A stretch of 64,000 nucleotides of DNA. Origin: Tethya wilhelma (Eukaryota > Porifera > Demospongiae > Tethyida > Tethyidae). The notes beneath the pieces were generated by a model that was given only the letters and a program-made list of their open reading frames with translations, was not told the origin of the DNA and made no database searches. The DNA lies in contig CAXIPT010000008.1 of NCBI GenBank assembly GCA_964030475.1, positions 604,072-668,071 on the forward strand. The letters are read 5' to 3'. This document shows positions 1 to 64,000 of the stretch, piece by piece; positions within the stretch are counted from its first letter, which is position 1; each line of letters starts with the position of its first letter. The position numbers and the translations under genes were made by a program.

Positions 1-129
1 CATACACACACAATCATGCACTTGCACACTAAATGCAACTCGAGTGTATTAGCTACCACATAATACATGCATACATTTTTTGGAAGTAAGTATAATTTCA
101 AAACCATCACCTGAGGTCGTCTCTTACAG

Positions 130-845
130 GTGCCCCTGTGATGATCCATCCAGGAAGAAGCCAAGATGCTCCATTTGAGATTCTCAACATTTTGGAAGCT
201 TCTGGTGGTGACATCTCACACACTGCCATTGCCCATTTGGAAAGAACCATTGAAGATGATGAGATATTGTTGAAACTGGCTCAACGAGGTTGCTACCTTG
301 AGTTTGACCTCTTTGGAATAGAAATCTCTCACTACCAGGTACGCTTTAATTCATTCCCAAGTTCATTTCTCTTAAATGAATGTTGTTACAAGATCTCGAC
401 CGAAACGACTCTGAATTGAGCACTCTGCTTGAAGCTCAGAATTGAGCACTCTGCTTAATTGAAGCTTAGCAGGGGCTGATGAAAACTTACCATGACTGTG
501 TACACACATACACTACATAGTTTGATCCTGAAAAAGTATACCCCAATGATGCTCAGAGAATACACAAAGTTAAACTTCTCGTTGACAATGGCTACATCAA
601 CCAAATTTTGATCTCAACTGATATACATACTAAACACAGAATGGTATGTTGTATACAAGTTGTTGACTCTTGTCAGCCAGTTACAATTGTATGTTATCCA
701 CTATCTCCAGGCATGTTATGGTGGTCATGGTTACACTTATATCATCAAGCAAATTGTTCCCAAGATGAGAGAGAGAGGTATTTCAAGCGATGACATTGCA
801 AGGATCATTACAACCAACCCACAAAGATGGCTGACTTTCAAATGA
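130..845 (+). CDS. PTER: Phosphotriesterase-related protein, copy 1 (5' part outside window)
   Basis: Three terminal exons are visible: 130-338, 521-643 and 711-845 (stop TGA at 843-845). All junctions have AG/GT sites and phases that match the second copy downstream. The translation carries the family blocks MIHPGR, the D-x-H-x-K-H segment (STDIHTKHR) and GGHGY, and ends in NPQRWLTFK, as in animal PTER. PTER belongs to the binuclear-metal amidohydrolase superfamily; its members have been linked to hydrolysis of N-acyl amino acids. The N-terminal HxH metal-binding exon lies to the left of the window, so completeness cannot be judged. The gene is convergent with the SLC38A11-like gene that ends at 991, only about 145 bp away. 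It is a tandem paralogue of the gene at 1884-3663, with the same exon structure but clearly diverged protein. Confidence 0.9.
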
Positions 846-990
846 ACAAGAGCATAATAACTTTCTTGTCTTCACCAATTCACTCATCTTGTAAAAAAAA
901 TAACTGTTAAAATGTTTTCCCAAAAAACTGATAAAATATAATACAGTCGATAAAAATAATAACTATTAATACCAGTATGATGTCACTCAA

Positions 991-3686
991 TTAAAGAAGA
1001 CACACATCACCATAGTCCAACTCGTCAAAAATTGAATTATTCATGCACTGTCTTGTGCAGTCACAGAGTGGAACTGCTACAGAGAAGTTTTGAGTTGCAT
1101 TGAACACTTGACAACAGACAGAGCTAACGGAGGCATTCCTGTCTTGAGCTGCACAGTAGTTGGGATCATACAGACCACCTTCGTTACGATAACTTTCAAC
1201 AGCCTGTATGTGTATATGAATGGATGGATGGGTGGATGGATATAAAAATGACAGTGTGTATTATACACTTAGTAAAAATCTGGCAACAAGACTAAAAACA
1301 TGTGTTATAGGAGTGTAAAAGTAATTTTATTTTTTAAAATTTAATGGTCATGCTTAATTTATGTAATTCTCCTCTTTGACCTTTCACTCACGGTTAGTGT
1401 AAGGTCAAAGGAGAGAGCCTGGGTAAGTGGGTACGAGGCTGAAATATATGTACACCCTCTATCGTATCACTCACTTCATACACTGCCAGCCCTGTTCCTA
1501 TGAACATGGTCACAATGCCAAATATGAGGACACAGAAGGCAATGATTTTGCCGGGAGAGAACCAACGTGTCTTGGAGAGCTTCAAAAAGCTGGCGGTAGG
1601 GATGATAAAGGCCAGGGGGATGGCGGTGAAGCAACCCTGCAATATAAAGATAATTATAATCATGATAATATGTACCAGGCCTCAATTTTCCCGCATATTC
1701 CTTTTAGAAGGGAAGGCTGGCCCATAGTAGGGAGCTAGTTTAAAACATCGTACAATCGAACAAACATAGCAGTGTATATAATAGTGTGTGGTTGACAATA
1801 AACATTGTTTACTGAAGATGTGTGTAGGATAAGATCTTAATACAATATTATTTTAACCCTAAGTGACCTCAATTTGGGCAAGCATGGCTACACATCTGAA
1901 AGGAAAGGTCCAAACAGGTACGCATACAAGAACCTCATGTCATCTCATAGATCTTTATGCACCAAAATATTCTTTCTCGTACACACACGGACAGTACTAG
2001 GCATCAAGGACCCCCAAGAGCTGGGGGTCATTCTTCCTCATGAACACCTGATGTTAAACTTTCAAGATGCTGCAATAAAGCCGGAATATGGACCTGACAA
2101 TCTCACCGAACTTAGCTATGAAATGAAGAACTTGGGCAAAATAAGACAGTTTCCGTAAGGAGTAGCCAGCACCATAGAGAGAGAGCAACAGAAGGCTCAG
2201 TTACTTATCTACGCTAGTAACCATCACTACATGTAGTCTTATGTCCTTAGGTACAGTGTGAAGGCCAATCTAGTTCTCAAGCAAGATGACGTTACTGATG
2301 ACTTGAAGCTGTTCAAGAAGGCAGGAGGGGGTTGTGTGTGTGATCTCACCTCTATTGGACTCAGGTTAGCATACAACCTGACAAACATATTGACTTTACT
2401 GATAGACCATGGGTTATATATCATCCTAATACATGCACTCTTAGGATGAACACACAGGACCTGCCACAAGTGTCCCGGGACAGTGGCGTGGATATTGTTG
2501 TCGGGACGTCCTACTATGTGGACCCTTTCATCCCAGAGGAGGCCAAGATGATGAGCGTCGAAGAGGTATACCTCTAAAACTATTGAGGGGAGGTATGGAA
2601 TGACCCCTAGTAATTATATTGATGATTTTCCAGATGGCAGAGGTTCATATCAGTGAGATTGAGCTGGGTGTTGGGAGGAGTGGAGTCAAGTGTGGGGTGA
2701 TAGGAGAAGTAGGATGCTCCTCTCCTCTCACAGAGAATGAGATAAAGTCACTGAGAGCAGCTGCTCTGGCTCAACAAAAGACTGGTGAGCAATGCACACA
2801 TAAACATGTTAACTGTCAGTAACTACTTGGTCGAGATGGACACTACCTCTAGGAGGCACTGCAAGGTTGTATGTAGTAAAGCAACTTAACATACACAGCT
2901 GAATTTGGTTTGGAAACTATTATAACTGTCAGTTCATTCATTATTAAAGTTTAATTTTAGGGGCACCATTAATTATCCATCCTGGAAGAGAAGAGAGAGC
3001 ACCATTTGAGATCCTTGACATTCTTGAAGCGGCTGGAGCTGACCTCTCTCACACTGCCATGTCTCATCTTGACAGGACAATCTTTCATGACAGTGTTTTA
3101 CTGGAGTTTGCCAAGAGAGGCTGCTACCTTGAACTGGACCTCTTTGGAATGGAGTGCTCACACTATCAGGTTGTAAAATTATAATGATGCCATTTTCTAG
3201 TACTTAAAACAACAACAACAAAAAAGTGCTCAAGCCATCATTAGTTTGCCAAGCTAACTACGCCTCTGTAAGAGGGACTATAGCAAAATTTAACTCATAC
3301 TTTCTCCTTATAGTGGATGCCTACTGTTGATATGCCGAGTGATGCTCAAAGAATTAAAGCAGTGAAGCTCCTTGTCGACAATGGCTACGCTCATCGTGTC
3401 CTTCTCTCCCACGACATCCACACCAAACACAGACTGGTGAGTACACAGACAGGCACACATGTACCACAGGGGGTATTTTAAGAGAACAGTACTTGGTGTC
3501 ACAATACGTGTATGTGTGTATTCATTAGGTCAACTATGGTGGTCATGGTTACAGACATATTCTTGAGCACATAGTACCCAAGATGGCTGACAGAGGCATC
3601 AAGAGAGAAGTGATCCAACAGATGATTACACAGAATCCACAACAATGGCTGGCATTTCGTTGAACAGAAGTGCAAACAACACATAT

Positions 3687-3722
<36 letters not shown>

Positions 3723-5831
3723 TTGCCGGTTGCTTTCTAACCAAAACTGGAGGTCACTAAAACTTTGGATATTATATTTTTTTTGTATGTCGAGTTACCT
3801 TATATGATATCAAACTCAAGGTACTTACGTTGAAGGCTAGTAAGACACCGAGGTCATTGGTTGTCATGGCGATGAGTAGCGTCATGATTACGAGAAAGAG
3901 AGTGAGTATGATGTGTCTTGGCAGGGACTTGTGACGGGGAGCATAGACAAATTTCTTAGCACCCTGAAAGGAAGGAAGGAAGGAGATTGAGAAAGATGAC
4001 CCATCACTCTTGACTTGTACAGAAAAATAAGCATTATACATAGCAACTTGAACTTACTGTTCTAATTATACTGATTGGGATCCAAGTTATAGCTTTATCA
4101 GGAAGTTTAGAAATGGCTATTTCAAGAACCTAACAAATGCAGAACAGACATTGAGTGTGTGAAGTGGTGTACATTTATATCCTAGGACCAACTCCTACCT
4201 CTCTGGCTACAAAGCATTCAATAGGATATGTCAGTGTAACAACACAGGCAAAGAAGAACCTAGTGGCATTGGCTACCGCATCACTATCACAGTAGTTGTT
4301 TAGAAGATCACCTACAAGAAGAAAGCCAGAGGGGCTGTAAAATTGAACAGAATACAAACACACACATGCATAATAGTTGCATGACCCTTAAGTGGAGGGC
4401 ACTCGATGCATCCACCCTTCCAGTAACCAGCAATTAGCCTAAAATAACTTTGGTTGCTAGGCAATAGCAAACACACACACACACACACACACACATACCT
4501 TGAGTCTCACTAATGAATGTGAGGAAACCACCCAACCCCAGCACCGTACAGAAGACGAGAGAGACGGAGACTGAAATATGAGACACGACTGAAAATCTCT
4601 TCAGTGATCTGTTCTTGAGGGAACCATAAATGAGAAAGGTGTTGTGGTGGGCCACAAAGGCTGGAAAGAGGGAAGAGAAAAAGTCACATGCTTCTGACAT
4701 GAAAAAAAAAAAAATTTGTTACCTGCAGACATGATCCCAATACCCTGCATGTGTGTGTTGTAAAAACAAAGACATGTTTACTTACTTTATTCACAAGTAG
4801 ATAGTCAAATTGACTTACCACAATTGCCTTTTGATTGACAAACCAGGAAGTGACATCATCACAACAGTCGGGCTGAAAACACCGCCTGTGTGGAAAGAAT
4901 AGTGTGAGGAAGCAATCACATAAACCATTAATTTAATGGGGTATTTATTCACACACTCCCTTACACTGTGCAGAATGAATCAGCCAACTCGTACACTACA
5001 ACACTACAGATGAATATGATACAGACAATAGCAAAAGCAGAAATCTGGAGAGGGAGAGACAAAAGGAGAAAGAAGTTAAAGAGTTAAACATCTTGAGACT
5101 AGCAACCACAAGCAAGAAGACCTACATGGTACATTATACCTTTTCTAGTCGTGATATATTCCTGAACATCGAGATGGGCATCATAACCAGAACGACAGCT
5201 GCTACCTTGATGATGATGGAGCGAGGGTCAGTGAGGAGGACAGGCACTTCCAAATGAAGGTTGTTCCGAACTATAGGGAATAAAATCATAATAATTATAC
5301 TGAATGACAACCTTAAGATGTCTGCATTTAAGTATCCATCATTAGATGCAGCTATTGTTGTTGTTGGCTCATAGTCATGGAGGAATCTTTTGGGGGTATA
5401 TGCTTTGACTAAAGCTTACTGATTGATATGATGATCCTGCCAATTGTGTCTCCAACTATCACAACATAGCCTGCCATTGCTGAAAAAGAAAACTGAAGTT
5501 TACATACAGTAAGTCAAAGAGCTAAAACAAACAAACATACCAAAGAATGGAAACAGAAACTGAGCAAACGTGAGGAACCAGTATCCAGGACGACCAAAGG
5601 CTTCTGTTACCATTTCCTATAAAAACAAGGACAAATTTTTCATTCAAGCCATCCTCCTCCCACCTCCATGCACTAAATTCATCCTCACTTACTTGATAGC
5701 TGAGCTTGTTAGCCAAAAGGCCATCCTTGACGAGGAGGATTATAGTATAGTCGGTAATGACAGCCACAAATACAAGTAGAATAACACCCAACATAAAACC
5801 AGACTGCTGGAGAGCTGAAGGAATACCTGTA

Positions 5832-5907
<76 letters not shown>

Positions 5908-6467
5908 GGGAGTAAAAGAAGATAAACTTAAACTCAAGTTCCAAGCACACAGTATATTACCAATAATCCCTGAACCAATGATTGAGTTGATAAAGTTGAA
6001 GCTGGCACCACCAATGGAGCTGGTATACTTCTCTTTGTCCTCGACTGTTTGAGATTTGAGCAATGCATCACGGCGAGCTTTTGACTCCTAGTAAAATGTA
6101 CACAATTTTTTTAAAAAAAAACATCCTAGTTTGTTTATCATTGCTCTACTCAATCAGTATGTATGTATCATTTTATAATAGGGTGTGTCAACCAACTTGA
6201 TCAGCTATCAGAGCACTGGTGTCATCATCTTGTTCATCTCCTTCAGGAATCTCCTCGGGAATCAGAGGGGGGTTCTCCTCATTCAAATCATCATCATCAA
6301 TGTCCTGTACAACAAACCATAGACAAACAATAGGTAAGAAGTGTTCTGGATGTGATCAGTTCACTCTGCAGGCCTACCTCAGAGTACCGTCTGGCTCTTT
6401 CCTTGACAAAGAGCACGGCAGTTTCCCCTGCATCACTTTCTACTACCTCCAGTGCTGACCCAGACAT
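991..6467 (-). CDS. SLC38A11: Sodium-coupled neutral amino acid transporter, SLC38A11-like
   Basis: A multi-exon membrane protein begins at ATG 6467 with an acidic cytosolic N-terminus. First exon 6378-6467 is followed by [16 protein letters not shown] (typical first transmembrane segment of the family), an FGRPGYW loop, [12 protein letters not shown], and [14 protein letters not shown] with [13 protein letters not shown]. The exon at 3829-3963 joins in phase to 1475-1636 ([20 protein letters not shown]) and then to the last exon 991-1203. That exon adds a Cys-rich tail of about 70 residues. About eleven hydrophobic segments are expected. The family carries neutral amino acids across membranes in the AAAP fold. 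An entire PTER gene lies in the 3829/1636 intron, and a 71-bp (CT)n tract abuts one 3' splice site. Some middle exon borders were not individually resolved. Confidence 0.88.
1884..3663 (+). CDS. PTER: Phosphotriesterase-related protein, copy 2, complete and nested
   Basis: Eight exons join in frame: 1884-1917, 1995-2154, 2251-2364, 2445-2565, 2634-2784, 2961-3169, 3314-3436, 3529-3663. They total 1047 bp and encode 348 residues, the usual PTER length. The start [11 protein letters not shown] resembles the animal PTER start. The metal-ligand motif PHEH follows in exon 2, GEVGCS in exon 5, IIHPGREER in exon 6, HDIHTKH in exon 7 and GGHGYRHIL in exon 8. PTER is an amidohydrolase-fold metal enzyme; the physiological substrate in this organism cannot be read from sequence. 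The whole gene sits on the opposite strand inside one intron (1637-3828) of the SLC38A11-like gene. I see no break in the frame. Confidence 0.93.
3689..3721. repeat. (AC)n microsatellite
   Basis: A run of ac dinucleotides just after the PTER copy 2 stop codon, still inside the SLC38A11-like intron. Similar short runs occur at about 4470-4495 and 47309-47330. Confidence 0.9.
5834..5904. repeat. (AG)n microsatellite, about 35 units
   Basis: An uninterrupted AG dinucleotide run. On the minus strand it is (CT)n lying directly before the acceptor cctacag of the SLC38A11-like exon that begins GIPSALQQ, so it forms the polypyrimidine tract of that splice site. Confidence 0.97.
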
Positions 6468-6763
6468 CACGGGTTTTCTTTGTCTTTGAATTTTTAATAT
6501 TTCTTTGCGGTTAAATAGAACAAAAATGCTACAAGTTACAAGTCAGCCCCGCCCCCAAACGATTTTTTGTAGCCCAGCCCCGCCCACATTACTGCTACTG
6601 TAACTAACATTGCTTATAATAAGATATAAAAAGGAACAACTCAATACAAACTCTCAAGTATAGCACTGCCTTCAGTGATAACAATTAATACAATTAATGC
6701 TTTAGCTGCAGCAATAAACACAACAGTAGCTAGTCTATTATAGTATCCTTAATCTCCATGTAT

Positions 6764-8995
6764 TTAGTTTATTGGGTTAACTTCATCTCTATTTATAAGC
6801 TGGGTATATTCACCACCAGCTGCACTGCCACGGCGCCTCCTTTTGGATGACTTATATTGCTTGTAAGCTGCAAACACCACACCAGCTATAACGGCACCAA
6901 GAAGGATAGTAAGAATGACAGAAACAGCAGCAATTACAACATTTCCAGTATTATTTCCTGTAGCTGGTGGTACTGGTCGTGGTGGGGGATTAGAATGCCA
7001 CTCACCAATCTCCTTCAGAAGTTCCTCTCCAGTCTTCGCACCACTAGTTTCTTCTATTCCCCAAGTTCCATCTTCTAATCTCACCCATGTTGTACCATAT
7101 AAGCCTGAAACCACAAGAGTTTGAGTTATGTTAGCCTTGTACTTAGGATATTTCCTGAATGGAGGCAGTCTGGCAGGTAGAAGAGTTTGATCTGTATATG
7201 ATCCTATATGTACACAAAAGTTGATCTCACATCCTTCATCAACAGCTACTAGATGTTGGGAAAAACCATGAGGGCACATTCTTGGCCACTTGTCTTGCGA
7301 TTGGTTACCGTCAGCTGCCAAAGGATTCCCAACTTCACAACTATCAAACCCAGCAAATGGAATAGAATATTCCATTCCTTTTTCATAATCATCACTGACA
7401 CAAACTTGAATGTCTTCTCCCATATGTATTTTGTAAAAAAATTGTGGACATGTCTTAGATCCAGTGAATGGATTGCTAGCAGTTGTAGTATAAACTCCAC
7501 CAAAAAGGTAGCCGAAGTTCTGAGGTACTATGACCCCAGGTAAGGCTGCACACCAATAGGCTTCATAACTAGCTTGGCTTATAATTATTAGTTGGGCATT
7601 CTGACAATGACAGCATCTACTCCATCCAGCAAAGCCACAATGATCACATACAGACTTACAATATGGTTTCTTTGTTGTGTGTGTAACATTTCCAGAGTGT
7701 AGTTTAATCGCTGTATAGGATTGTGGGCAAGTGAAGTCACCTGTCAGTGGATTTTTCTGCTCAGCTGGATTTGGTCCACCAGTACAGAGATCTATGCTAT
7801 TATGATCTGGATCCACTGTACATGTTTGATAGACTCCACCAAATGACAAATTTGTGACTGGTGGTTTACAAGATCCATCATCTAAATTTGCTTGAAAATT
7901 AAAGTTTGGGGAGCTGAGATTTGTACATCCTAGACGAGTGTTTGCTTTGTAGTACCTGTTGATGGCACTGTAGATAACATCTGCAATCTCTTGGACAGTT
8001 GTTTCAGGAAGCTCAGGCAATGTACTTGGAGTGATTGCTAAATGAAGAGGCTCACCACTTCGATCAATTGCAGCCAGAGCATTAGGTACACCCTGTAGCC
8101 AGTCTGAATAGTTTTGCTCAAAAGGTGGTCCACCATGTGTGCTGAATGTTGAATGCTTCCGATTTTGTAGATATGCAGATGTATCAGTGTCTCTTTGTAA
8201 TGAGGCATAAAGCTGAGATCCAACAAAAAATATTCCAAAAAATGAAGCACTTGCTTCATCAGTAATAGACTTGTCATCAGAGTATTTTGATAATACATGG
8301 TCAGTTTGCGACATTATTGCTCCAGCATCTACTGATGTGACATAATGGGTTCCAAAGTCTCGAATTATAAGTTCGGCAAGGTAATGCACAAGATCAGTGT
8401 TGTTGTTTTGGAGGTGAGCAGCAATTTCAAAGAGACGAGACTTGAAATCGGGGTGAAGTAGACTCTCTTCAGTAAGCATTATCGTGTAAAGAAGGTGGCG
8501 TACCTGAACACGAGTAGTTGTAGATAAGTCATTCACCATATGCGACTTAACACTCATGTAATCCTGTGAGAACCTTGCACTGATGGGAAAGAAAAGGAGC
8601 CCAGAATGTTGATTGATAGTGAAGGCAGAAATCGAAGTGTGTTTATCCCAGTGGTCAAAAAATTCAGAATAAACTTCAACAGTGCTTTCGTGATGAGGGA
8701 ACAGGTGCACATTGTCTGGGAGAAGGTATTTGCCATCACTGGATAGCTTGCAATTGGAGTAGTTGTGGAAATGAGTGTGTCGCATGTCGACATTTCGAAG
8801 ATTGTCAAACCCAGTGCCAGGCAACACTCCAATTGTCATCAGATCCAGAGGAGAGGGGTCACAGACAACTCCTGACGAACGACATTGATAAAGACAATTA
8901 TGCATATCTCCTGGAGGATATGGAGCCAGCTGTTGGTGACTACATTGTACTAGTACACAGACTAGGAAACTGACCACATAGAAAAAACTGAGCAT
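6764..8995 (-). CDS. MPEG1: Macrophage-expressed gene 1 / perforin-2, copy A
   Basis: A single open exon encodes 743 residues, close to the roughly 700 of vertebrate MPEG1. Residues 1-18 form a signal peptide. A MACPF domain fills the N-terminal half, with a Y-V-T-S-V-D-A-G-A signature near residues 218-226. The Cys-rich second half contains paired blocks beginning FGGVYQTC and FGGVYTTT. One transmembrane helix lies at about 683-707, followed by a basic cytosolic tail with a YTQL tyrosine sorting signal. MPEG1 is a pore-forming effector delivered to endosomes and phagosomes to attack engulfed microbes; that role is from the family. The intronless structure matches MPEG1 elsewhere and contrasts with the intron-rich neighbours. 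It is one of three full copies and one fragment in this window, all on the minus strand. No break is seen. Confidence 0.95.
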   Translation of the reverse strand: MLSFFYVVSFLVCVLVQCSHQQLAPYPPGDMHNCLYQCRSSGVVCDPSPLDLMTIGVLPGTGFDNLRNVDMRHTHFHNYSNCKLSSDGKYLLPDNVHLFPHHESTVEVYSEFFDHWDKHTSISAFTINQHSGLLFFPISARFSQDYMSVKSHMVNDLSTTTRVQVRHLLYTIMLTEESLLHPDFKSRLFEIAAHLQNNNTDLVHYLAELIIRDFGTHYVTSVDAGAIMSQTDHVLSKYSDDKSITDEASASFFGIFFVGSQLYASLQRDTDTSAYLQNRKHSTFSTHGGPPFEQNYSDWLQGVPNALAAIDRSGEPLHLAITPSTLPELPETTVQEIADVIYSAINRYYKANTRLGCTNLSSPNFNFQANLDDGSCKPPVTNLSFGGVYQTCTVDPDHNSIDLCTGGPNPAEQKNPLTGDFTCPQSYTAIKLHSGNVTHTTKKPYCKSVCDHCGFAGWSRCCHCQNAQLIIISQASYEAYWCAALPGVIVPQNFGYLFGGVYTTTASNPFTGSKTCPQFFYKIHMGEDIQVCVSDDYEKGMEYSIPFAGFDSCEVGNPLAADGNQSQDKWPRMCPHGFSQHLVAVDEGCEINFCVHIGSYTDQTLLPARLPPFRKYPKYKANITQTLVVSGLYGTTWVRLEDGTWGIEETSGAKTGEELLKEIGEWHSNPPPRPVPPATGNNTGNVVIAAVSVILTILLGAVIAGVVFAAYKQYKSSKRRRRGSAAGGEYTQLINRDEVNPIN

Positions 8996-10110
8996 TGTTA
9001 CTTGTGAGCTTCTGTTTGCAGATCAGTGAGCTACAGTAATAATGTAATAATAATAATAGATCTGCTTATTATTATATGCCTACATGGTCAGCAGTGAATT
9101 AAGTTATGAACCATAATTATAAATATGCATGTAAAAATAATCCCTGGGTAACACCCTGCTACATGAATAGAACTAAAATTGTGAAGAGCTAGCAAAATGA
9201 ATAAACCTCTAATAATTATTATGAATCATAAAAAAGGAAATAAGATGGAATGGTTGCATTATTAGATTGTGAATAATTCTTCCTATATATTGGCTGAATG
9301 ATGAACTTGGCATGAAAAAAATAGTACCATATGGCCCGGAAAATTTGACAGCGCTAGCCCTGCCAGGCCATAAATTTTTTTTTTATGCTGAGGCTGGAAG
9401 TTGGCCATACTGATTACAGCTGGCTGCATGTGTCTTATTATGTTTTTATCATTTAAACAGCTTTTTAGCAATCATGGCATTTATTAGCAATTTACTTTAT
9501 TTTCAGTGCCAGATTGTGCAGAGTGTAGTACTCTATCTTGTCTACATTCGGACCCCTTTGACCCGGCACTGAGCTATCCCGGCATACCCTCTCAATGGTG
9601 TGCTCTGCTCCCCTATAGCTCAAGCAGGCACATGGGAATTGGCTTTTTATGTGATCATTCTTGCCCAATGGCTAGAACTTAACTATAAACATTATGGTCC
9701 TGTAGAACCCCAGATATGCTCTTCTTTCCATATAAAGCACACTGGCCAAACTTGCACCAAAATTAATTCTGAATTGTCTCACAATAATTAATTCACAGCA
9801 GAAATCAGGTCCACAATAATATTTGCCAAAGCAATGGCTTTCCTCATATATAATTCATAATCATGTTATTTATGAGATAATAAATATCACTATTTATTCA
9901 TAATATGCTGTACTTGCATGTACATGACTCATTATCCTCAAGGGATTAATAGTTATTAACATGGTTCACATGTTTTTTTTCAAAAAAAATTTATGGCAAT
10001 TGGAACTGACATTGCAACAGTTGTTATAATAATATATAAATTAAACAAACTCACTTTGACTATTACACTACTATTTAGTGCAGCATATGGACAAAGATAT
10101 CAACAAACAT
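8996..10110. other. Spacer without a recognisable gene
   Basis: This A/T-rich region lies upstream of MPEG1 copy A. Stops are frequent in all frames and I recognise no conserved domain, RNA gene or long repeat. It should contain the copy A promoter, but I cannot point to a defined element. Confidence 0.6.
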
Positions 10111-10450
10111 TAAAATGGTCAACAAGTACAGCACCAATTTCTTGTGCCCACTTCATGGCACTTACATCAGTCAATGTGAACAATATATTTTACTATTCCC
10201 AGCTTGTAGTTCCTCACATGCATTTGACCCAATACGATGAGCTGCAAAGGCAGAATAATGAAAGATATGAGGTCCTTTTGTCTCCACACCAAGAGAAGTG
10301 GTCTGCACATGCTGCTGTTGCTGTTCAGCAGTGGTACTCCTTGGGACCATGATCAATTAAGTGGTACATCAAGAAGATGGTTTATTGTGTTCTCAATACT
10401 ACATGCTCGGTGAACAAAAAGTCCTCCTTCAGGAAGTGGCATGATCACAA
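10111..10450 (-). pseudogene. Decayed copy of the dynein heavy chain C-terminal exon (A)
   Basis: This segment matches the intact dynein last exon at 28729-29332. The shared run of about 60 codons includes STTAEQQQQHVQTTSLGVET and SNACEE. Internal deletions near 10355-10380 remove the part matching 28985-29030, and a stop codon precedes the expected C-terminus. No upstream dynein exons are found nearby. It sits on the 5' side of MPEG1 copy A, in the same relative place as dynein-tail sequence beside copies C and D, so it marks one unit of a segmental duplication. Confidence 0.85.
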
Positions 10451-10810
10451 AATTTAATGTGTAACATTATACTGCAGCAAGAATAATGACAATATGCTTG
10501 AGCGTACATGTTTTTACTTAGCTTGTATAAGTTTAGCATAAATTGAAGGTAAGTGCTTTAAACTTAGCATTACCCTATAGTTTTATCCCTTTTGTCCCAA
10601 CAACTCGGACGTCGAGATAATCATGCATTTTTGTTAAAAAATATAGAGGCATTTATAAAGTATGCATTATACAAACTTCAGTTTAATTTTTAATAGCTAT
10701 AATCAATATATTAGAATTATTGCGATATAAACTATGTACATATATAATATTATACACTGAACTTTCAATTTAGGTACATAAACATAATAATTATAATATA
10801 CAATCAAGAT
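10451..10810. other. A/T-rich spacer downstream of the 672-residue gene
   Basis: No gene or known element is visible. The region is rich in TTATA and ATAAT stretches and probably contains the 3' untranslated sequence of the minus-strand gene that ends at 10811. Confidence 0.5.
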
Positions 10811-12829
10811 CTACAATCGTCCTATTAAATGCTTGAAATCATCAGGATTCCTAAGTGCAGCCCGTGGGAAAAAAGTAAGAGTCTGAGAGAAATTTGGATT
10901 AAGCCTAATTTTCATCATCCACTGATACAGTGAGTAATCACGACTATCACCATCAAACTTTGATTCAAAGTATCCGGGAGGAAAACCAAGGGAGTATTTT
11001 TTTTCTTTCATGAATGCCACAAATTGTTTGTCTGATTCTCGTTTAAGTTTCTCATCATCGAATTCCTCGATGAAGAATCGGTACAGTGTGTAACCTTTGC
11101 CATGGTCTCTCCCCCTCTTAAGCTCACCCTTAACAAGGCAAAACTGGCCATTGTATGTGAAAGACTTGGCTCTGTCATAAGGGTCTTGAAGGCCATCTCT
11201 GTATGTGCGTGTGAGATGTGCTTTGTCGTAGCAGTCATGAGACCGTGTGAGAATTTTCTTCCTAAATGCTCCTGCTGGTATGTGCTTGGGATTGGATAGC
11301 GCAAACTCAATGTATTGCACATCCCTCATCAACCCTAGTTCTTTGAGATTTTCACCAACAACAAATACACCAGAAGAAGAGAAATTAGAATCGGATTTTT
11401 TCAAATTAGCACAGGGGTGAACATAGTAATCATTTGGGCTCACTTCTTGTTCAAACTTCAATGCATTTACATTGGTTGCTGATAAGCCTGAAAATACACA
11501 AACTGGCCAGCTCGTGTTATTCACGAGGCAGAAGTAGTGATTTTCATTTCGATCGAAATATTCATCCCCTGCATTCGGCCTTGAAAACGCTGGCTCCAAT
11601 GGATATATTGTACGATGAGCGCGAAGCACTAAACACAGGTTCAAAGCATAGCTAGCTTCATCTGTGGAGTACTTGGCTGGGGATACATCGATAAGCTGCT
11701 GAAACCTTTCAACTGAGGCCAAAATCTTTGGTTTCCTCCTGCACTCCTCCATAACACGAAGCTTACCTTTCCACCATCCTGCTGGTCCCAGCATGTCTAC
11801 ATCTGAAAAGAAACTAAACAGCTTTTCCCCATCATCTCTCAAGTTTTCAAGCTTTTCATCAAGACACTTGATTACAGCTTCAGGACATTTCACTTGTCTT
11901 GACAGCGTTTTGTGCAGAGTGAGCAGAGTGATACACAGAGTGGATATGTTAGCGTATCCTTGAAGGCAGGTTAGGCAGTCCTTAGCTAGATTCTCCCGTT
12001 CTTTCTTGCTTTTATCAGTAAGCAGCTTTGTATACGATTCAAGCGTTTGAAAAGTAGGATTCTCACCTTGAATAGTCTTGTCAGTGCTTTCTTCGGACAA
12101 GAGAGATATTTTCCCTTTTGCTACACGTTTTAGCTCTCCTATAAACTTGTACAGATCATCAAGTCTGGCGGGATTGAAGCCGCTGTATGTAGTATCTCCA
12201 GTTTCTCTGATTTCTCTTAGATTTGATTGTAGTTCATCAGTCAGTATTTTACCAAGCTCTTCCAGTCCAGCGCCTTTGTCTTGGAGCTGCACAATCTTAA
12301 ATTCCTGCAGCTCTTCTTTGATGACTCTCCTCATTTGGGACAGCAAGCTCTCTTCTTTCTTGCTGAATGCCATGCCAAAAATCGTAGAAAGCACAGTGCA
12401 TACAGCATTGACAGCAGCTCCAAGAGGCCCAGCTAGTGAGGCAAGACCCTTGATCAAGGCCATACCAGATTTAAGCAAAGCTGTACTAGACTTAAGCAAA
12501 GTCGTACTAGACTTAAGCAAAGCAGCACCAGACAGAACCAAACCTGTGCCAGACTGAACCATAGACGTACCAGACTGAAGACCCTTTGCAAGATCTCCTT
12601 CTTTGATAGCGTGGACAATGTTCACTGCTTCATTCATGGCTTTCCCCACAGCTTCAATGCATTTTGTTTGATTTGAATCAGCACTACTCTTTTTTGCTTT
12701 CTCTTCTGCAGCTTTGAGCTGGTCACGACATTCTCGTATGATTGTTCCATGTATGTCTGACTCTCCCTGAGTAAACACCACATCAGTTATGAGGGTCATC
12801 TGCTCAGAAAGGTCACCAGCATTTGCCAT
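10811..12829 (-). CDS. Intronless 672-residue protein with helical, possibly membrane-active N-terminus
   Basis: I do not recognise this family. There is no signal peptide. Residues 1-85 look helical and charged. Residues 88-128 are a 7-residue repeat of the type LLKSSTA encoded by 21-bp DNA repeats. Residues 127-155 are hydrophobic and Gly/Ala-rich (SLAGPLGAAVNAV, then LSTIFGMAF), followed by a long charged helical region with EELQEF. This order loosely resembles the helical pore-forming domain of insecticidal-crystal-type proteins, which is only a shape-level resemblance. The C-terminal 270 residues look beta-rich (e.g. NHYFCLVNNTSWPVCVF) and end in a tyrosine/aromatic-rich block. A full-length, intact, single-exon frame beside intron-rich genes suggests either a lineage-specific family or a retroposed or transferred origin. 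Confidence 0.75.
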   Translation of the reverse strand: MANAGDLSEQMTLITDVVFTQGESDIHGTIIRECRDQLKAAEEKAKKSSADSNQTKCIEAVGKAMNEAVNIVHAIKEGDLAKGLQSGTSMVQSGTGLVLSGAALLKSSTTLLKSSTALLKSGMALIKGLASLAGPLGAAVNAVCTVLSTIFGMAFSKKEESLLSQMRRVIKEELQEFKIVQLQDKGAGLEELGKILTDELQSNLREIRETGDTTYSGFNPARLDDLYKFIGELKRVAKGKISLLSEESTDKTIQGENPTFQTLESYTKLLTDKSKKERENLAKDCLTCLQGYANISTLCITLLTLHKTLSRQVKCPEAVIKCLDEKLENLRDDGEKLFSFFSDVDMLGPAGWWKGKLRVMEECRRKPKILASVERFQQLIDVSPAKYSTDEASYALNLCLVLRAHRTIYPLEPAFSRPNAGDEYFDRNENHYFCLVNNTSWPVCVFSGLSATNVNALKFEQEVSPNDYYVHPCANLKKSDSNFSSSGVFVVGENLKELGLMRDVQYIEFALSNPKHIPAGAFRKKILTRSHDCYDKAHLTRTYRDGLQDPYDRAKSFTYNGQFCLVKGELKRGRDHGKGYTLYRFFIEEFDDEKLKRESDKQFVAFMKEKKYSLGFPPGYFESKFDGDSRDYSLYQWMMKIRLNPNFSQTLTFFPRAALRNPDDFKHLIGRL
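12470..12575. repeat. 21-bp coding minisatellite
   Basis: Imperfect 21-bp units carrying the core gacttaagcaaag recur head to tail inside the 672-residue gene. They encode the repeated heptad of its hydrophobic region (ALLKSST-like). The unit length preserves the reading frame. Confidence 0.85.
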
Positions 12830-13049
12830 TTTGGAGTGTCAGTTCTAGTATAGTGAAGTCTATAGTTTCATGCACTAGCTGTTAAATAGTCTACCTGCAT
12901 GCAGGTATAGGTGTGGCCCGGTTTGAAGAGTTGTTTGTCTCCCAATCCAATTTCGTATCTTATTAATTTAAATTCCTAATTTTGCGCCTCATTAACTCCC
13001 TGTGTGTATCTCATACTCTAGTCTAGCAAGCCTATAGACCCTCCTCCAT

Positions 13050-14030
13050 GTAATGGATTAGGTGGAAAATTGGGAATTAATAGGTACAAAATTGGAATCA
13101 ATAAGGTGTGAAATTTGATCAGGAGCTTATTACCCTCCTCCATGTAACGTGATGGAGAGGAGGATCTAGACTCACTAGACTACTCATAATCTGATTAGAA
13201 TTGCAAACTTTCACACTCAGGGAATGTAATAATTAATGGCCATCACAGACCCATGACCGTGCTCTCAGTGAATGACTAATGATGCATGCTTGGTGTTTTT
13301 CATTCATGTCATGCATTAGCCTGACCCATCTGCACTGCAGCTATGACTTGCCAGCACTATAACATGATGTTTATTTGTGACAGTCATTCATAGATCATAC
13401 CTGGCACTGTACTAATTCATAGTGCTTGTCATTTTCATAGCCATCAATATCTAGCTATGTCTATTAATTGTTCTAGTCCTTCACTCTCAGATCCATGTAA
13501 AAATTAATAGTAACATGCACTGAAAGGCTAGCCATCTTGAAAACGCCACCGTGAGACCATGAAATGTACGTGTGACCTGAGGACCAACTACACTATACAT
13601 ACATGTACATGATTGTTTGCTCTATTAATGATACACTGTATAGTGTATGTTTGTGTATATAAAAGTCAACACTAATGGTACACCCTGCAGGTGTGTATGT
13701 GCAGGTGACTCCTCAAGTTATCTAACACTCGCTGAATTAGCTGAGTTTATACTGAGTTTTCCAAAGATCATGACAAAACATAGATAAGATACTGACATCC
13801 CACGAGACTGCCACATGATGATGTAGTCAGTGGGTTCTAGTGGGATCTCTTCCTTGACTGCCCATTCCTACACTGTTTATTTTAACGAAAAATTTTACTA
13901 CTAGTAAGCACACCAGACCCTTTACTAGCTGTAACAAGTGATCTCTAAATTTCAGCACATGACTATGCAGACAAACCAGTGGGCAAAGATATCAACAAAA
14001 AAAGTGTACACTAGAATGAGTTTTTTAATA
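13050..14030 (+). repeat. Dispersed spacer repeat R, copy 1
   Basis: About 1 kb of noncoding sequence is shared with 25290-26140 in direct orientation and with 15290-16330 in inverted orientation. Shared landmarks include a block reading catgaccgtgctc, one reading ccttcactctcagatccatg and one reading ctgaaaggctagccatctt. The copies have small indels. It lies 3' of the truncated MPEG1 copy B and so belongs to the duplicated MPEG1 unit. Confidence 0.85.
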
Positions 14031-14276
14031 ATAATATTATTTCATGTATATTATATTAAAATTAATAGACATTTCAGGTTAGCCCCAGACCCCACCCACT
14101 TTGTAATACTGTACAATAAGCAAACAAAATAATGATAGATAAATTACAAACAACTTTAAATTTAGTCTTGTAACATTAAATTTAACACAATTCATAGTCA
14201 ACTGTCCTCAGCAATAATAAGTCAGCATTCTTCATGTAGCAATAAAACACAACAGTTATATAATAGTTATAAACTT

Positions 14277-14770
14277 TCAGTTAACTTCATCTCTATTTAT
14301 AAGCTGGGTATATTCACCACCAGTTGCACTGCCACGGCGCCTTCTTTTGGAGGACTTATATTGCTTGTAAGCTGCAAACACCACACCAGCTATAACGGCA
14401 CCAAGAAGGATAGTAAGAATGACAGAAACAGAAGCAACTACCACATTTCCAGTATTATCCCCTGAAGCAGCGGGTGCATGATATGTGCCCATCGCTCTTA
14501 AAAGTTGTCCTCCAGTCTCTTTAGCACCAGCAGTTTCTTCTATTGCCCATGTTCCATCTTCTAATCTCACCCATATCATACCATATAAACCTGAAACCAC
14601 AAGGGTTTGAGTGATGTTGGCCTTATGACTTCAGATATTTCCTAAGTCTAGGGGGTAGAAGAGTCTGAACTGTACTGTATATAATCCTATATGTACACAG
14701 ACTGAAGTTGATGTCACATTCTTCATCGAAAAGCTACAAGATGTTGGGAAACTTGAACCATGAGGGGGCA
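14277..14770 (-). pseudogene. MPEG1: Truncated MPEG1 copy B (C-terminal part only)
   Basis: The last 107 codons (14277-14600) nearly match copy A: the segment GLYGMIWVRLEDGTW, a transmembrane helix, and a tail with YTQLINRDEVN. Farther 5' (14600-14770) homology to copy A continues but is broken by frameshifts and small deletions. It stops near 14770, so the MACPF domain and signal peptide are missing. It cannot encode a working perforin. The close match to copy A points to recent duplication of the copy A region. Confidence 0.92.
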
Positions 14771-14784
14771 TTCTTGGCCACTTT

Positions 14785-14890
14785 TCAATCGATCAGTATC
14801 CAAGTACAATCGACCAAAGGTTTTTGTTACCATTTCCTGCAAAAACAAGAAGACAAAACAATATCAAGCCATACTCCTCCCACCACCATG
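14785..14890 (-). pseudogene. SLC38A11 exon fragment fused to MPEG1 copy B
   Basis: The sequence around ccaaaggtttttgttaccat matches the SLC38A11-like exon and flanking intron at about 5585-5685. The match includes the donor side and the following stretch of ctcctcccac. It abuts the broken 5' end of MPEG1 copy B. In the parent locus this exon lies on the other side of MPEG1 copy A, so the fusion records a rearrangement breakpoint. Confidence 0.8.
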
Positions 14891-15289
14891 CTAGTCTGGC
14901 TTACCAGACTCTTCGCAAGGAAAGGAAGAGTCTGGTGAATTGCGTATACTACGTTTGTGCCAATGANCAGGGGTAGACAAAGGGTCTTGCTTGATAGACT
15001 ATTTAGGTAGGTGCACATAGGTTGAGGTCACTCATGCATCCTCTCTACAGTATGCATGTGTCCCAGGCCCCCACCCACTTTGTAGTATTGAACAATATAA
15101 AGCAATTTGAAACACATGATTTATATAGATAGATTGCTAGCTGACTTATTCTAATCGACTGTAGTTAGTGTTGAATGTAATGCTACAAACCAGTATTAAT
15201 TAAGGTTTGTCTTTGCATTTTAATATTTCTTTATGGCTTGATCGGACTACCACTATAACCTGAAATCTCTATTAATTTTAATTGTAAAT

Positions 15290-16330
15290 CTCATTCTAGT
15301 GTGCACTATTTTGTTGATATCTTTGCATGTCCACTGTTATGTCTGCAAAGTCATGTGCCAAAATTCAGAGACTTGTCACTACTTTTACAGCACTGCCCAT
15401 TCCTACACTGTTTTTATAAAGTTTTTACTACTATAAGTCTTGTATTACCAGTAAGCATGCCAGCTAGACCCTTTGTTAGAAAAGGAAGAGAGGCAAGAGA
15501 CCCCACTAATCATTAGAACCCACCGACTCTATATCATCATGGCAATCTCGTGGGATGCCACCATCCTATAGGTATGTTTGTCATCACAATACGTATGTCA
15601 TGATCTTTAGAAAACTCAGTATAAAATTCAGCGAGTGTTTGATAACTTGAGGAGTCACCTCAGGTGACTGCATGCACACAGGGGGTAACATTAGTGTTGA
15701 CTTTTACACAAACAAACTTTGTACAATGAGTTTATACCATCACGAATGTCTTATTATTATCATTATAATAGAGCAATTAACACTCATGATTCATGCATGC
15801 ATGCGGTACGTATACATGTAGTGTAGTTGGTCCCGCTCCTCAGGTTAGAGTACTACCACATACATTATGTGGTGTCTGTATTAAAGTGGCCTTTTCTAGA
15901 TGGCTATATATAGCCTTTCAGTGTTAGTATATTATTTTATGTTTGTTCACCTGCATGGATCTGAGAGTGAAGGCCGGACTGGAACAATAATTTGAAGACA
16001 TAGCTAGAAATTAATGGGGCATGTCATGGGGTCTATGAATGACAACACCATTAGCACATTCACTAGCTAAGTGCCAGGCATGTCATGGAGTCCGAGGGCT
16101 GGCTATGAAATACCATTAGTACATTCTGAATTTCACTAAGTGGTATGTCATGGGGTCTATGAATGATAATCACCAGATTCATTAAGGGCAAGGCTTGTCA
16201 TGGGATCTACTGTAAAGTATGAATGACAAACAGTTACTGTAGTATGCCATCATTATAAATACATTCACGTCTAGCAATTACCTCCTCCCATCACGTTATC
16301 ATAGCGGTGGGCCATAGTCAAGACAAACAA
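15290..16330 (-). repeat. Dispersed spacer repeat R, copy 2 (inverted)
   Basis: This is the reverse complement of repeat R at 13050-14030, with divergence. For example, the segment reading ggatctgagagtgaagg at 15957 mirrors the one at about 13480. The segment with aggagtcacct at 15647 mirrors 13708. Together with copy 1 it makes a large imperfect inverted repeat around the MPEG1 copy B fragment. Single Ns at 14967 and 16491 bound this block. Confidence 0.8.
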
Positions 16331-16742
16331 TGTTTAGCTAGGCCATTAAGTCTACTATAGCTAATTACTAATTCACTGCTAAAACTGAGTCCAAAATGGC
16401 AAGAGCAGCTGGTGACATCCAAGCCTTTCAGATGATCAGATAACCATCATAACTAAAGTGTTGTTTCCTCAGGGAGATAATAATTATAAANTGGTAGGAA
16501 AAAGGATCTAGCTTGATAGACTTGCGCACTACACCCAGTACTTTCCCAATCAGTATTATTATATCAGCAAGAGTATGTTAATTGTTAAGATTCACATAAA
16601 CCATTACAGGCTAGGGTTAATTCATCTACACCTGAGTGCTAAATTTATAATAATTTTTATTATCTAGAGGTTTCAATTCAAATAAGATTACTTTAACATA
16701 ATATCAACATTCACGTGTTCCAGTGATGTGTACTATAATAAT

Positions 16743-18977
16743 TCAAGGTGTTGATTCAGCTGCAGGCAGATCATTAAGCTGCTTGTAGTCTGCAGACTGA
16801 CGCTTAGGTTTGGTAAGCTTGCGTAGCTTGTAAAAATAGCAACCAGCAAACACTGGTGCTATGATGATTGCACCAAGTACGACAGAACCAAGAAACGAAA
16901 GTAGTCCAATTGTCAGCTCTCCAGAGCTCCCAACTGCTGAGCTAGCTGGCATAGTGATGTTTGAGCCATTGTCTTTGGAGAATTCTTCTATAAGTTCCTC
17001 TCCAGTTTTTGCACCCGAAGTTTGTGTTGACCATGTTCCATCTTCGTTCTTCATCCATATCTCACCATATAGACCCACAACCACTAGAGTATCAGTGACA
17101 TTTAATTTGTACTTAGGATGCTTTCGGAATGGAGGAAGTCTAGCAGGTATGAGAGTGTCTGCTGCACTTTTATAATGCTCTAAGTGCATACAAAAGTTAA
17201 TATCACATCCATTATCAACCGCTATCAAGTGTTGGGCATATCCATGTGGACAAGAATGTGGCCAGCTATCACCAGCAGAGTCTGCAGCAAGAGGATTTCC
17301 AACTTTACAGCTGTCGAATCCAGCAAATGGTAGAAAATTGCTAGTGGCTTGTATTTGTTTATAATCTGCACTGACACACACCTGGATGTCATCTCCCATG
17401 TGCAGAGGAGAGAAAAGATTGGGACAAGACTTGGCACCAGTAAATGGATTGCTAGCTGTTGAAGTGTAAACCCCTCCAAAGAGATAGCCATTAGTCTCAG
17501 GTATGTTAGTGCCAGGTAAAGCTGTACACCAGTAGGCCTCATAAAAAGCGCGACTCAAGATATTCACAAGTACATTTTGACATTGGCAATTGTATCGGGT
17601 CCAACCAAAGTGGTCACAGACTTCTCTACAATATGCCTTCTGAATGGTACGTGTGACAGTTCCAGTGTAAAGTTCTATTGGTACATAGTTTTGAGGACAA
17701 CTAAAGTTACCAGTGAGTGGGTTGACTTGTTGAACAGGATTTGGACTACCAGTGCAAATATCCTCAGTAGCAAAATTTGGATCAACTTTGCATGTTTGAA
17801 AGACTCCTCCAAATTTGAATGTGCTAATTGGAGCTTGGCAAATTCCATCATCCAAATTAGCTTGAAAATTGAAATATGAATTGTTAGGATTTGTGCATCC
17901 TAGACGAGTGTTCACTTTGTAGTACCTATTGATGGCACTGTAGATAACATCAGAAATTTCTTGAACAGTTGTTTCGGGAAGCTCAGGCAGTGCTGTTGGA
18001 GTGATGGCGAAGTGAAGAGGTTCACCTTTTCTATCGATAGGTACTAGGGTGTTTGCAATACCCTGTTGCCAATCTGAATAGTTTACAAAAGGGGGTCCAC
18101 CATGTGTGTAAAAGGTTGAATGCTTAAGATTTTGGGTATAACCTTGTGTATCAGTATTTGCATTTACAGCTATATTTGCAAATGCATGACCAGAAAAAAA
18201 TTTAAGATAAAAGCCAGCACTTGCTGAAGCAGCGAGAGTTTCAGAGTGGCTAGAAGAATAATCTGATGCAATGTGGTCAGTTTGGGACAGTATTGCTCCA
18301 GCATCCATTGAAGTAACATAGTGAGTACCAAAATCACGAACTATCAGTTCAGCCAAGTAATGCACAAGATCTGTGTTGTTGTTTTGGAGGTGAGCAGCAA
18401 TTTCAAAAAGACGAGACTTAAAATTGGGGTGAAGCTGATGGTCTTGACCAAGCTGTACGACATAAAGCAAGTGGCGAACCTGGACTCGTGTTGTAACAGA
18501 CCTGTCATTCACCATGTGTGATTTTACACTCACGTGATCTTCAGAGTATATCCCACCTGAAAAGAATCCAATTGAAGCCTTGTTAATAGATGAGGCAGTC
18601 AAAGAGGTATGCTTGTCCCAATGGTCAAACTTTTCAGAAAATATGTCAACAGTAGATCCATGGCGGGGGAACAGGAATACATTGTCAGGGAGCAGGTACT
18701 TGCCATCATTGGATATTTTGCAGGTGGAGTAGTTGTGGAAATGAACATGTCCAAGATCAAAATTACGAAGGTTGTCAAATCCAGCTCCAGGCATCACTTC
18801 CATTCCGAATACCTCAGCTGGGAGTGGGTCACAAACACCATTGGCCAACAGTGAACATTTTATGTGGCAGTTTCGCACATCTCCAACTGGATATGGAGGA
18901 AATGCAGTTGATTTGTCATGGTTGTCTTGCGCTAGTACACCTGCTACAAGAGCTAGAAACAAACAGAATATCTGCAT
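16743..18977 (-). CDS. MPEG1: Macrophage-expressed gene 1 / perforin-2, copy C
   Basis: A single-exon protein. I start it at ATG 18977 because this gives a normal signal peptide (MQIFCLFLALVAGVLAQ). The in-frame ATG at 19082 adds 35 residues that lack homology to copies A and D. The MACPF signature reads HYVTSMDAGA. Cys-rich blocks FGGVFQTC and FGGVYTST follow in the same order as copy A, then a transmembrane helix. The tail is shorter and less basic than in A and D, and the sorting signal is YKQL. As in the family, the likely role is pore formation in compartments holding engulfed microbes. The frame is intact throughout. Confidence 0.94.
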   Translation of the reverse strand: MQIFCLFLALVAGVLAQDNHDKSTAFPPYPVGDVRNCHIKCSLLANGVCDPLPAEVFGMEVMPGAGFDNLRNFDLGHVHFHNYSTCKISNDGKYLLPDNVFLFPRHGSTVDIFSEKFDHWDKHTSLTASSINKASIGFFSGGIYSEDHVSVKSHMVNDRSVTTRVQVRHLLYVVQLGQDHQLHPNFKSRLFEIAAHLQNNNTDLVHYLAELIVRDFGTHYVTSMDAGAILSQTDHIASDYSSSHSETLAASASAGFYLKFFSGHAFANIAVNANTDTQGYTQNLKHSTFYTHGGPPFVNYSDWQQGIANTLVPIDRKGEPLHFAITPTALPELPETTVQEISDVIYSAINRYYKVNTRLGCTNPNNSYFNFQANLDDGICQAPISTFKFGGVFQTCKVDPNFATEDICTGSPNPVQQVNPLTGNFSCPQNYVPIELYTGTVTRTIQKAYCREVCDHFGWTRYNCQCQNVLVNILSRAFYEAYWCTALPGTNIPETNGYLFGGVYTSTASNPFTGAKSCPNLFSPLHMGDDIQVCVSADYKQIQATSNFLPFAGFDSCKVGNPLAADSAGDSWPHSCPHGYAQHLIAVDNGCDINFCMHLEHYKSAADTLIPARLPPFRKHPKYKLNVTDTLVVVGLYGEIWMKNEDGTWSTQTSGAKTGEELIEEFSKDNGSNITMPASSAVGSSGELTIGLLSFLGSVVLGAIIIAPVFAGCYFYKLRKLTKPKRQSADYKQLNDLPAAESTP

Positions 18978-19334
18978 AGTGCCGTAGTAGCATGTAGTTT
19001 GGTACCACAACCAATTGCAGAATAAATGGTAAATTAACATAGTATAATGAATATTTATGCTTAAATTTTGGTGAATAGGCAAAATTAGGGAACAATCATA
19101 TCTTTGTAATCAGCAAGCTAGCATTCACTATTGTGATGAGGATGTACTTTCCCATTGGTATCTATAGTGATCAGGACAAAGTTCAGTAATGAGTCACTGC
19201 CTTGTTATTCAGTAAACAAAATTAAAATCATTATAAGTTGCAGCTAGACATGCATACCCTATACACATTGTGTACATTACATTCATGAACGGTACATTTG
19301 TGGGATTACAAAACTATGCATATTAATGTGTTTA

Positions 19335-19432
19335 AAATGGACGAAGGGTACAACACAAATTTCTTGTTGCCCACTTCATGGCACTAACATCACTATTAGT
19401 AACAGTCAATGTGAAGAGTACTTTACTATTCC
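19335..19432 (-). pseudogene. Short dynein C-terminal exon fragment (C)
   Basis: About 98 bp match the last part of the dynein exon at 28735-28835, including ttcttgttgcccacttcatggc. The match is cut off at the single N at 19433. Sequence to the right of the N is unrelated, which suggests a join there rather than a natural boundary. Confidence 0.85.
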
Positions 19433-19693
19433 NAAGTTTTTGTGAGTTTTAGGCCTTGCATGCAGTTGGTAATCTGTCAGTGAGAGCTTCTGAGCAACTT
19501 TGAAGGTTTAATTTTGTTTGACTAGATTTTTATGGTGGCCAACATTTTATATTGTGTCTATGGGACAGCCGGCCCATTCCTACTATACGTACTACCGTAC
19601 GTATGATTTTGGCATTTCATGCTGTAGGAATTGTTGTACAGAGGTTCTGACAACACAGCTAACATTGTAGCCTAAAAGATAACATCTGATTCA

Positions 19694-20314
19694 TTTGAAA
19701 ACTCATTTCATGCTGATTGCAATAGTGTAGGTTCCATTCTTCACACAACAAATCACTAACTTAAAATAGTTGAAAATGTGTACTCCATTCATGAAAAAGC
19801 ATCTAAAAGCACCTACCGTATATTGGAGAATAGGAAGGTTGTATGGAACTAGGACTTTCACCATTAGATTCAGTACGATGAGAGCATTCAAATGATATCC
19901 ATTTTGTTATGGTTTGCTAAACGTAGGTCAAACTAGCACCCTACCCATAAGTTGACTCAAATGAGTGTGATTTTGTCAATATAAATTGTATAAGGGGTTT
20001 GAATTAAACCAACTCTGTATCGTCAGTTTTTAGTTAAAACATAACAATCTATATATCGTTTGAAAGCTCATTTCATGCTGATTGCAATAGTGTAAGTTAC
20101 ATCTTCACACAACAAATTGTTGACTGAAAATAGTTGAAAATGTGTAGTCCATACATGAAAAAGCACCTAAAAGCACCTTCTGTATGTTGAAGACTAGGAA
20201 GGTTATATGGAACTGGGACTTTCACCATTAGATTCAGTATGAAGAGAGCATTCAAATGATATCCAGGTTGTTGTGATTTGCTAAAAGTAGGCTTGACTAG
20301 TACCCCACCAATAA
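19694..20314. repeat. Tandem pair of 256-bp intronic repeats
   Basis: The segment 19694-19949 recurs at 20059-20314 with scattered substitutions. Both contain ccattagattcagta and gagagcattcaaatgatatcca. They lie in the intron 3' of the dynein exon at 20355-20474. Confidence 0.85.
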
Positions 20315-20354
20315 ATACTGAAGATGAGTATGATGATTTTCTATAGAGCAGAAA

Positions 20355-23300
20355 TACACTTGCCTCTGTGATCATGTGTCGTATGCCACTCCAGGAGATG
20401 GGTTTGACTCCACTGGTACCTGGTGGCACCAACTCAGATGCCTTGAACTCCCTCTTCAAGTAGTGAAGAGTATCCTAACAAAAATACATACATAATACAC
20501 TGAATAATCAGATGCTCATTCTACAACAATGAATACAACTATTGACAAAATTATTACTCCATTATTTGCACACCAACTACAACATGTGCCCCTGAATCAG
20601 TGATTTACACAAATAAGCACTGCTAGATAGACAAACATGAAACACTGAGGGAGTGGCCTGGCTACAAGGCTACTGCTTGACCACTACCTAGCAAGTTAGT
20701 AGCCTCATTGCCAAGCTCATACATCAAAGCTTCAAAAAATATAAAGTTCAAAGCTTCAAAAAATTTAATAGCTATGAAATTCAATCTTGAGAAACAAGAT
20801 TGGTACCAAACACAGTATACATTAAACAACACAGATCTGAAGCTCTTAAACATATAGAGATTAGGCATCCATGGATGTGCTGAGTGGAAGCTAGCTATAC
20901 AAATCTTGACTAACCATCAAGTGAGCTGCCGTCCAGGGATACAACTTCTTCCAAGCATACTTGTACGTATAGATCCTAAGTCTCAGTGTCCCATGAAGCA
21001 AGATCATAGCATGCAAGAGAGGCAGCCACTCAGGACGAGATAAAGCGGGTAAGATATCCGTACTCAAATTCATCAGGTGGTATACCATGCTGGTGAAAAT
21101 CTTGTACGGCGAATCCAAAACCAGCTTGCAAGCACGACGCAGAAGTGGCAGAGGTAGCACATTACAGTCACTGTCCACTGAGAGCCACAGTCTCCAGTTG
21201 TCTTGAGGAGGAAGGCTCTCCAACAGTGGTAGAAGCTGAGCGAGCAGGTCAGGAGAGGACTGACAGTTGTGGAGATAGACCCACTTGCCCTCTGCACTTG
21301 CACGCTCAACAGCTTGTAAGGCATGTTGTAGTTCTATGGGACAGCACCCATGGAGGTGACAGGATGTGAGCTCCACCTGGATATGATATGACAAAATCAG
21401 AAACAACTTGTGGTTCAAATCCTTTTGTAAGAGCATAGTTTGCTGACTGTCTAAACACTAGTGAAGAGAGTACAACATGCTAGCATTATAATAGTTCAAC
21501 TTACATTCAATTTCTGTGCAACTTGTTTTAGTTTCTGTAAGGGTGTATTTGGGTCTTCTCTGAACAGGAATATCGGTACCATGTCTGTAGAGAGTGATTT
21601 TGCGATCCTGGCAATCTCGACAGGAGTGATACTGTAGTTGGGTTTCTTCTGCTTTGGTCCAGGAGAGAGGACGCGATTGACAAATGAGACAATGAAGGAA
21701 ATGATTCTCTCTGGCCTCATGGCACACATGATGAGCAGCTCTTGCATGGGGAAGAGTCTGGATAGATTGAAGGAAAGAGGGGAAAATGGCTGAAACATGA
21801 AACACTGACTAGAAACGCTTTGCTTTTGATGGAATTCATAACTCATTTGTCGTGAGTACAACACTCACCATCACTACAATTCATTCATGAAGTACTTACT
21901 TGTGTCCAATTGATTCTGAGAGATTTATCATCTCAGGTGCTACACCTTCACTGATGGTCCTCCACACTGCCTCCTTCCCTGCTTTGCCGAGCTGCTCTAT
22001 CACCTCGTGGATCCAAGAAAAGTTTGATGCAATCATCTGTGCAAAGATATAGGCATAAAGGGTGTGAATAGGATCACATTGACTTGATCAAGCTTTGGGA
22101 AATGGGGGTGGGCACAAAAAAGTTGATATGGAATGATAGCATAAAGGGATCACATTGATTTGATCAAGCTTTAGGGAGAAAAAAAAACATTTGATATTGA
22201 TTGTACCAGAAGTGCCTGCCATTGAGTGTCTAGCATCCAGTCAAATGTCTTCTTGCCAAAGTTGACTGCCACTTGTCCAGTTCCTCCATCACTCGTTGGT
22301 GCTACAAGTCCACGTACGGTAAACTGATGACCCGTAGAGGGAGAGACGAGGAAATCCTGCTCTCTCCTTGTAGTTCTTCCATTGGCAATCTCAATCTGTA
22401 ATGTGTGGTATTTACAAGCTCACAGCACACATATGGTATATAGAGTCAGAGTAGGAATAATATTGTATATACCTCCTGTGCAAGAATGAAACTGAAGAAG
22501 AGTCTGTCTCGCTCAAAGTATCCACGCACCAAGAAGTTGAATGCTGCTCTAGTCATGTTAACAAGTGCATCTTCACCTTGAATTCGACTGTAGCATGTAC
22601 AACATAGAAGATCAAAATAATAAATTATGTATGTATATATATATATAACTATAAGATTCTCTTTCTTTTTTTTTGTAACAAGAGACTAAGTCGGAATCGA
22701 ACTCAAAACCTCTTGATCACTAGTCATGCACTCTTACCACTAAGCCATCAAGTGCCTGCGCCATTTGCACAGATGATGTGTATCTATAAGCCTTAGTTAA
22801 CTCCTTGTAAATGTCACATACCTCCCAGCTTGTTCAATAAAGGCTAGAAACACAGACTGGATGGTCTTGTAGGAGGTTTGGTAGACTGGTAGTAGAGTGC
22901 CCATGGAACAGGCCACATCCATCATCACACTGGCCTGAGACGCCAAGGTCTTTAGGACAACTAAATGAACTTCTTCCATTTGGGAGTAGCCAAAGAGAGC
23001 ATTCTTGAGACTACAGACAAAGACACACACAATGAAATGGGAGTTCTTCATGGCTATATACAACATCGTATTCTCTCACGTTTCTTGTGCATCCTCATAG
23101 GCCTTGTTGAGTGTGAGAATGCTCTTGTTGGCTTGAGGCTCTTCAATTTGTCCAACATCAGCACCGGCCAAAAGTTGCAAGAGTTTCTCTTCACAAGATT
23201 GTGATTTGACAGTTTGATTGTAGATTTCCAGTCGGAACTGTTCGCGATCGTGGAAAGTCTTTGCATTCTGTAGCTCCAGGAACGAATCGAGAAGAAGACC

Positions 23301-25161
23301 CTGCATCCCTTTCCTCTCTGGATGAAACACGATGACACAAGTGAGAGAGAAGATGGTGGGAGGAATGGATGAGACCAGCTCCGATGAGACCAAGACCAGT
23401 TTGAAGTTAGGACTGCATTCAACTTCTTTGCCTCCAATCTAAGGGGGAGAGATGAAGAGGATGGTAATCAAGTATTGAAACTGTGTTTGATTCACTTACC
23501 ATGATTTTCAGCATGCTCTTGGCTTTGTGAAATAGTCGCCGACATTCCAATACATCTAGCAATGTCTTATCCTCTGCTAGCTGTACTGTGTCCACTTCAG
23601 TTATGATCAAAGTCTTTCCATTAAAAATACACTTCAATAGAGTAGCATGGAGATCCTTGTTCTACAAATACATACACAATTCATGACTGTAAACTATACT
23701 TTGTGATTCAAAACTGCCAGGAAATTCACCTTGTGTTTTATGACAACTGGATCAGTCTCTTTCCTCACAAGCCAGTCCTCAACCATCCCTAGAGAGTCCA
23801 GGATCAGTGGCCACGCTCGTGTGTGTGAATGAGCAATGATGCATGCATTCTGCTGAGTAGTCAAATCAGGCGAGAGCCCCTCCATCACAAAATGAAACAC
23901 AGAAGGCTGAAGAAAATGAAAAAGGCTTAAAATAAGTTTTGCTAGTTGTAGACTAGGCTCACCTCTCCCACCATGAATGATGGGTACGATGACAGAGTTA
24001 GGAGGTTGTGTTGATCGTGGCTATCAGTGACCAGGAAGCTGTGTGAGGTACAAATGCCCAACAAAGACTCGTACACTTTGTATCGAGCACTGGTCTTGAG
24101 AGGACCGCAGTAGACTGTAAGAGCTGCAGCAAGGATGCAGTTAGCTGTCAACATGTCTGATCCAGGGAGTGAGTCAAGCCTAGTCTGCCACGCTGTCTGT
24201 CTGGCTTTTAAGCTAGATACATTTGGAGAAACAAAAAGAGAAATAGAAAACTGGATTTACTACATGTATACGGAATAAAAAATTCATTGTCTGTGGTGTA
24301 CAGTATCGTGTGTGTGTCTGTTAACGCCAAGTTGGTCCATTAGCTCAGTCGGTAGAGCGTCGTGCTGATAACGCGAAGGTCGTGAGTTCGAGACTCACAT
24401 GGACCATTCTCTCTCTTTTTTTTTCTTACTTTCTATTTTCTCAAAAATATACCTTTCTAGCAAGTGGTTAGCAGATTTCAACCTCTCGGCTAGCTGCTGA
24501 CAGGTCTGTTCCAGTGAGTGCTTCTCAATGACCGCCTTATCAAACTGCTCCTGGAGAGCACACAGCTCCGATTGCAGTCTCTCCACATCTTCCTCCCCCA
24601 TCTCGGACTCCTCTGGCACATCCTCCAAATCTGGCGGCTCAGATTTGCGAAGCTCCAACAAGCCGTTTGGATCTGCTTGTAGCGACAACTCTAGCTTTCT
24701 GAACTCCTCTTGTGCTCTGCAAAATTAACATACAATCCTTAAAATCAAGATTGTGTGGAGTGATGTGTATACTTACCTCTTTAGTTGTTCACACGCTTTT
24801 TTATATGGCTGAAGAGAATCGTTGAAGGAGACAATGGAGACAGCAAAGGCACACATTGAAGCAGCAGACTCAGCAGCATGGCGGGCCATGGACACTGTGA
24901 TGAGATGACCGGGCTCACCCAAAGAGCTCTCAGTGGAAACACTTTGACGAAGGCTTTCAGAACTTGTTGTTTTGTAAGTATCTTCGACAGCCAGCTTAGA
25001 TTTGATCAAGTTGACAGCATCAGGAGATAGTCCTTCCTCCCATTTCAAACCATTCAAGAGGTCTAAAAACTTCTGTGAATCGCCAATTGCTATCTGAACG
25101 CTGTTCCACTGTTCTCTCTCCATCTTGGAAGTCTCTGTTGCACCTGCTGAAGAAGAGACGA
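20355..25161 (-). CDS. Dynein heavy chain, stalk to late C-terminal exons (separate block, partial)
   Basis: About thirteen exons on the minus strand run from the microtubule-binding/stalk region (24776-25143) through CC2 (24452-24719, DVERLQSELCALQEQFDK). AAA5/AAA6 follow (23962-24214, 23736-23908, 23499-23660, 23081-23438, 22822-23010, 22471-22587), then the C-terminal region (22208-22395, 21899-22035, 21504-21758, 20914-21377, 20355-20474). Family landmarks include LTANCILAAALTVYCGP, the segment WVYLHNCQSS (canonical dynein W-V-x-L-Q-N-C-H) and ISWSGIRHMITE. The last exon ends at a GC-type donor (GAG|gcaagt). Residues 22492-25161 are a near copy of 41078-43731. The block is bounded by Ns at 19433 and 25162 and appears displaced: its next exon is at 30955, to the right. 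Confidence 0.85.
22676..22764 (-). repeat. tRNA-like element with Pol III boxes (a)
   Basis: The minus strand reads TGGCTTAGTGGTAAGAG (A-box type) and, about 35 nt later, GAGTTCGATTCC (B-box type). The acceptor ends do not pair and no clean anticodon stem forms. I therefore call it a tRNA-derived SINE or dead tRNA, not a gene. A near-identical copy is at 41256-41342. Confidence 0.7.
24334..24406 (+). tRNA. tRNA-Ile (anticodon GAT), copy 1
   Basis: A 73-nt cloverleaf. The acceptor stem GGTCCAT pairs with ATGGACC, with discriminator A. The D arm is GCTC/GAGC. The anticodon stem TCGTG/CGCGA holds loop CTGATAA (anticodon GAT). The T arm GTGAG/CTCAC has loop TTCGAGA. A and B boxes are intact and a T-run follows. 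It lies antisense in a dynein intron. Nuclear isoleucine tRNAs of animals usually read AAT, so GAT is the minor type. Confidence 0.95.
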
Positions 25162-25289
25162 NGCCAACTTATTAGTAGGAATTTGAACCAATGGTCTAAT
25201 GCAATAATATAAGCTATATGACACTATTGTACAGATCATTGTATTATAATATATAACACTGAGGATCGATCCGTATGAGGAATCAAGAA

Positions 25290-26140
25290 TAAAAATGAAA
25301 TGCAGTAGTCATGTGCCGAAATTGAGACATGCCTTAGCTTGTTACCGCACTGCCGATTCCTACATTATTAATTCTATTTTTAGAAATTTTTACTACTAAA
25401 ATTCCCAATTTTGGACCTCATTAATTCCCTCCATGACTGATGTGTCTCATATACTCAAGTGTAGCAAGCCTGGATCCTCCTCCATGTAATGCATGGGTGA
25501 GGAGGAGGGTGCTCCTGATCAAATTTCACACCTCGCGCATTGATTATTCCCAATTTTGTACCTATTAATTCGCAATTTTTCATCTTGTAACATGATGGAG
25601 AGGAGGGTCTAGGTTTAATGGCCATCATAATAATGAATTTCATAGACCCATGACCGTGCTCTTAGTGAATGACTAATGATCTAGGGTGTTTTTCATTCAT
25701 GCCATCATGCCATGGACCAATCTGCACAGCAGTTATGACTTGCCAGCACTATTACATGATGTTTATTTGTCATTCATAGTCATATCTGGCACTGCACTAA
25801 TATAATTATGGTGCTTGTCAGTCATAGATCTAAACCAGTCCCCCATTAATTCCTAGCTATGTCTTCCATGCAATTGTTCCAGTCCTTCACTCTCAGATCC
25901 ATGCAGCTTAACAAACATAAGAACACTAATACTGAAAGGCTAGCCATCTTGAAAAGGCCACTTTAGTACAAAGACTATAATATATGTAGTAGTACTCTAA
26001 CCTATAAGGACAACTACACTGCATGTACATGATTGTTGATAATAAAACATCATAGTATTATATTCACTGTACAATATATGTTCCTCTAAAAGTCAACACT
26101 AACACCCTGTGTGTATATGTGCAGGTTAAGTGGGATAAAC
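25290..26140 (+). repeat. Dispersed spacer repeat R, copy 3
   Basis: This copy runs in the same direction as 13050-14030 and shares the same ordered landmarks. It fills most of the space between the N at 25162 and the MPEG1 copy D stop codon at 26210. No coding potential is seen. Confidence 0.85.
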
Positions 26141-26209
26141 ATAATTATGAACACATCATGAACTTTATAAAACTTACAATTATTAACAAAAACGTCATAA
26201 TATTACTGA

Positions 26210-28462
26210 TTAATTTATTGGGTTAACATCATCTCGATTTATAAGAGAAGCATATTCACCTGCACATGCACGACGCTTCTTTCTAGGTGTCCAGCACTGC
26301 TTGTAAACAGCAAACACAAAAACTATAACAATCACACCAATAAAGAGAGAGCCGATAACTGAAACCACAGTGATAAAAACTTCTGATGAAGAACTTTCTG
26401 CTGCTGGCTGTGTGCTATTGCTATTACTTGAACTTTCACCTAAAGCTCTCAAAAGATCATCTCCAGTTTGTGCACCAGAAGCCTCCTTTTGCCATGTTCC
26501 ATCTTCTCTCTTTATCCATGTGTCACCATACAAACCAGAAACCACAAGAGTCTCGGTGATGTTTGATTTATGCTTTGGATGTTTTCTGAATGGAGGAAGC
26601 CTGGCAGGTAGAAGGGTCTTGTTTGCTTTAAAAAATCCTGTGTGTATACAGAAGTTAATTTCACATCCTTCATCAACAGCAACCAGGTGTTGCGCATATC
26701 CGTGAGGGCAGGTTTTTGGCCAGTTTGCTACAGAATTCGAAGTCATATTTTTTTTATTTTTAGGATCAGCAGCAAGAGGATTTCCAACTAGACAACTATC
26801 AAATCCTGCAAATGGTAATGAATACATAGTGCCTTGTTCGTAATCAGTGCTCACACAGACCTGGATATCTTCTCCCATATGTAGAGGGATAAAATAGCGA
26901 GGACATGACTTTGCTCCAGTAAAAGGATTGCTAGTAGCTGCAGTATAAACCCCACCAAAGAGGTAACCACTATTGTCTGGTATAGTTGTACCAGGTAAAG
27001 CAGCACACCAGTAGGCCTCATAAGTAGCTTTACTTAAGAAGTCCGTAAGGACATTTTGGCACTTGCAGCATCGATGAGTTCCCCATGTACCACAATGTTT
27101 GCAGACATCATGACAGACATTCTTTTTGGTAACATGTGTGACTGTTCCAGAATGCAACTGTATTGGAACATATTTATCAGGACAGGTGAAGTCATCAGTG
27201 AGTGGATTAACCTGTTGAGCAGGGTTTGGACCACCAGTGCAAAGATTCTCTGTGTTAAAAGTTGGGTCAGTAAAACATTTTTGGAAGATCCCTCCAAACG
27301 ATAAATTAGTTATTGGTGGTTTACAAGACCCATCATCTAAATTTGCTTGAAAGTTAAAATTCGGATCATTAGGATTCGTACAACCTTCTCGAGTATTTAC
27401 TTTATAGTATCTGCTGATTGCACTGTAGATAATATCTGCAAGTTCTTGTACAGTAGTCTCAGGAAGCTCGGGCAATGTGGTGGGTGTAATGGCAAAATGA
27501 AGAGGTGCACCATCTCGATCAATGGCTACCAGAGCATCGGCAATACCTCTCTGCCAATCTGTATAGTTTTCAAAAGGAGGCCCTCCAAGTGTAGAAAATG
27601 TAGAATATTTTACATTTGAGGTATAATCATCTACTTTTGCTTGACCAGCTAGAGATGCATATAGAGAACCAGATAAGAATTTTTCTTGAAAATCAATACT
27701 TGCTGAAGCAGACACTGTGTTGATGGAAGAATAGTTAGCTGATATGTGGTCAGTTTTTGACATTACTGCTCCAGCCTCCATGGAAGTGACAAAGTGAGTT
27801 CCAAAGTCATGAACTATGAGTTCGGCCAGGTAATGTACAAGATCTGTGTTGTTGTTTTGCAAATGGGCAGCAATTTCAAATAGACGAGACTTAAAACTGG
27901 GATGTAGCTGTCTGTCTTGACCTAGTTGAACAGTATATAGTAAGTGACGAACTTGAACACGAGCAGCCATGGTAAGATCATTTACCATATGTGATTTTAC
28001 ACTCATGTAATCCTGTGAATACAGACCACCTGAAAAAAATCCAACAGAAACTTTATTGATTGATGAAGCAGTCAAGGAAGTGTGCAGGTCCCAGTGGTCC
28101 ATAAATTCTGCAAATGTTTCAACAGTAGACCCATGGCGAGGAATAAGGAACATATTGTCTGGAAGGAGGTATTTGCCATCATTAGATAGCTTGCAGCTCG
28201 AATAGTTGTGGAAATGAACAAGCCCCATGTCAATATTTCGAAGGTTGTCAAATCCACCTCCGGGCATGACCTCCATTCCGATCACATCTGCTGGGAGTGA
28301 ATTACATTCAGTGTCATGATCAAGTATATGCAGAGAGCAATGCACACGACAGTTGCGCACATCTCCCAAGGGATATGGAGTAGCAGGTGTCACAGATTTT
28401 TGAAAACTGTCTTGCACTAGCACACAGGCTAGAAAGGCTATGTAATAATAGTAAATCTCCAT
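26210..28462 (-). CDS. MPEG1: Macrophage-expressed gene 1 / perforin-2, copy D
   Basis: A single exon of 750 codons. It has a signal peptide (MEIYYYYIAFLACVLVQ), a MACPF domain with HFVTSMEAGA, Cys-rich blocks FGGIFQKC and FGGVYTAA, a transmembrane helix and a basic tail with the YASL sorting signal and the ending RDDVNPIN (copy A ends RDEVNPIN). A Ser/Asn-rich linker precedes the membrane helix. Family knowledge places it in endosomes and phagosomes as a pore-forming antimicrobial effector. A perfect TGCGCATGCGCA palindrome lies about 110 bp upstream of the start. Its 5' neighbour is the authentic dynein C-terminal exon, so this is probably the ancestral position from which the other MPEG1-plus-dynein-tail units were copied. 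Confidence 0.95.
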   Translation of the reverse strand: MEIYYYYIAFLACVLVQDSFQKSVTPATPYPLGDVRNCRVHCSLHILDHDTECNSLPADVIGMEVMPGGGFDNLRNIDMGLVHFHNYSSCKLSNDGKYLLPDNMFLIPRHGSTVETFAEFMDHWDLHTSLTASSINKVSVGFFSGGLYSQDYMSVKSHMVNDLTMAARVQVRHLLYTVQLGQDRQLHPSFKSRLFEIAAHLQNNNTDLVHYLAELIVHDFGTHFVTSMEAGAVMSKTDHISANYSSINTVSASASIDFQEKFLSGSLYASLAGQAKVDDYTSNVKYSTFSTLGGPPFENYTDWQRGIADALVAIDRDGAPLHFAITPTTLPELPETTVQELADIIYSAISRYYKVNTREGCTNPNDPNFNFQANLDDGSCKPPITNLSFGGIFQKCFTDPTFNTENLCTGGPNPAQQVNPLTDDFTCPDKYVPIQLHSGTVTHVTKKNVCHDVCKHCGTWGTHRCCKCQNVLTDFLSKATYEAYWCAALPGTTIPDNSGYLFGGVYTAATSNPFTGAKSCPRYFIPLHMGEDIQVCVSTDYEQGTMYSLPFAGFDSCLVGNPLAADPKNKKNMTSNSVANWPKTCPHGYAQHLVAVDEGCEINFCIHTGFFKANKTLLPARLPPFRKHPKHKSNITETLVVSGLYGDTWIKREDGTWQKEASGAQTGDDLLRALGESSSNSNSTQPAAESSSSEVFITVVSVIGSLFIGVIVIVFVFAVYKQCWTPRKKRRACAGEYASLINRDDVNPIN

Positions 28463-28573
28463 TGCTGGATATAGCAGAATGAACCTTGATTCACTGTTTA
28501 GGCTGCCTATTACTAATAGCGATTTGCTGCCAGCTTTTATGGGCAGTGAAACGGTTGTAGCGAAAACAGAAAC

Positions 28574-28585
28574 TGCGCATGCGCA
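28574..28585. promoter_or_regulatory. NRF-1-type palindrome upstream of MPEG1 copy D
   Basis: The sequence TGCGCATGCGCA fits the NRF-1/alpha-Pal consensus exactly. It lies in a locally GC-rich patch (28560-28622) 112 bp upstream of the copy D start codon. No such site is seen upstream of copies A or C. Binding is inferred from the motif alone. Confidence 0.55.
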
Positions 28586-28728
28586 AAAGTTTGTGAGGCC
28601 GGCGCCAGCGCGCGTGCGTAGCTAGATATAGACAAAGTGTGATAATAAAAAAAAATATTGTACATCAATCAATACCTATGAACTAAAAATGTTGTGTTTT
28701 TTTATACTTGAGTAATTGTGTGCATATT

Positions 28729-30955
28729 TTAAAATGGGCGAAGAGTACAGCACAAATTTCTTGTTGCCCACTTCATGGCACTGACATCACTATTAGTAAC
28801 AGTCAATGTGAACAGTACTTTACTATTCCCAGCTTGTGGCTCCTCACATGCATTTGACCTAATAGCATGAGCTGCAAAGGCAGGACAATTAAAGATATGA
28901 GGTCCTTTTGTCTCCACACCAAGAGAAGTGGTCTGCACATGTTGCTGTTGTTGTTCAGCAGTGGTACTCCTTGGGACCATGGTCAAGTGGAGAACTGGTA
29001 GTCCTGTTGGCACTCTCTTTGGTGGTACATCAAGAAGATCAAGGTTTGTTGTCTTTTCAAAACCACATCCCCAAATATAGGCTCCATAAACAAAAAGCTC
29101 TCCTTCAGGAGGGGGATCACGAATCTGCATGTGGGGAAATAGAGTACAGTACAAGGTCACTATTCCTTCTATAACCATGTGGCATGCATTCCTTACATGG
29201 TCTTTGTCTCGACTCGTAAGTTCAGCACGAAAGGCAAGTTGTTCTGAAGCACCAGACTTAGTCTTGTCAAAATTCTGTATGAAATTGAGTATACTCTTAT
29301 CATCCAACTTTGTAAACCATCGTGGGGGTATAAACATACATGTACATGTTACGTAAGTTTTACCTGCTGTACAACACTCAAGAAGGACTGTGGATTAAAG
29401 AAAGCTCCTAGCCAGTAAGTAGGAGTCTTGGATAGTCCACCAACGAGTACACGGTCGAAGAAAGCAAACCTCATCACCAGATCTTGGACCCATTCCTTCA
29501 GGGGCCAGCTACTAGGAGGTGCTGAGGGACCAACCAGATCAACCCAGTGGGTAGGAGGCTTGAGAACAAGCAGGGATAGAGCAAGGTCAGCCAAATAAGG
29601 TGATTGTGTGAGATTCTCCATACTACATGATTTTTCGAGTACTCCTTGTAATTCCTGCAAACAACAGCAATATGCACAATGAATACAAAAGTAAGACAAT
29701 TAAAGCTATTTTAGTCTATGCTACAATAGTTGCCATTTATTACGTATATTGTTAAAGACATTGTTGTACAACAATTATTGTGACGTGAATGATCACCTGC
29801 AGACTTTCTAGAATTGCCAGTAAACATCTGCTCATCTTGGAGGTCTCTGACTTGATAAACATACCAAATGGGGTCTCTACTTTGTGCCTGTTTAGTCTGT
29901 CCACCAGCAGTTCCTATATATCAAACAAATCACGACCAAATTGTCACATATACTGCTGCAATAATCTTGACAATAGAAATGTACACAAATATATTATATA
30001 TGCATTTTGGTAAAACCAACAATATTATTCTAACCTTCTTCCATGGAGCTGGTATATTGTTGATGAGTTTATTCACAGTAGTTTGCAGTGGGCCACGTAA
30101 GTTGTTCACCAGTGTAGCATTACTACCAATCATCCTTAGAAGTCCACTAGGAACTGGGCTCAACACCAAGTCTGTGATCTGTGTCGGTAGTTGGATAAAA
30201 GACGGCAGTCTGTCTGCTGGTATGTAGCGATAATGATGAGCATTGCTCTTATTTGTAGTAGTGGACATTGTTCCACTGTTAAGTGAAATGTGACTGTTTG
30301 AAATTTTCCTATCCATCTTTGAGGAGTGGCCTTGCTTCTTGGTATTGGGAGTAGCTGGTTTAGAATGCTTCTGTAAGTGTGCTGAGAGAGATGCTAAGTT
30401 GGAGAATAGGTGATGTTTCCACCCCAGCTCAATCTGTACAAACAAACATAATGATATTTGTCCCATTATAGCTGCTGTCCAATCCTTATATTTCAATATG
30501 ATGATTTATAGGATCATACTAGGAGCTGCAATTTCAATGCATAAAGGAAAAAAAAAAAGACTGTAGAAGTGGGTATCAAACATAGTAGTGTTAATGGGGC
30601 GGCAAGGATGGAGAGAACCACTGCCATTATTGTCAGAAAGGCCAGGCAACAACGTATCTATGCTATAAGTGAACCACACCAAATAGATAATGATTACTGT
30701 TTATACATAACAATTTTACCATTGGACTTTGGTAGAGTCCACACAACTCAGAAGTGAAGACCAAAGGTGGTGATGCATTCTCAACAGCCTGTACTAGCAC
30801 ACTCGGCCTGGTGTTTGGTGTGAAGAAAGGGGAAGGGATGTGATAGCGGCCTGGCTCCCTCTTGGGCCCTCCAGCATGGATCCAGTGCTCAGTCAGAGCA
30901 GAGAGAAGAAAAGCATCGGCAGAGTCTGTTACAAGTGAACCATAGAATACCTGTT
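28729..30955 (-). CDS. Dynein heavy chain, authentic C-terminal exons
   Basis: Five exons in order on the minus strand: about 30728-30955, 30034-30435, 29805-29912, 29363-29655 and 28729-29332. The first begins VFYGSLVTDSADAFLL, matching the canonical dynein YGGRVTDDWDRR block. It joins in phase to the ISWSGIRHMITE exon at 20355-20474 if that intron uses a GC donor. TYWLGAFFNPQSFL is the canonical WLGGFFNP segment, and ELFVYGAYIWGCGFE is the usual final domain. A Ser/Thr/Lys-rich insertion (residues of the 30034-30435 exon) is unusual. The gene ends at the stop at 28729. Placement to the right of its own upstream exons indicates a displaced assembly block. Confidence 0.87.
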
Positions 30956-31148
30956 TGGGGGTTGAAGCATAAATCAGAATGAAATTGTAACAATAATGTC
31001 AAAGCGAGAAGTAAGGCAAGAATGCCAATGTCAGTTGAAAAGACTATCTAAGCTATTGCGATTGACGACCATTACCCTATTGTGTAGCACTTCTGCTACT
31101 GTCGACCTTTACCCGAATGCTTAGTCAGCTCGTGCACAATCAGCAAAA
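30956..31148. other. Spacer between dynein exon and CARD gene
   Basis: It holds the acceptor side of a dynein intron on the minus strand and, on the plus strand, the likely promoter and 5' leader of the CARD gene. No defined motif is seen. Confidence 0.5.
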
Positions 31149-32150
31149 ATGGCATCGCCCAGCTACAGTGAGCAAGATATCCTTCAAAAATACCGAGACA
31201 GCTTTTACAAAAATAGACAAGAACTGATCACTACTCTAAGGACCGGGTTTTGGAAAGTCCCACTGGTTAATTCAGGCTGTTTGACAGAAGAGGAGTGGGG
31301 TACAGTTGAAGAAAAGAGTAGCAGTGCCAATGGGAAAGACAAAAGAACCAACAGAGCCACAGCCATCATAGACCTTGTGAAACAAAAGGACAGCTTCTCG
31401 TGCTACAGAGCATTTAGTAGAGTTTTTATGGACAAGAACAAGTTAGTTGGGTTAAGAATTTTCCCATTTGTTCAGGAGTTACAGGAGGCTGGTCTTCATG
31501 TCCCATTACGACCTACAAGGCCAGTGACAGAGGGACCACGAAGACCACTGGACTCTACACCGACTATAGTATGGGCACTATCGAATGAAAGAGAATGCGA
31601 AGCAGTCACGAGAGAAATGAAACTAACAAATGGTAGTGTGGCAAACAGAGCTGGTTTTCGTTGCCAGGAATTCCCCATCAATTCAGCTTCTCTCTGTGTG
31701 GTCTGTCCCAGTACTCCTTACGATGGAAACAATCCATTCAAGAGTCTGCTGAGTAGCCTTTGTCCTCAGCTAGCTGTGATGACAAGCACTTGCCAACCAG
31801 TTAGAGGGAACACAACATTCACGGCAAACCAAGTTGTCTTGATGACAAGAAAGGAGCCTGACAATATTTCTGGTGAGGTGGCATTCATGTGTGAACTGTG
31901 GAGACTGCAGAACAAAACACTGTTGCCAGTGGTGCTTGGAAGAGCAACCAAGTTGGAAGATGATAATAATCCCTCGTTTGTACGATGTCGCGATGCCGTG
32001 GATTTTTATAATGCAGCAGTGAAGGTGGACAATTTGGAGTATTTTGCTCTGTTAGAGGTTGAAGGTCAGAGCGGTCACACAGCTATCAGTGGCAATGTAC
32101 TTCAGTTGATGAGCGAGTTAGTCACATACTTTTCTGATGATAGAATTTGA
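31149..32150 (+). CDS. CARD protein with nucleoside-phosphorylase-like C-terminal half
   Basis: A single exon of 333 codons. Residues 9-103 read as a death-fold/CARD domain: helix 1 around YRDSFYKNRQELITTL, the turn GCLTEEEW typical of CARD helix 3, and RATAIIDLVKQKDSFSCYRAF as helices 4-5. After a basic, Pro-rich linker, residues 137-325 resemble the PNP/UDP phosphorylase fold: TIVWALSNERECEAV as the opening strand-helix, PQLAVMTSTCQPVRG as the glycine-loop strand, ANQVVLMTR, then SGEVAFMCELWR followed by LLPVVLGRAT. The catalytic residues cannot be assigned, and the fold call rests on pattern alone. CARDs join signalling complexes by homotypic contacts; nucleosidase-like domains occur as effectors in immune proteins of fungi and animals. 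No signal peptide. The frame is intact. Confidence 0.65.
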   Translation: MASPSYSEQDILQKYRDSFYKNRQELITTLRTGFWKVPLVNSGCLTEEEWGTVEEKSSSANGKDKRTNRATAIIDLVKQKDSFSCYRAFSRVFMDKNKLVGLRIFPFVQELQEAGLHVPLRPTRPVTEGPRRPLDSTPTIVWALSNERECEAVTREMKLTNGSVANRAGFRCQEFPINSASLCVVCPSTPYDGNNPFKSLLSSLCPQLAVMTSTCQPVRGNTTFTANQVVLMTRKEPDNISGEVAFMCELWRLQNKTLLPVVLGRATKLEDDNNPSFVRCRDAVDFYNAAVKVDNLEYFALLEVEGQSGHTAISGNVLQLMSELVTYFSDDRI

Positions 32151-32382
32151 AGACAGGCACAAAGTACTGTATGAGATACTCGCTCCTAGCTGGGTCAGAC
32201 TTGTTTTGTTGTTTCGTTTGTTTGTTTTTTGTTTATTTGTTTGTTTTTAAAAACATTTTTTGCTGTCTCCTAATCACTATGTTCCACCTGTTGTTGTTAT
32301 GATAACAAGTAGTAAAAATTTCAAAAAAAAAAGCAGTGTAGGAATGGGCAGTGCATTAAAAAGTATTGGAACAAGGCAGGGT
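32151..32382. other. Spacer up to the N join
   Basis: This has a T-rich stretch after the CARD stop codon, then a fragment of the tail of the spacer repeat family (gtaggaatgggcagtgc, also found inverted near 15395). It ends at the N at 32383, which replaces one base in front of the OPA1 exon. Sequence left of the N does not match OPA1, so a join is likely. Confidence 0.65.
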
Positions 32383-32383
32383 N

Positions 32384-35300
32384 ACCAAAGTGCTGGTAAG
32401 ACCAGTGTTCTTGAGATGGTGGCTGGTGCAAGAATCTTTCCAAGAGGAGGAGGGGAAATGATGACTCGTAGTCCTGTCATGGTCACCCTCAGTGAAGGAC
32501 CAGAGCATGTAGCCGCCTTCAGAGATAGTAACACTGTAAGAATATTAGTACACTATGTGTATATTGAGCTGTGCTCTCATACCTGAGTGTGGTAAAGGTC
32601 ATCAAATTACAAAACTCGTGGGGTAGTTTGTTGACCATGTACCAGGTACCAGAGGAGGCACTCCTTATTTAAGGGTAATATTGTCATTGTGTATAAGTCA
32701 CATAACAGCATGTAGATTCTGGCTCCACTTGAATTTGACTCTGCTATTGTGCGCTGTAGTTGGTAAAGATCGTCACATTTATTTGCTCCTTGTTACTCTA
32801 GGTCTATGATCTATCAAAGAGCAAGGACCTTGAGAGCCTCCGCAATGAGATAGAGAAGAGAATGAGGGCCAGTGTCCAACAGGGGAAGACCGTCTCCTCT
32901 CAGCCCATCTCCATCACTGTCTACGGTCCTCACCTCAAGAGGATGGTCCTGGTAGACCTACCTGGGATTATTAGTGTGAGTACATCGTTGAGATTTAGCG
33001 ATTCCAACTTTATCACCCTTTCCCCCTTTCTTCCTATTCCCTTTTTCCCCTTTGAGATTTTTGTTAGTCACGATACTGATTGAAAGAGAGATTTCTCTTG
33101 TGTATTTACCACTTGTTTGTATTGATTTTTACTAGACGGTGACAACTGGTATGGCTGTCAGTACTCGAGAAGAGATTATCAAGATGTGCAGGTACTAAAA
33201 TTATTTGCATGCATGCATTGAATTGATCCCTTTAGCTAGTTCCAATAAGTTTTGCTTGCTAATAGAAGCACACTGCTACATCAATGTGTAATGTAGTTAA
33301 AATCTATTATATCTTTCATTACAGACAATATATGCAGAATCCTAATGCAATCATCATGTGTATCCAAGGTAACCAAATAATTAGAGTAAACAAAAAATTG
33401 TTCCGATAAAGCATGAGTACAGAAATTAGTGATAGGTAAAGGGTGATTACAAAAATAAGCTAAATATGTAAAGAGTTCAGTACATCACTCCCCCCAGTGT
33501 CTTACACATTATGTGAAAGATATGCAGGAAAACGTAACATTCCCACTCTATTCCTTATGCTAAGCATCCCTAGCTTTACTCTCCAGTTGCTGTGTCCATC
33601 TGATAGTAATTTTTCTCTTCTCTGTTTTATCCCCTATGTATAGATGGTGCTGTAGATGCTGAGCGAAGTATTGTTACTGACCTTGTCAGTCAAATGGATG
33701 TGGAAGGTTTGTACTGGTATACCCTGACTTAGCAAGTAAATGTACCTTGCCTCATAAGTTTTCACAAGACAAAAAAAACCCTTAGATACTGGCAAGTTTT
33801 TAATTTACAAAACCTTTGTTGACTAAACCATTAACAGTTCATTGTATACTGCATGATATTATTTTTTTAAAACTTAATAGAAATAATTATCAAGTACATG
33901 TGTACACATGTGAATATCCTTGATGACAAAGAAGTACTTTGTATAGTCATGTATTTCTTCTTTCAAGTTTGTGGAAAGCTTATACTGTTTATTCAGGTCA
34001 GCGAACCATCTTTGTTCTGACGAAGGTGGACATGGCAGAGAGAGGCGGAATAAAACAAGACAGGGTAAGGTTTAGATGCTTCCAATCTGCATACACGTAC
34101 ATACACAAATCAATCCATGCTACATTATAATAGTAATGTGTGTGCATTAAATTTTCATCACTTAATTAATTCAATGAGGGAAATTTTACACCAATATTCC
34201 TGATCTTTGTTATGCAAAGTTTAAACATGCAAATTATGAGATTGCTGCCTCTTATTATTGCCCACTAGATGCTCTCCATTCTTGATGGGCAGCTGTTTCC
34301 AATGAAGGCTCTGGGCTACTTTGCAGTGGTCACTGGGAAAGGTATAGTTATGCAGAATTTTGGTTGTGCCACAACTGAAACATTTTAGTATGTAGTTTTG
34401 CATTCATGCATGAGTATATGGTGTGGTCTGCATGATAAAATAATCACCATTTTGTCTGCAAAATGGAGTAACCTTGCATGTGTTTTGCTCTTTCCTAAAT
34501 GGAAGGAGAGTGTAGTTAGACTGAGCAATGTTTGAACCCCGTCCTGTATGGTTGTTAAGTTTTGGTGTTTGTTAACAAATTTATATAGGTAACACTGGGG
34601 ACAGCATTGATGAGATTCACAGATACGAAAGAGAGTACTTTGCCAGATCAAAACTATTTCAGTAAGTAATAGATCTATACATTATTATGGCACAATTAAG
34701 ATGCTATATATATATACATTAGCCACACCCTGGTAGTGGTTAATAATGGGTCCACTAAGCTGCATGCTCTTGTTACAGAGCTCATAAGGAAAATGTACAA
34801 CATTAATCGCAATCTTTGTCTAATGTTTTTTTTTTCTACATGTATGTGTAATTGCACAATGTTAATGTGTATACATTGGGAAATGGAGTGGGAGAATATA
34901 ATAGAAAGTGGGACTGGTCAGAATTATTGTTCCTCCCTACTGTATGATCCTAGTTAAAGCCCTCTGCCTAAGAGCAAAGGAAGCTATATATAAAATCGTG
35001 CATACAGGTCGGGAAATTTTCTCAGCTCACATTTAAACATGCGAAAATTTAATGCATTAAATCGGTCCAAGTGGTGAAAATTAAACATTAATTTTTAAGC
35101 CAAAATTTGTGGTGACAAAAATCCCCCAATTTGTGGAAATTATTCGTAACATTGTTAGACTGAGTGTTCCCTTGACAACCATGTTAGGCTACCAGGTTGT
35201 TCTGACAGAACAAGTGTTTACTTAGAGAAACATGCAAACTAAAGGGGAACATATAAACATACTATAGATCACTCCTCTGCTGAGCATGCGCCAAGGGTTA

Positions 35301-38300
35301 TCTACGTATGTGTTTAGACAGATGATTATTTGACACTAAATTAATAATCATTAGTGTTATACTGTAACGTAATTCAATTTGTTGTGTGCTGTATTCTATC
35401 TTGTATGTATTATGCATGTTTACATCTTGTGTTATACTGGGTTTTGTAAGAGGTAGATATACCTGTAGTTATTTAATTGTGTTCAAGATTGTTCTTTATT
35501 AAGCAACCGGCCGGTTCACAATATCTTATGTTGCGTCATGTAAAAATTATACACGTGCATCAAACGTACATTTGGAAAATTTTTCTAGATCTGCGTCAGT
35601 GCATTGCGCTACATCGCCAAATGTGTGAAGTTGTATTATTACACAATATAGCACCGGATATTGTAAACTCACCATTAAAATAGTGATTTGTTTACAATCA
35701 GTATGAATAGAACTGCATGGGTGCATTATGAATGATGCATGATTAATTTTAATTGTTGTCAGTGTGAAGTGTTTGCATGTCATTGAGAAAGTCAGTTGCG
35801 CTGATCTCAGCGATATCGGGAGGAGTATCTGGTGGTTGTATAATGGATTGACATTGAACAAAAGAATCAGAATCAGCATGGCTGAATTGCCTTTTGAATT
35901 GAATGGCTTTCAGAATCAGTAGCAATGGAAGGTATAGCTAGCTGTTGGCGACAGTGAGAACAGTGAAGCTTGATTGAGAAGCAGTACCATATCTATTTCA
36001 CTTTATTTACGAAAATAGAGTTGCCACAGATCTTAATCATGAATACGATCTATTCCGGATTTAATCAGCTGCTGCCTTTGGTGTAAGAGAGTCATTTTGG
36101 TGACTCTCTCTGAGTGCGATAGATGAGGTTTTATAGAAATGCCTGGTGATAGTAATTGTTAGCTAGCAAGTTAGATACATCATGCACATGAGCGAGTGAA
36201 CTTAACAAGGAGGGGACGATTTCTCCATTCGATGTATTTGCCCAGTCTAGTGCATGCATGCAGTCTCTGACTGATTGGGGAGATATTTCAGGACATGTAT
36301 CTTGTATTATGTGACTAACAGAGGTGGAATCACTGGTCGCACGCTTGAACCTGGGTGTCCCTTTCTTGATTTCTTCAACGTTTAACTCTATATTGAACTT
36401 ACATTGAACTTTTTCTTCATGATATTCTGCCTTGATGGTCTGAGCTCTTTGTGTGCCGAATAGCATGCAGGTGAAAGGTGTTTTGTTGAAATTAGTTCCT
36501 TGTAATGAAGCTCAGTAACTGCAGCACAGTAGTGGTGAACTGCTGCCTTATAGAGACCAAAACAAACAAGTGAGTCCTCAAGGCTGGTTTAACTTCTTGT
36601 GAGCATAGCTTGCGCTTGGTGCTGTTCACGGTATGCTTCTTCTTAGGAAGCATTATTTATTACACAACACATTAGATTCAGTTCTCTGTATAGATAGAGT
36701 ACCTATATAACTTTAAATGTGTAGGATTTGAGATACAACAATTTATTCGGCTAATCAGCTAGTGTGTTACAATATAGAGCTGATATCATAATATTATACT
36801 AATAACATAATATTATTGACACATCTGCAGGGGCATCACCATGGATGTTTGCTAAGCTATAACTACATATATACAATGCACTAATATATGTATGGACTAT
36901 TAGCTAACAACAATAATTATAATTATTATAGTTCTCAAGTTCCAAGGCCAACTCTTGGTTTACCAAGATAATAGTATTTGTTCTAGTAAAAGACAGCAGC
37001 TAGTCCAGCTGAGATCATGGCAGTGAGGAGACTCACAGCAGTGTAGATAGAAGTAGCACCACCACAAGCTGTATAAATATAGTTAATGATAAAGGTCTGC
37101 ATTACAAAGATAGGCATGCATGAATGTATATAGTTGTTACATGTAAACTCACCATTATTGACATCAACCTTTACGGCTGATACAAAAGCTTGCACAGCTT
37201 CATCACAACTGCTAAAAAAATTTCTGTCTGAGATACACATGGGTAAAGAGTTGCAGAAGTTGTTCATGTCAGACTGTATACAGTGCATGCATATATAGAT
37301 GTATAGGTATACATAATAATTATGATAATTATTAGTAATAACATGACTATTAATTATTTTAGCTGTATAGCCAAAAGTGCATCTATTTATTCTCAGCTTC
37401 TTACCCGCTGTTGTGCAATGTCATTGTAGCAGGAAATGAATCGAGCGTAACAGCCATTAGTATCACAAACTGTATGAAGTAATAATATTATTGTCAAGAA
37501 TAATAGGACTAATACTGAGACAAAAGTCCATATGGTCTTTCCCATAAGCTAAATTTACTGACTGACATGTGCAGTGTATAAAATTACACATACACATGCT
37601 TGCATGCATAATTGTGATATTTCTGTCACCAATTCGTATCATATTTTATATATAATATATTTGCCAACAAAACCATATTGCATGGGTGCTCATTTATTAT
37701 AGACTAATAGCATACTTTATGGAGTCACAATACATTTCTCCTATACACCTGGAGTACACTATCATGCATGTACTAATTGAACATAATTTTTAATTAGTAA
37801 TACCTTCTGTGGTTTTAGTAATTGCACTCCCACATATAATTAAAAATCTTATAAACTATAGCCTTGATTTTGTGTTTATCCCTCTAAAAAATGAGGCTAT
37901 TCGCTAATTTTGTGTCTGTTCCTCCATAAAATGATATTATTAGCAGATAACCACATGATTCCTCGTACAATTATGGAATGAATAGCACTCTGAATCATGT
38001 GGTTACCTATATACTAATAAAATTGCATGGTTGATATGTCTAGAACTGTTTAAATTGAACCATCCAGATTCACATGCACTTGCACAGCATCTACTGTATG
38101 AAATGACTTACATTCATTAAATTGAGTTTCAAGGTCAGCAGCACCAAATTGTGAACAATTATTAGTATCAAGTCTGCAATTGCCAGCACAGAAAGCATCA
38201 AAACCAGAAGAATCGATTCTATTGCCTGATTCAAATGCAGCAGTAACTGCTGATCCAAATGATTCCTACAGGTATCAACAGAAATGCACAAGCTGCCAAA

Positions 38301-40337
38301 ATAATCCTTAACTTAACCGATTATACGCTAAATTCTTTTCAAGTTAAGTGAATGACGTTATACGGCGAAATTAAATAATCCTTCACTTAATGCATGCATG
38401 CTGCATCATGAACATCTCTTAACTTACTGCTCCAGAAGCAAATTCCACTGCACAGTCAGAAATTATGCCTATACAATCTTGTGCAGATACCACGGCGATC
38501 AGTGAAATAGCAATGATCAGAGACTTCATCTTAATTGTCTTATCGTACACACTTTTTCTGCTCAATTATAAATACTGCTATAGTAAGCAGAAAAAAGAAC
38601 AGTAATACTTTTGCAAGAGAACTGCTAAACTGTAGTCAACACTGAGGCAGCCCTAGCCTTATATAGCCTTATGTTCAGCTATTGTTACATTGGTGCACAA
38701 AGAGGATAGCCAATGAGAACCAATCAGATTGTAGCTGCATGTGCACACCTCATATATTAATCATTGCATCACACATCAAAGGATTGTGGAAGTGCATGCA
38801 TGGTCAGGATGATATTGATATTACCCAGGAAGTAAAGAGGGATACTCTAGCTGAAAAGAGAAATCTAGCCTATTTTTGCCAAAGAAAGCAAAGCTGCTAC
38901 ACATGTAGTTTTAACTACTGTTTTCTGTAGAAAAGATCAAAATGCACTGTTTTTATTATCTGGTATATACAATCATTTTTTCACATGGCTTGACTGGTAT
39001 ATTCTCACTAACACATGAATTATTAAGAAGTTCAAGAACACTTAGCATCACTACAAGAAGTATAGCAAGCTGCTCTTTGGTTGATTCTTTTCCAGCAACT
39101 GTTTTAGACAAGAACAGCGAGGCAAATGAGTACCACTTGTATGAATATACAGGATCTTGTATGCATGCAGAAACAATAATTTACCACTACAGTATAGCTT
39201 CACTTTTTAGCAAGCATGCAGCCACAATGGCCTGATCTGTCTCTTCGATTCTCTTTTCAAACTAGCAGCAATTTTCCAAAAAAAAAACTTGTTGTTATGC
39301 CTTATTATGACGTAAATGGTGTAGTTATAAGACAAAAAAATTAGTAATAAGTATATCTATAGGTTATTACCCATGGTCCTCTCGGCTAAGCTGTACTACG
39401 TGTTTGTAGTACAGCCCTCGAGCATGGGTAGTAACTTATACATAACTATACATGTCACAAATTATTCGTGACTTGCTGATTAAGAAGCATGTCTATATCA
39501 CCAGACCTCTTCGTTGGAGAGGGGAGGGATCTGTATAGGCACGAGACTAGTTCTACAAAGTTGTCCTCCAAACTTGTGATCCATGTATGATGGAGTATGA
39601 TGTACAACCATAGTACAGTGCATTATCATTCATGGACACTGATGTTGCATGATAATCGTCATGCGTACTCATTTCATCTTTAGTGTAGATTCTAAAAGGA
39701 AAGCCATTTCCCTCCCTCCTTAGAAATGTATGTTCCTTTTTGGAAGATAAATATTTGATAAAGCTTAAAGGAAATGAGGAAGGAAAGGAATGGGAAAAGC
39801 GAATAAATTTATCACCGTTTGTGTATTTGTTCAAAAGAGGTGAGAATTTGTAAGACTTAGGCAATTAAGGTAGGAGAAATGATGTCTGAAGCTATTCCTA
39901 TGCTTTGTGTAGATTTGTAGTTTGTACTATACTTGTTTCCCTTTGAAGTGTGGCTTCATTATTGTACAATTTTGTTTTAACCCTTTAACAGCTATATAAT
40001 ATTATAGTAAAAATTGTAAGTGTGCAATTCAATGGATTTTGATACCAATTAGGACTGTACTGAGCATTTGAAACTTTTTCTGTCAAAAATAGAAGCATTC
40101 AAGTATCCAAAAAAATTCTATCTTAAGTTAAAAGTGGGTGGGGCATACATTTGATAGGGAAAGGCTTCTCGAACACTCCATTGATTGTAGCATTGCTGAC
40201 CATTATTAACTTTTTTTCCTACAAATTAGTTAAATGTAGGCATTAGCCTCATGATGGCATATGCCATCATTAGTTGGTAAAGGGTTAAGCTTAAAATCCC
40301 CCTCCCCCTCACACACATACACACACGCGCGCATGCA

Positions 40338-40385
<48 letters not shown>

Positions 40386-41077
40386 TTGTATACTCGGGTT
40401 GATTTTTCTATCTATATACGTCATATAGAATGTTTTTCCCCTTGTACTTGTATTTGTGTAGGAATGGTATGCTCCGTGAGTCTCAGTTATCAACAAGGAA
40501 CATGGTGAATGCAGTGACAGAGGAATTTTGGAAGATGGTGAGAGAATCCATTGATGACCAGGCACTGCAGTTCAAGAGTAAGAAATTGTAGTCTAAGATC
40601 TAAGATTGCCATACATTGTATCAAGTGTACAATGACATTGTTCTCTCTTTCTTCTTTTTCCTCAGCTCTCCGATACAACCTTGAGGCAGAGTGGAGAAAC
40701 AGATACCCTGGTGGAAGAACATTGGACAGAGATGATCTCTACGAGCTGGGGAAGGCAGACATCTTGAACAACGTGGCCAGCCTTCAAGTGCTACAGCCGG
40801 TGAAATGGGAGTCACTCCTCATGGATACTCTGTGGGACAAGATGGCACCCAGAGTCCTGGACATCTTTGTGGAGGCAGCTCAAGGCCGCTCTCCAGGGTT
40901 GGTGGATGAAACACTGTTTTGCACATAAACAATCATTGTCATGCTTGCAATAATGTATGCATGACAAACTGCTTATCACTATTATGTCTGTTCTATTTTA
41001 TCCCAGGGAATTCAATACATCTGCTGATATTCAACTCCACAAGTGGGCTGATAGCCACCAGTTAGCCCAGCTCTGTT
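32384..41077 (+). CDS. OPA1: Mitochondrial dynamin-like GTPase OPA1 (5' and 3' ends missing)
   Basis: Exons 32384-32535, 32802-32975, 33136-33191, 33325-33368, 33644-33706, 33997-34064, 34269-34341, 34589-34661, 40462-40577, 40666-40897 and 41007-41077 all join in phase with AG/GT sites. The P-loop reads [18 protein letters not shown], switch 1 EMMTRSPV, switch 2 LVDLPGI, and the base-binding motif TKVD. Middle-domain segments [13 protein letters not shown] and [13 protein letters not shown] are OPA1-specific. OPA1 drives inner mitochondrial membrane fusion and cristae shaping. The import sequence and N-terminal exons are absent, cut at the N at 32383. The stalk/GED end is absent because at 41078 the sequence changes to antisense dynein. 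A 5.8-kb intron (34662-40461) holds another gene. Confidence 0.93.
34662..35740. other. OPA1 intron, left part, no gene recognised
   Basis: A/T-rich with no conserved reading frame. Between 34995 and 35170 there are several aaaattt/aaatttt words in both directions, suggesting an old terminal-inverted-repeat element too degenerate to delimit. Confidence 0.45.
35743..36660 (-). other. Possible unrecognised coding remnants in the OPA1 intron
   Basis: Two minus-strand stretches look protein-like but I do not recognise them. One (36131-36466) encodes 111 residues with [17 protein letters not shown] and [18 protein letters not shown]. The other (about 35743-35930) encodes some 60 residues with [19 protein letters not shown] before a stop. 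An ATG at about 36650 opens [20 protein letters not shown] in a different frame. Frames do not join without shifts, so this may be a decayed mobile-element gene or an unspliced host gene. Confidence 0.35.
36983..38529 (-). CDS. Small secreted Cys-rich protein with hydrophobic C-terminus, nested in OPA1 intron
   Basis: Five exons, 38428-38529, 38112-38265, 37405-37469, 37153-37273 and 36983-37068, join in phase with consensus splice sites and total 528 bp (175 residues). The protein starts with a clear signal peptide ([17 protein letters not shown]). It contains about ten cysteines in spacings such as CAGNC and CDTNGC, and ends in a 20-residue hydrophobic stretch with no charged tail, as expected for a GPI-anchor signal. 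No known family is recognised. It lies antisense inside the 5.8-kb intron of OPA1. Upstream of the start, 38530-38660 is A/T-rich and should contain the promoter. Confidence 0.85.
39358..39444. repeat. Palindromic hairpin element
   Basis: The outer arms ataggttattacccatg and catgggtagtaacttat are imperfect inverted repeats. An inner perfect arm GCTGTACTAC/GTAGTACAGC flanks a 6-base loop. This fits a short foldback MITE or a structured transcript element. Confidence 0.75.
40315..40385. repeat. (CA)n microsatellite
   Basis: A long run of ca dinucleotides, with some cg and tg interruptions at the left, about 80 bp before the OPA1 exon at 40462. Confidence 0.92.
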
Positions 41078-42800
41078 CTGAAGAAGAGTCTGTCTCGCTC
41101 AAAGTATCCACGCACCAAAAAGTTGAATGCTGCTCTAGTCATGTTAACAAGTGCATCTTCACCTTGAATTCGACTGTAGCATATACAACATAGATCAAAA
41201 TTAATAAATCATGTATATGTAACTATAAGGTTCCTTTTTTTTTTTCTTTTTCTTAACAAGAGACCAAGTCGGAATCGAACTCAAAACCTCTTGATTACTA
41301 GTCAGGCACTCTTACCACTAAACCATTAAGTGCCTGTGCCATTTGCACGGAAGATGTGTATCTATAAACCTTAGCTAACTCCTTGTACATGTTACATACC
41401 TCCCAGCTTGTTCAATAAATGATAGAAACACAGATTGGATGGTCTTGTAGGAGGTTTGGTAGACTGGTAGTAGAGTGCCCATGGAACATGCCACATCCAT
41501 CATCACACTGGCTTGAGATGCCAAGGTCTTTAGGACAACCAGATGAACTTCTTCCATTTGGGAGTACCCAAAGAGAGCATTCTTGAGACTATAGACAAAG
41601 AAAAACACAATGAAATGGGGACTTCTTCATGAATACAACACTCTCACATTTCTTGTGCATCTTCATAGGCCTTGTTGAGAGTGAGAATGCTCTTGTTGGC
41701 TTGAGGCTCTTCAATTTGTCCAACATCAGCACCGGCCAAAAGTTGCAAGAGTTTCTCTTCACAAGATCGCGATTTGACAGTTTGATTGTAGATTTCCAGT
41801 CGCAGCTGTTCGCGATCGTGGAAAGTCTTTGCATTCTGTAGCTCCAGAAACGAGTCGAGAAGAAGACCCTGCATCCCTTTCCTCTCTGGATGAAACACGA
41901 TGACACAAGTGAGAGAGAAGATGGTGGGAGGAATGGATGAGACCAGCTCCGATGAGACCAAGAGCAGTTTGAAGTTAGGACTGCATTCAACTTCTTTGCC
42001 TCCAATCTAAGGGGAGAGATGAAGAGGGCGATGATCAAGTATTAAAATCATTTATGACTTGCTTACCATGATTTTCAGCATGCTCTTGGCTTTGTGGAAT
42101 AGTCGCCGACATTCCAATACATCTAGCACTATCTTATCCTCTGCTAGCTGCACTGTGTCCACTTCAGTTATGATCAAAGTCTTTCCATTGTAAATGCACT
42201 TCAATAGAGTAGCATGGAGATCCTCGCTCTACAAATACATACACAATTAACAACTGTAAAATATATACTATATGATTTAAAACTGCCAGGAAATTCACCT
42301 TGTGTTTTATGACAACTGGGTCAGTCTCTTTCCTCACAAGCCAGTCCTCAACCATCCCCAGAGAGTCCAGGATCAGCGGCCACGCTCGTGTGTGTGAATG
42401 AGCAATGATGCATGCATTCTGCTGAGTAGTCAAATCAGGCGAGAGCCCCTCCATCACAAAATGAAACACAGAAGGCTGAAGAAAATAAAAAAGGCTTAAA
42501 ATAAGTTTCGCTAGTTGTAGACTAGGCTCACCTCTCCCATCATGAATGATGGGTACGATGACAGAGTTAGGAGATTGTGTTGATGGTGGCTGTCAGTGAT
42601 CAGGAAGCTGTGTGAGGTACAAATGCCCAACAAAGACTCGTACACTTTGTATCGAGCACTGGTCTTGAGAGGACCGCAGTAGACTGTAAGAGCTGCAGCA
42701 AGGATGCAGTTAGCTGTCAACATGTCTGATCCAGGGAGTGAGTCAAGCCTAGTCTGCCATGCTGTCTGTCTGGCTTTTAAGCTAGATACATTCGGAGAAA
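41078..42800 (-). CDS. Dynein heavy chain, AAA5-AAA6 exons (main block)
   Basis: Exons encode the same proteins as 22492-24214 with a few substitutions. Landmarks are LTANCILAAALTVYCGP (start of AAA5), EGLSPDLTTQQNACIIAHS, TLIITEVDTVQLAED, and ECSPNFKLLLVSSELVSSIP (AAA6 region; canonical dynein has a short NPNFRLYL-type strand here). LKNALFGYSQMEEVHLVVL follows. At 41078 this block is truncated in mid-exon and abuts sense OPA1 sequence. Downstream exons exist only in the block at 20355-22395. AAA5 and AAA6 are normally non-catalytic in dyneins. Confidence 0.87.
41256..41342 (-). repeat. tRNA-like element with Pol III boxes (b)
   Basis: The counterpart of the element at 22676-22764, with a few substitutions; the A-box and B-box words are both kept. 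It lies in the same dynein intron of the duplicated segment. Confidence 0.7.
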
Positions 42801-42900
42801 AAAGAAAAAAAAAGAAAACTGGATTACTACGTGTGTACGGAATAAAAAATTCATTGTCTGTGGTATACAGTATCATGTGTATGTCTAATAACACCAAGTT

Positions 42901-42973
42901 GGTCCATTAGCTCAGTCGGTAGAGCGTCGTGCTGATAACGCGAAGGTCGTGAGTTCGAGACTCACATGGACCA
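42901..42973 (+). tRNA. tRNA-Ile (anticodon GAT), copy 2
   Basis: The 73-nt sequence is identical to the tRNA at 24334-24406, while the flanks differ by several bases. Acceptor, D, anticodon and T stems all pair, and a T-run follows. It sits antisense in the corresponding dynein intron of the duplicated segment, so it is the allelic or duplicated counterpart. Confidence 0.95.
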
Positions 42974-42989
42974 TTCTCTCTCTCTTTTT

Positions 42990-44650
42990 TTTTCTTACTT
43001 CCTATTTTCTCAAGAATATACCTTTCTAGCAAGTGGTTAGCAGATTTCAACCTCTCGGCTAGCTGCTGACAGGTCTGTTCAAGTGAGTGTTTCTCGATGA
43101 CGGCCTTATCAAACTGTTCCTGGAGAGCACACAGCTCTGATTGCAGTCTCTCCACATCTTCCTCCCCCATCTCTGACTCCTCTGGCACATCCTCCAACTC
43201 TGGCGGTTCAGATTTGCGATGCTCCAACAAGCCGTTTGGATCCGCTTGTAGCGACAACTCTAGCTTTCTGAACTCTTCTTGTGCTCTACAAAATTAGCAT
43301 ACAATCCTTAAAATCAAGATTGTGTGGAGTTATGTGTATACTTACCTCTTTAGTTGTTCACATGCTTTTTTATATGGCTGGAGAGAATCGTTGAAGGAGA
43401 CAATGGAGACAGCAAAGGCACACATTGAAGCAGCAGACTCAGCAGCATGGCGGGCCATGGACACTGTGATGAGATGACCAGGCTCACCCAAAGAGCTCTC
43501 GGTGGAAACACTCTGACGAAGGCTTTCAGAACTTGTCGTTTTGTAAGTATCTTCAACGGCTAGCTTAGATTTGATCAAATTGACGGCATCGGGAGATAGT
43601 CCTTCCTCCCATTTCAAACCATTCAAGAGGTCTAAAAACTTTTGTGAATCGCCAATTGCAATCTGAATACCATTCCACTGTTCTCTCTCCATCTTGGAAG
43701 TCTCTGTTGCACCTGCTGAAGAAGAGACAAAGGAGGATCTCTTCTTTGGAAGCTGAGGAGTTGAGCCCACTTCTGTGCTGGACCCAAGCTGATGGTCCCC
43801 AACAGTTCCATACTGTTTCAACAGTGTGAGTATGAGTTCCATTATCGTGCCAACAAGGCGTGGAGGATTATTGAGAGATTTGATCTGGTCGATTGTGTTT
43901 CGGTCTATCTTACTGTGCCAGTGGAGGGCATCTTTCTTGGCTTTGATCATTGCTTGTTTTGCTTCGTGTTCTTCTTCTTGTGCAATTTGAAGTTTCTCTT
44001 TGGCTTTTTGCATTAATGCTTCAAGTCGAGAGCTCCTTCTGTCTACAAAAACTGCCAAAAGTTCTTCATCATCTTCTTCATTCTCAAGTAGCATTCTCTC
44101 CTGCTCGGCCACCATTTGCATTGCACTCAAAACACTCGATCCATGACCTAAGATAGCTTTCAGTCGTTCCAGTTGACACGATTTTGCAGTCAAATCACGA
44201 AGAAAGTTCTCAGACTGCTGACTCGCCTTTTCATGCTGTTGCTTCAGCTTCTTAAGAGTGTTCTTCATTTCTTCGGCTTCTTGCTGAGTAGCATGTAGTG
44301 TCTGAAGAGCGCAAGTCAAATTCTTTTTCTCCTCAGCTATCTCTGAGTTTTTCTTTCTAAAGAGCTCACAGAAACATTCAAGAAACTGCAAGTAAGTTCT
44401 CAAACCAACATAAGGTAGCTGAAGCTCAACACTGTGCTTGTTTCCACGCAGAACTCGGTTCAGCTTCAAGACATTCTCCATGAGATACTCAAAAGATGAA
44501 GGGGAGTCTTGAGATTGAGTCATGTCTTCGTGCAAAGGCATAGTGGACGACATCTGCTGAATAACTGAGCTACCGGTATGAGGATGGCTGTCAGGAGTAT
44601 CTTGCCACTTTGGTTGCAGTCCTGCTTGGGTAAGTTGGCCTGTCTCTTGC
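42990..44650 (-). CDS. Dynein heavy chain, stalk coiled coils and microtubule-binding region
   Basis: A long exon (43346 to about 44650) carries CC1, starting LPYVGLRTYLQFLECFCELF. This is the canonical segment before the stalk, where dyneins read TPTSYLELISTF. Dense Glu/Lys heptads follow, then IDQIKSLNNPPRLVGTIMEL, the conserved I-x-E-I-K-S-x-x-x-P-P at the stalk base. A region rich in Ser and Gly (PQLPKKRSSFVSSSAGATE) and SKFLDL-type segments follow. CC2 is in the next exon (43025-43289). The microtubule-binding tip is not well conserved. The DNA up to 43731 is duplicated at 22492-25161. Confidence 0.87.
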
Positions 44651-44799
44651 ATGAAATAGCAATGAACAGAAGACAAGCAGTGGTGAAGAGAACTCCTGTG
44701 TGTATTGGGATACACATACACACAACAAAATATAAGAGTAATCTTATTCTCATGCATGCAGGCTCTCATGCACATCATAATACAAACACAAATTTTAAC

Positions 44800-46340
44800 A
44801 TCTTACCTGTGGTTCTCTTCTACTTGGACAGCCAGTGGGTTGCTGTCGAAGAAGTGGTGTGTTGAGCTGTTCAGAGTGTCATTGGTCCAGTCACACATCC
44901 ATATGATCTGAGATGACTGCAGAATTCCTTTGAAATCACTAAGATCATGAATATGTGTGAAGAGGATTTCTATCAAATTTAGGTTGTCATGATATTTACA
45001 CCAAACACAGCCAATGTCAACTACATTATTGACAGACAGTAGCTTACTTTGCTTGATGGCTGAACAATAGTGAAGTAGGTGGAAGACAGAAGACAAATCG
45101 GAGGTTACGATAAATCCTAGCGATGAAGTATTGCATTGGATCTGTTTCTTCACTTGGAAAGTCTCTCTTGATGGATGGAGCTAGAGCCTACATTTCAATA
45201 CAATCCCAGTATGATACACAATACAGTATACAGTCATGTATGAACATACATACCTGTAGTAGGCCTTCCAACTCATCATTGCTGAATAGAGACACCAGTT
45301 CTCCACAGGCCATTATATTGTTGAGTACATTTAGAACTGACACAGCAGCCAAATGTTTTTCCTATCAGTATACAGCAAAAGAATATCAGCAACCGTGCCA
45401 AAATAAAGAAGACTTAAAAGAGCTATACTCACATTGACTATAACTGCTACAGGCTTTCCCTCCAGGCCAGTCTGCCTGAGCAATGCTCTGAGGCCATCAG
45501 TGAAGACACTCTCCTTGGAGATGTCCAATCCCTGTACCTCATAGCCGGCAATGTAGAGGGCAAAATGAGCCAGGCTCTCAAGAGGCTGTCCCAGCGAACC
45601 GACCAAGATGCTGTTCCCCCTAAAACAGCAAATTACACATCACACAAAATCATAATCCTGTGACTACTTTGTACAACTATTGGACAGAGATACATTTGTA
45701 CATGGTTCAACATAAGAGAATTTACTTGATGAGTTTTAGAGCTCTGTGTAGTTTGACCAGATAGCTGACATTGTGGTCGGAGAGTTCTAGTGTGAACTGC
45801 TCTCCGTGTTCTTCCTGATAGCGCCTCAAGTGGTGGGAGATGGCAATGTGAAGATCATTCCATTGACTCAACGAGTGCAGTCTTATCTGTATAGTGTTTA
45901 TGTTCAGCTTTTGGTTTCAAAATGCATGACACACATGCAGATATTCTAGCCATTTAAATCAGAACAGTATTTGTGTACCTCTGGTAGAACATGTACAGGA
46001 GAAACCACAAATGAAAGTTGCTCCTTTCCTTGTTTGACTTCAGTTGCAATAGCACTCAAAGCCACTGGTTTGGTGGGACTGGAATCATCACCAACAGCAG
46101 TCAACAACTACCAAAGGAAGGGAAGATGAAATGCTTGCATTTCACAAGAGATCTAGTATGTGTGCATTTCTCCTCACCCTCTGGCTGATGGAATCAATGT
46201 ATCCTTGCAGCCATTCTTTGTCACTGACTCGGCACAGGCCATCGGTCAGGGATCTCTTCATCTCATGCGACCACACATAGCTCAACTCACAGCCAATATC
46301 ATCACAGTAACACAGACCCTGCATACACACAATGCCATAC
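44800..46340 (-). CDS. Dynein heavy chain, AAA4 exons
   Basis: The exon at about 45425-45620 encodes the AAA4 P-loop region, GNSILVGSLGQPLESLAHFA. The canonical dynein sequence has GVGGSGKQSL here; in this protein the glycine-lysine of Walker A is replaced by QPLES. The following exons (LNNIMACGELVSLFSNDEL and FIVTSDLSSVFHLLHYC, then the IIWMCDW segment) match the AAA4 large subdomain order. Upstream exons at 45730-45890, 45980-46110 and 46180-46322 lead in from AAA3. Nucleotide binding at AAA4 is therefore doubtful. Confidence 0.82.
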
Positions 46341-46375
46341 AATAAGTATTAACATACACTGACTGCTATGTACTA

Positions 46376-47754
46376 TTACACACTGCGGTTCAAGCTAACC
46401 TGAAACACTGAATTCAATCGACTGAGAGAAAAGAAGTAGTGTTGCCTTCCTGGCATGTTTGAGTTATTGAGTGTATGTTTGACCTTGGAGTACACCTCCC
46501 TTGAAGCCTCCACTAGTAGTCTGCACATCTCACTGTTAATCTTAGAGTTAGTGTTAGCTTGAACAAGTGAGTGAAGCTGTTGAGACACCACTTCGTTGAG
46601 ATTATGACCTTCCAAGTTTGGAACATGAATGACGGCAAAGTGCCTTTGGAGCCTTTGACCGACATGAGCCTCACTGCTGGTCGTGAGAGAAGCAAAGAAA
46701 ACCAGGTCTTCCACGAGACACCATTCGTTCTTCTTGACAAGGTTGTAGAGTCCTCCACCATCAGCTAGCTGTCTGAGGTACTCATGAGAGGAGCAGATGG
46801 ACTGCTTTCGTCTCAGGGGGAGATGGAGGTCGTCTATCGACCACAAGAGAGTCTTGTTGTGCTTAGGACCATAGGTGTAGCCTTTAAGTGTGCATTTGTG
46901 GATTTAAAATGTACATGACTGAGGTATACATCAGTGAAAAGCATATTATGGGAACCTAGACACTACCACATTAGCTACCAGTATGTAGCATAGTGATAGA
47001 TATATACCTTGTCTGTGATGAAAGTTGACTTGCATGAAGTTATGTAGTGAGTCTGAGTTTGTGTATCCACTGAAGACCACTTGTTTTAGAATCTCTGAGC
47101 AGTTAGCATTCAAAGCTATTACAGAGACAGAAGGTGAATAACAATTTGTATAGCATCACAAAAGGAGCATGTTGTGATAGTAAGTACCTCTGCTCTGGAG
47201 AAAGTGTTTACAAATGGTAGTCTTTCCACAGCCAGGAGGTCCAGCAAGAAGCACATGTCTCTTCGCCATTAGTGCCAATTCAAGAAGCACCTCAACCCGA
47301 GTCTGAACACACACACACACACATACATACACGATTATGGACTGAATATTTATAACATTTTTACAGAGCCATACATACCATGTCTGTTGTGTCAATGAAC
47401 ACATTTCCAAGCATATCAACCTGAGGGGACACATCTTCAGACAACCTATAGAAAAGTATCACAGCAGCTTTTTATAGCATAGCATGATGTCAGCCTACAA
47501 GCCTACCTTGATTGCCACACATCCCATTCCCCAGACTCATCCACGTAGTAGTCAAACACTGAGAACTCTGTGTCGTCATCAGGGAGGCTGTTGGTGAGCG
47601 TCTTGAGCAGCTGACTGAACCTCTTCTGCTCTCTCTCTCTCACTAGCACACCACCGTAGCTCCAAATGATGCTGAACAGAAGGAGACGCTCAACATGTAC
47701 TTCACTGAACACCTCAGCAGTCTCAGAGTAGGTCTAGATAAATGACCAAATTGA
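46376..47754 (-). CDS. Dynein heavy chain, AAA3 exons
   Basis: The P-loop AGPPGCGKTTICKHF lies at about 47200-47270 and is complete. The Walker B block reads LLWSIDDLHLPL, as in the canonical I-D-D-L-N-M-P of AAA3, and LRQLADGGGLYNL matches the conserved LRQ-x-x-D-x-x-G-x-Y-D segment. Upstream, the exon at 47505-47740 encodes the AAA2-AAA3 connector (IIWSYGGVLVREREQKRF). Of the four potential ATP sites this is the only one in which I see both Walker motifs conserved. Confidence 0.87.
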
Positions 47755-48009
47755 GAGATGAAATCGGAACCAATAACACAATACTAGTCTTTACACATAC
47801 ATTGAGCAATGAGGTAAGATAAGCCAGGCATGTCTCCAGCAGTCCAACTTCACTGTATACTGTGTGTTGCCTGTATTTCCACAGTAAATACATTCATGTC
47901 AATCTTCCAAACACCTCATACCCAGATCTTCCCCGTGAAATACACACAAGGACTTAATTTACAACTCGAGAAATATAAAATACGTGCCGGGGAAGGCCTA
48001 GGAATGAGG

Positions 48010-49455
48010 CTAATCCTGATACATACATACCCAGCTTTGTGAAGGACATAGTCCACGATTGGGTCCATTAACTGTTGGAAGTACTTGTGAAGACACTGAG
48101 ACTCCTGAGGTGTCCTGCCAGCCAACCAGCTCTGTACCACCGGCCTCCAACCCAGCACCCCAGAATCAAAATAGACAATACCCTATAGAAAAGCACACAT
48201 GTGGATCCATACTGCAGACTGAGGATATACAGATGTTGAATCAAAGAGAAAAAAACCTTGAGATTTAGCTGGGATTTGAACCCAAGGTCAGTTGGACTCA
48301 AGTTGAATGCTCTTGCCTCTGAGCCACTACAACTCATGGGCATTGTAGCAGAGAGAATAGTAATATACACTACTATATTCATTATTCATTCACTATTCAT
48401 GATGCATACACTTACACTGTTGAGTAGACTTGCAGGTGAAGCATTTTGCAAGTTTCCTGTCTCAAAGATGATTTTGAGGTTCCTCACTTTCAGGAACAGG
48501 TGCTCTCCATTAGACAGGGAGAGACTCTTGCTCCTACCAGTGAGCTCAGTGAGGTAGTCCATCCATGAGGGGTGGAGAGAACCATCCAAACAGGCCCACG
48601 TCACAGTCTGAGTGGCCTAAGAAACAAGGGGGAAAAAAGAAAAAGAAGAAGAAAAAGAAAAAGAAAAAAAGAAGAAAGAAAGATTAAAAGAATGAACAAG
48701 ATTTGTCTCTGGTACCCACACCATTGAGCTAAGTGGGTGTTGTGTTGACAATGCCAAACATAACATCATAATGATTTGTGTGTATACTGTGCACAAGTAT
48801 CATACCATTTGTGCCTTTCTGAAAGTGCTTGTGAAGATCCCATCCACCCAGTCACCTCCTGGTGCCTTGTTGCTCCCAAAGAGATCAGCAACACTCTCAA
48901 ATGTCTCGGGAAACATTCTCATCAGTTTCACGTTAGAAGCGCCTATATCATCTCCTCCCTTTACCGCATTCAAGGCCGATACTACAGTGCTGAGAGCAGC
49001 AGACTTACCAGTGGCTGTGTCACCAGCAATGATGACAGCTAGATAAGACAAAACACCAAAATTTTATGGACAAACCATCTATTGTACCAAAAGAACTAAA
49101 GAAATGGAAATTTCATGTGCATACCGTGGTTAAGTTGTGTAAGAGTGAACAGTTGCTCTGTTTTGCTCATCCATGATTCAGAAGGGACCAGTCCACTCCT
49201 CTCAGCCTGCTCCCTCAGTAGTTCTGATATGGTGTTCAAATCGGCAGTATTTGTGGTGAACTTGATGCTGGCTGTCGGCGATACAGGCAGTGCAGTGGAG
49301 AGGACATCCACCATGAGTGGCTGGAGCTGATAGGTGGCCAAGTCGGGACTACAACCAGCAAACACCTCTTTCACAATAGATGTGAATATGGTCAGTTCCT
49401 GCATGCATGAAATGATATAAATTGTCCTGAATGTGTTTCCAATCATACTTATCAC
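48010..49455 (-). CDS. Dynein heavy chain, AAA2 exons
   Basis: The P-loop reads AGDTATGKSAALSTVVSAL (about 48980-49040). It is followed by FGSNKAPGGDWVDGIFTSTF, aligned with the canonical FG-x-x-D-x-x-x-x-EW-x-DGV. The next exon has WACLDGSLHPSWMDYL and the exon end IIFETGNLQNASPASLLNS, which matches the conserved FE-x-x-x-L-x-x-A-S-P-A-T segment. AAA2 normally holds a structural nucleotide; the P-loop lysine is present. A tRNA-like repeat is in the intron at about 48257-48340. Confidence 0.85.
48257..48342 (-). repeat. tRNA-like element with Pol III boxes (c)
   Basis: The minus strand shows GTGGCTCAGAGGCAAGAG (A-box type) and GGGTTCAAATCCC (B-box type). The acceptor ends do not pair, so a tRNA-derived SINE is more likely than a gene. 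It differs in sequence from elements (a) and (b). Confidence 0.65.
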
Positions 49456-49590
49456 AGTCAGTACACTAAGTTAAAACAAATTCTTAGAAAACTTCCTTAA
49501 AGTAATATAACAGCAGTGGTCTTTGACAGTTCCAAAGACTATAACAAAATCCATACAATGTAACTCATTCTCAGCCGAAGTACAATATCT

Positions 49591-50742
49591 TTATTCAAAA
49601 TTCATGTAATACACACTCAGTAGTCCTATATACTGTACCTTGTCAGGGAATCTTGGTCCGGCAATGTTCAGCACCAGTTGTGCAATCAGTGCATGCTCTC
49701 TCAATGCTAGTGGTGACAGTTGAGGCTGGCCACCGGAAGGAGAGGTAGAGATCGACTTGGCACGTGGCCTCAGTATTTCGTGAGCAGGAGAGATACTCAC
49801 GTTGCTTACTCCACGAAGCTCTGACGTGTGATCCAAAGTCTGTTTTGAAAACTGAACACTCTTTTTGTTTGTGGATCCTTTTGTTTCTCCTCCTCCTAAA
49901 ACTCCTGGAGTGGCTTTAGAGCTCATCAGCTTCCTACTGGCCACTTTCAAGACACTACAAAGAGCATTAGTACTTAGCCAAGCTTGGGTGCAATTATGAG
50001 AGCTGCAATACAAAACAAAAATGAAACTGAAATCTAGTTAAAATTCAAAAAGTAAGAGTATACTTTTAAGTCCATAAAGGAAAGTTTCTATACACTTACA
50101 GTTGCTCTGTTGCCATAGTTTGGAGTGTAGCTAGCCTGTTGCTCAAAACTTTAGTTGCCTTCAATCCCAGAGCCGTACAGTGGACATGAAACACAACAGT
50201 GGGATCAGGGACGTTGATGGAGTAGGAACGAAAGAGAGGAGATAAAGCAGATGGTAGCTGCCACGAGGTGGCTTGAGAACAAGTGTTAGTCAGGAAGACA
50301 GCTACTTGTGGCTTCAGAGTAATCTATATGGGAATGGGGGGAGAGGGGGGATGATAGAAATTTCAAATGAGGATTATACTCCATCAGCTCACTTGTCTTC
50401 CACAAGGTAGCTCACAGGTGGTCTTCTTGGCTTGCAGAGCAAGTGTGATTGTGTGCATCATTTGCGAAATGACTGAGAGAGCAGATACTGAGAGTGTGTG
50501 TGCATCAGAGAAGCACACCCAGCAGCCATCTTGAGCTAGGCCTTCAAACGTCTTGGCAATGGCTGTCCTATCGGTTAGCGTACAAGAGTGAAGAGTGAGC
50601 AGAAACCGACCACAGAGTTGACTTATCCCCTGCAAACATAATGTAATTGTAGGATAATGTGCAACAAAGAGTATAAAACGGTTTACCTTAATCAGTTGGA
50701 CCTTTCCTGAGCCAGAGGGACCAATGAGCATACTACCAAGAT
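49591..50742 (-). CDS. Dynein heavy chain, AAA1 exons
   Basis: The exon at 50690-50742 encodes SMLIGPSGSGKVQLIK, where Walker A keeps GxxGxGK but has V instead of T/S after the lysine. The next exon (50396-50632) has DGCWVCFSDAHTLSV, aligned with the canonical GLWGCFDEFNRI. The Walker B Asp is Ser and the catalytic Glu is Asp. The exon at 50104-50325 (KPQVAVFLTNTC, then LPSALSPLFRSY, and ending ATEQLS) matches the end of AAA1. A Ser-rich insertion of about 70 residues follows at 49600-49950. AAA1 is the main motor ATPase of dyneins, so this protein may be a weak or non-motor member. A DNHD1-like identity is possible but not tested. Confidence 0.83.
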
Positions 50743-50886
50743 GAGAGGAAAGTGCCTATTTTGTGGGGTATATGTAATGTGTTTAGTCAGTTACTATTAC
50801 TCTACACAAACATGGCTTGGAAGTAGATAAGTATCAATGTATAGTAAATGTATATGTACTACTATTCTCTGCTCCAATGCCAGTGA

Positions 50887-50967
50887 CCTCTAGTAGCTTA
50901 ATGGTAAGAGCATTGGATTAGACTTCGACAGACCTATGGTTCGAATCCCACAAGATCTAAAGATTTT
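50887..50967 (+). repeat. tRNA-like element with Pol III boxes (d)
   Basis: The plus strand reads TAGCTTAATGGTAAGAGCA (A-box type) and GGTTCGAATCCC (B-box type), followed by a T-run. Stems are incomplete, so I treat it as a tRNA-derived repeat in a dynein intron. Confidence 0.65.
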
Positions 50968-50986
50968 TTTTCTCTTACAAATTTCC

Positions 50987-53900
50987 TCAATTTACCTGAG
51001 TGAAGGCCACTATGTAGTTGTCAGAGCGAGGAGTAAACACTGGAGGTGCACTGCAACCCAAATACTCAAACCCATACTTCAGTTGTTGATCAAGACACTT
51101 GAGGACGACAGCATTGCTCTTCTCCTCTGGTCCTGACCCATCCACATCATAGTGAACGAGGTAAGGCCTCATGTAGCGCTGCCAATCGAAATCTGACACA
51201 TCTTTGAGCTTGCGACGACACAGTTCTTCACTAATGTCACGTAACCACATTGCAAGCTGAGGGAGATTGGGCACACATGCAAATTCACCAATAACAATAT
51301 ACAGTATTCTACCTACCATTGCCAATGATTCCAGCTTGGCTCGATCCACAGCTGACAGAGTCTCATCGACCACCTTCCATGAGTTCCTCATCAGCAAGCT
51401 AGAAAGCTTCCCCACGGCCCAAGTGTTGAATCTGTTTCTCGTCCCAGGAAGAGCTCGCCGGTCATACCTACACTGGCTGAGTGCAACCTCACTGTCCCTC
51501 GTCCACTGGAAGTAAAGGGCCATGAAGGCAACTTGTGTCACGTTAGCCCGTGCACACTCTTCGAGGGAAAAGTTAGAGCCATCCTTGATGTCAATGGCTG
51601 AGAGAAGAAGATGGTGGAGTGTGGATTTGGTAGTTGAAAGCATCTGAGCTATCCAATGCTCGACTCCAGAGCTCAGTGGCACCTTGGGACACAAGAACAA
51701 AGAGAATATTCACATGTGCTATACCAAGAAATGTCAGAAATATATTACTGTAGATCTATACGCTTACAGGTTTAGTCAATTGCAGTGTTTCTCCTTCTTT
51801 TGATTTCACAGCTGCAATTTCAGGGACATCATCTTCGTATGAGGGAAGAGATGTCACTAGATTGGCAACTGCACCAAACAGTGACCCAAGATGAGGACAA
51901 ATGGATGCCACTGACGTGGGATTGCTCAAAATAGTCAGGAGAGTATCGTCCGATACGAAGAAGAACCTTGGAAAAACCTACACATTTGGACAGAAGTGTA
52001 CATGAACATACGTACAGTAGGAATGGACTGACCGTCCCATCGACACAATAATTTATTATGCTATAATATTATAGCTATCCACACAAACAAATGTGGCACT
52101 GAGACACACCTCACTCCAACAACAGGCCTGAGAGTTTCTCAATTATAGAAAGCAATTAGATAAATTTTAATCCTGAGTACAATAATTAACGGGGAATTTA
52201 ACTTATGATCACACTGATGCTGTACAATGATTATCATACATAATGATAAGTTTGATCTTCAAATATCACCATAGTACATGGAAAGGAATCCGTTACATTT
52301 ATGAACTTAATGGAACTCTTTTCTCAATGGGATACTAAAATCACACAGCATGCATTCAACCAGCTTTGTCATTTACGTGCAAGCCCCTATCAACTGCTCA
52401 GAGAGTACAATATAAATGATTCTGCTTTAGGTTAAATACACAATTAACTAGGAGGGATAAACGGAGCAAAAAAAAGCTGTATAAAATCATTATGTTGGCT
52501 TTCACTGTCTGCCTACTTGTAGTCATCACTGGTGCTGTGAACTTCAAAGTTAGTGCTACAGAACCCAAACAGTACAAGCCCCTCACCTTGGAAGATGGCT
52601 GTCCAAAATTTAATATCAACGAGGTTGAGAAAATTATTCTCCGATCTATTGGACCATTCATTGAAGGACTATCTGAGACAGCAGTGCAATCACCAACAAA
52701 AGTTATTGCTGAAAATCCTCAAACTGTTGCAACAGAACAAGAAGCCTCTCCCTTGCCAACAACAGAACTGACTACTACTAAACAGAACATGGCAAATCCT
52801 GTCATAATCACAGATCCACTAAATACTTGTGGCAATGCTACACTTGGATGGAGGAAAGTGGTGTTAATCGACATAACTGATACCAGTTACAACTGTCCTC
52901 CTGGACTCCAACGGACATTTGGATACTCCAAGAGGACATGTGGACGAGTTCATGTAGGAAGCAGAGACTGTTCCTCTACTACATTCAGTATTGGAGGTTC
53001 TGAGTACAGTCGAGTTTGTGGAAGGATCAGAGGATATCGAACAACAGCTGCTACAGCATTTTTAGGATCTTCTTCACTCAATGATCAGTATGTTGATGGT
53101 GTGAGTCTGACTCATGGACCTGATGGTGAACGACAACACATCTGAACCTTTGCAGCAGGTACAGATGCTTTTTCAACTGAATCTAATTCTTTTCTTTGTC
53201 CTTGTGAAAAGCAATCAACCCAGCACCCTCCTCAATTTGTTGGCCATGATTACTTCTGTGAGAGTGCAGATACAAACACAGACGACCCCCTCTGGGATGG
53301 ACAGGACTGTTCATACACTAGCACGTGCTGTCAGCTGAATAAGCCTCCATGGTTCACAAAGGACCTGCCCAACCCTACAACTGACGATATCGAGCTACGT
53401 CTGTGTCTTACTCAGCCTTTTGTTGAAACATTCTTGGAGATTGATCTTCCACTGGAGCATATTGAACTTTACATACAATAGCTAGCTGTAATACTAATGC
53501 TTGTCAGCTCAGGACTTGCTTTCCATAACTATAACTCAGTGAATAAGTGTTATACAAATATAAGTATTATGTAGTAAAAATGAGTACATTAATTATAATG
53601 AGTGAATGGTCGCACAATTATGTAATCACTTGGCTAATCGGGATCAAATATCAGCACACCTATGTGGTATAGTCACGTGGTTGTTCACTCATTTTTTTTT
53701 TGCCAACACAGTTGCTAAGGTGCTCATTTGCATGGAGACTATCAAAATAAGAGTGCTTGTAGGAACATTGCAAAGACACCCAATGACAATGCGAACCATG
53801 TGGTCTATTGACAACCTTTAATTATATTTCCAGCTATACGGTGGAAGTTATATTATACAATATACCTGTCGCTTTGAGAGCAGGTAAGATGTGAGCGACT

Positions 53901-54136
53901 TTTTACATCCTTCCAGTTCCTGCCCAATCTTAGCGAGCAATACAGCCTTGGGGTTGTCCCCTCCTCCCGTGCAGCACTGGAGGACATTCCTAGTCTCATA
54001 GGCCTTCCTCATCAGCTTCACCCACTGCTTGTGGATGGAAGCAAACTTGACCACCTCGTCAGGAAACTCTTTGGCTGTTGTTGGAGTGTTGAACACTGCC
54101 TCTAGGTTCTGCCACAGCTCTTGCACTTGTAGCCAC
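50987..54136 (-). CDS. Dynein heavy chain, linker domain exons
   Basis: The exon at 53866-54136 encodes WLQVQELWQNLEAVF and ends in LLSKRQ. It joins the exon at about 51776-51977 that starts VFPRFFFVSDDTLLTILS, the strongly conserved linker segment FPRFYFLSDDELLEIL. The exons down to 50998 encode WLRDISEELCRRKL and YGFEYLGCSAPPVFTPRSDN, which corresponds to YGYEYLGNSxRLVITPLTDR just before AAA1. The linker is the lever that swings during the dynein stroke. The 1.9-kb intron between the first two exons contains an entire plus-strand gene (52492-53481). Confidence 0.88.
52492..53481 (+). pseudogene. Intronless secreted protein with an in-frame TGA, nested in a dynein intron
   Basis: A reading frame of 330 codons is interrupted once, by TGA at 53143-53145. 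Before it lie a signal peptide (MLAFTVCLLVVITGAV), a Thr/Gln-rich stretch, and a Cys-rich domain (CPPGLQRTFGYSKRTCGR and VDGVSLTHG). The TGA stands directly after RQHI, where related invertebrate proteins, as I recall them, have W followed by TFAAG. Exactly TFAAG follows here. The remaining 111 codons stay open, with CPC, HDYFCES, DPLWDGQDC and TSTCC, to a TAG at 53479-53481. A single TGG-to-TGA change fits recent loss, an allele, or a sequencing error. Without readthrough the product is a 217-residue truncated protein. Confidence 0.8.
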
Positions 54137-54287
54137 TGAAGTGAGGGGAAAAACACAACAAATATATGCACTGTTTGACAACAAATAGTTGTTTGAGCCT
54201 ACATAAATGTACAACTTTATATTCAAAACTGAAAACAACACACGAATGGGATTCAGTACAGTAGCAAGTATCACTCAAGTCACTAGG

Positions 54288-57200
54288 CTAACATGGCATA
54301 ATAAACCAAGAGTGATATAAATTACGTGGATATGTGGGTATTAACCTTAGAGGCTCTTCTATATCTATCCACACAATTAAATGTAGTAGGTACATGCCCA
54401 CCTGTTCCAAAATGTCCGCTATGGTGGAGAGCTTCACAGCCCACTGTGCTGCCTCTTCCCTCAGAGGTTGAATGTACTTGGACATGAGCATCGTGGCCAG
54501 TTCCATCTGAGCATGCTCGAGCTGTTCCAACAGTGAGTGAGTGTGCTCCACGTTGAGTAGGACATTCCCATGAGACTTGTAGGACAAGAACTGAAGCACT
54601 TGTTCACTCCACTCTTCCTCAATGCTGTAGAACTGCTCCTCCAACTCCAACTCACACTGTGCAGCTTGTACTATGTCTTGAATGGCTGATGCATGACTGA
54701 AACCAAGAGAGAAATATGTTGGAAATGATCTTTATATATACCTCTACTTGTGAGATCAATTTTATACTTACATGAGGAGGCCAGCATCAAGGAGATGTGC
54801 CATCTTGAAGATACTTCCCTCCAGTTGAAAGGTGCAGTTGGCTACACTCATGACCTTCAGCCAGTGTCGATTGCGGATCTCTTTGGAGTGAAGCTGTTTC
54901 AGAAGAGGAAGGATTTTCATATAGTGCTCTGTTTCATTCCTCAGTTTCCTGGAGGCATCCCACTCTTGTTGCTCAACAGGCAGACTCTCGTATGCTGCCC
55001 AGAATCCTGCAACCTAAGAGGATTATACTATAGTACTTCCAAATTTCTCAGTGCAAGTACATTCCTACATATACTCTCATACAGTACCTCTTGCATGGCT
55101 GAATCTAAGTCAACCTCAGCCCACAGTTCTTGACGGAGTCTACAATATAAACAAGCAGTTTCACTTCAATTGGTGCTAGTTTGGTAATAATATATTATAT
55201 AGAACTTACTTTTTGTCAAAGTTAAGAAAGTGTTGGTAGTTTGAGTAGAGTGTTCCAAGGTAGGAAAGGTCTCTCTCTGTCTGGTCTAGCTCAGGATAGG
55301 GAGTGGGGGGAATATCGAGCAAGTTCTGAACAGCAGCTAACAAGTCCCTTTGGATCTTGAGCTCCTCAAACTGATGAAGAAAAGAGCCCAGTCTCTCCAC
55401 TGCTTCATTGGGGAGCAATCCTGGCACTAGAGGTCCCTCCGTGTCAAAACTGTTCCTGAATTGAATGGTCTCAACAACAAATGCCTTGACCTGTTTGTCG
55501 ACATCCCTCTCGTAAAATGTCCGTTGCTCAGAGAGGAGTTTCCTCTGGACCTCCTCTGCTAGGAGAATGAGGTTGCTCCACTCGTCCCTCAATGAATCCA
55601 CCTGCTGGACTTCACTTCGAGACAAATGAGGATTATACTTCCTAAACATCGAAGAAAAAAGAAAAAAAGAAAAGAAAAAGGAAAGTCATAAATATTCAAG
55701 CAAAATGCTTGGTGGTAGTCCTCTCACTTTAGTAACTCATATAACCTCTCCACTGGGAGGTACTTGTCATCAATGACAATCTGAAGGTCAGTGATAGTGT
55801 GAAGCAAGTCCAGAGTGGTCTTGAGCTGCTGTAAAGTCTCCACTGGCGACTTGAGTTGAGAAATCATTGCCTCTCGTTGCGACACCAGTGACTGGAGAGT
55901 AGTCTATATGCAGACAAACAATGCATACACGTAAAGAATACACTATCACTGTGTTTAATGGGAACCTACTTTGGCCTGTTGGTGGAGAAAAGAGGCAAAT
56001 TCATGCTTCCACGCTAAAGCTAGCGACTGGAAAGAGTTCTTCACTGGTCGTAGAGACAGTTGAAGAGGACCCACGACAAAGACCTCCTGGAGTCCAGCTA
56101 TCCTCTCCTCCACCTCCATGAAGTTCTCAATGTGCACTGAACAGTGAGGCTGCTGGGGGTTGGTGTCCAGAAACTGCTGGTAGGAGGAGTGCAGGTCCTG
56201 TTGCCAGAGGAAGTCAAACTGTTTGAGAGGTTGGAGGTGGCCTTCGATAGTTGGAGAAGCCACTGCATTCAGAAACAAAATACAGATATCAAGAGTAGGT
56301 ATGGATTGACTATTTCATGTACAAGAAGAAAAAATTAAGAAATTTTCGTATTGAAAGCGTTTCACATACAAATTTTAATGGGTCGTCACATTCAAAAGTT
56401 CAATATAAATTATGGTAATATAGTGATGTGCTACCTAATAAATCGTCTTATCACTAAATGCCTCACCATACAATGCTTGTTGTATACCCTCCTGCATCGA
56501 GGCAATGGCTCCATTGACTTCAAAGGACTCGTACAGAGCAGTGCCAGCATTAGGACCAACCCACCACCTTACATGTCTCAGGACCTCAATCAATGCAGAG
56601 GACACATCACCAAGGTGAGACTGCACCTCGTTCAGACTAGGCACCAGCTCCATCTGGGGCGTCGAGAAGTGGACCTCTACGTGAAGTTTGACGGGGGGAG
56701 GGGATGACGGAGGCATGGTTGATGCTGGGAAAGAAATCCCTTCTGATGGTGTAGTACGTGGTTGTACCCCACTAGTAGATTCTTTTCTGTCCTCTGGAAG
56801 GTTGAAACTGACTGCTCTCTCACGCTCAGGATTTTCTCCCTTTCTTTTTTGTGTTTGCATGGAACTTGCTTGTCTATGAGAAGCTTTTAGGATGTTGAAC
56901 AGACTGTTTCTGAATTGGTCGTGAGATAGAAACACTCTCTTGCTCACGGTATCAAAGACAACCTGGCAGAAATGATTCAAGACGTCTTCTTCAACAGGTT
57001 CGAGGTTGCTAGTGAAATCTCCCAGAGTGTTTGTGGGTGTGGTGAGTCTCATCAGTGTACTGGAACGAGTGGCCACCGTGTGTTGGGAACGAAATGGAGA
57101 ATCATAGTCTCGAAATGGAGTACCTTTGCTCGAGAGAGAGTGGAGAGTGGCTCTTCTATCATTGCTTGTGAGACTGCTCTCTGCCGGATGGCGCTCCTTG

Positions 57201-58022
57201 TGGGGCGAGCTCAGCGATAAGTAGAGGTCGGGACGTTGGGTGGATGATGAAGAAGGTGTGGATGAAGTCAGTACAATGATGTTGATGAGGGTTTTGCAAA
57301 TGGTGGCAACATTGTCCAAGAGTTGGTTGGAACTTTTGAAAACTGATGGTACAAGGTTGTCTGAAAATTCTTGGGGGACCTAAAGATATGCATACATTGA
57401 AGAAAGTTATCATAAAAGACCACCATAATATTGCTTACTGTATAGCTGTTAGCTAGATCCTTTATCTACAACCTTTTCGCTCGTGTTAGCTCGATAGATT
57501 AAGCCACGTTTTACTTACCCAAGTCTTTGAAGTGGCAAGAGAAAGGTCAAAGAGGGACGTGTCACTAATCTCATCCAATTTCCCATACACTTTCTCCTTC
57601 AGCAGTGAAGCCACCGTATCGGCCAGCTCCCTCAGCACCGACACACTAGTCTGGACCCGGTGAAGGAAGGCATCAATGTTCATGGTGTTCCAGGAGAGGG
57701 TGGTCCAGCCGGGAAGAAGGCACCGGATGACAGCCTCAATGTGTGGAGTCATTAATGGCTTGATTGGAGGGTCCAGGGAGTCTTGGATGGAGTAGAATTC
57801 ATCGAGTATAAATTCAAGTTGCTGCTTAAATTGTTTCACCCGCGGTTCCTGCAGGTGTGAAATGTACATACACAAATTTCAAACAAAGAATGCTTATTGC
57901 TCTGTGTACCAGTTTCCTAAAACCATCAGTCACACACCTGAACCAGGATGTTTTTGGCAGTATCTGGTATAACTACCCCCAGTTGTGTCAAGGCCTTTGA
58001 CTCAGCTATCAGTACAAACAAT
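54288..58022 (-). CDS. Dynein heavy chain, tail exons leading to the linker
   Basis: About ten exons: 57940-58022 (canonical LLxLIxE-x-K-x-L block, here ESKALTQLGVVIP), 57517-57850 (LPGWTTLSWNTMNIDAFL, matching LxPGLxxLTWxSxxI), and a long low-complexity Ser/Thr/Pro-rich exon at 56440-57380. Helical exons follow at 55960-56262, 55730-55905, 55205-55640, 54775-55015 and 54395-54700. The dynein tail binds cargo or subunits and dimerises. The Ser-rich region (residues around SSTPSSSSTQRP) is not usual for motor dyneins. Exon ends are approximate where no independent landmark exists. Confidence 0.8.
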
Positions 58023-58071
58023 CTATCAGAAAAAGAGCAAACATAAATCAGTTTCATGAGATACTTTTCAA

Positions 58072-58288
58072 ATACTGCATAGCGGGAAATTTTCGTTGGT
58101 GCAAATTTTCGTATGAACGCGCCAGAAGAAATTTTCATAGTTTTAAATTTCGTATACGCGGTGCGCGCTCGTATAGAGTAAATGCGGAAGTTAAATTTTC
58201 GCAGTTTTAATTTTCGTATATTCGAACCGCATACGAAATATATGAAAATTTCCACCATACGAAAATTTCCTGCAGCGCTATACGGTAA
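58072..58288. mobile_element. MITE with CGTATAG-type terminal inverted repeats (1)
   Basis: A 217-bp element. The left end tactgcatagcgggaaatt mirrors the right end aatttcctgcagcgctatac. The inside has repeated aattttcgtat words in both orientations and no coding capacity. It lies in a dynein intron. Confidence 0.75.
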
Positions 58289-58299
58289 ATCCGTGCTTG

Positions 58300-61235
58300 C
58301 TTACTGTTTGCAATCATTGACTTTAATAACAGGGGTACTCCCATCAATGGCCTCCTCTTGCACCAGGAGGGGAGCTCTCAGTCCAGACTTGGCTCGATCA
58401 ACAGCTCCTTTCCATTGAGTCAACCACAGTGCTTCGTACTTGAGCAACAAGGTTGCCAGACGATTGTACAGCTTGCATACATGCACAGACTCCTATAGAG
58501 GAAAATACATTGCACATGAAGGTATCACCATATATAGTTCAAAATTAATCCTCCTAGCATTACACGTACTTACCATGGATTGCATGATGGTTTCATTACT
58601 TCGAAAGACTTTCATAGGCTCTTCTACTCTCACTAGGAGCTGTTTAGCCCACGACACAGCAGCAGCCACTGGAGGAGTGTTACGAAGAGCAGGAGGAGAA
58701 CCCTGCAATCAAGATTAGACAATTGGCAGCATAGTTTGAGTAGAGAATGAAAGATTACTGCATGTCTCTTCAGTAGATACGAATGTACCTTTTCTCTCTT
58801 GTATATTGCCTGTATCTCCTCCAGTTCCAGTGAGTACTGGTTGAGAGCTGTTATCATACATTTACGAAATGCTTCCTTCAGAGAGGCCCTACGTGAGACA
58901 GCACTGAACCTGGAGATAATATCCAGAGCACGTGCTGATGTTCTTATCTCAGCAAACACAACCTGTTCAAGAAATACAGGACAGATAAATGTATGAGTCT
59001 ACCTTAATAATAAGTTATGCCCACGAATACAGATAAGGATTTATACATATGTGTGTATGAAAGCTGACAGTAAGGTATTTTACTGAAAACTATGATACTT
59101 GAGTATATCACATAGCAAAAAAGTGCGAACTTTGAATTTATGTTCAGAATTGTCTAGAAGTACCTTCCTAACATACCTTGAGATAGAGGCATACATTCCT
59201 CTCCAGTTGAGAAATCTGTTCAGTGTATTCATCGTAAGCGATGGAAAATGTGCTCTTATTCTTCCCCGTAGTGCTGAACACATCCAGCACCCCCTGATCA
59301 CACACCCTCTGTAGTCTGGCCAGGATGACTCTCAGTGTGACTTGTATCATGAGGCCAATACTATCGTTGGAAGAGTCTGAATGCTTCTGAGAGTCCTGGG
59401 AGGATGTGGAAGAGGTGGTGATAGATGACACCATGCTGTTTGTCGCCTGGCTGCTCAAAACACCTGAAATAGTTAATATCAGAATCCACATAATTACAGA
59501 AGAACTCACAAATAAACTCGCAATAAAACATGCATAATTCTCTTAGCTATTTATCGTATAGCAGGCAAATTTGGCAGGCTTAAAATTTGGCAAATTCGAA
59601 TTTTAGCGTGATTGGCGATTTTAAATTTGGCAATTTAATTCTGCAAGCTGCATTGAAATTTACCCACTATACGGTATTTACAAATAGTCCACATAATTAC
59701 AGCAGAACTGACAAATAAACTTACAATAACATGCATAATTCTCTGGATGGGTGATTATTTATCCTCACACTTATGCATACCTGTTTTGAGGGTTGCCATT
59801 TTACTACTCATCAAGCTGTTGGTAGCAAGGCTCTCCTCCTTAACAGTAGACAGAGGGCCACCTCCAGGCTGTTTGGACATCAACTGCTCAAGAAAGTCGG
59901 GCGTTGCAAGAGTTATATCCGAACTGCTTCCAACCCCACTTTTACCCTCCACCACATCGGCTTGCACATCAGGTGACACTTTATCGCTACATTTTCTGTT
60001 CCCTTCATTTCTAGATGATGACTCCTCATGCTCTTTGATCTGAGGTAGCTCCAAATTCCAAAGGCCCGATATTCGTGGTAGACCTTCAAGCTTCCTCTTG
60101 GTGTTCATCTGCTCGAATTGAGCAAGTGTTGAGATAATTTCAAGAATTCTCAGCACACGTCCACCAAAGTTATTCATCTGTGATGTAATCCGATCGACAT
60201 TCTGTAGGGGAATTCCCAACGGAGTAGCCGGCACATTGTTGCTGTCAGAGGCAGAGCTGTTGCTCAAAAGAGACTGGTGACGTTTGTGAGATGAAAGCTT
60301 CTTAGCGAAAGTACTTGAGCTTGTGGAGTGGATGGAAGTATTTCGACCTACTGAGGAGGTATGTGTGTTGGTACTAGTGAGGTTGGCATGTATTTGTGGG
60401 AGCAGTGCATCTTTCATTTGATAGAGCTGTTCCTTTAGCGTGGAACCAAGCTGTAGATAGGAGTTGAGCTCGGCTACTAATGGATGGTTCTTGTTGTCGG
60501 TAGTGTCAGAAGAGTGCTCTGCTTCAAACTGAATAGCTTCTGAGACCATACTCCAGAACTGGTCACAGTGACTAAAATCACCAGTGGTATACAGTTCCAG
60601 TGTAGTCCGACATACTTTAACAACCGAGTTACATATCTGAACAGAAGAAATACAATTTGCATAAAGTGCATTTCCAAAACATCCAGCTCTTCTTTCACAT
60701 GTATACACTCAAAATACATACATTATATCCCACCCACTGTACCTTTGTGAAGAGGATACCAAGATATCCACTACGAGCATAGGTTTTGGAGAGCCCCTCC
60801 ATCTGTTTGACGGTGCTGACCAGAGCAGGCAAGATGTTGGAGACCACCGTAGCTAGAGAAGGAGGTGGAGAGGCCTCCAGAGCTTCCAGATGAGGGGAGA
60901 GAGCTTCCAAGTAGCGAACACGGTCCCGTGCATTATTGAAGGCATCTGTTAGTCTAGCATAACAAATATTACACCAATAGAATGGAACTGTATAGTCTAT
61001 TATTATGGAAATATAATGTACACACATATACACACATGTAAGTTTTACTCACTGTAGATCAATGCTCTTCCACTTTTTGAGCAGTTTTGATTTGGTCGCA
61101 ACCAAAGCAGCGACGACTGTCTTACACTCCTTGGTCTTCAACTGCTCCACCACTGAGCACAGTAGGGTCTGTCTCCTCTGCCACTTGGTCAGCTCAGCTA
61201 GTGGACTGCTATAGGGATCCTCAAGTCTATCGGGG
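58300..61235 (-). CDS. Dynein heavy chain, N-terminal tail, proximal copy
   Basis: Exons at 61060-61230, 60750-60960, 59780-60640, 59170-59465, 58798-58962, 58570-58705 and 58303-58493. Landmarks include RNTPPVAAAVSWAKQLLVR, the canonical DHC_N1 PPVAGxIxWxRQL, and YNRLATLLLKYEALWLTQW. The 59780-60640 exon has a Ser/Thr-rich stretch and then VLRILEIISTLAQFEQM, typical of DHC_N1. From 58681 to 61235 the DNA is almost the same as 61363-63958. The N at 61236 ends the block. Confidence 0.83.
59552..59679. mobile_element. MITE with CGTATAG-type terminal inverted repeats (2)
   Basis: The ends cgtatagcaggcaaatttgg and aaatttacccactatacgg are imperfect inverted repeats. It is 128 bp, noncoding, and lies in the same intron as the longer counterpart at 62211-62391 in the duplicated segment. 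Confidence 0.75.
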
Positions 61236-61236
61236 N

Positions 61237-61362
61237 CGTAACACTCCTCCAGTGGCTGCTGCTGTGTCGTGGGCTAAACAGCTCCTAGTGAGAGTAGAAG
61301 AGCCTATGAAAGTCTTTCGAAGTAATGAAACCATCATGCAATCCATGGTAAGTACGTGTAAT
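61237..61362. repeat. Inverted 126-bp piece of a dynein exon (fold-back junction)
   Basis: This stretch is the reverse complement of 58559-58684 (the PPVAAAVSWAKQ exon with its donor side). It lies directly after the N at 61236. The sequence then turns to forward orientation at about 61362 and continues as a copy of 58681 onward. It is not a functional exon here. Confidence 0.93.
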
Positions 61363-63971
61363 TACGAAGAGCAGGAGGAGAACCCTGCAATCAAGATTAG
61401 ACAATTGGCAGCATAGTATGAGTAAAGGATAAAAGATTACTGCATGTCTCTTCAGTAGATACAAATGTACCTTTTCTCTCTTGTATATTGCCTGTATCTC
61501 CTCCAGTTCCAGTGAGTACTGGTTGAGAGCTGTTATCATGCACTTACGAAATGCTTCCTTCAGAGAGGCCCTACGCGAGACAGCACTGAACCTGGAGATA
61601 ATATCCAGAGCACGTGCTGATGTTCTTATCTCAGCAAACACAACCTGTTCAAGAAATACAGGACAGGTAAATGTATGAGTCTACCTTAATAATAAGTTAT
61701 GCCCGTGAATACAGATAAGGATTTATACATATGTGTGTATGAAAGCTGACAGTAAGGTATTTTACTGAAAACTATGATACTTGAGTATACCACATAGCAA
61801 AAAAGTGCGAACTTTTAATTATGTTCAGAATTGTCTAGAAGTACCTTCCCAACATACCTTGAGATAGAGGCATACATTCCTCTCCAGTTGAGAAATCTGT
61901 TCAGTGTATTCATCGTAAGCGACGGAAAATGTGCTCTTATTCTTCCCCGTAGTGCTGAACACATCCAGCACCCCCTGATCACACACCCTCTGTAGTCTGG
62001 CCAGGATGACTCTCAGTGTGACTTGTATCATGAGGCCAATACTATCGTTGGAGGAGTCTGAATGCTTCTGAGAGTCCTGGGAGGATGTGGAAGATGTGGT
62101 GATTGATGACACCATGCTGTTGGTCGCCTGGCTGCTCAAAACACCTGAAATAGTTAATGTCAGAGTCCACATAATTACAGAAGAACTCACAAATAATCTC
62201 ACAATAACATGATCGTATAGCAGGCAAATTTGGCAGGCTTAAAATTTGGCAAATTTGCATTTTAGCATGACTGGCGATTTTAAATTTGGCTTTAATTCTG
62301 CAAGCTGCATTGTTTATATGCATATAAAAAACTGTTTGGCGATTTGCAGAATAATTCACAAATTCGCCAAATTTACCTGCTATACGGTATTTACAAATAG
62401 TCCACATAATTACAGCAGAACTGACAAAATTAACAATAACATTCATAATTCTCCATTTATAAGGATGGGTGATTATACATTCTCACACTTATGCATACCT
62501 GCTTTTAGAGTTGCCATCTTACTACTCATCAAGCTGTTGGTAGCAAGGCTCTCCTCCTTAACAGTAGACAGAGGGCCACCTCCAGGCTGTTTGGACATCA
62601 ACTGCTCAAGGAAGTCGGGCGTTGCAAGAGTTATATCCGAACTGCTTCCAACCCCACTTTTACCCTCCACCACATCGGCTTGCACATCAGGTGACACTTT
62701 ATCGCTACACTTTCTGCTCCCTTCATTTCTAGATGATGATTCCTCATGCTCTTTGCTCTGAGGAAGCTCCAAATTCCAAAGGCCCGATATTCGTGGTAGA
62801 CCCTCAAGTTTCCTCTGGGTGTTCATCTGCTCGAATTGAGCAAGTGTTGAGATGATTTCGAGAATTCTCAGCACACGCCCACCAAAGTCGTTCATCTGTG
62901 ATGTAATCCGATCAACATTCTGTAGGGGAATTCCCAATGGAGTAGCCGGCACATTGTTGCTATCAGAGGCAGAGCTATTGCTCAAGAGGGACTGGTGGCG
63001 CTTGTGAGATGAAAGCTTCTTAGCGAAAGTACTTGAGCTTGTGGAGTGGATGGAAGTATTTCGACCTACTGAGGAGGTATGTGTGTTGGTACTAGTGAGG
63101 TTGACATGTATTTGTGGGAGCAGTGCATCTTTCATTTGATAGAGCTGTTCCTTTAGTGTGGAACCAAGCTGTAGAAAGGAGTTGAGCTCGGCTACTAATG
63201 GATGGTTCTTGCTGTCGGTGGTGTCAGAAGAGTGCTCTGCTTCAAATTGAATAGCTTCTGAGACCATACTCCAGAACTGGTCACGGTGACTGAAATCACC
63301 AGTGGTATATAATTCCAGTGTAGTCCGACATACTTTAACAACCGAGTTACATATCTGAATGGAAGAAATACAATTTGCATAAAGTGCATTTCCAAAACAT
63401 CCAGCTCTTCTTTCACATACATAGACTCAAAATACATACATCCCACCCATTGTACCTTTGTGAAGAGTATACCAAGATATCCACTACGAGCGTAGGTTTT
63501 GGAGAGCCCCTCCATCTGTTTGACGGTGCTGACCAGAGCAGGTAAGATGTTGGAGACGACCGTAGCTAGAGGAGGTGGTGGAGAGGTCTCCAGAGCTTCC
63601 AGATGAGGAGAGAGAGCTTCCAAGTAACGGACACGATCACGAGCATTATTGAAGGCATCTGTTAGTCTAGCATAGTAAATAATACACCAATAGCATGATG
63701 CAATGACTGGAACTGTATAGTCTATTATAATGAAAATACAATGCACACACATATACACACATGTAAGTTTTACTCACTGTAAATCAATGCTCTTCCACTT
63801 TTTGAGCAGTTTTGATTTGGTTGCAACCAAAGCAGCAATGACTGTCTTACACTCCTTGGTCTTCAACTGCTCCACCACTGAGCACAGTAGGGTCTGTCTC
63901 CTCTGCCACTTGGTCAGCTCAGCTAGTGGACTGCTGTACGGATCCTCAAGTCTATGGGGGGAAAAAATCAT
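61363..63971 (-). CDS. Dynein heavy chain, N-terminal tail, distal copy (5' end outside window)
   Basis: The exons mirror the proximal copy: 63777-63953 (KTVIAALVATKSKLLKKW), 63460-63667 (DAFNNARDRVRYLEALSPHL), about 62500-63357, 61855-62143 and 61470-61644. Protein differences are few, for example a Thr/Ala change in the ALET/ALEA segment. If both copies were spliced, the tail would contain about 500 residues twice, which no dynein has. I therefore treat one copy as an allelic or assembly duplicate. The start codon of the gene is not in the window. Confidence 0.8.
62211..62391. mobile_element. MITE with CGTATAG-type terminal inverted repeats (3)
   Basis: Ends are cgtatagcaggcaaatttgg and aaatttacctgctatacgg. 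At 181 bp it is about 53 bp longer than copy 2 at the matching place. The extra interior makes a better inverted repeat (cgccaaatttac near the right end), so this is the more complete form. Confidence 0.78.
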
Positions 63972-64000
63972 GTATAGTGTGTTATTGTCACCACAGTTTG

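Follow-up and report, generated by a model that had tools for sequence, protein, structure and literature searches.

A single-frame CARD protein with a predicted degenerate PNP-like domain in the sponge Tethya wilhelma

An uninterrupted open reading frame (ORF) of 333 codons in the Tethya wilhelma genome encodes a compact protein in which a divergent CARD directly precedes a PNP-like domain. The first half of this domain is related, by profile comparison, to the PNP domains of Detocs-like bacterial effectors, and the domain is predicted to be a pseudoenzyme. We propose that the protein is a non-enzymatic two-domain immune adaptor, in which a CARD is combined with a degenerate PNP domain sharing ancestry with bacterial anti-phage PNPs of the ATP-nucleosidase type, and we give this reading an even chance. 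ATP-degrading PNP domains are immune modules common to bacteria and eukaryotes. If the PNP domain of the ORF is dead, a minimal CARD-PNP protein would link this module straight to invertebrate death-fold signalling and would point to the re-use of an enzyme as a sensor or scaffold.

Open reading frame and domain layout

The window, i.e., the whole stretch of 64,000 nucleotides that was analysed, belongs to contig C8 of the 124.6 Mb genome. Table 1 lists the features. Including the codons 5' of the ATG, the frame of the CARD-PNP ORF comprises 341 codons and is longer than any frame of 30 shuffled windows, whose longest frames range from 117 to 214 codons. The start context is favourable (A at -3, G at +4). 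With 0.144, the codon score is the highest among the six frames (others 0.025-0.116) and lies below the 95% point for random stretches of the window (0.154). The sequence-only reading had described one intronless gene, and the plus-strand frame is indeed uninterrupted over its 333 codons; "intronless" refers here to the genomic frame, as known from the DNA alone. It had also stated that no NACHT or repeat module is present. This holds, as the approximately 26 residues between the two domain matches leave no space for one, and a domain search of the 333-residue product for NACHT and NB-ARC returned nothing.

Searching 5.8 billion proteins with the ORF product (P0001) gave no homologue at E ≤ 10 among 2139 candidates. 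In its own genome, the whole protein matched only itself, and the C-terminal domain alone gave one additional match with an E value of 6.5.

Table 1 Features of the window and related places in the own genome
Feature	Position	Strand	Remarks
CARD-PNP-like ORF	31149..32150	+	ATG at 31149, stop 32148-32150, 333 aa, single open frame
CARD (predicted)	31170..31481	+	residues 8-111
Linker	31482..31559	+	residues 112-137; pLDDT falls; between both profile matches
Putative first half of Detocs-like PNP domain	31560..31820	+	residues 138-224; hhalign 33.6, E 2.6e-4 (better taken as about 1e-3)
Altered GICAG-type loop PQLAVMTSTCQPVRG	31764..31808	+	residues 206-220; bacterial PNP alignment
C-terminal region, expected place of second PNP half	31821..32147	+	residues 225-333; motif correspondence by eye
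MACPF ORFs (three, long)	6767-9022, 16746-19109, 26213-28621	-	upstream of CARD-PNP ORF
Second single-exon CARD-PNP gene (L037)	C3:3035588-3036724 (L037 2589-3725)		found by genome CARD search
Second-family copy with two stops	C3:3060658-3061533		
Partial third copy of second family	C3:3036925-3037092		
Eight weak PNP places	C10:2785423, C4:4879521, C1:19883868, C7:2243590, C1:19968223, C2:699527, C7:2237989, C1:19917481		

The N-terminal CARD

Residues 8-111 give a confident single-sequence AlphaFold model, a six-helix death-fold bundle, and CARDs rank among the best solved structures when this model is compared with known folds. A profile built from 27 CARDs of the own genome scores 14.5 bits on the same residues (maximum of 2000 shuffles, 7.5), and hhalign of the N-terminal domain against the CARD profile yields E 1.1e-4. 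Taken together, prediction and profile support a divergent CARD at residues 8-111, close to the boundaries of 9-103 given earlier, and the model agrees with the expected bundle. The profile evidence is split, as the own-genome CARD profile recognises the N-terminus but the curated Pfam and NCBIfam CARD models do not match the ORF at E ≤ 10. The genome is CARD-rich: a whole-genome CARD search lists 39 places, 30 of them above the Pfam cut-off. The ORF is absent from these 39, and a three-row profile of a second CARD-PNP family (see below) does not match its CARD.

The first half of a PNP-like domain

The Detocs-like profile is built on 20 domains, of which 17 come from plasmid records and three from bacterial genome loci (L115, L116, L155), and it was gathered after a likeness between L115 and the ORF had been noticed by eye. 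Its hhalign comparison with the C-terminal domain scores 33.6 over 83 columns (residues 139-224), with an E value of 2.6e-4 that is better taken as about 1e-3, as three other profiles had been tried earlier. On the full ORF, hhalign selects residues 137-224. Within residues 138-224, the matched elements keep their order, beginning at the first strand and ending at the substrate loop. The maximum of 500 shuffles is 23.3, and the reversed domain scores 14.4. When 43 chunks of other frames were scored, only two exceeded the domain, both of them true PNPs (64.7 and 41.7). Below it come the CARD-PNP ORF's own N-terminal chunk, with 20.6, and then a chunk with 19.9. The score is 30.0 when L115 is left out of the profile and 31.7 when L115 and L116 are both left out (maximum of 500 shuffles, 25.5). 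The 14 plasmid sequences alone give 33.4 and two halves of the set 23.0 and 34.0, while subsets sorted by eye give 11.6 (eight CBASS-like) and 9.0 (eleven MTAN-like).

The same profile was used to rank 58 frames of 200 aa or more from 59 loci of the own genome (overlapping loci repeat some frames). The best 14 rows all belong to an ankyrin-Death-PNP gene, the second CARD-PNP family or the CARD-PNP ORF. A degenerate pattern of the loop motif occurs at 9 places (reversed control, 1), three of which are the CARD-PNP ORF and both copies of the second family. The other six places were discarded; three have a stop inside the motif, and three lie outside the long frames of that strand.

Other searches give no such match. 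Plain hmmsearch with the Detocs-like profile reaches a non-significant 5.6 bits (1 of 2000 shuffles at 6.5), and within the window two other open frames (6.1 and 4.9) outscore the CARD-PNP ORF (4.3). Curated libraries do not recognise the C-terminal domain; this includes Pfam PNP_UDP_1, a match of which to residues 130-333 had been named as possible support. The alignment A2, made of RyPNP-type proteins akin to another gene of the genome, gives E 0.29 on the C-terminal domain. A2 also misses L002, which is a true PNP from a different branch, so its negatives carry little weight. The profile of the second CARD-PNP family does not match the C-terminal domain. A mixed profile of bacterial PN effectors has its top match at the correct loop, although the E value is 0.077. 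This set was collected with the PADLOC family PDLC00759 and comprises 23 rows, L107 plus others from the 24 of 398 bacterial genomes that match; three rows (L111, L114, L121) were wrongly cut because of contig ends and hold no PNP sequence. Aligning the ORF automatically, whether to the second family or to RyPNP proteins, gave unstable results, which were set aside as evidence.

For residues 225-333, the score against the Detocs-like profile is 13.4, with a median of 12.0 and one value of 35.4 in 200 shuffles. AlphaFold models the C-terminal domain with low confidence (pLDDT block means 23-40). The profile-profile comparison thus supports homology of residues 138-224 to the first half of a Detocs-like PNP domain, and we infer that the rest of the fold is present. 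The whole fold is putative, given the non-significant plain HMM search, the failure of other PNP profiles, the lack of any match to residues 225-333, and the low AlphaFold confidence for the domain. Hence, of the PNP fold read at residues 137-325, profile-profile comparison backs the first half, whereas residues 225-333, the second half, are unrecognised.

Active-site residues

Invariance was counted on the 19 bacterial rows that cover each position (the L163 row is mis-cut), with the numbering of L166. Nine residues are invariant in all 19 rows: E14, P77, G84, S170, G171, M196, E197, D223, and K229. The loop of the ORF, PQLAVMTSTCQPVRG, keeps the Pro and the Met of the bacterial loop. G84 and G88, the latter present in 17 of 19 rows, are replaced with Ser and Pro. 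This is the sole firmly placed substitution, because alignment over the second half is insecure; there, neither the ME pair nor the Asp or the Lys of the bacterial domain is recovered in the ORF. By eye, and without statistical support, AVDFYNAA stands at the place of AVEMEGAA and LLEVEGQSGH at the place of VIRGISD. As a loop glycine is replaced and neither the ME pair nor the Asp or the Lys is recovered, we predict that the PNP-like domain is a pseudoenzyme. The sequence-only reading had left the choice between a signalling enzyme and an enzyme-dead sensor; with most of the residues invariant in the 19 bacterial domains not recovered on inspection, the latter is favoured and an enzyme is disfavoured.

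A second CARD-PNP family and other PNP genes in the genome

L037 has two relatives among database proteins, P0125 and P0126, which are 57% and 52% identical to it over 99-100% of the length; all three have 379-385 aa. The C-terminal domain of this second family matches the Detocs-like set with a score of 55.0 (E 3.1e-7, 167 columns; maximum of 300 column shuffles, 23.4) and the mixed PN set with E 2.9e-6. Its PNP assignment is thereby better supported by profiles than that of the CARD-PNP ORF. In the profile alignment, SDSH occupies the ME position and the Asp is also lost. We found no significant sequence link between the second family and the CARD-PNP ORF. A search for paralogues with the same domain order had been suggested. 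The second family has this order; the whole-protein search of the genome returns the ORF itself only. The CARD-PNP architecture is thus more than a single oddity, as the second family exists in the genome and also as two database proteins.

The AlphaFold prediction of P0125 with P0126 has a mean pLDDT of 34.4 and is low even on the Pfam-recognised CARD; as this CARD failed too, the model is uninformative on the fold. The second-family profile found no relative in prokaryote contigs, and P0126 found none in plasmids. In 398 bacterial genomes, the profile gave weak matches only (best E 0.0078), and the three examined resemble solute-binding proteins. A weak match of P0125 to SurE (E 0.002) is below the cut-off.

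Elsewhere in the genome, L039 (711-4914, C1) encodes ankyrin repeats, a Death domain (22.5 bits against a Pfam cut-off of 22.6) and then, in a separate open frame, a PNP domain with GEMEG and GVADYGD intact. This PNP domain scores 347.6 bits with the RyPNP profile and 44.8 with the Detocs-like profile. A search with the bacterial Detocs-like domain gives eight further weak places (E 0.002-0.48), seven in frames of 312-361 aa and one in a frame of 998 aa. The 39 CARD places include none of them, and the CARD-PNP ORF is not among the eight. They may form a family of short immune proteins with PNP domains. Three of the places are grouped on C1 in a stretch of less than 85 kb, and the starts of two on C7 are separated by 5.6 kb.

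Comparison with known systems

Bacterial effectors: By profile, the PNP domains of the Detocs-like effectors (L160; L115, L116 and most of L161-L176) are of the same branch as that of the ORF. A loop motif LA-V/I-MT..C..V.G is common to L115 and the ORF by eye. The bacterial domains have the active-site residues, whereas these are not recovered in the ORF. L160 carries a PNP domain and a receiver slightly below the Pfam cut-off, and matches PADLOC PDC-M60C. The receiver stands where the ORF has its CARD, and the ORF has no receiver match. L160 lies downstream of a long hypothetical gene and a response-regulator gene. We take this gene arrangement to be that of Detocs, a name that is given here with reference to PMC11249213 and not to a library model. 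L173 adjoins a CBASS cyclase. Directly 3' of three plasmid PNP genes lies a DUF4231 gene (L160 1871-2353, L166 1109-1185, L172 848-945), which Pfam assigns to SLATT in L160. Rousset et al. 2023 reportedly described ATP nucleosidases.

Sponge and fungal proteins: In PMC8195603, Amphimedon proteins are described with one to three Death-like domains, a TRADD-N and C-termini that are possibly PNPase, and bacterial fusions of Death-like and PNPase domains are described as well. As in the ORF, an animal death fold is joined to a PNPase. In the ORF, however, the CARD directly precedes the domain, and about 26 residues leave no space for TRADD-N; moreover, the active-site residues are not recovered. 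The ORF is therefore a shorter, probably enzyme-dead variant of the known Death-like/PNPase kind. Since Death-like/PNPase combinations have already been published for a sponge (PMC8195603), the new element is a CARD placed directly before a degenerate PNP domain. PNP_UDP domains are also present in fungal NLRs, according to PMC10197012 and PMC12881547. There, the PNP is likewise used in an immune receptor but sits inside a NOD-like receptor, a module that the ORF does not have. Within the mostly open literature covered by our searches, no CARD-PNP pseudoenzyme is named.

Own genome: Like the ORF, the second CARD-PNP family places a CARD ahead of a PNP domain within a single exon, and the PNP domain has neither the ME pair nor the Asp. 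Unlike the ORF, it has a Pfam CARD match and a C-terminal domain about 80 residues longer, and the identity to the ORF is 22%. L039 also combines a death-fold adaptor and a PNP within one gene region; it differs in its ankyrin repeats, a Death domain instead of a CARD, and a RyPNP-type domain with the catalytic signature. Its exon structure is putative.

Proposed role and alternatives

In the proposed adaptor, the PNP-like domain would be a platform that senses a ligand or drives oligomerisation. Since PNP enzymes form trimers or hexamers, a retained PNP assembly would gather several CARDs. The clustered CARDs could then seed the recruitment of a caspase or another CARD adaptor, and a bound nucleotide or foreign protein might tip the balance of CARD clustering.

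Of the other explanations, the one with the most weight, though still unlikely, is that the C-terminal domain is no PNP and that the match at residues 138-224 reflects convergent alpha/beta similarity. Only half of the domain is matched, with a modest E value and no structural support, and several PNP profiles fail, as does plain hmmsearch. Against convergence stand the score of 33.6 (500 shuffles do not exceed 23.3, and of 43 chunks the best one that is neither a PNP nor from the ORF has 19.9), the kept order from first strand to substrate loop, and the sister CARD family, which has a better-supported PNP at the same place. The domain might also be an active effector that cleaves ATP, dATP or another nucleotide upon CARD clustering by means of substituted residues. 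Its nearest profile is that of Detocs-like PNPs, the best-described Detocs cleaves ATP (PMC11249213), and catalytic residues can shift in divergent enzymes. We nevertheless regard catalysis as improbable because the loop G, the ME pair, the D and the K, found in 19 of 19 bacterial rows, are not recovered (with the second-half alignment uncertain) and two loop glycines have become Ser and Pro.

A slightly lower probability is given to a dominant-negative or decoy role, in which the dead PNP would join the oligomers of intact PNP effectors, e.g., ankyrin-Death-PNP, and restrain them or report their disruption. Many active immune enzymes have inactive partners, which is in favour of such a role, and the intact-looking Death and PNP gene L039 lies in the same genome. 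However, its PNP comes from another branch (RyPNP 347.6 bits vs Detocs-like 44.8). The least probable explanation is a decaying or lineage-specific orphan gene without present function: no homologue was found and the PNP motifs are poorly conserved, yet the 341-codon frame is intact, its start context is favourable, and the CARD folds in the prediction. Beyond the adaptor itself, we consider a broader scenario, speculative and doubtful, yet less so than catalysis. Here, the lineage would keep short single-exon CARD proteins whose PNPs, related to the ATP nucleosidases of bacterial anti-phage defence, have become dead nucleotide sensors. CARD signalling would then respond to a disturbance of nucleotide pools or of intact nucleosidases, and the eight weak PNP frames would represent the active arm of this system.

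Neighbourhood in the window

The ORF had been placed beside a perforin-2 array. Three MACPF ORFs do lie upstream on the minus strand, and they are putatively perforin-2-like. Their closeness to the CARD-PNP ORF is no evidence for a common pathway. A minus-strand segment at 14280-14630 resembles the tail of a fourth MACPF ORF. Downstream of the CARD-PNP ORF, plus-strand exons read as OPA1 by eye, and a Pfam scan of one of them returned nothing. Near-identical minus-strand frames at 23057-25168 and 41592-44802, about 18.5 kb apart, flank the CARD-PNP ORF. Finally, the near-identical minus-strand frame sets at 58636-60708 and 61288-63426 are apparently the product of a recent tandem duplication.
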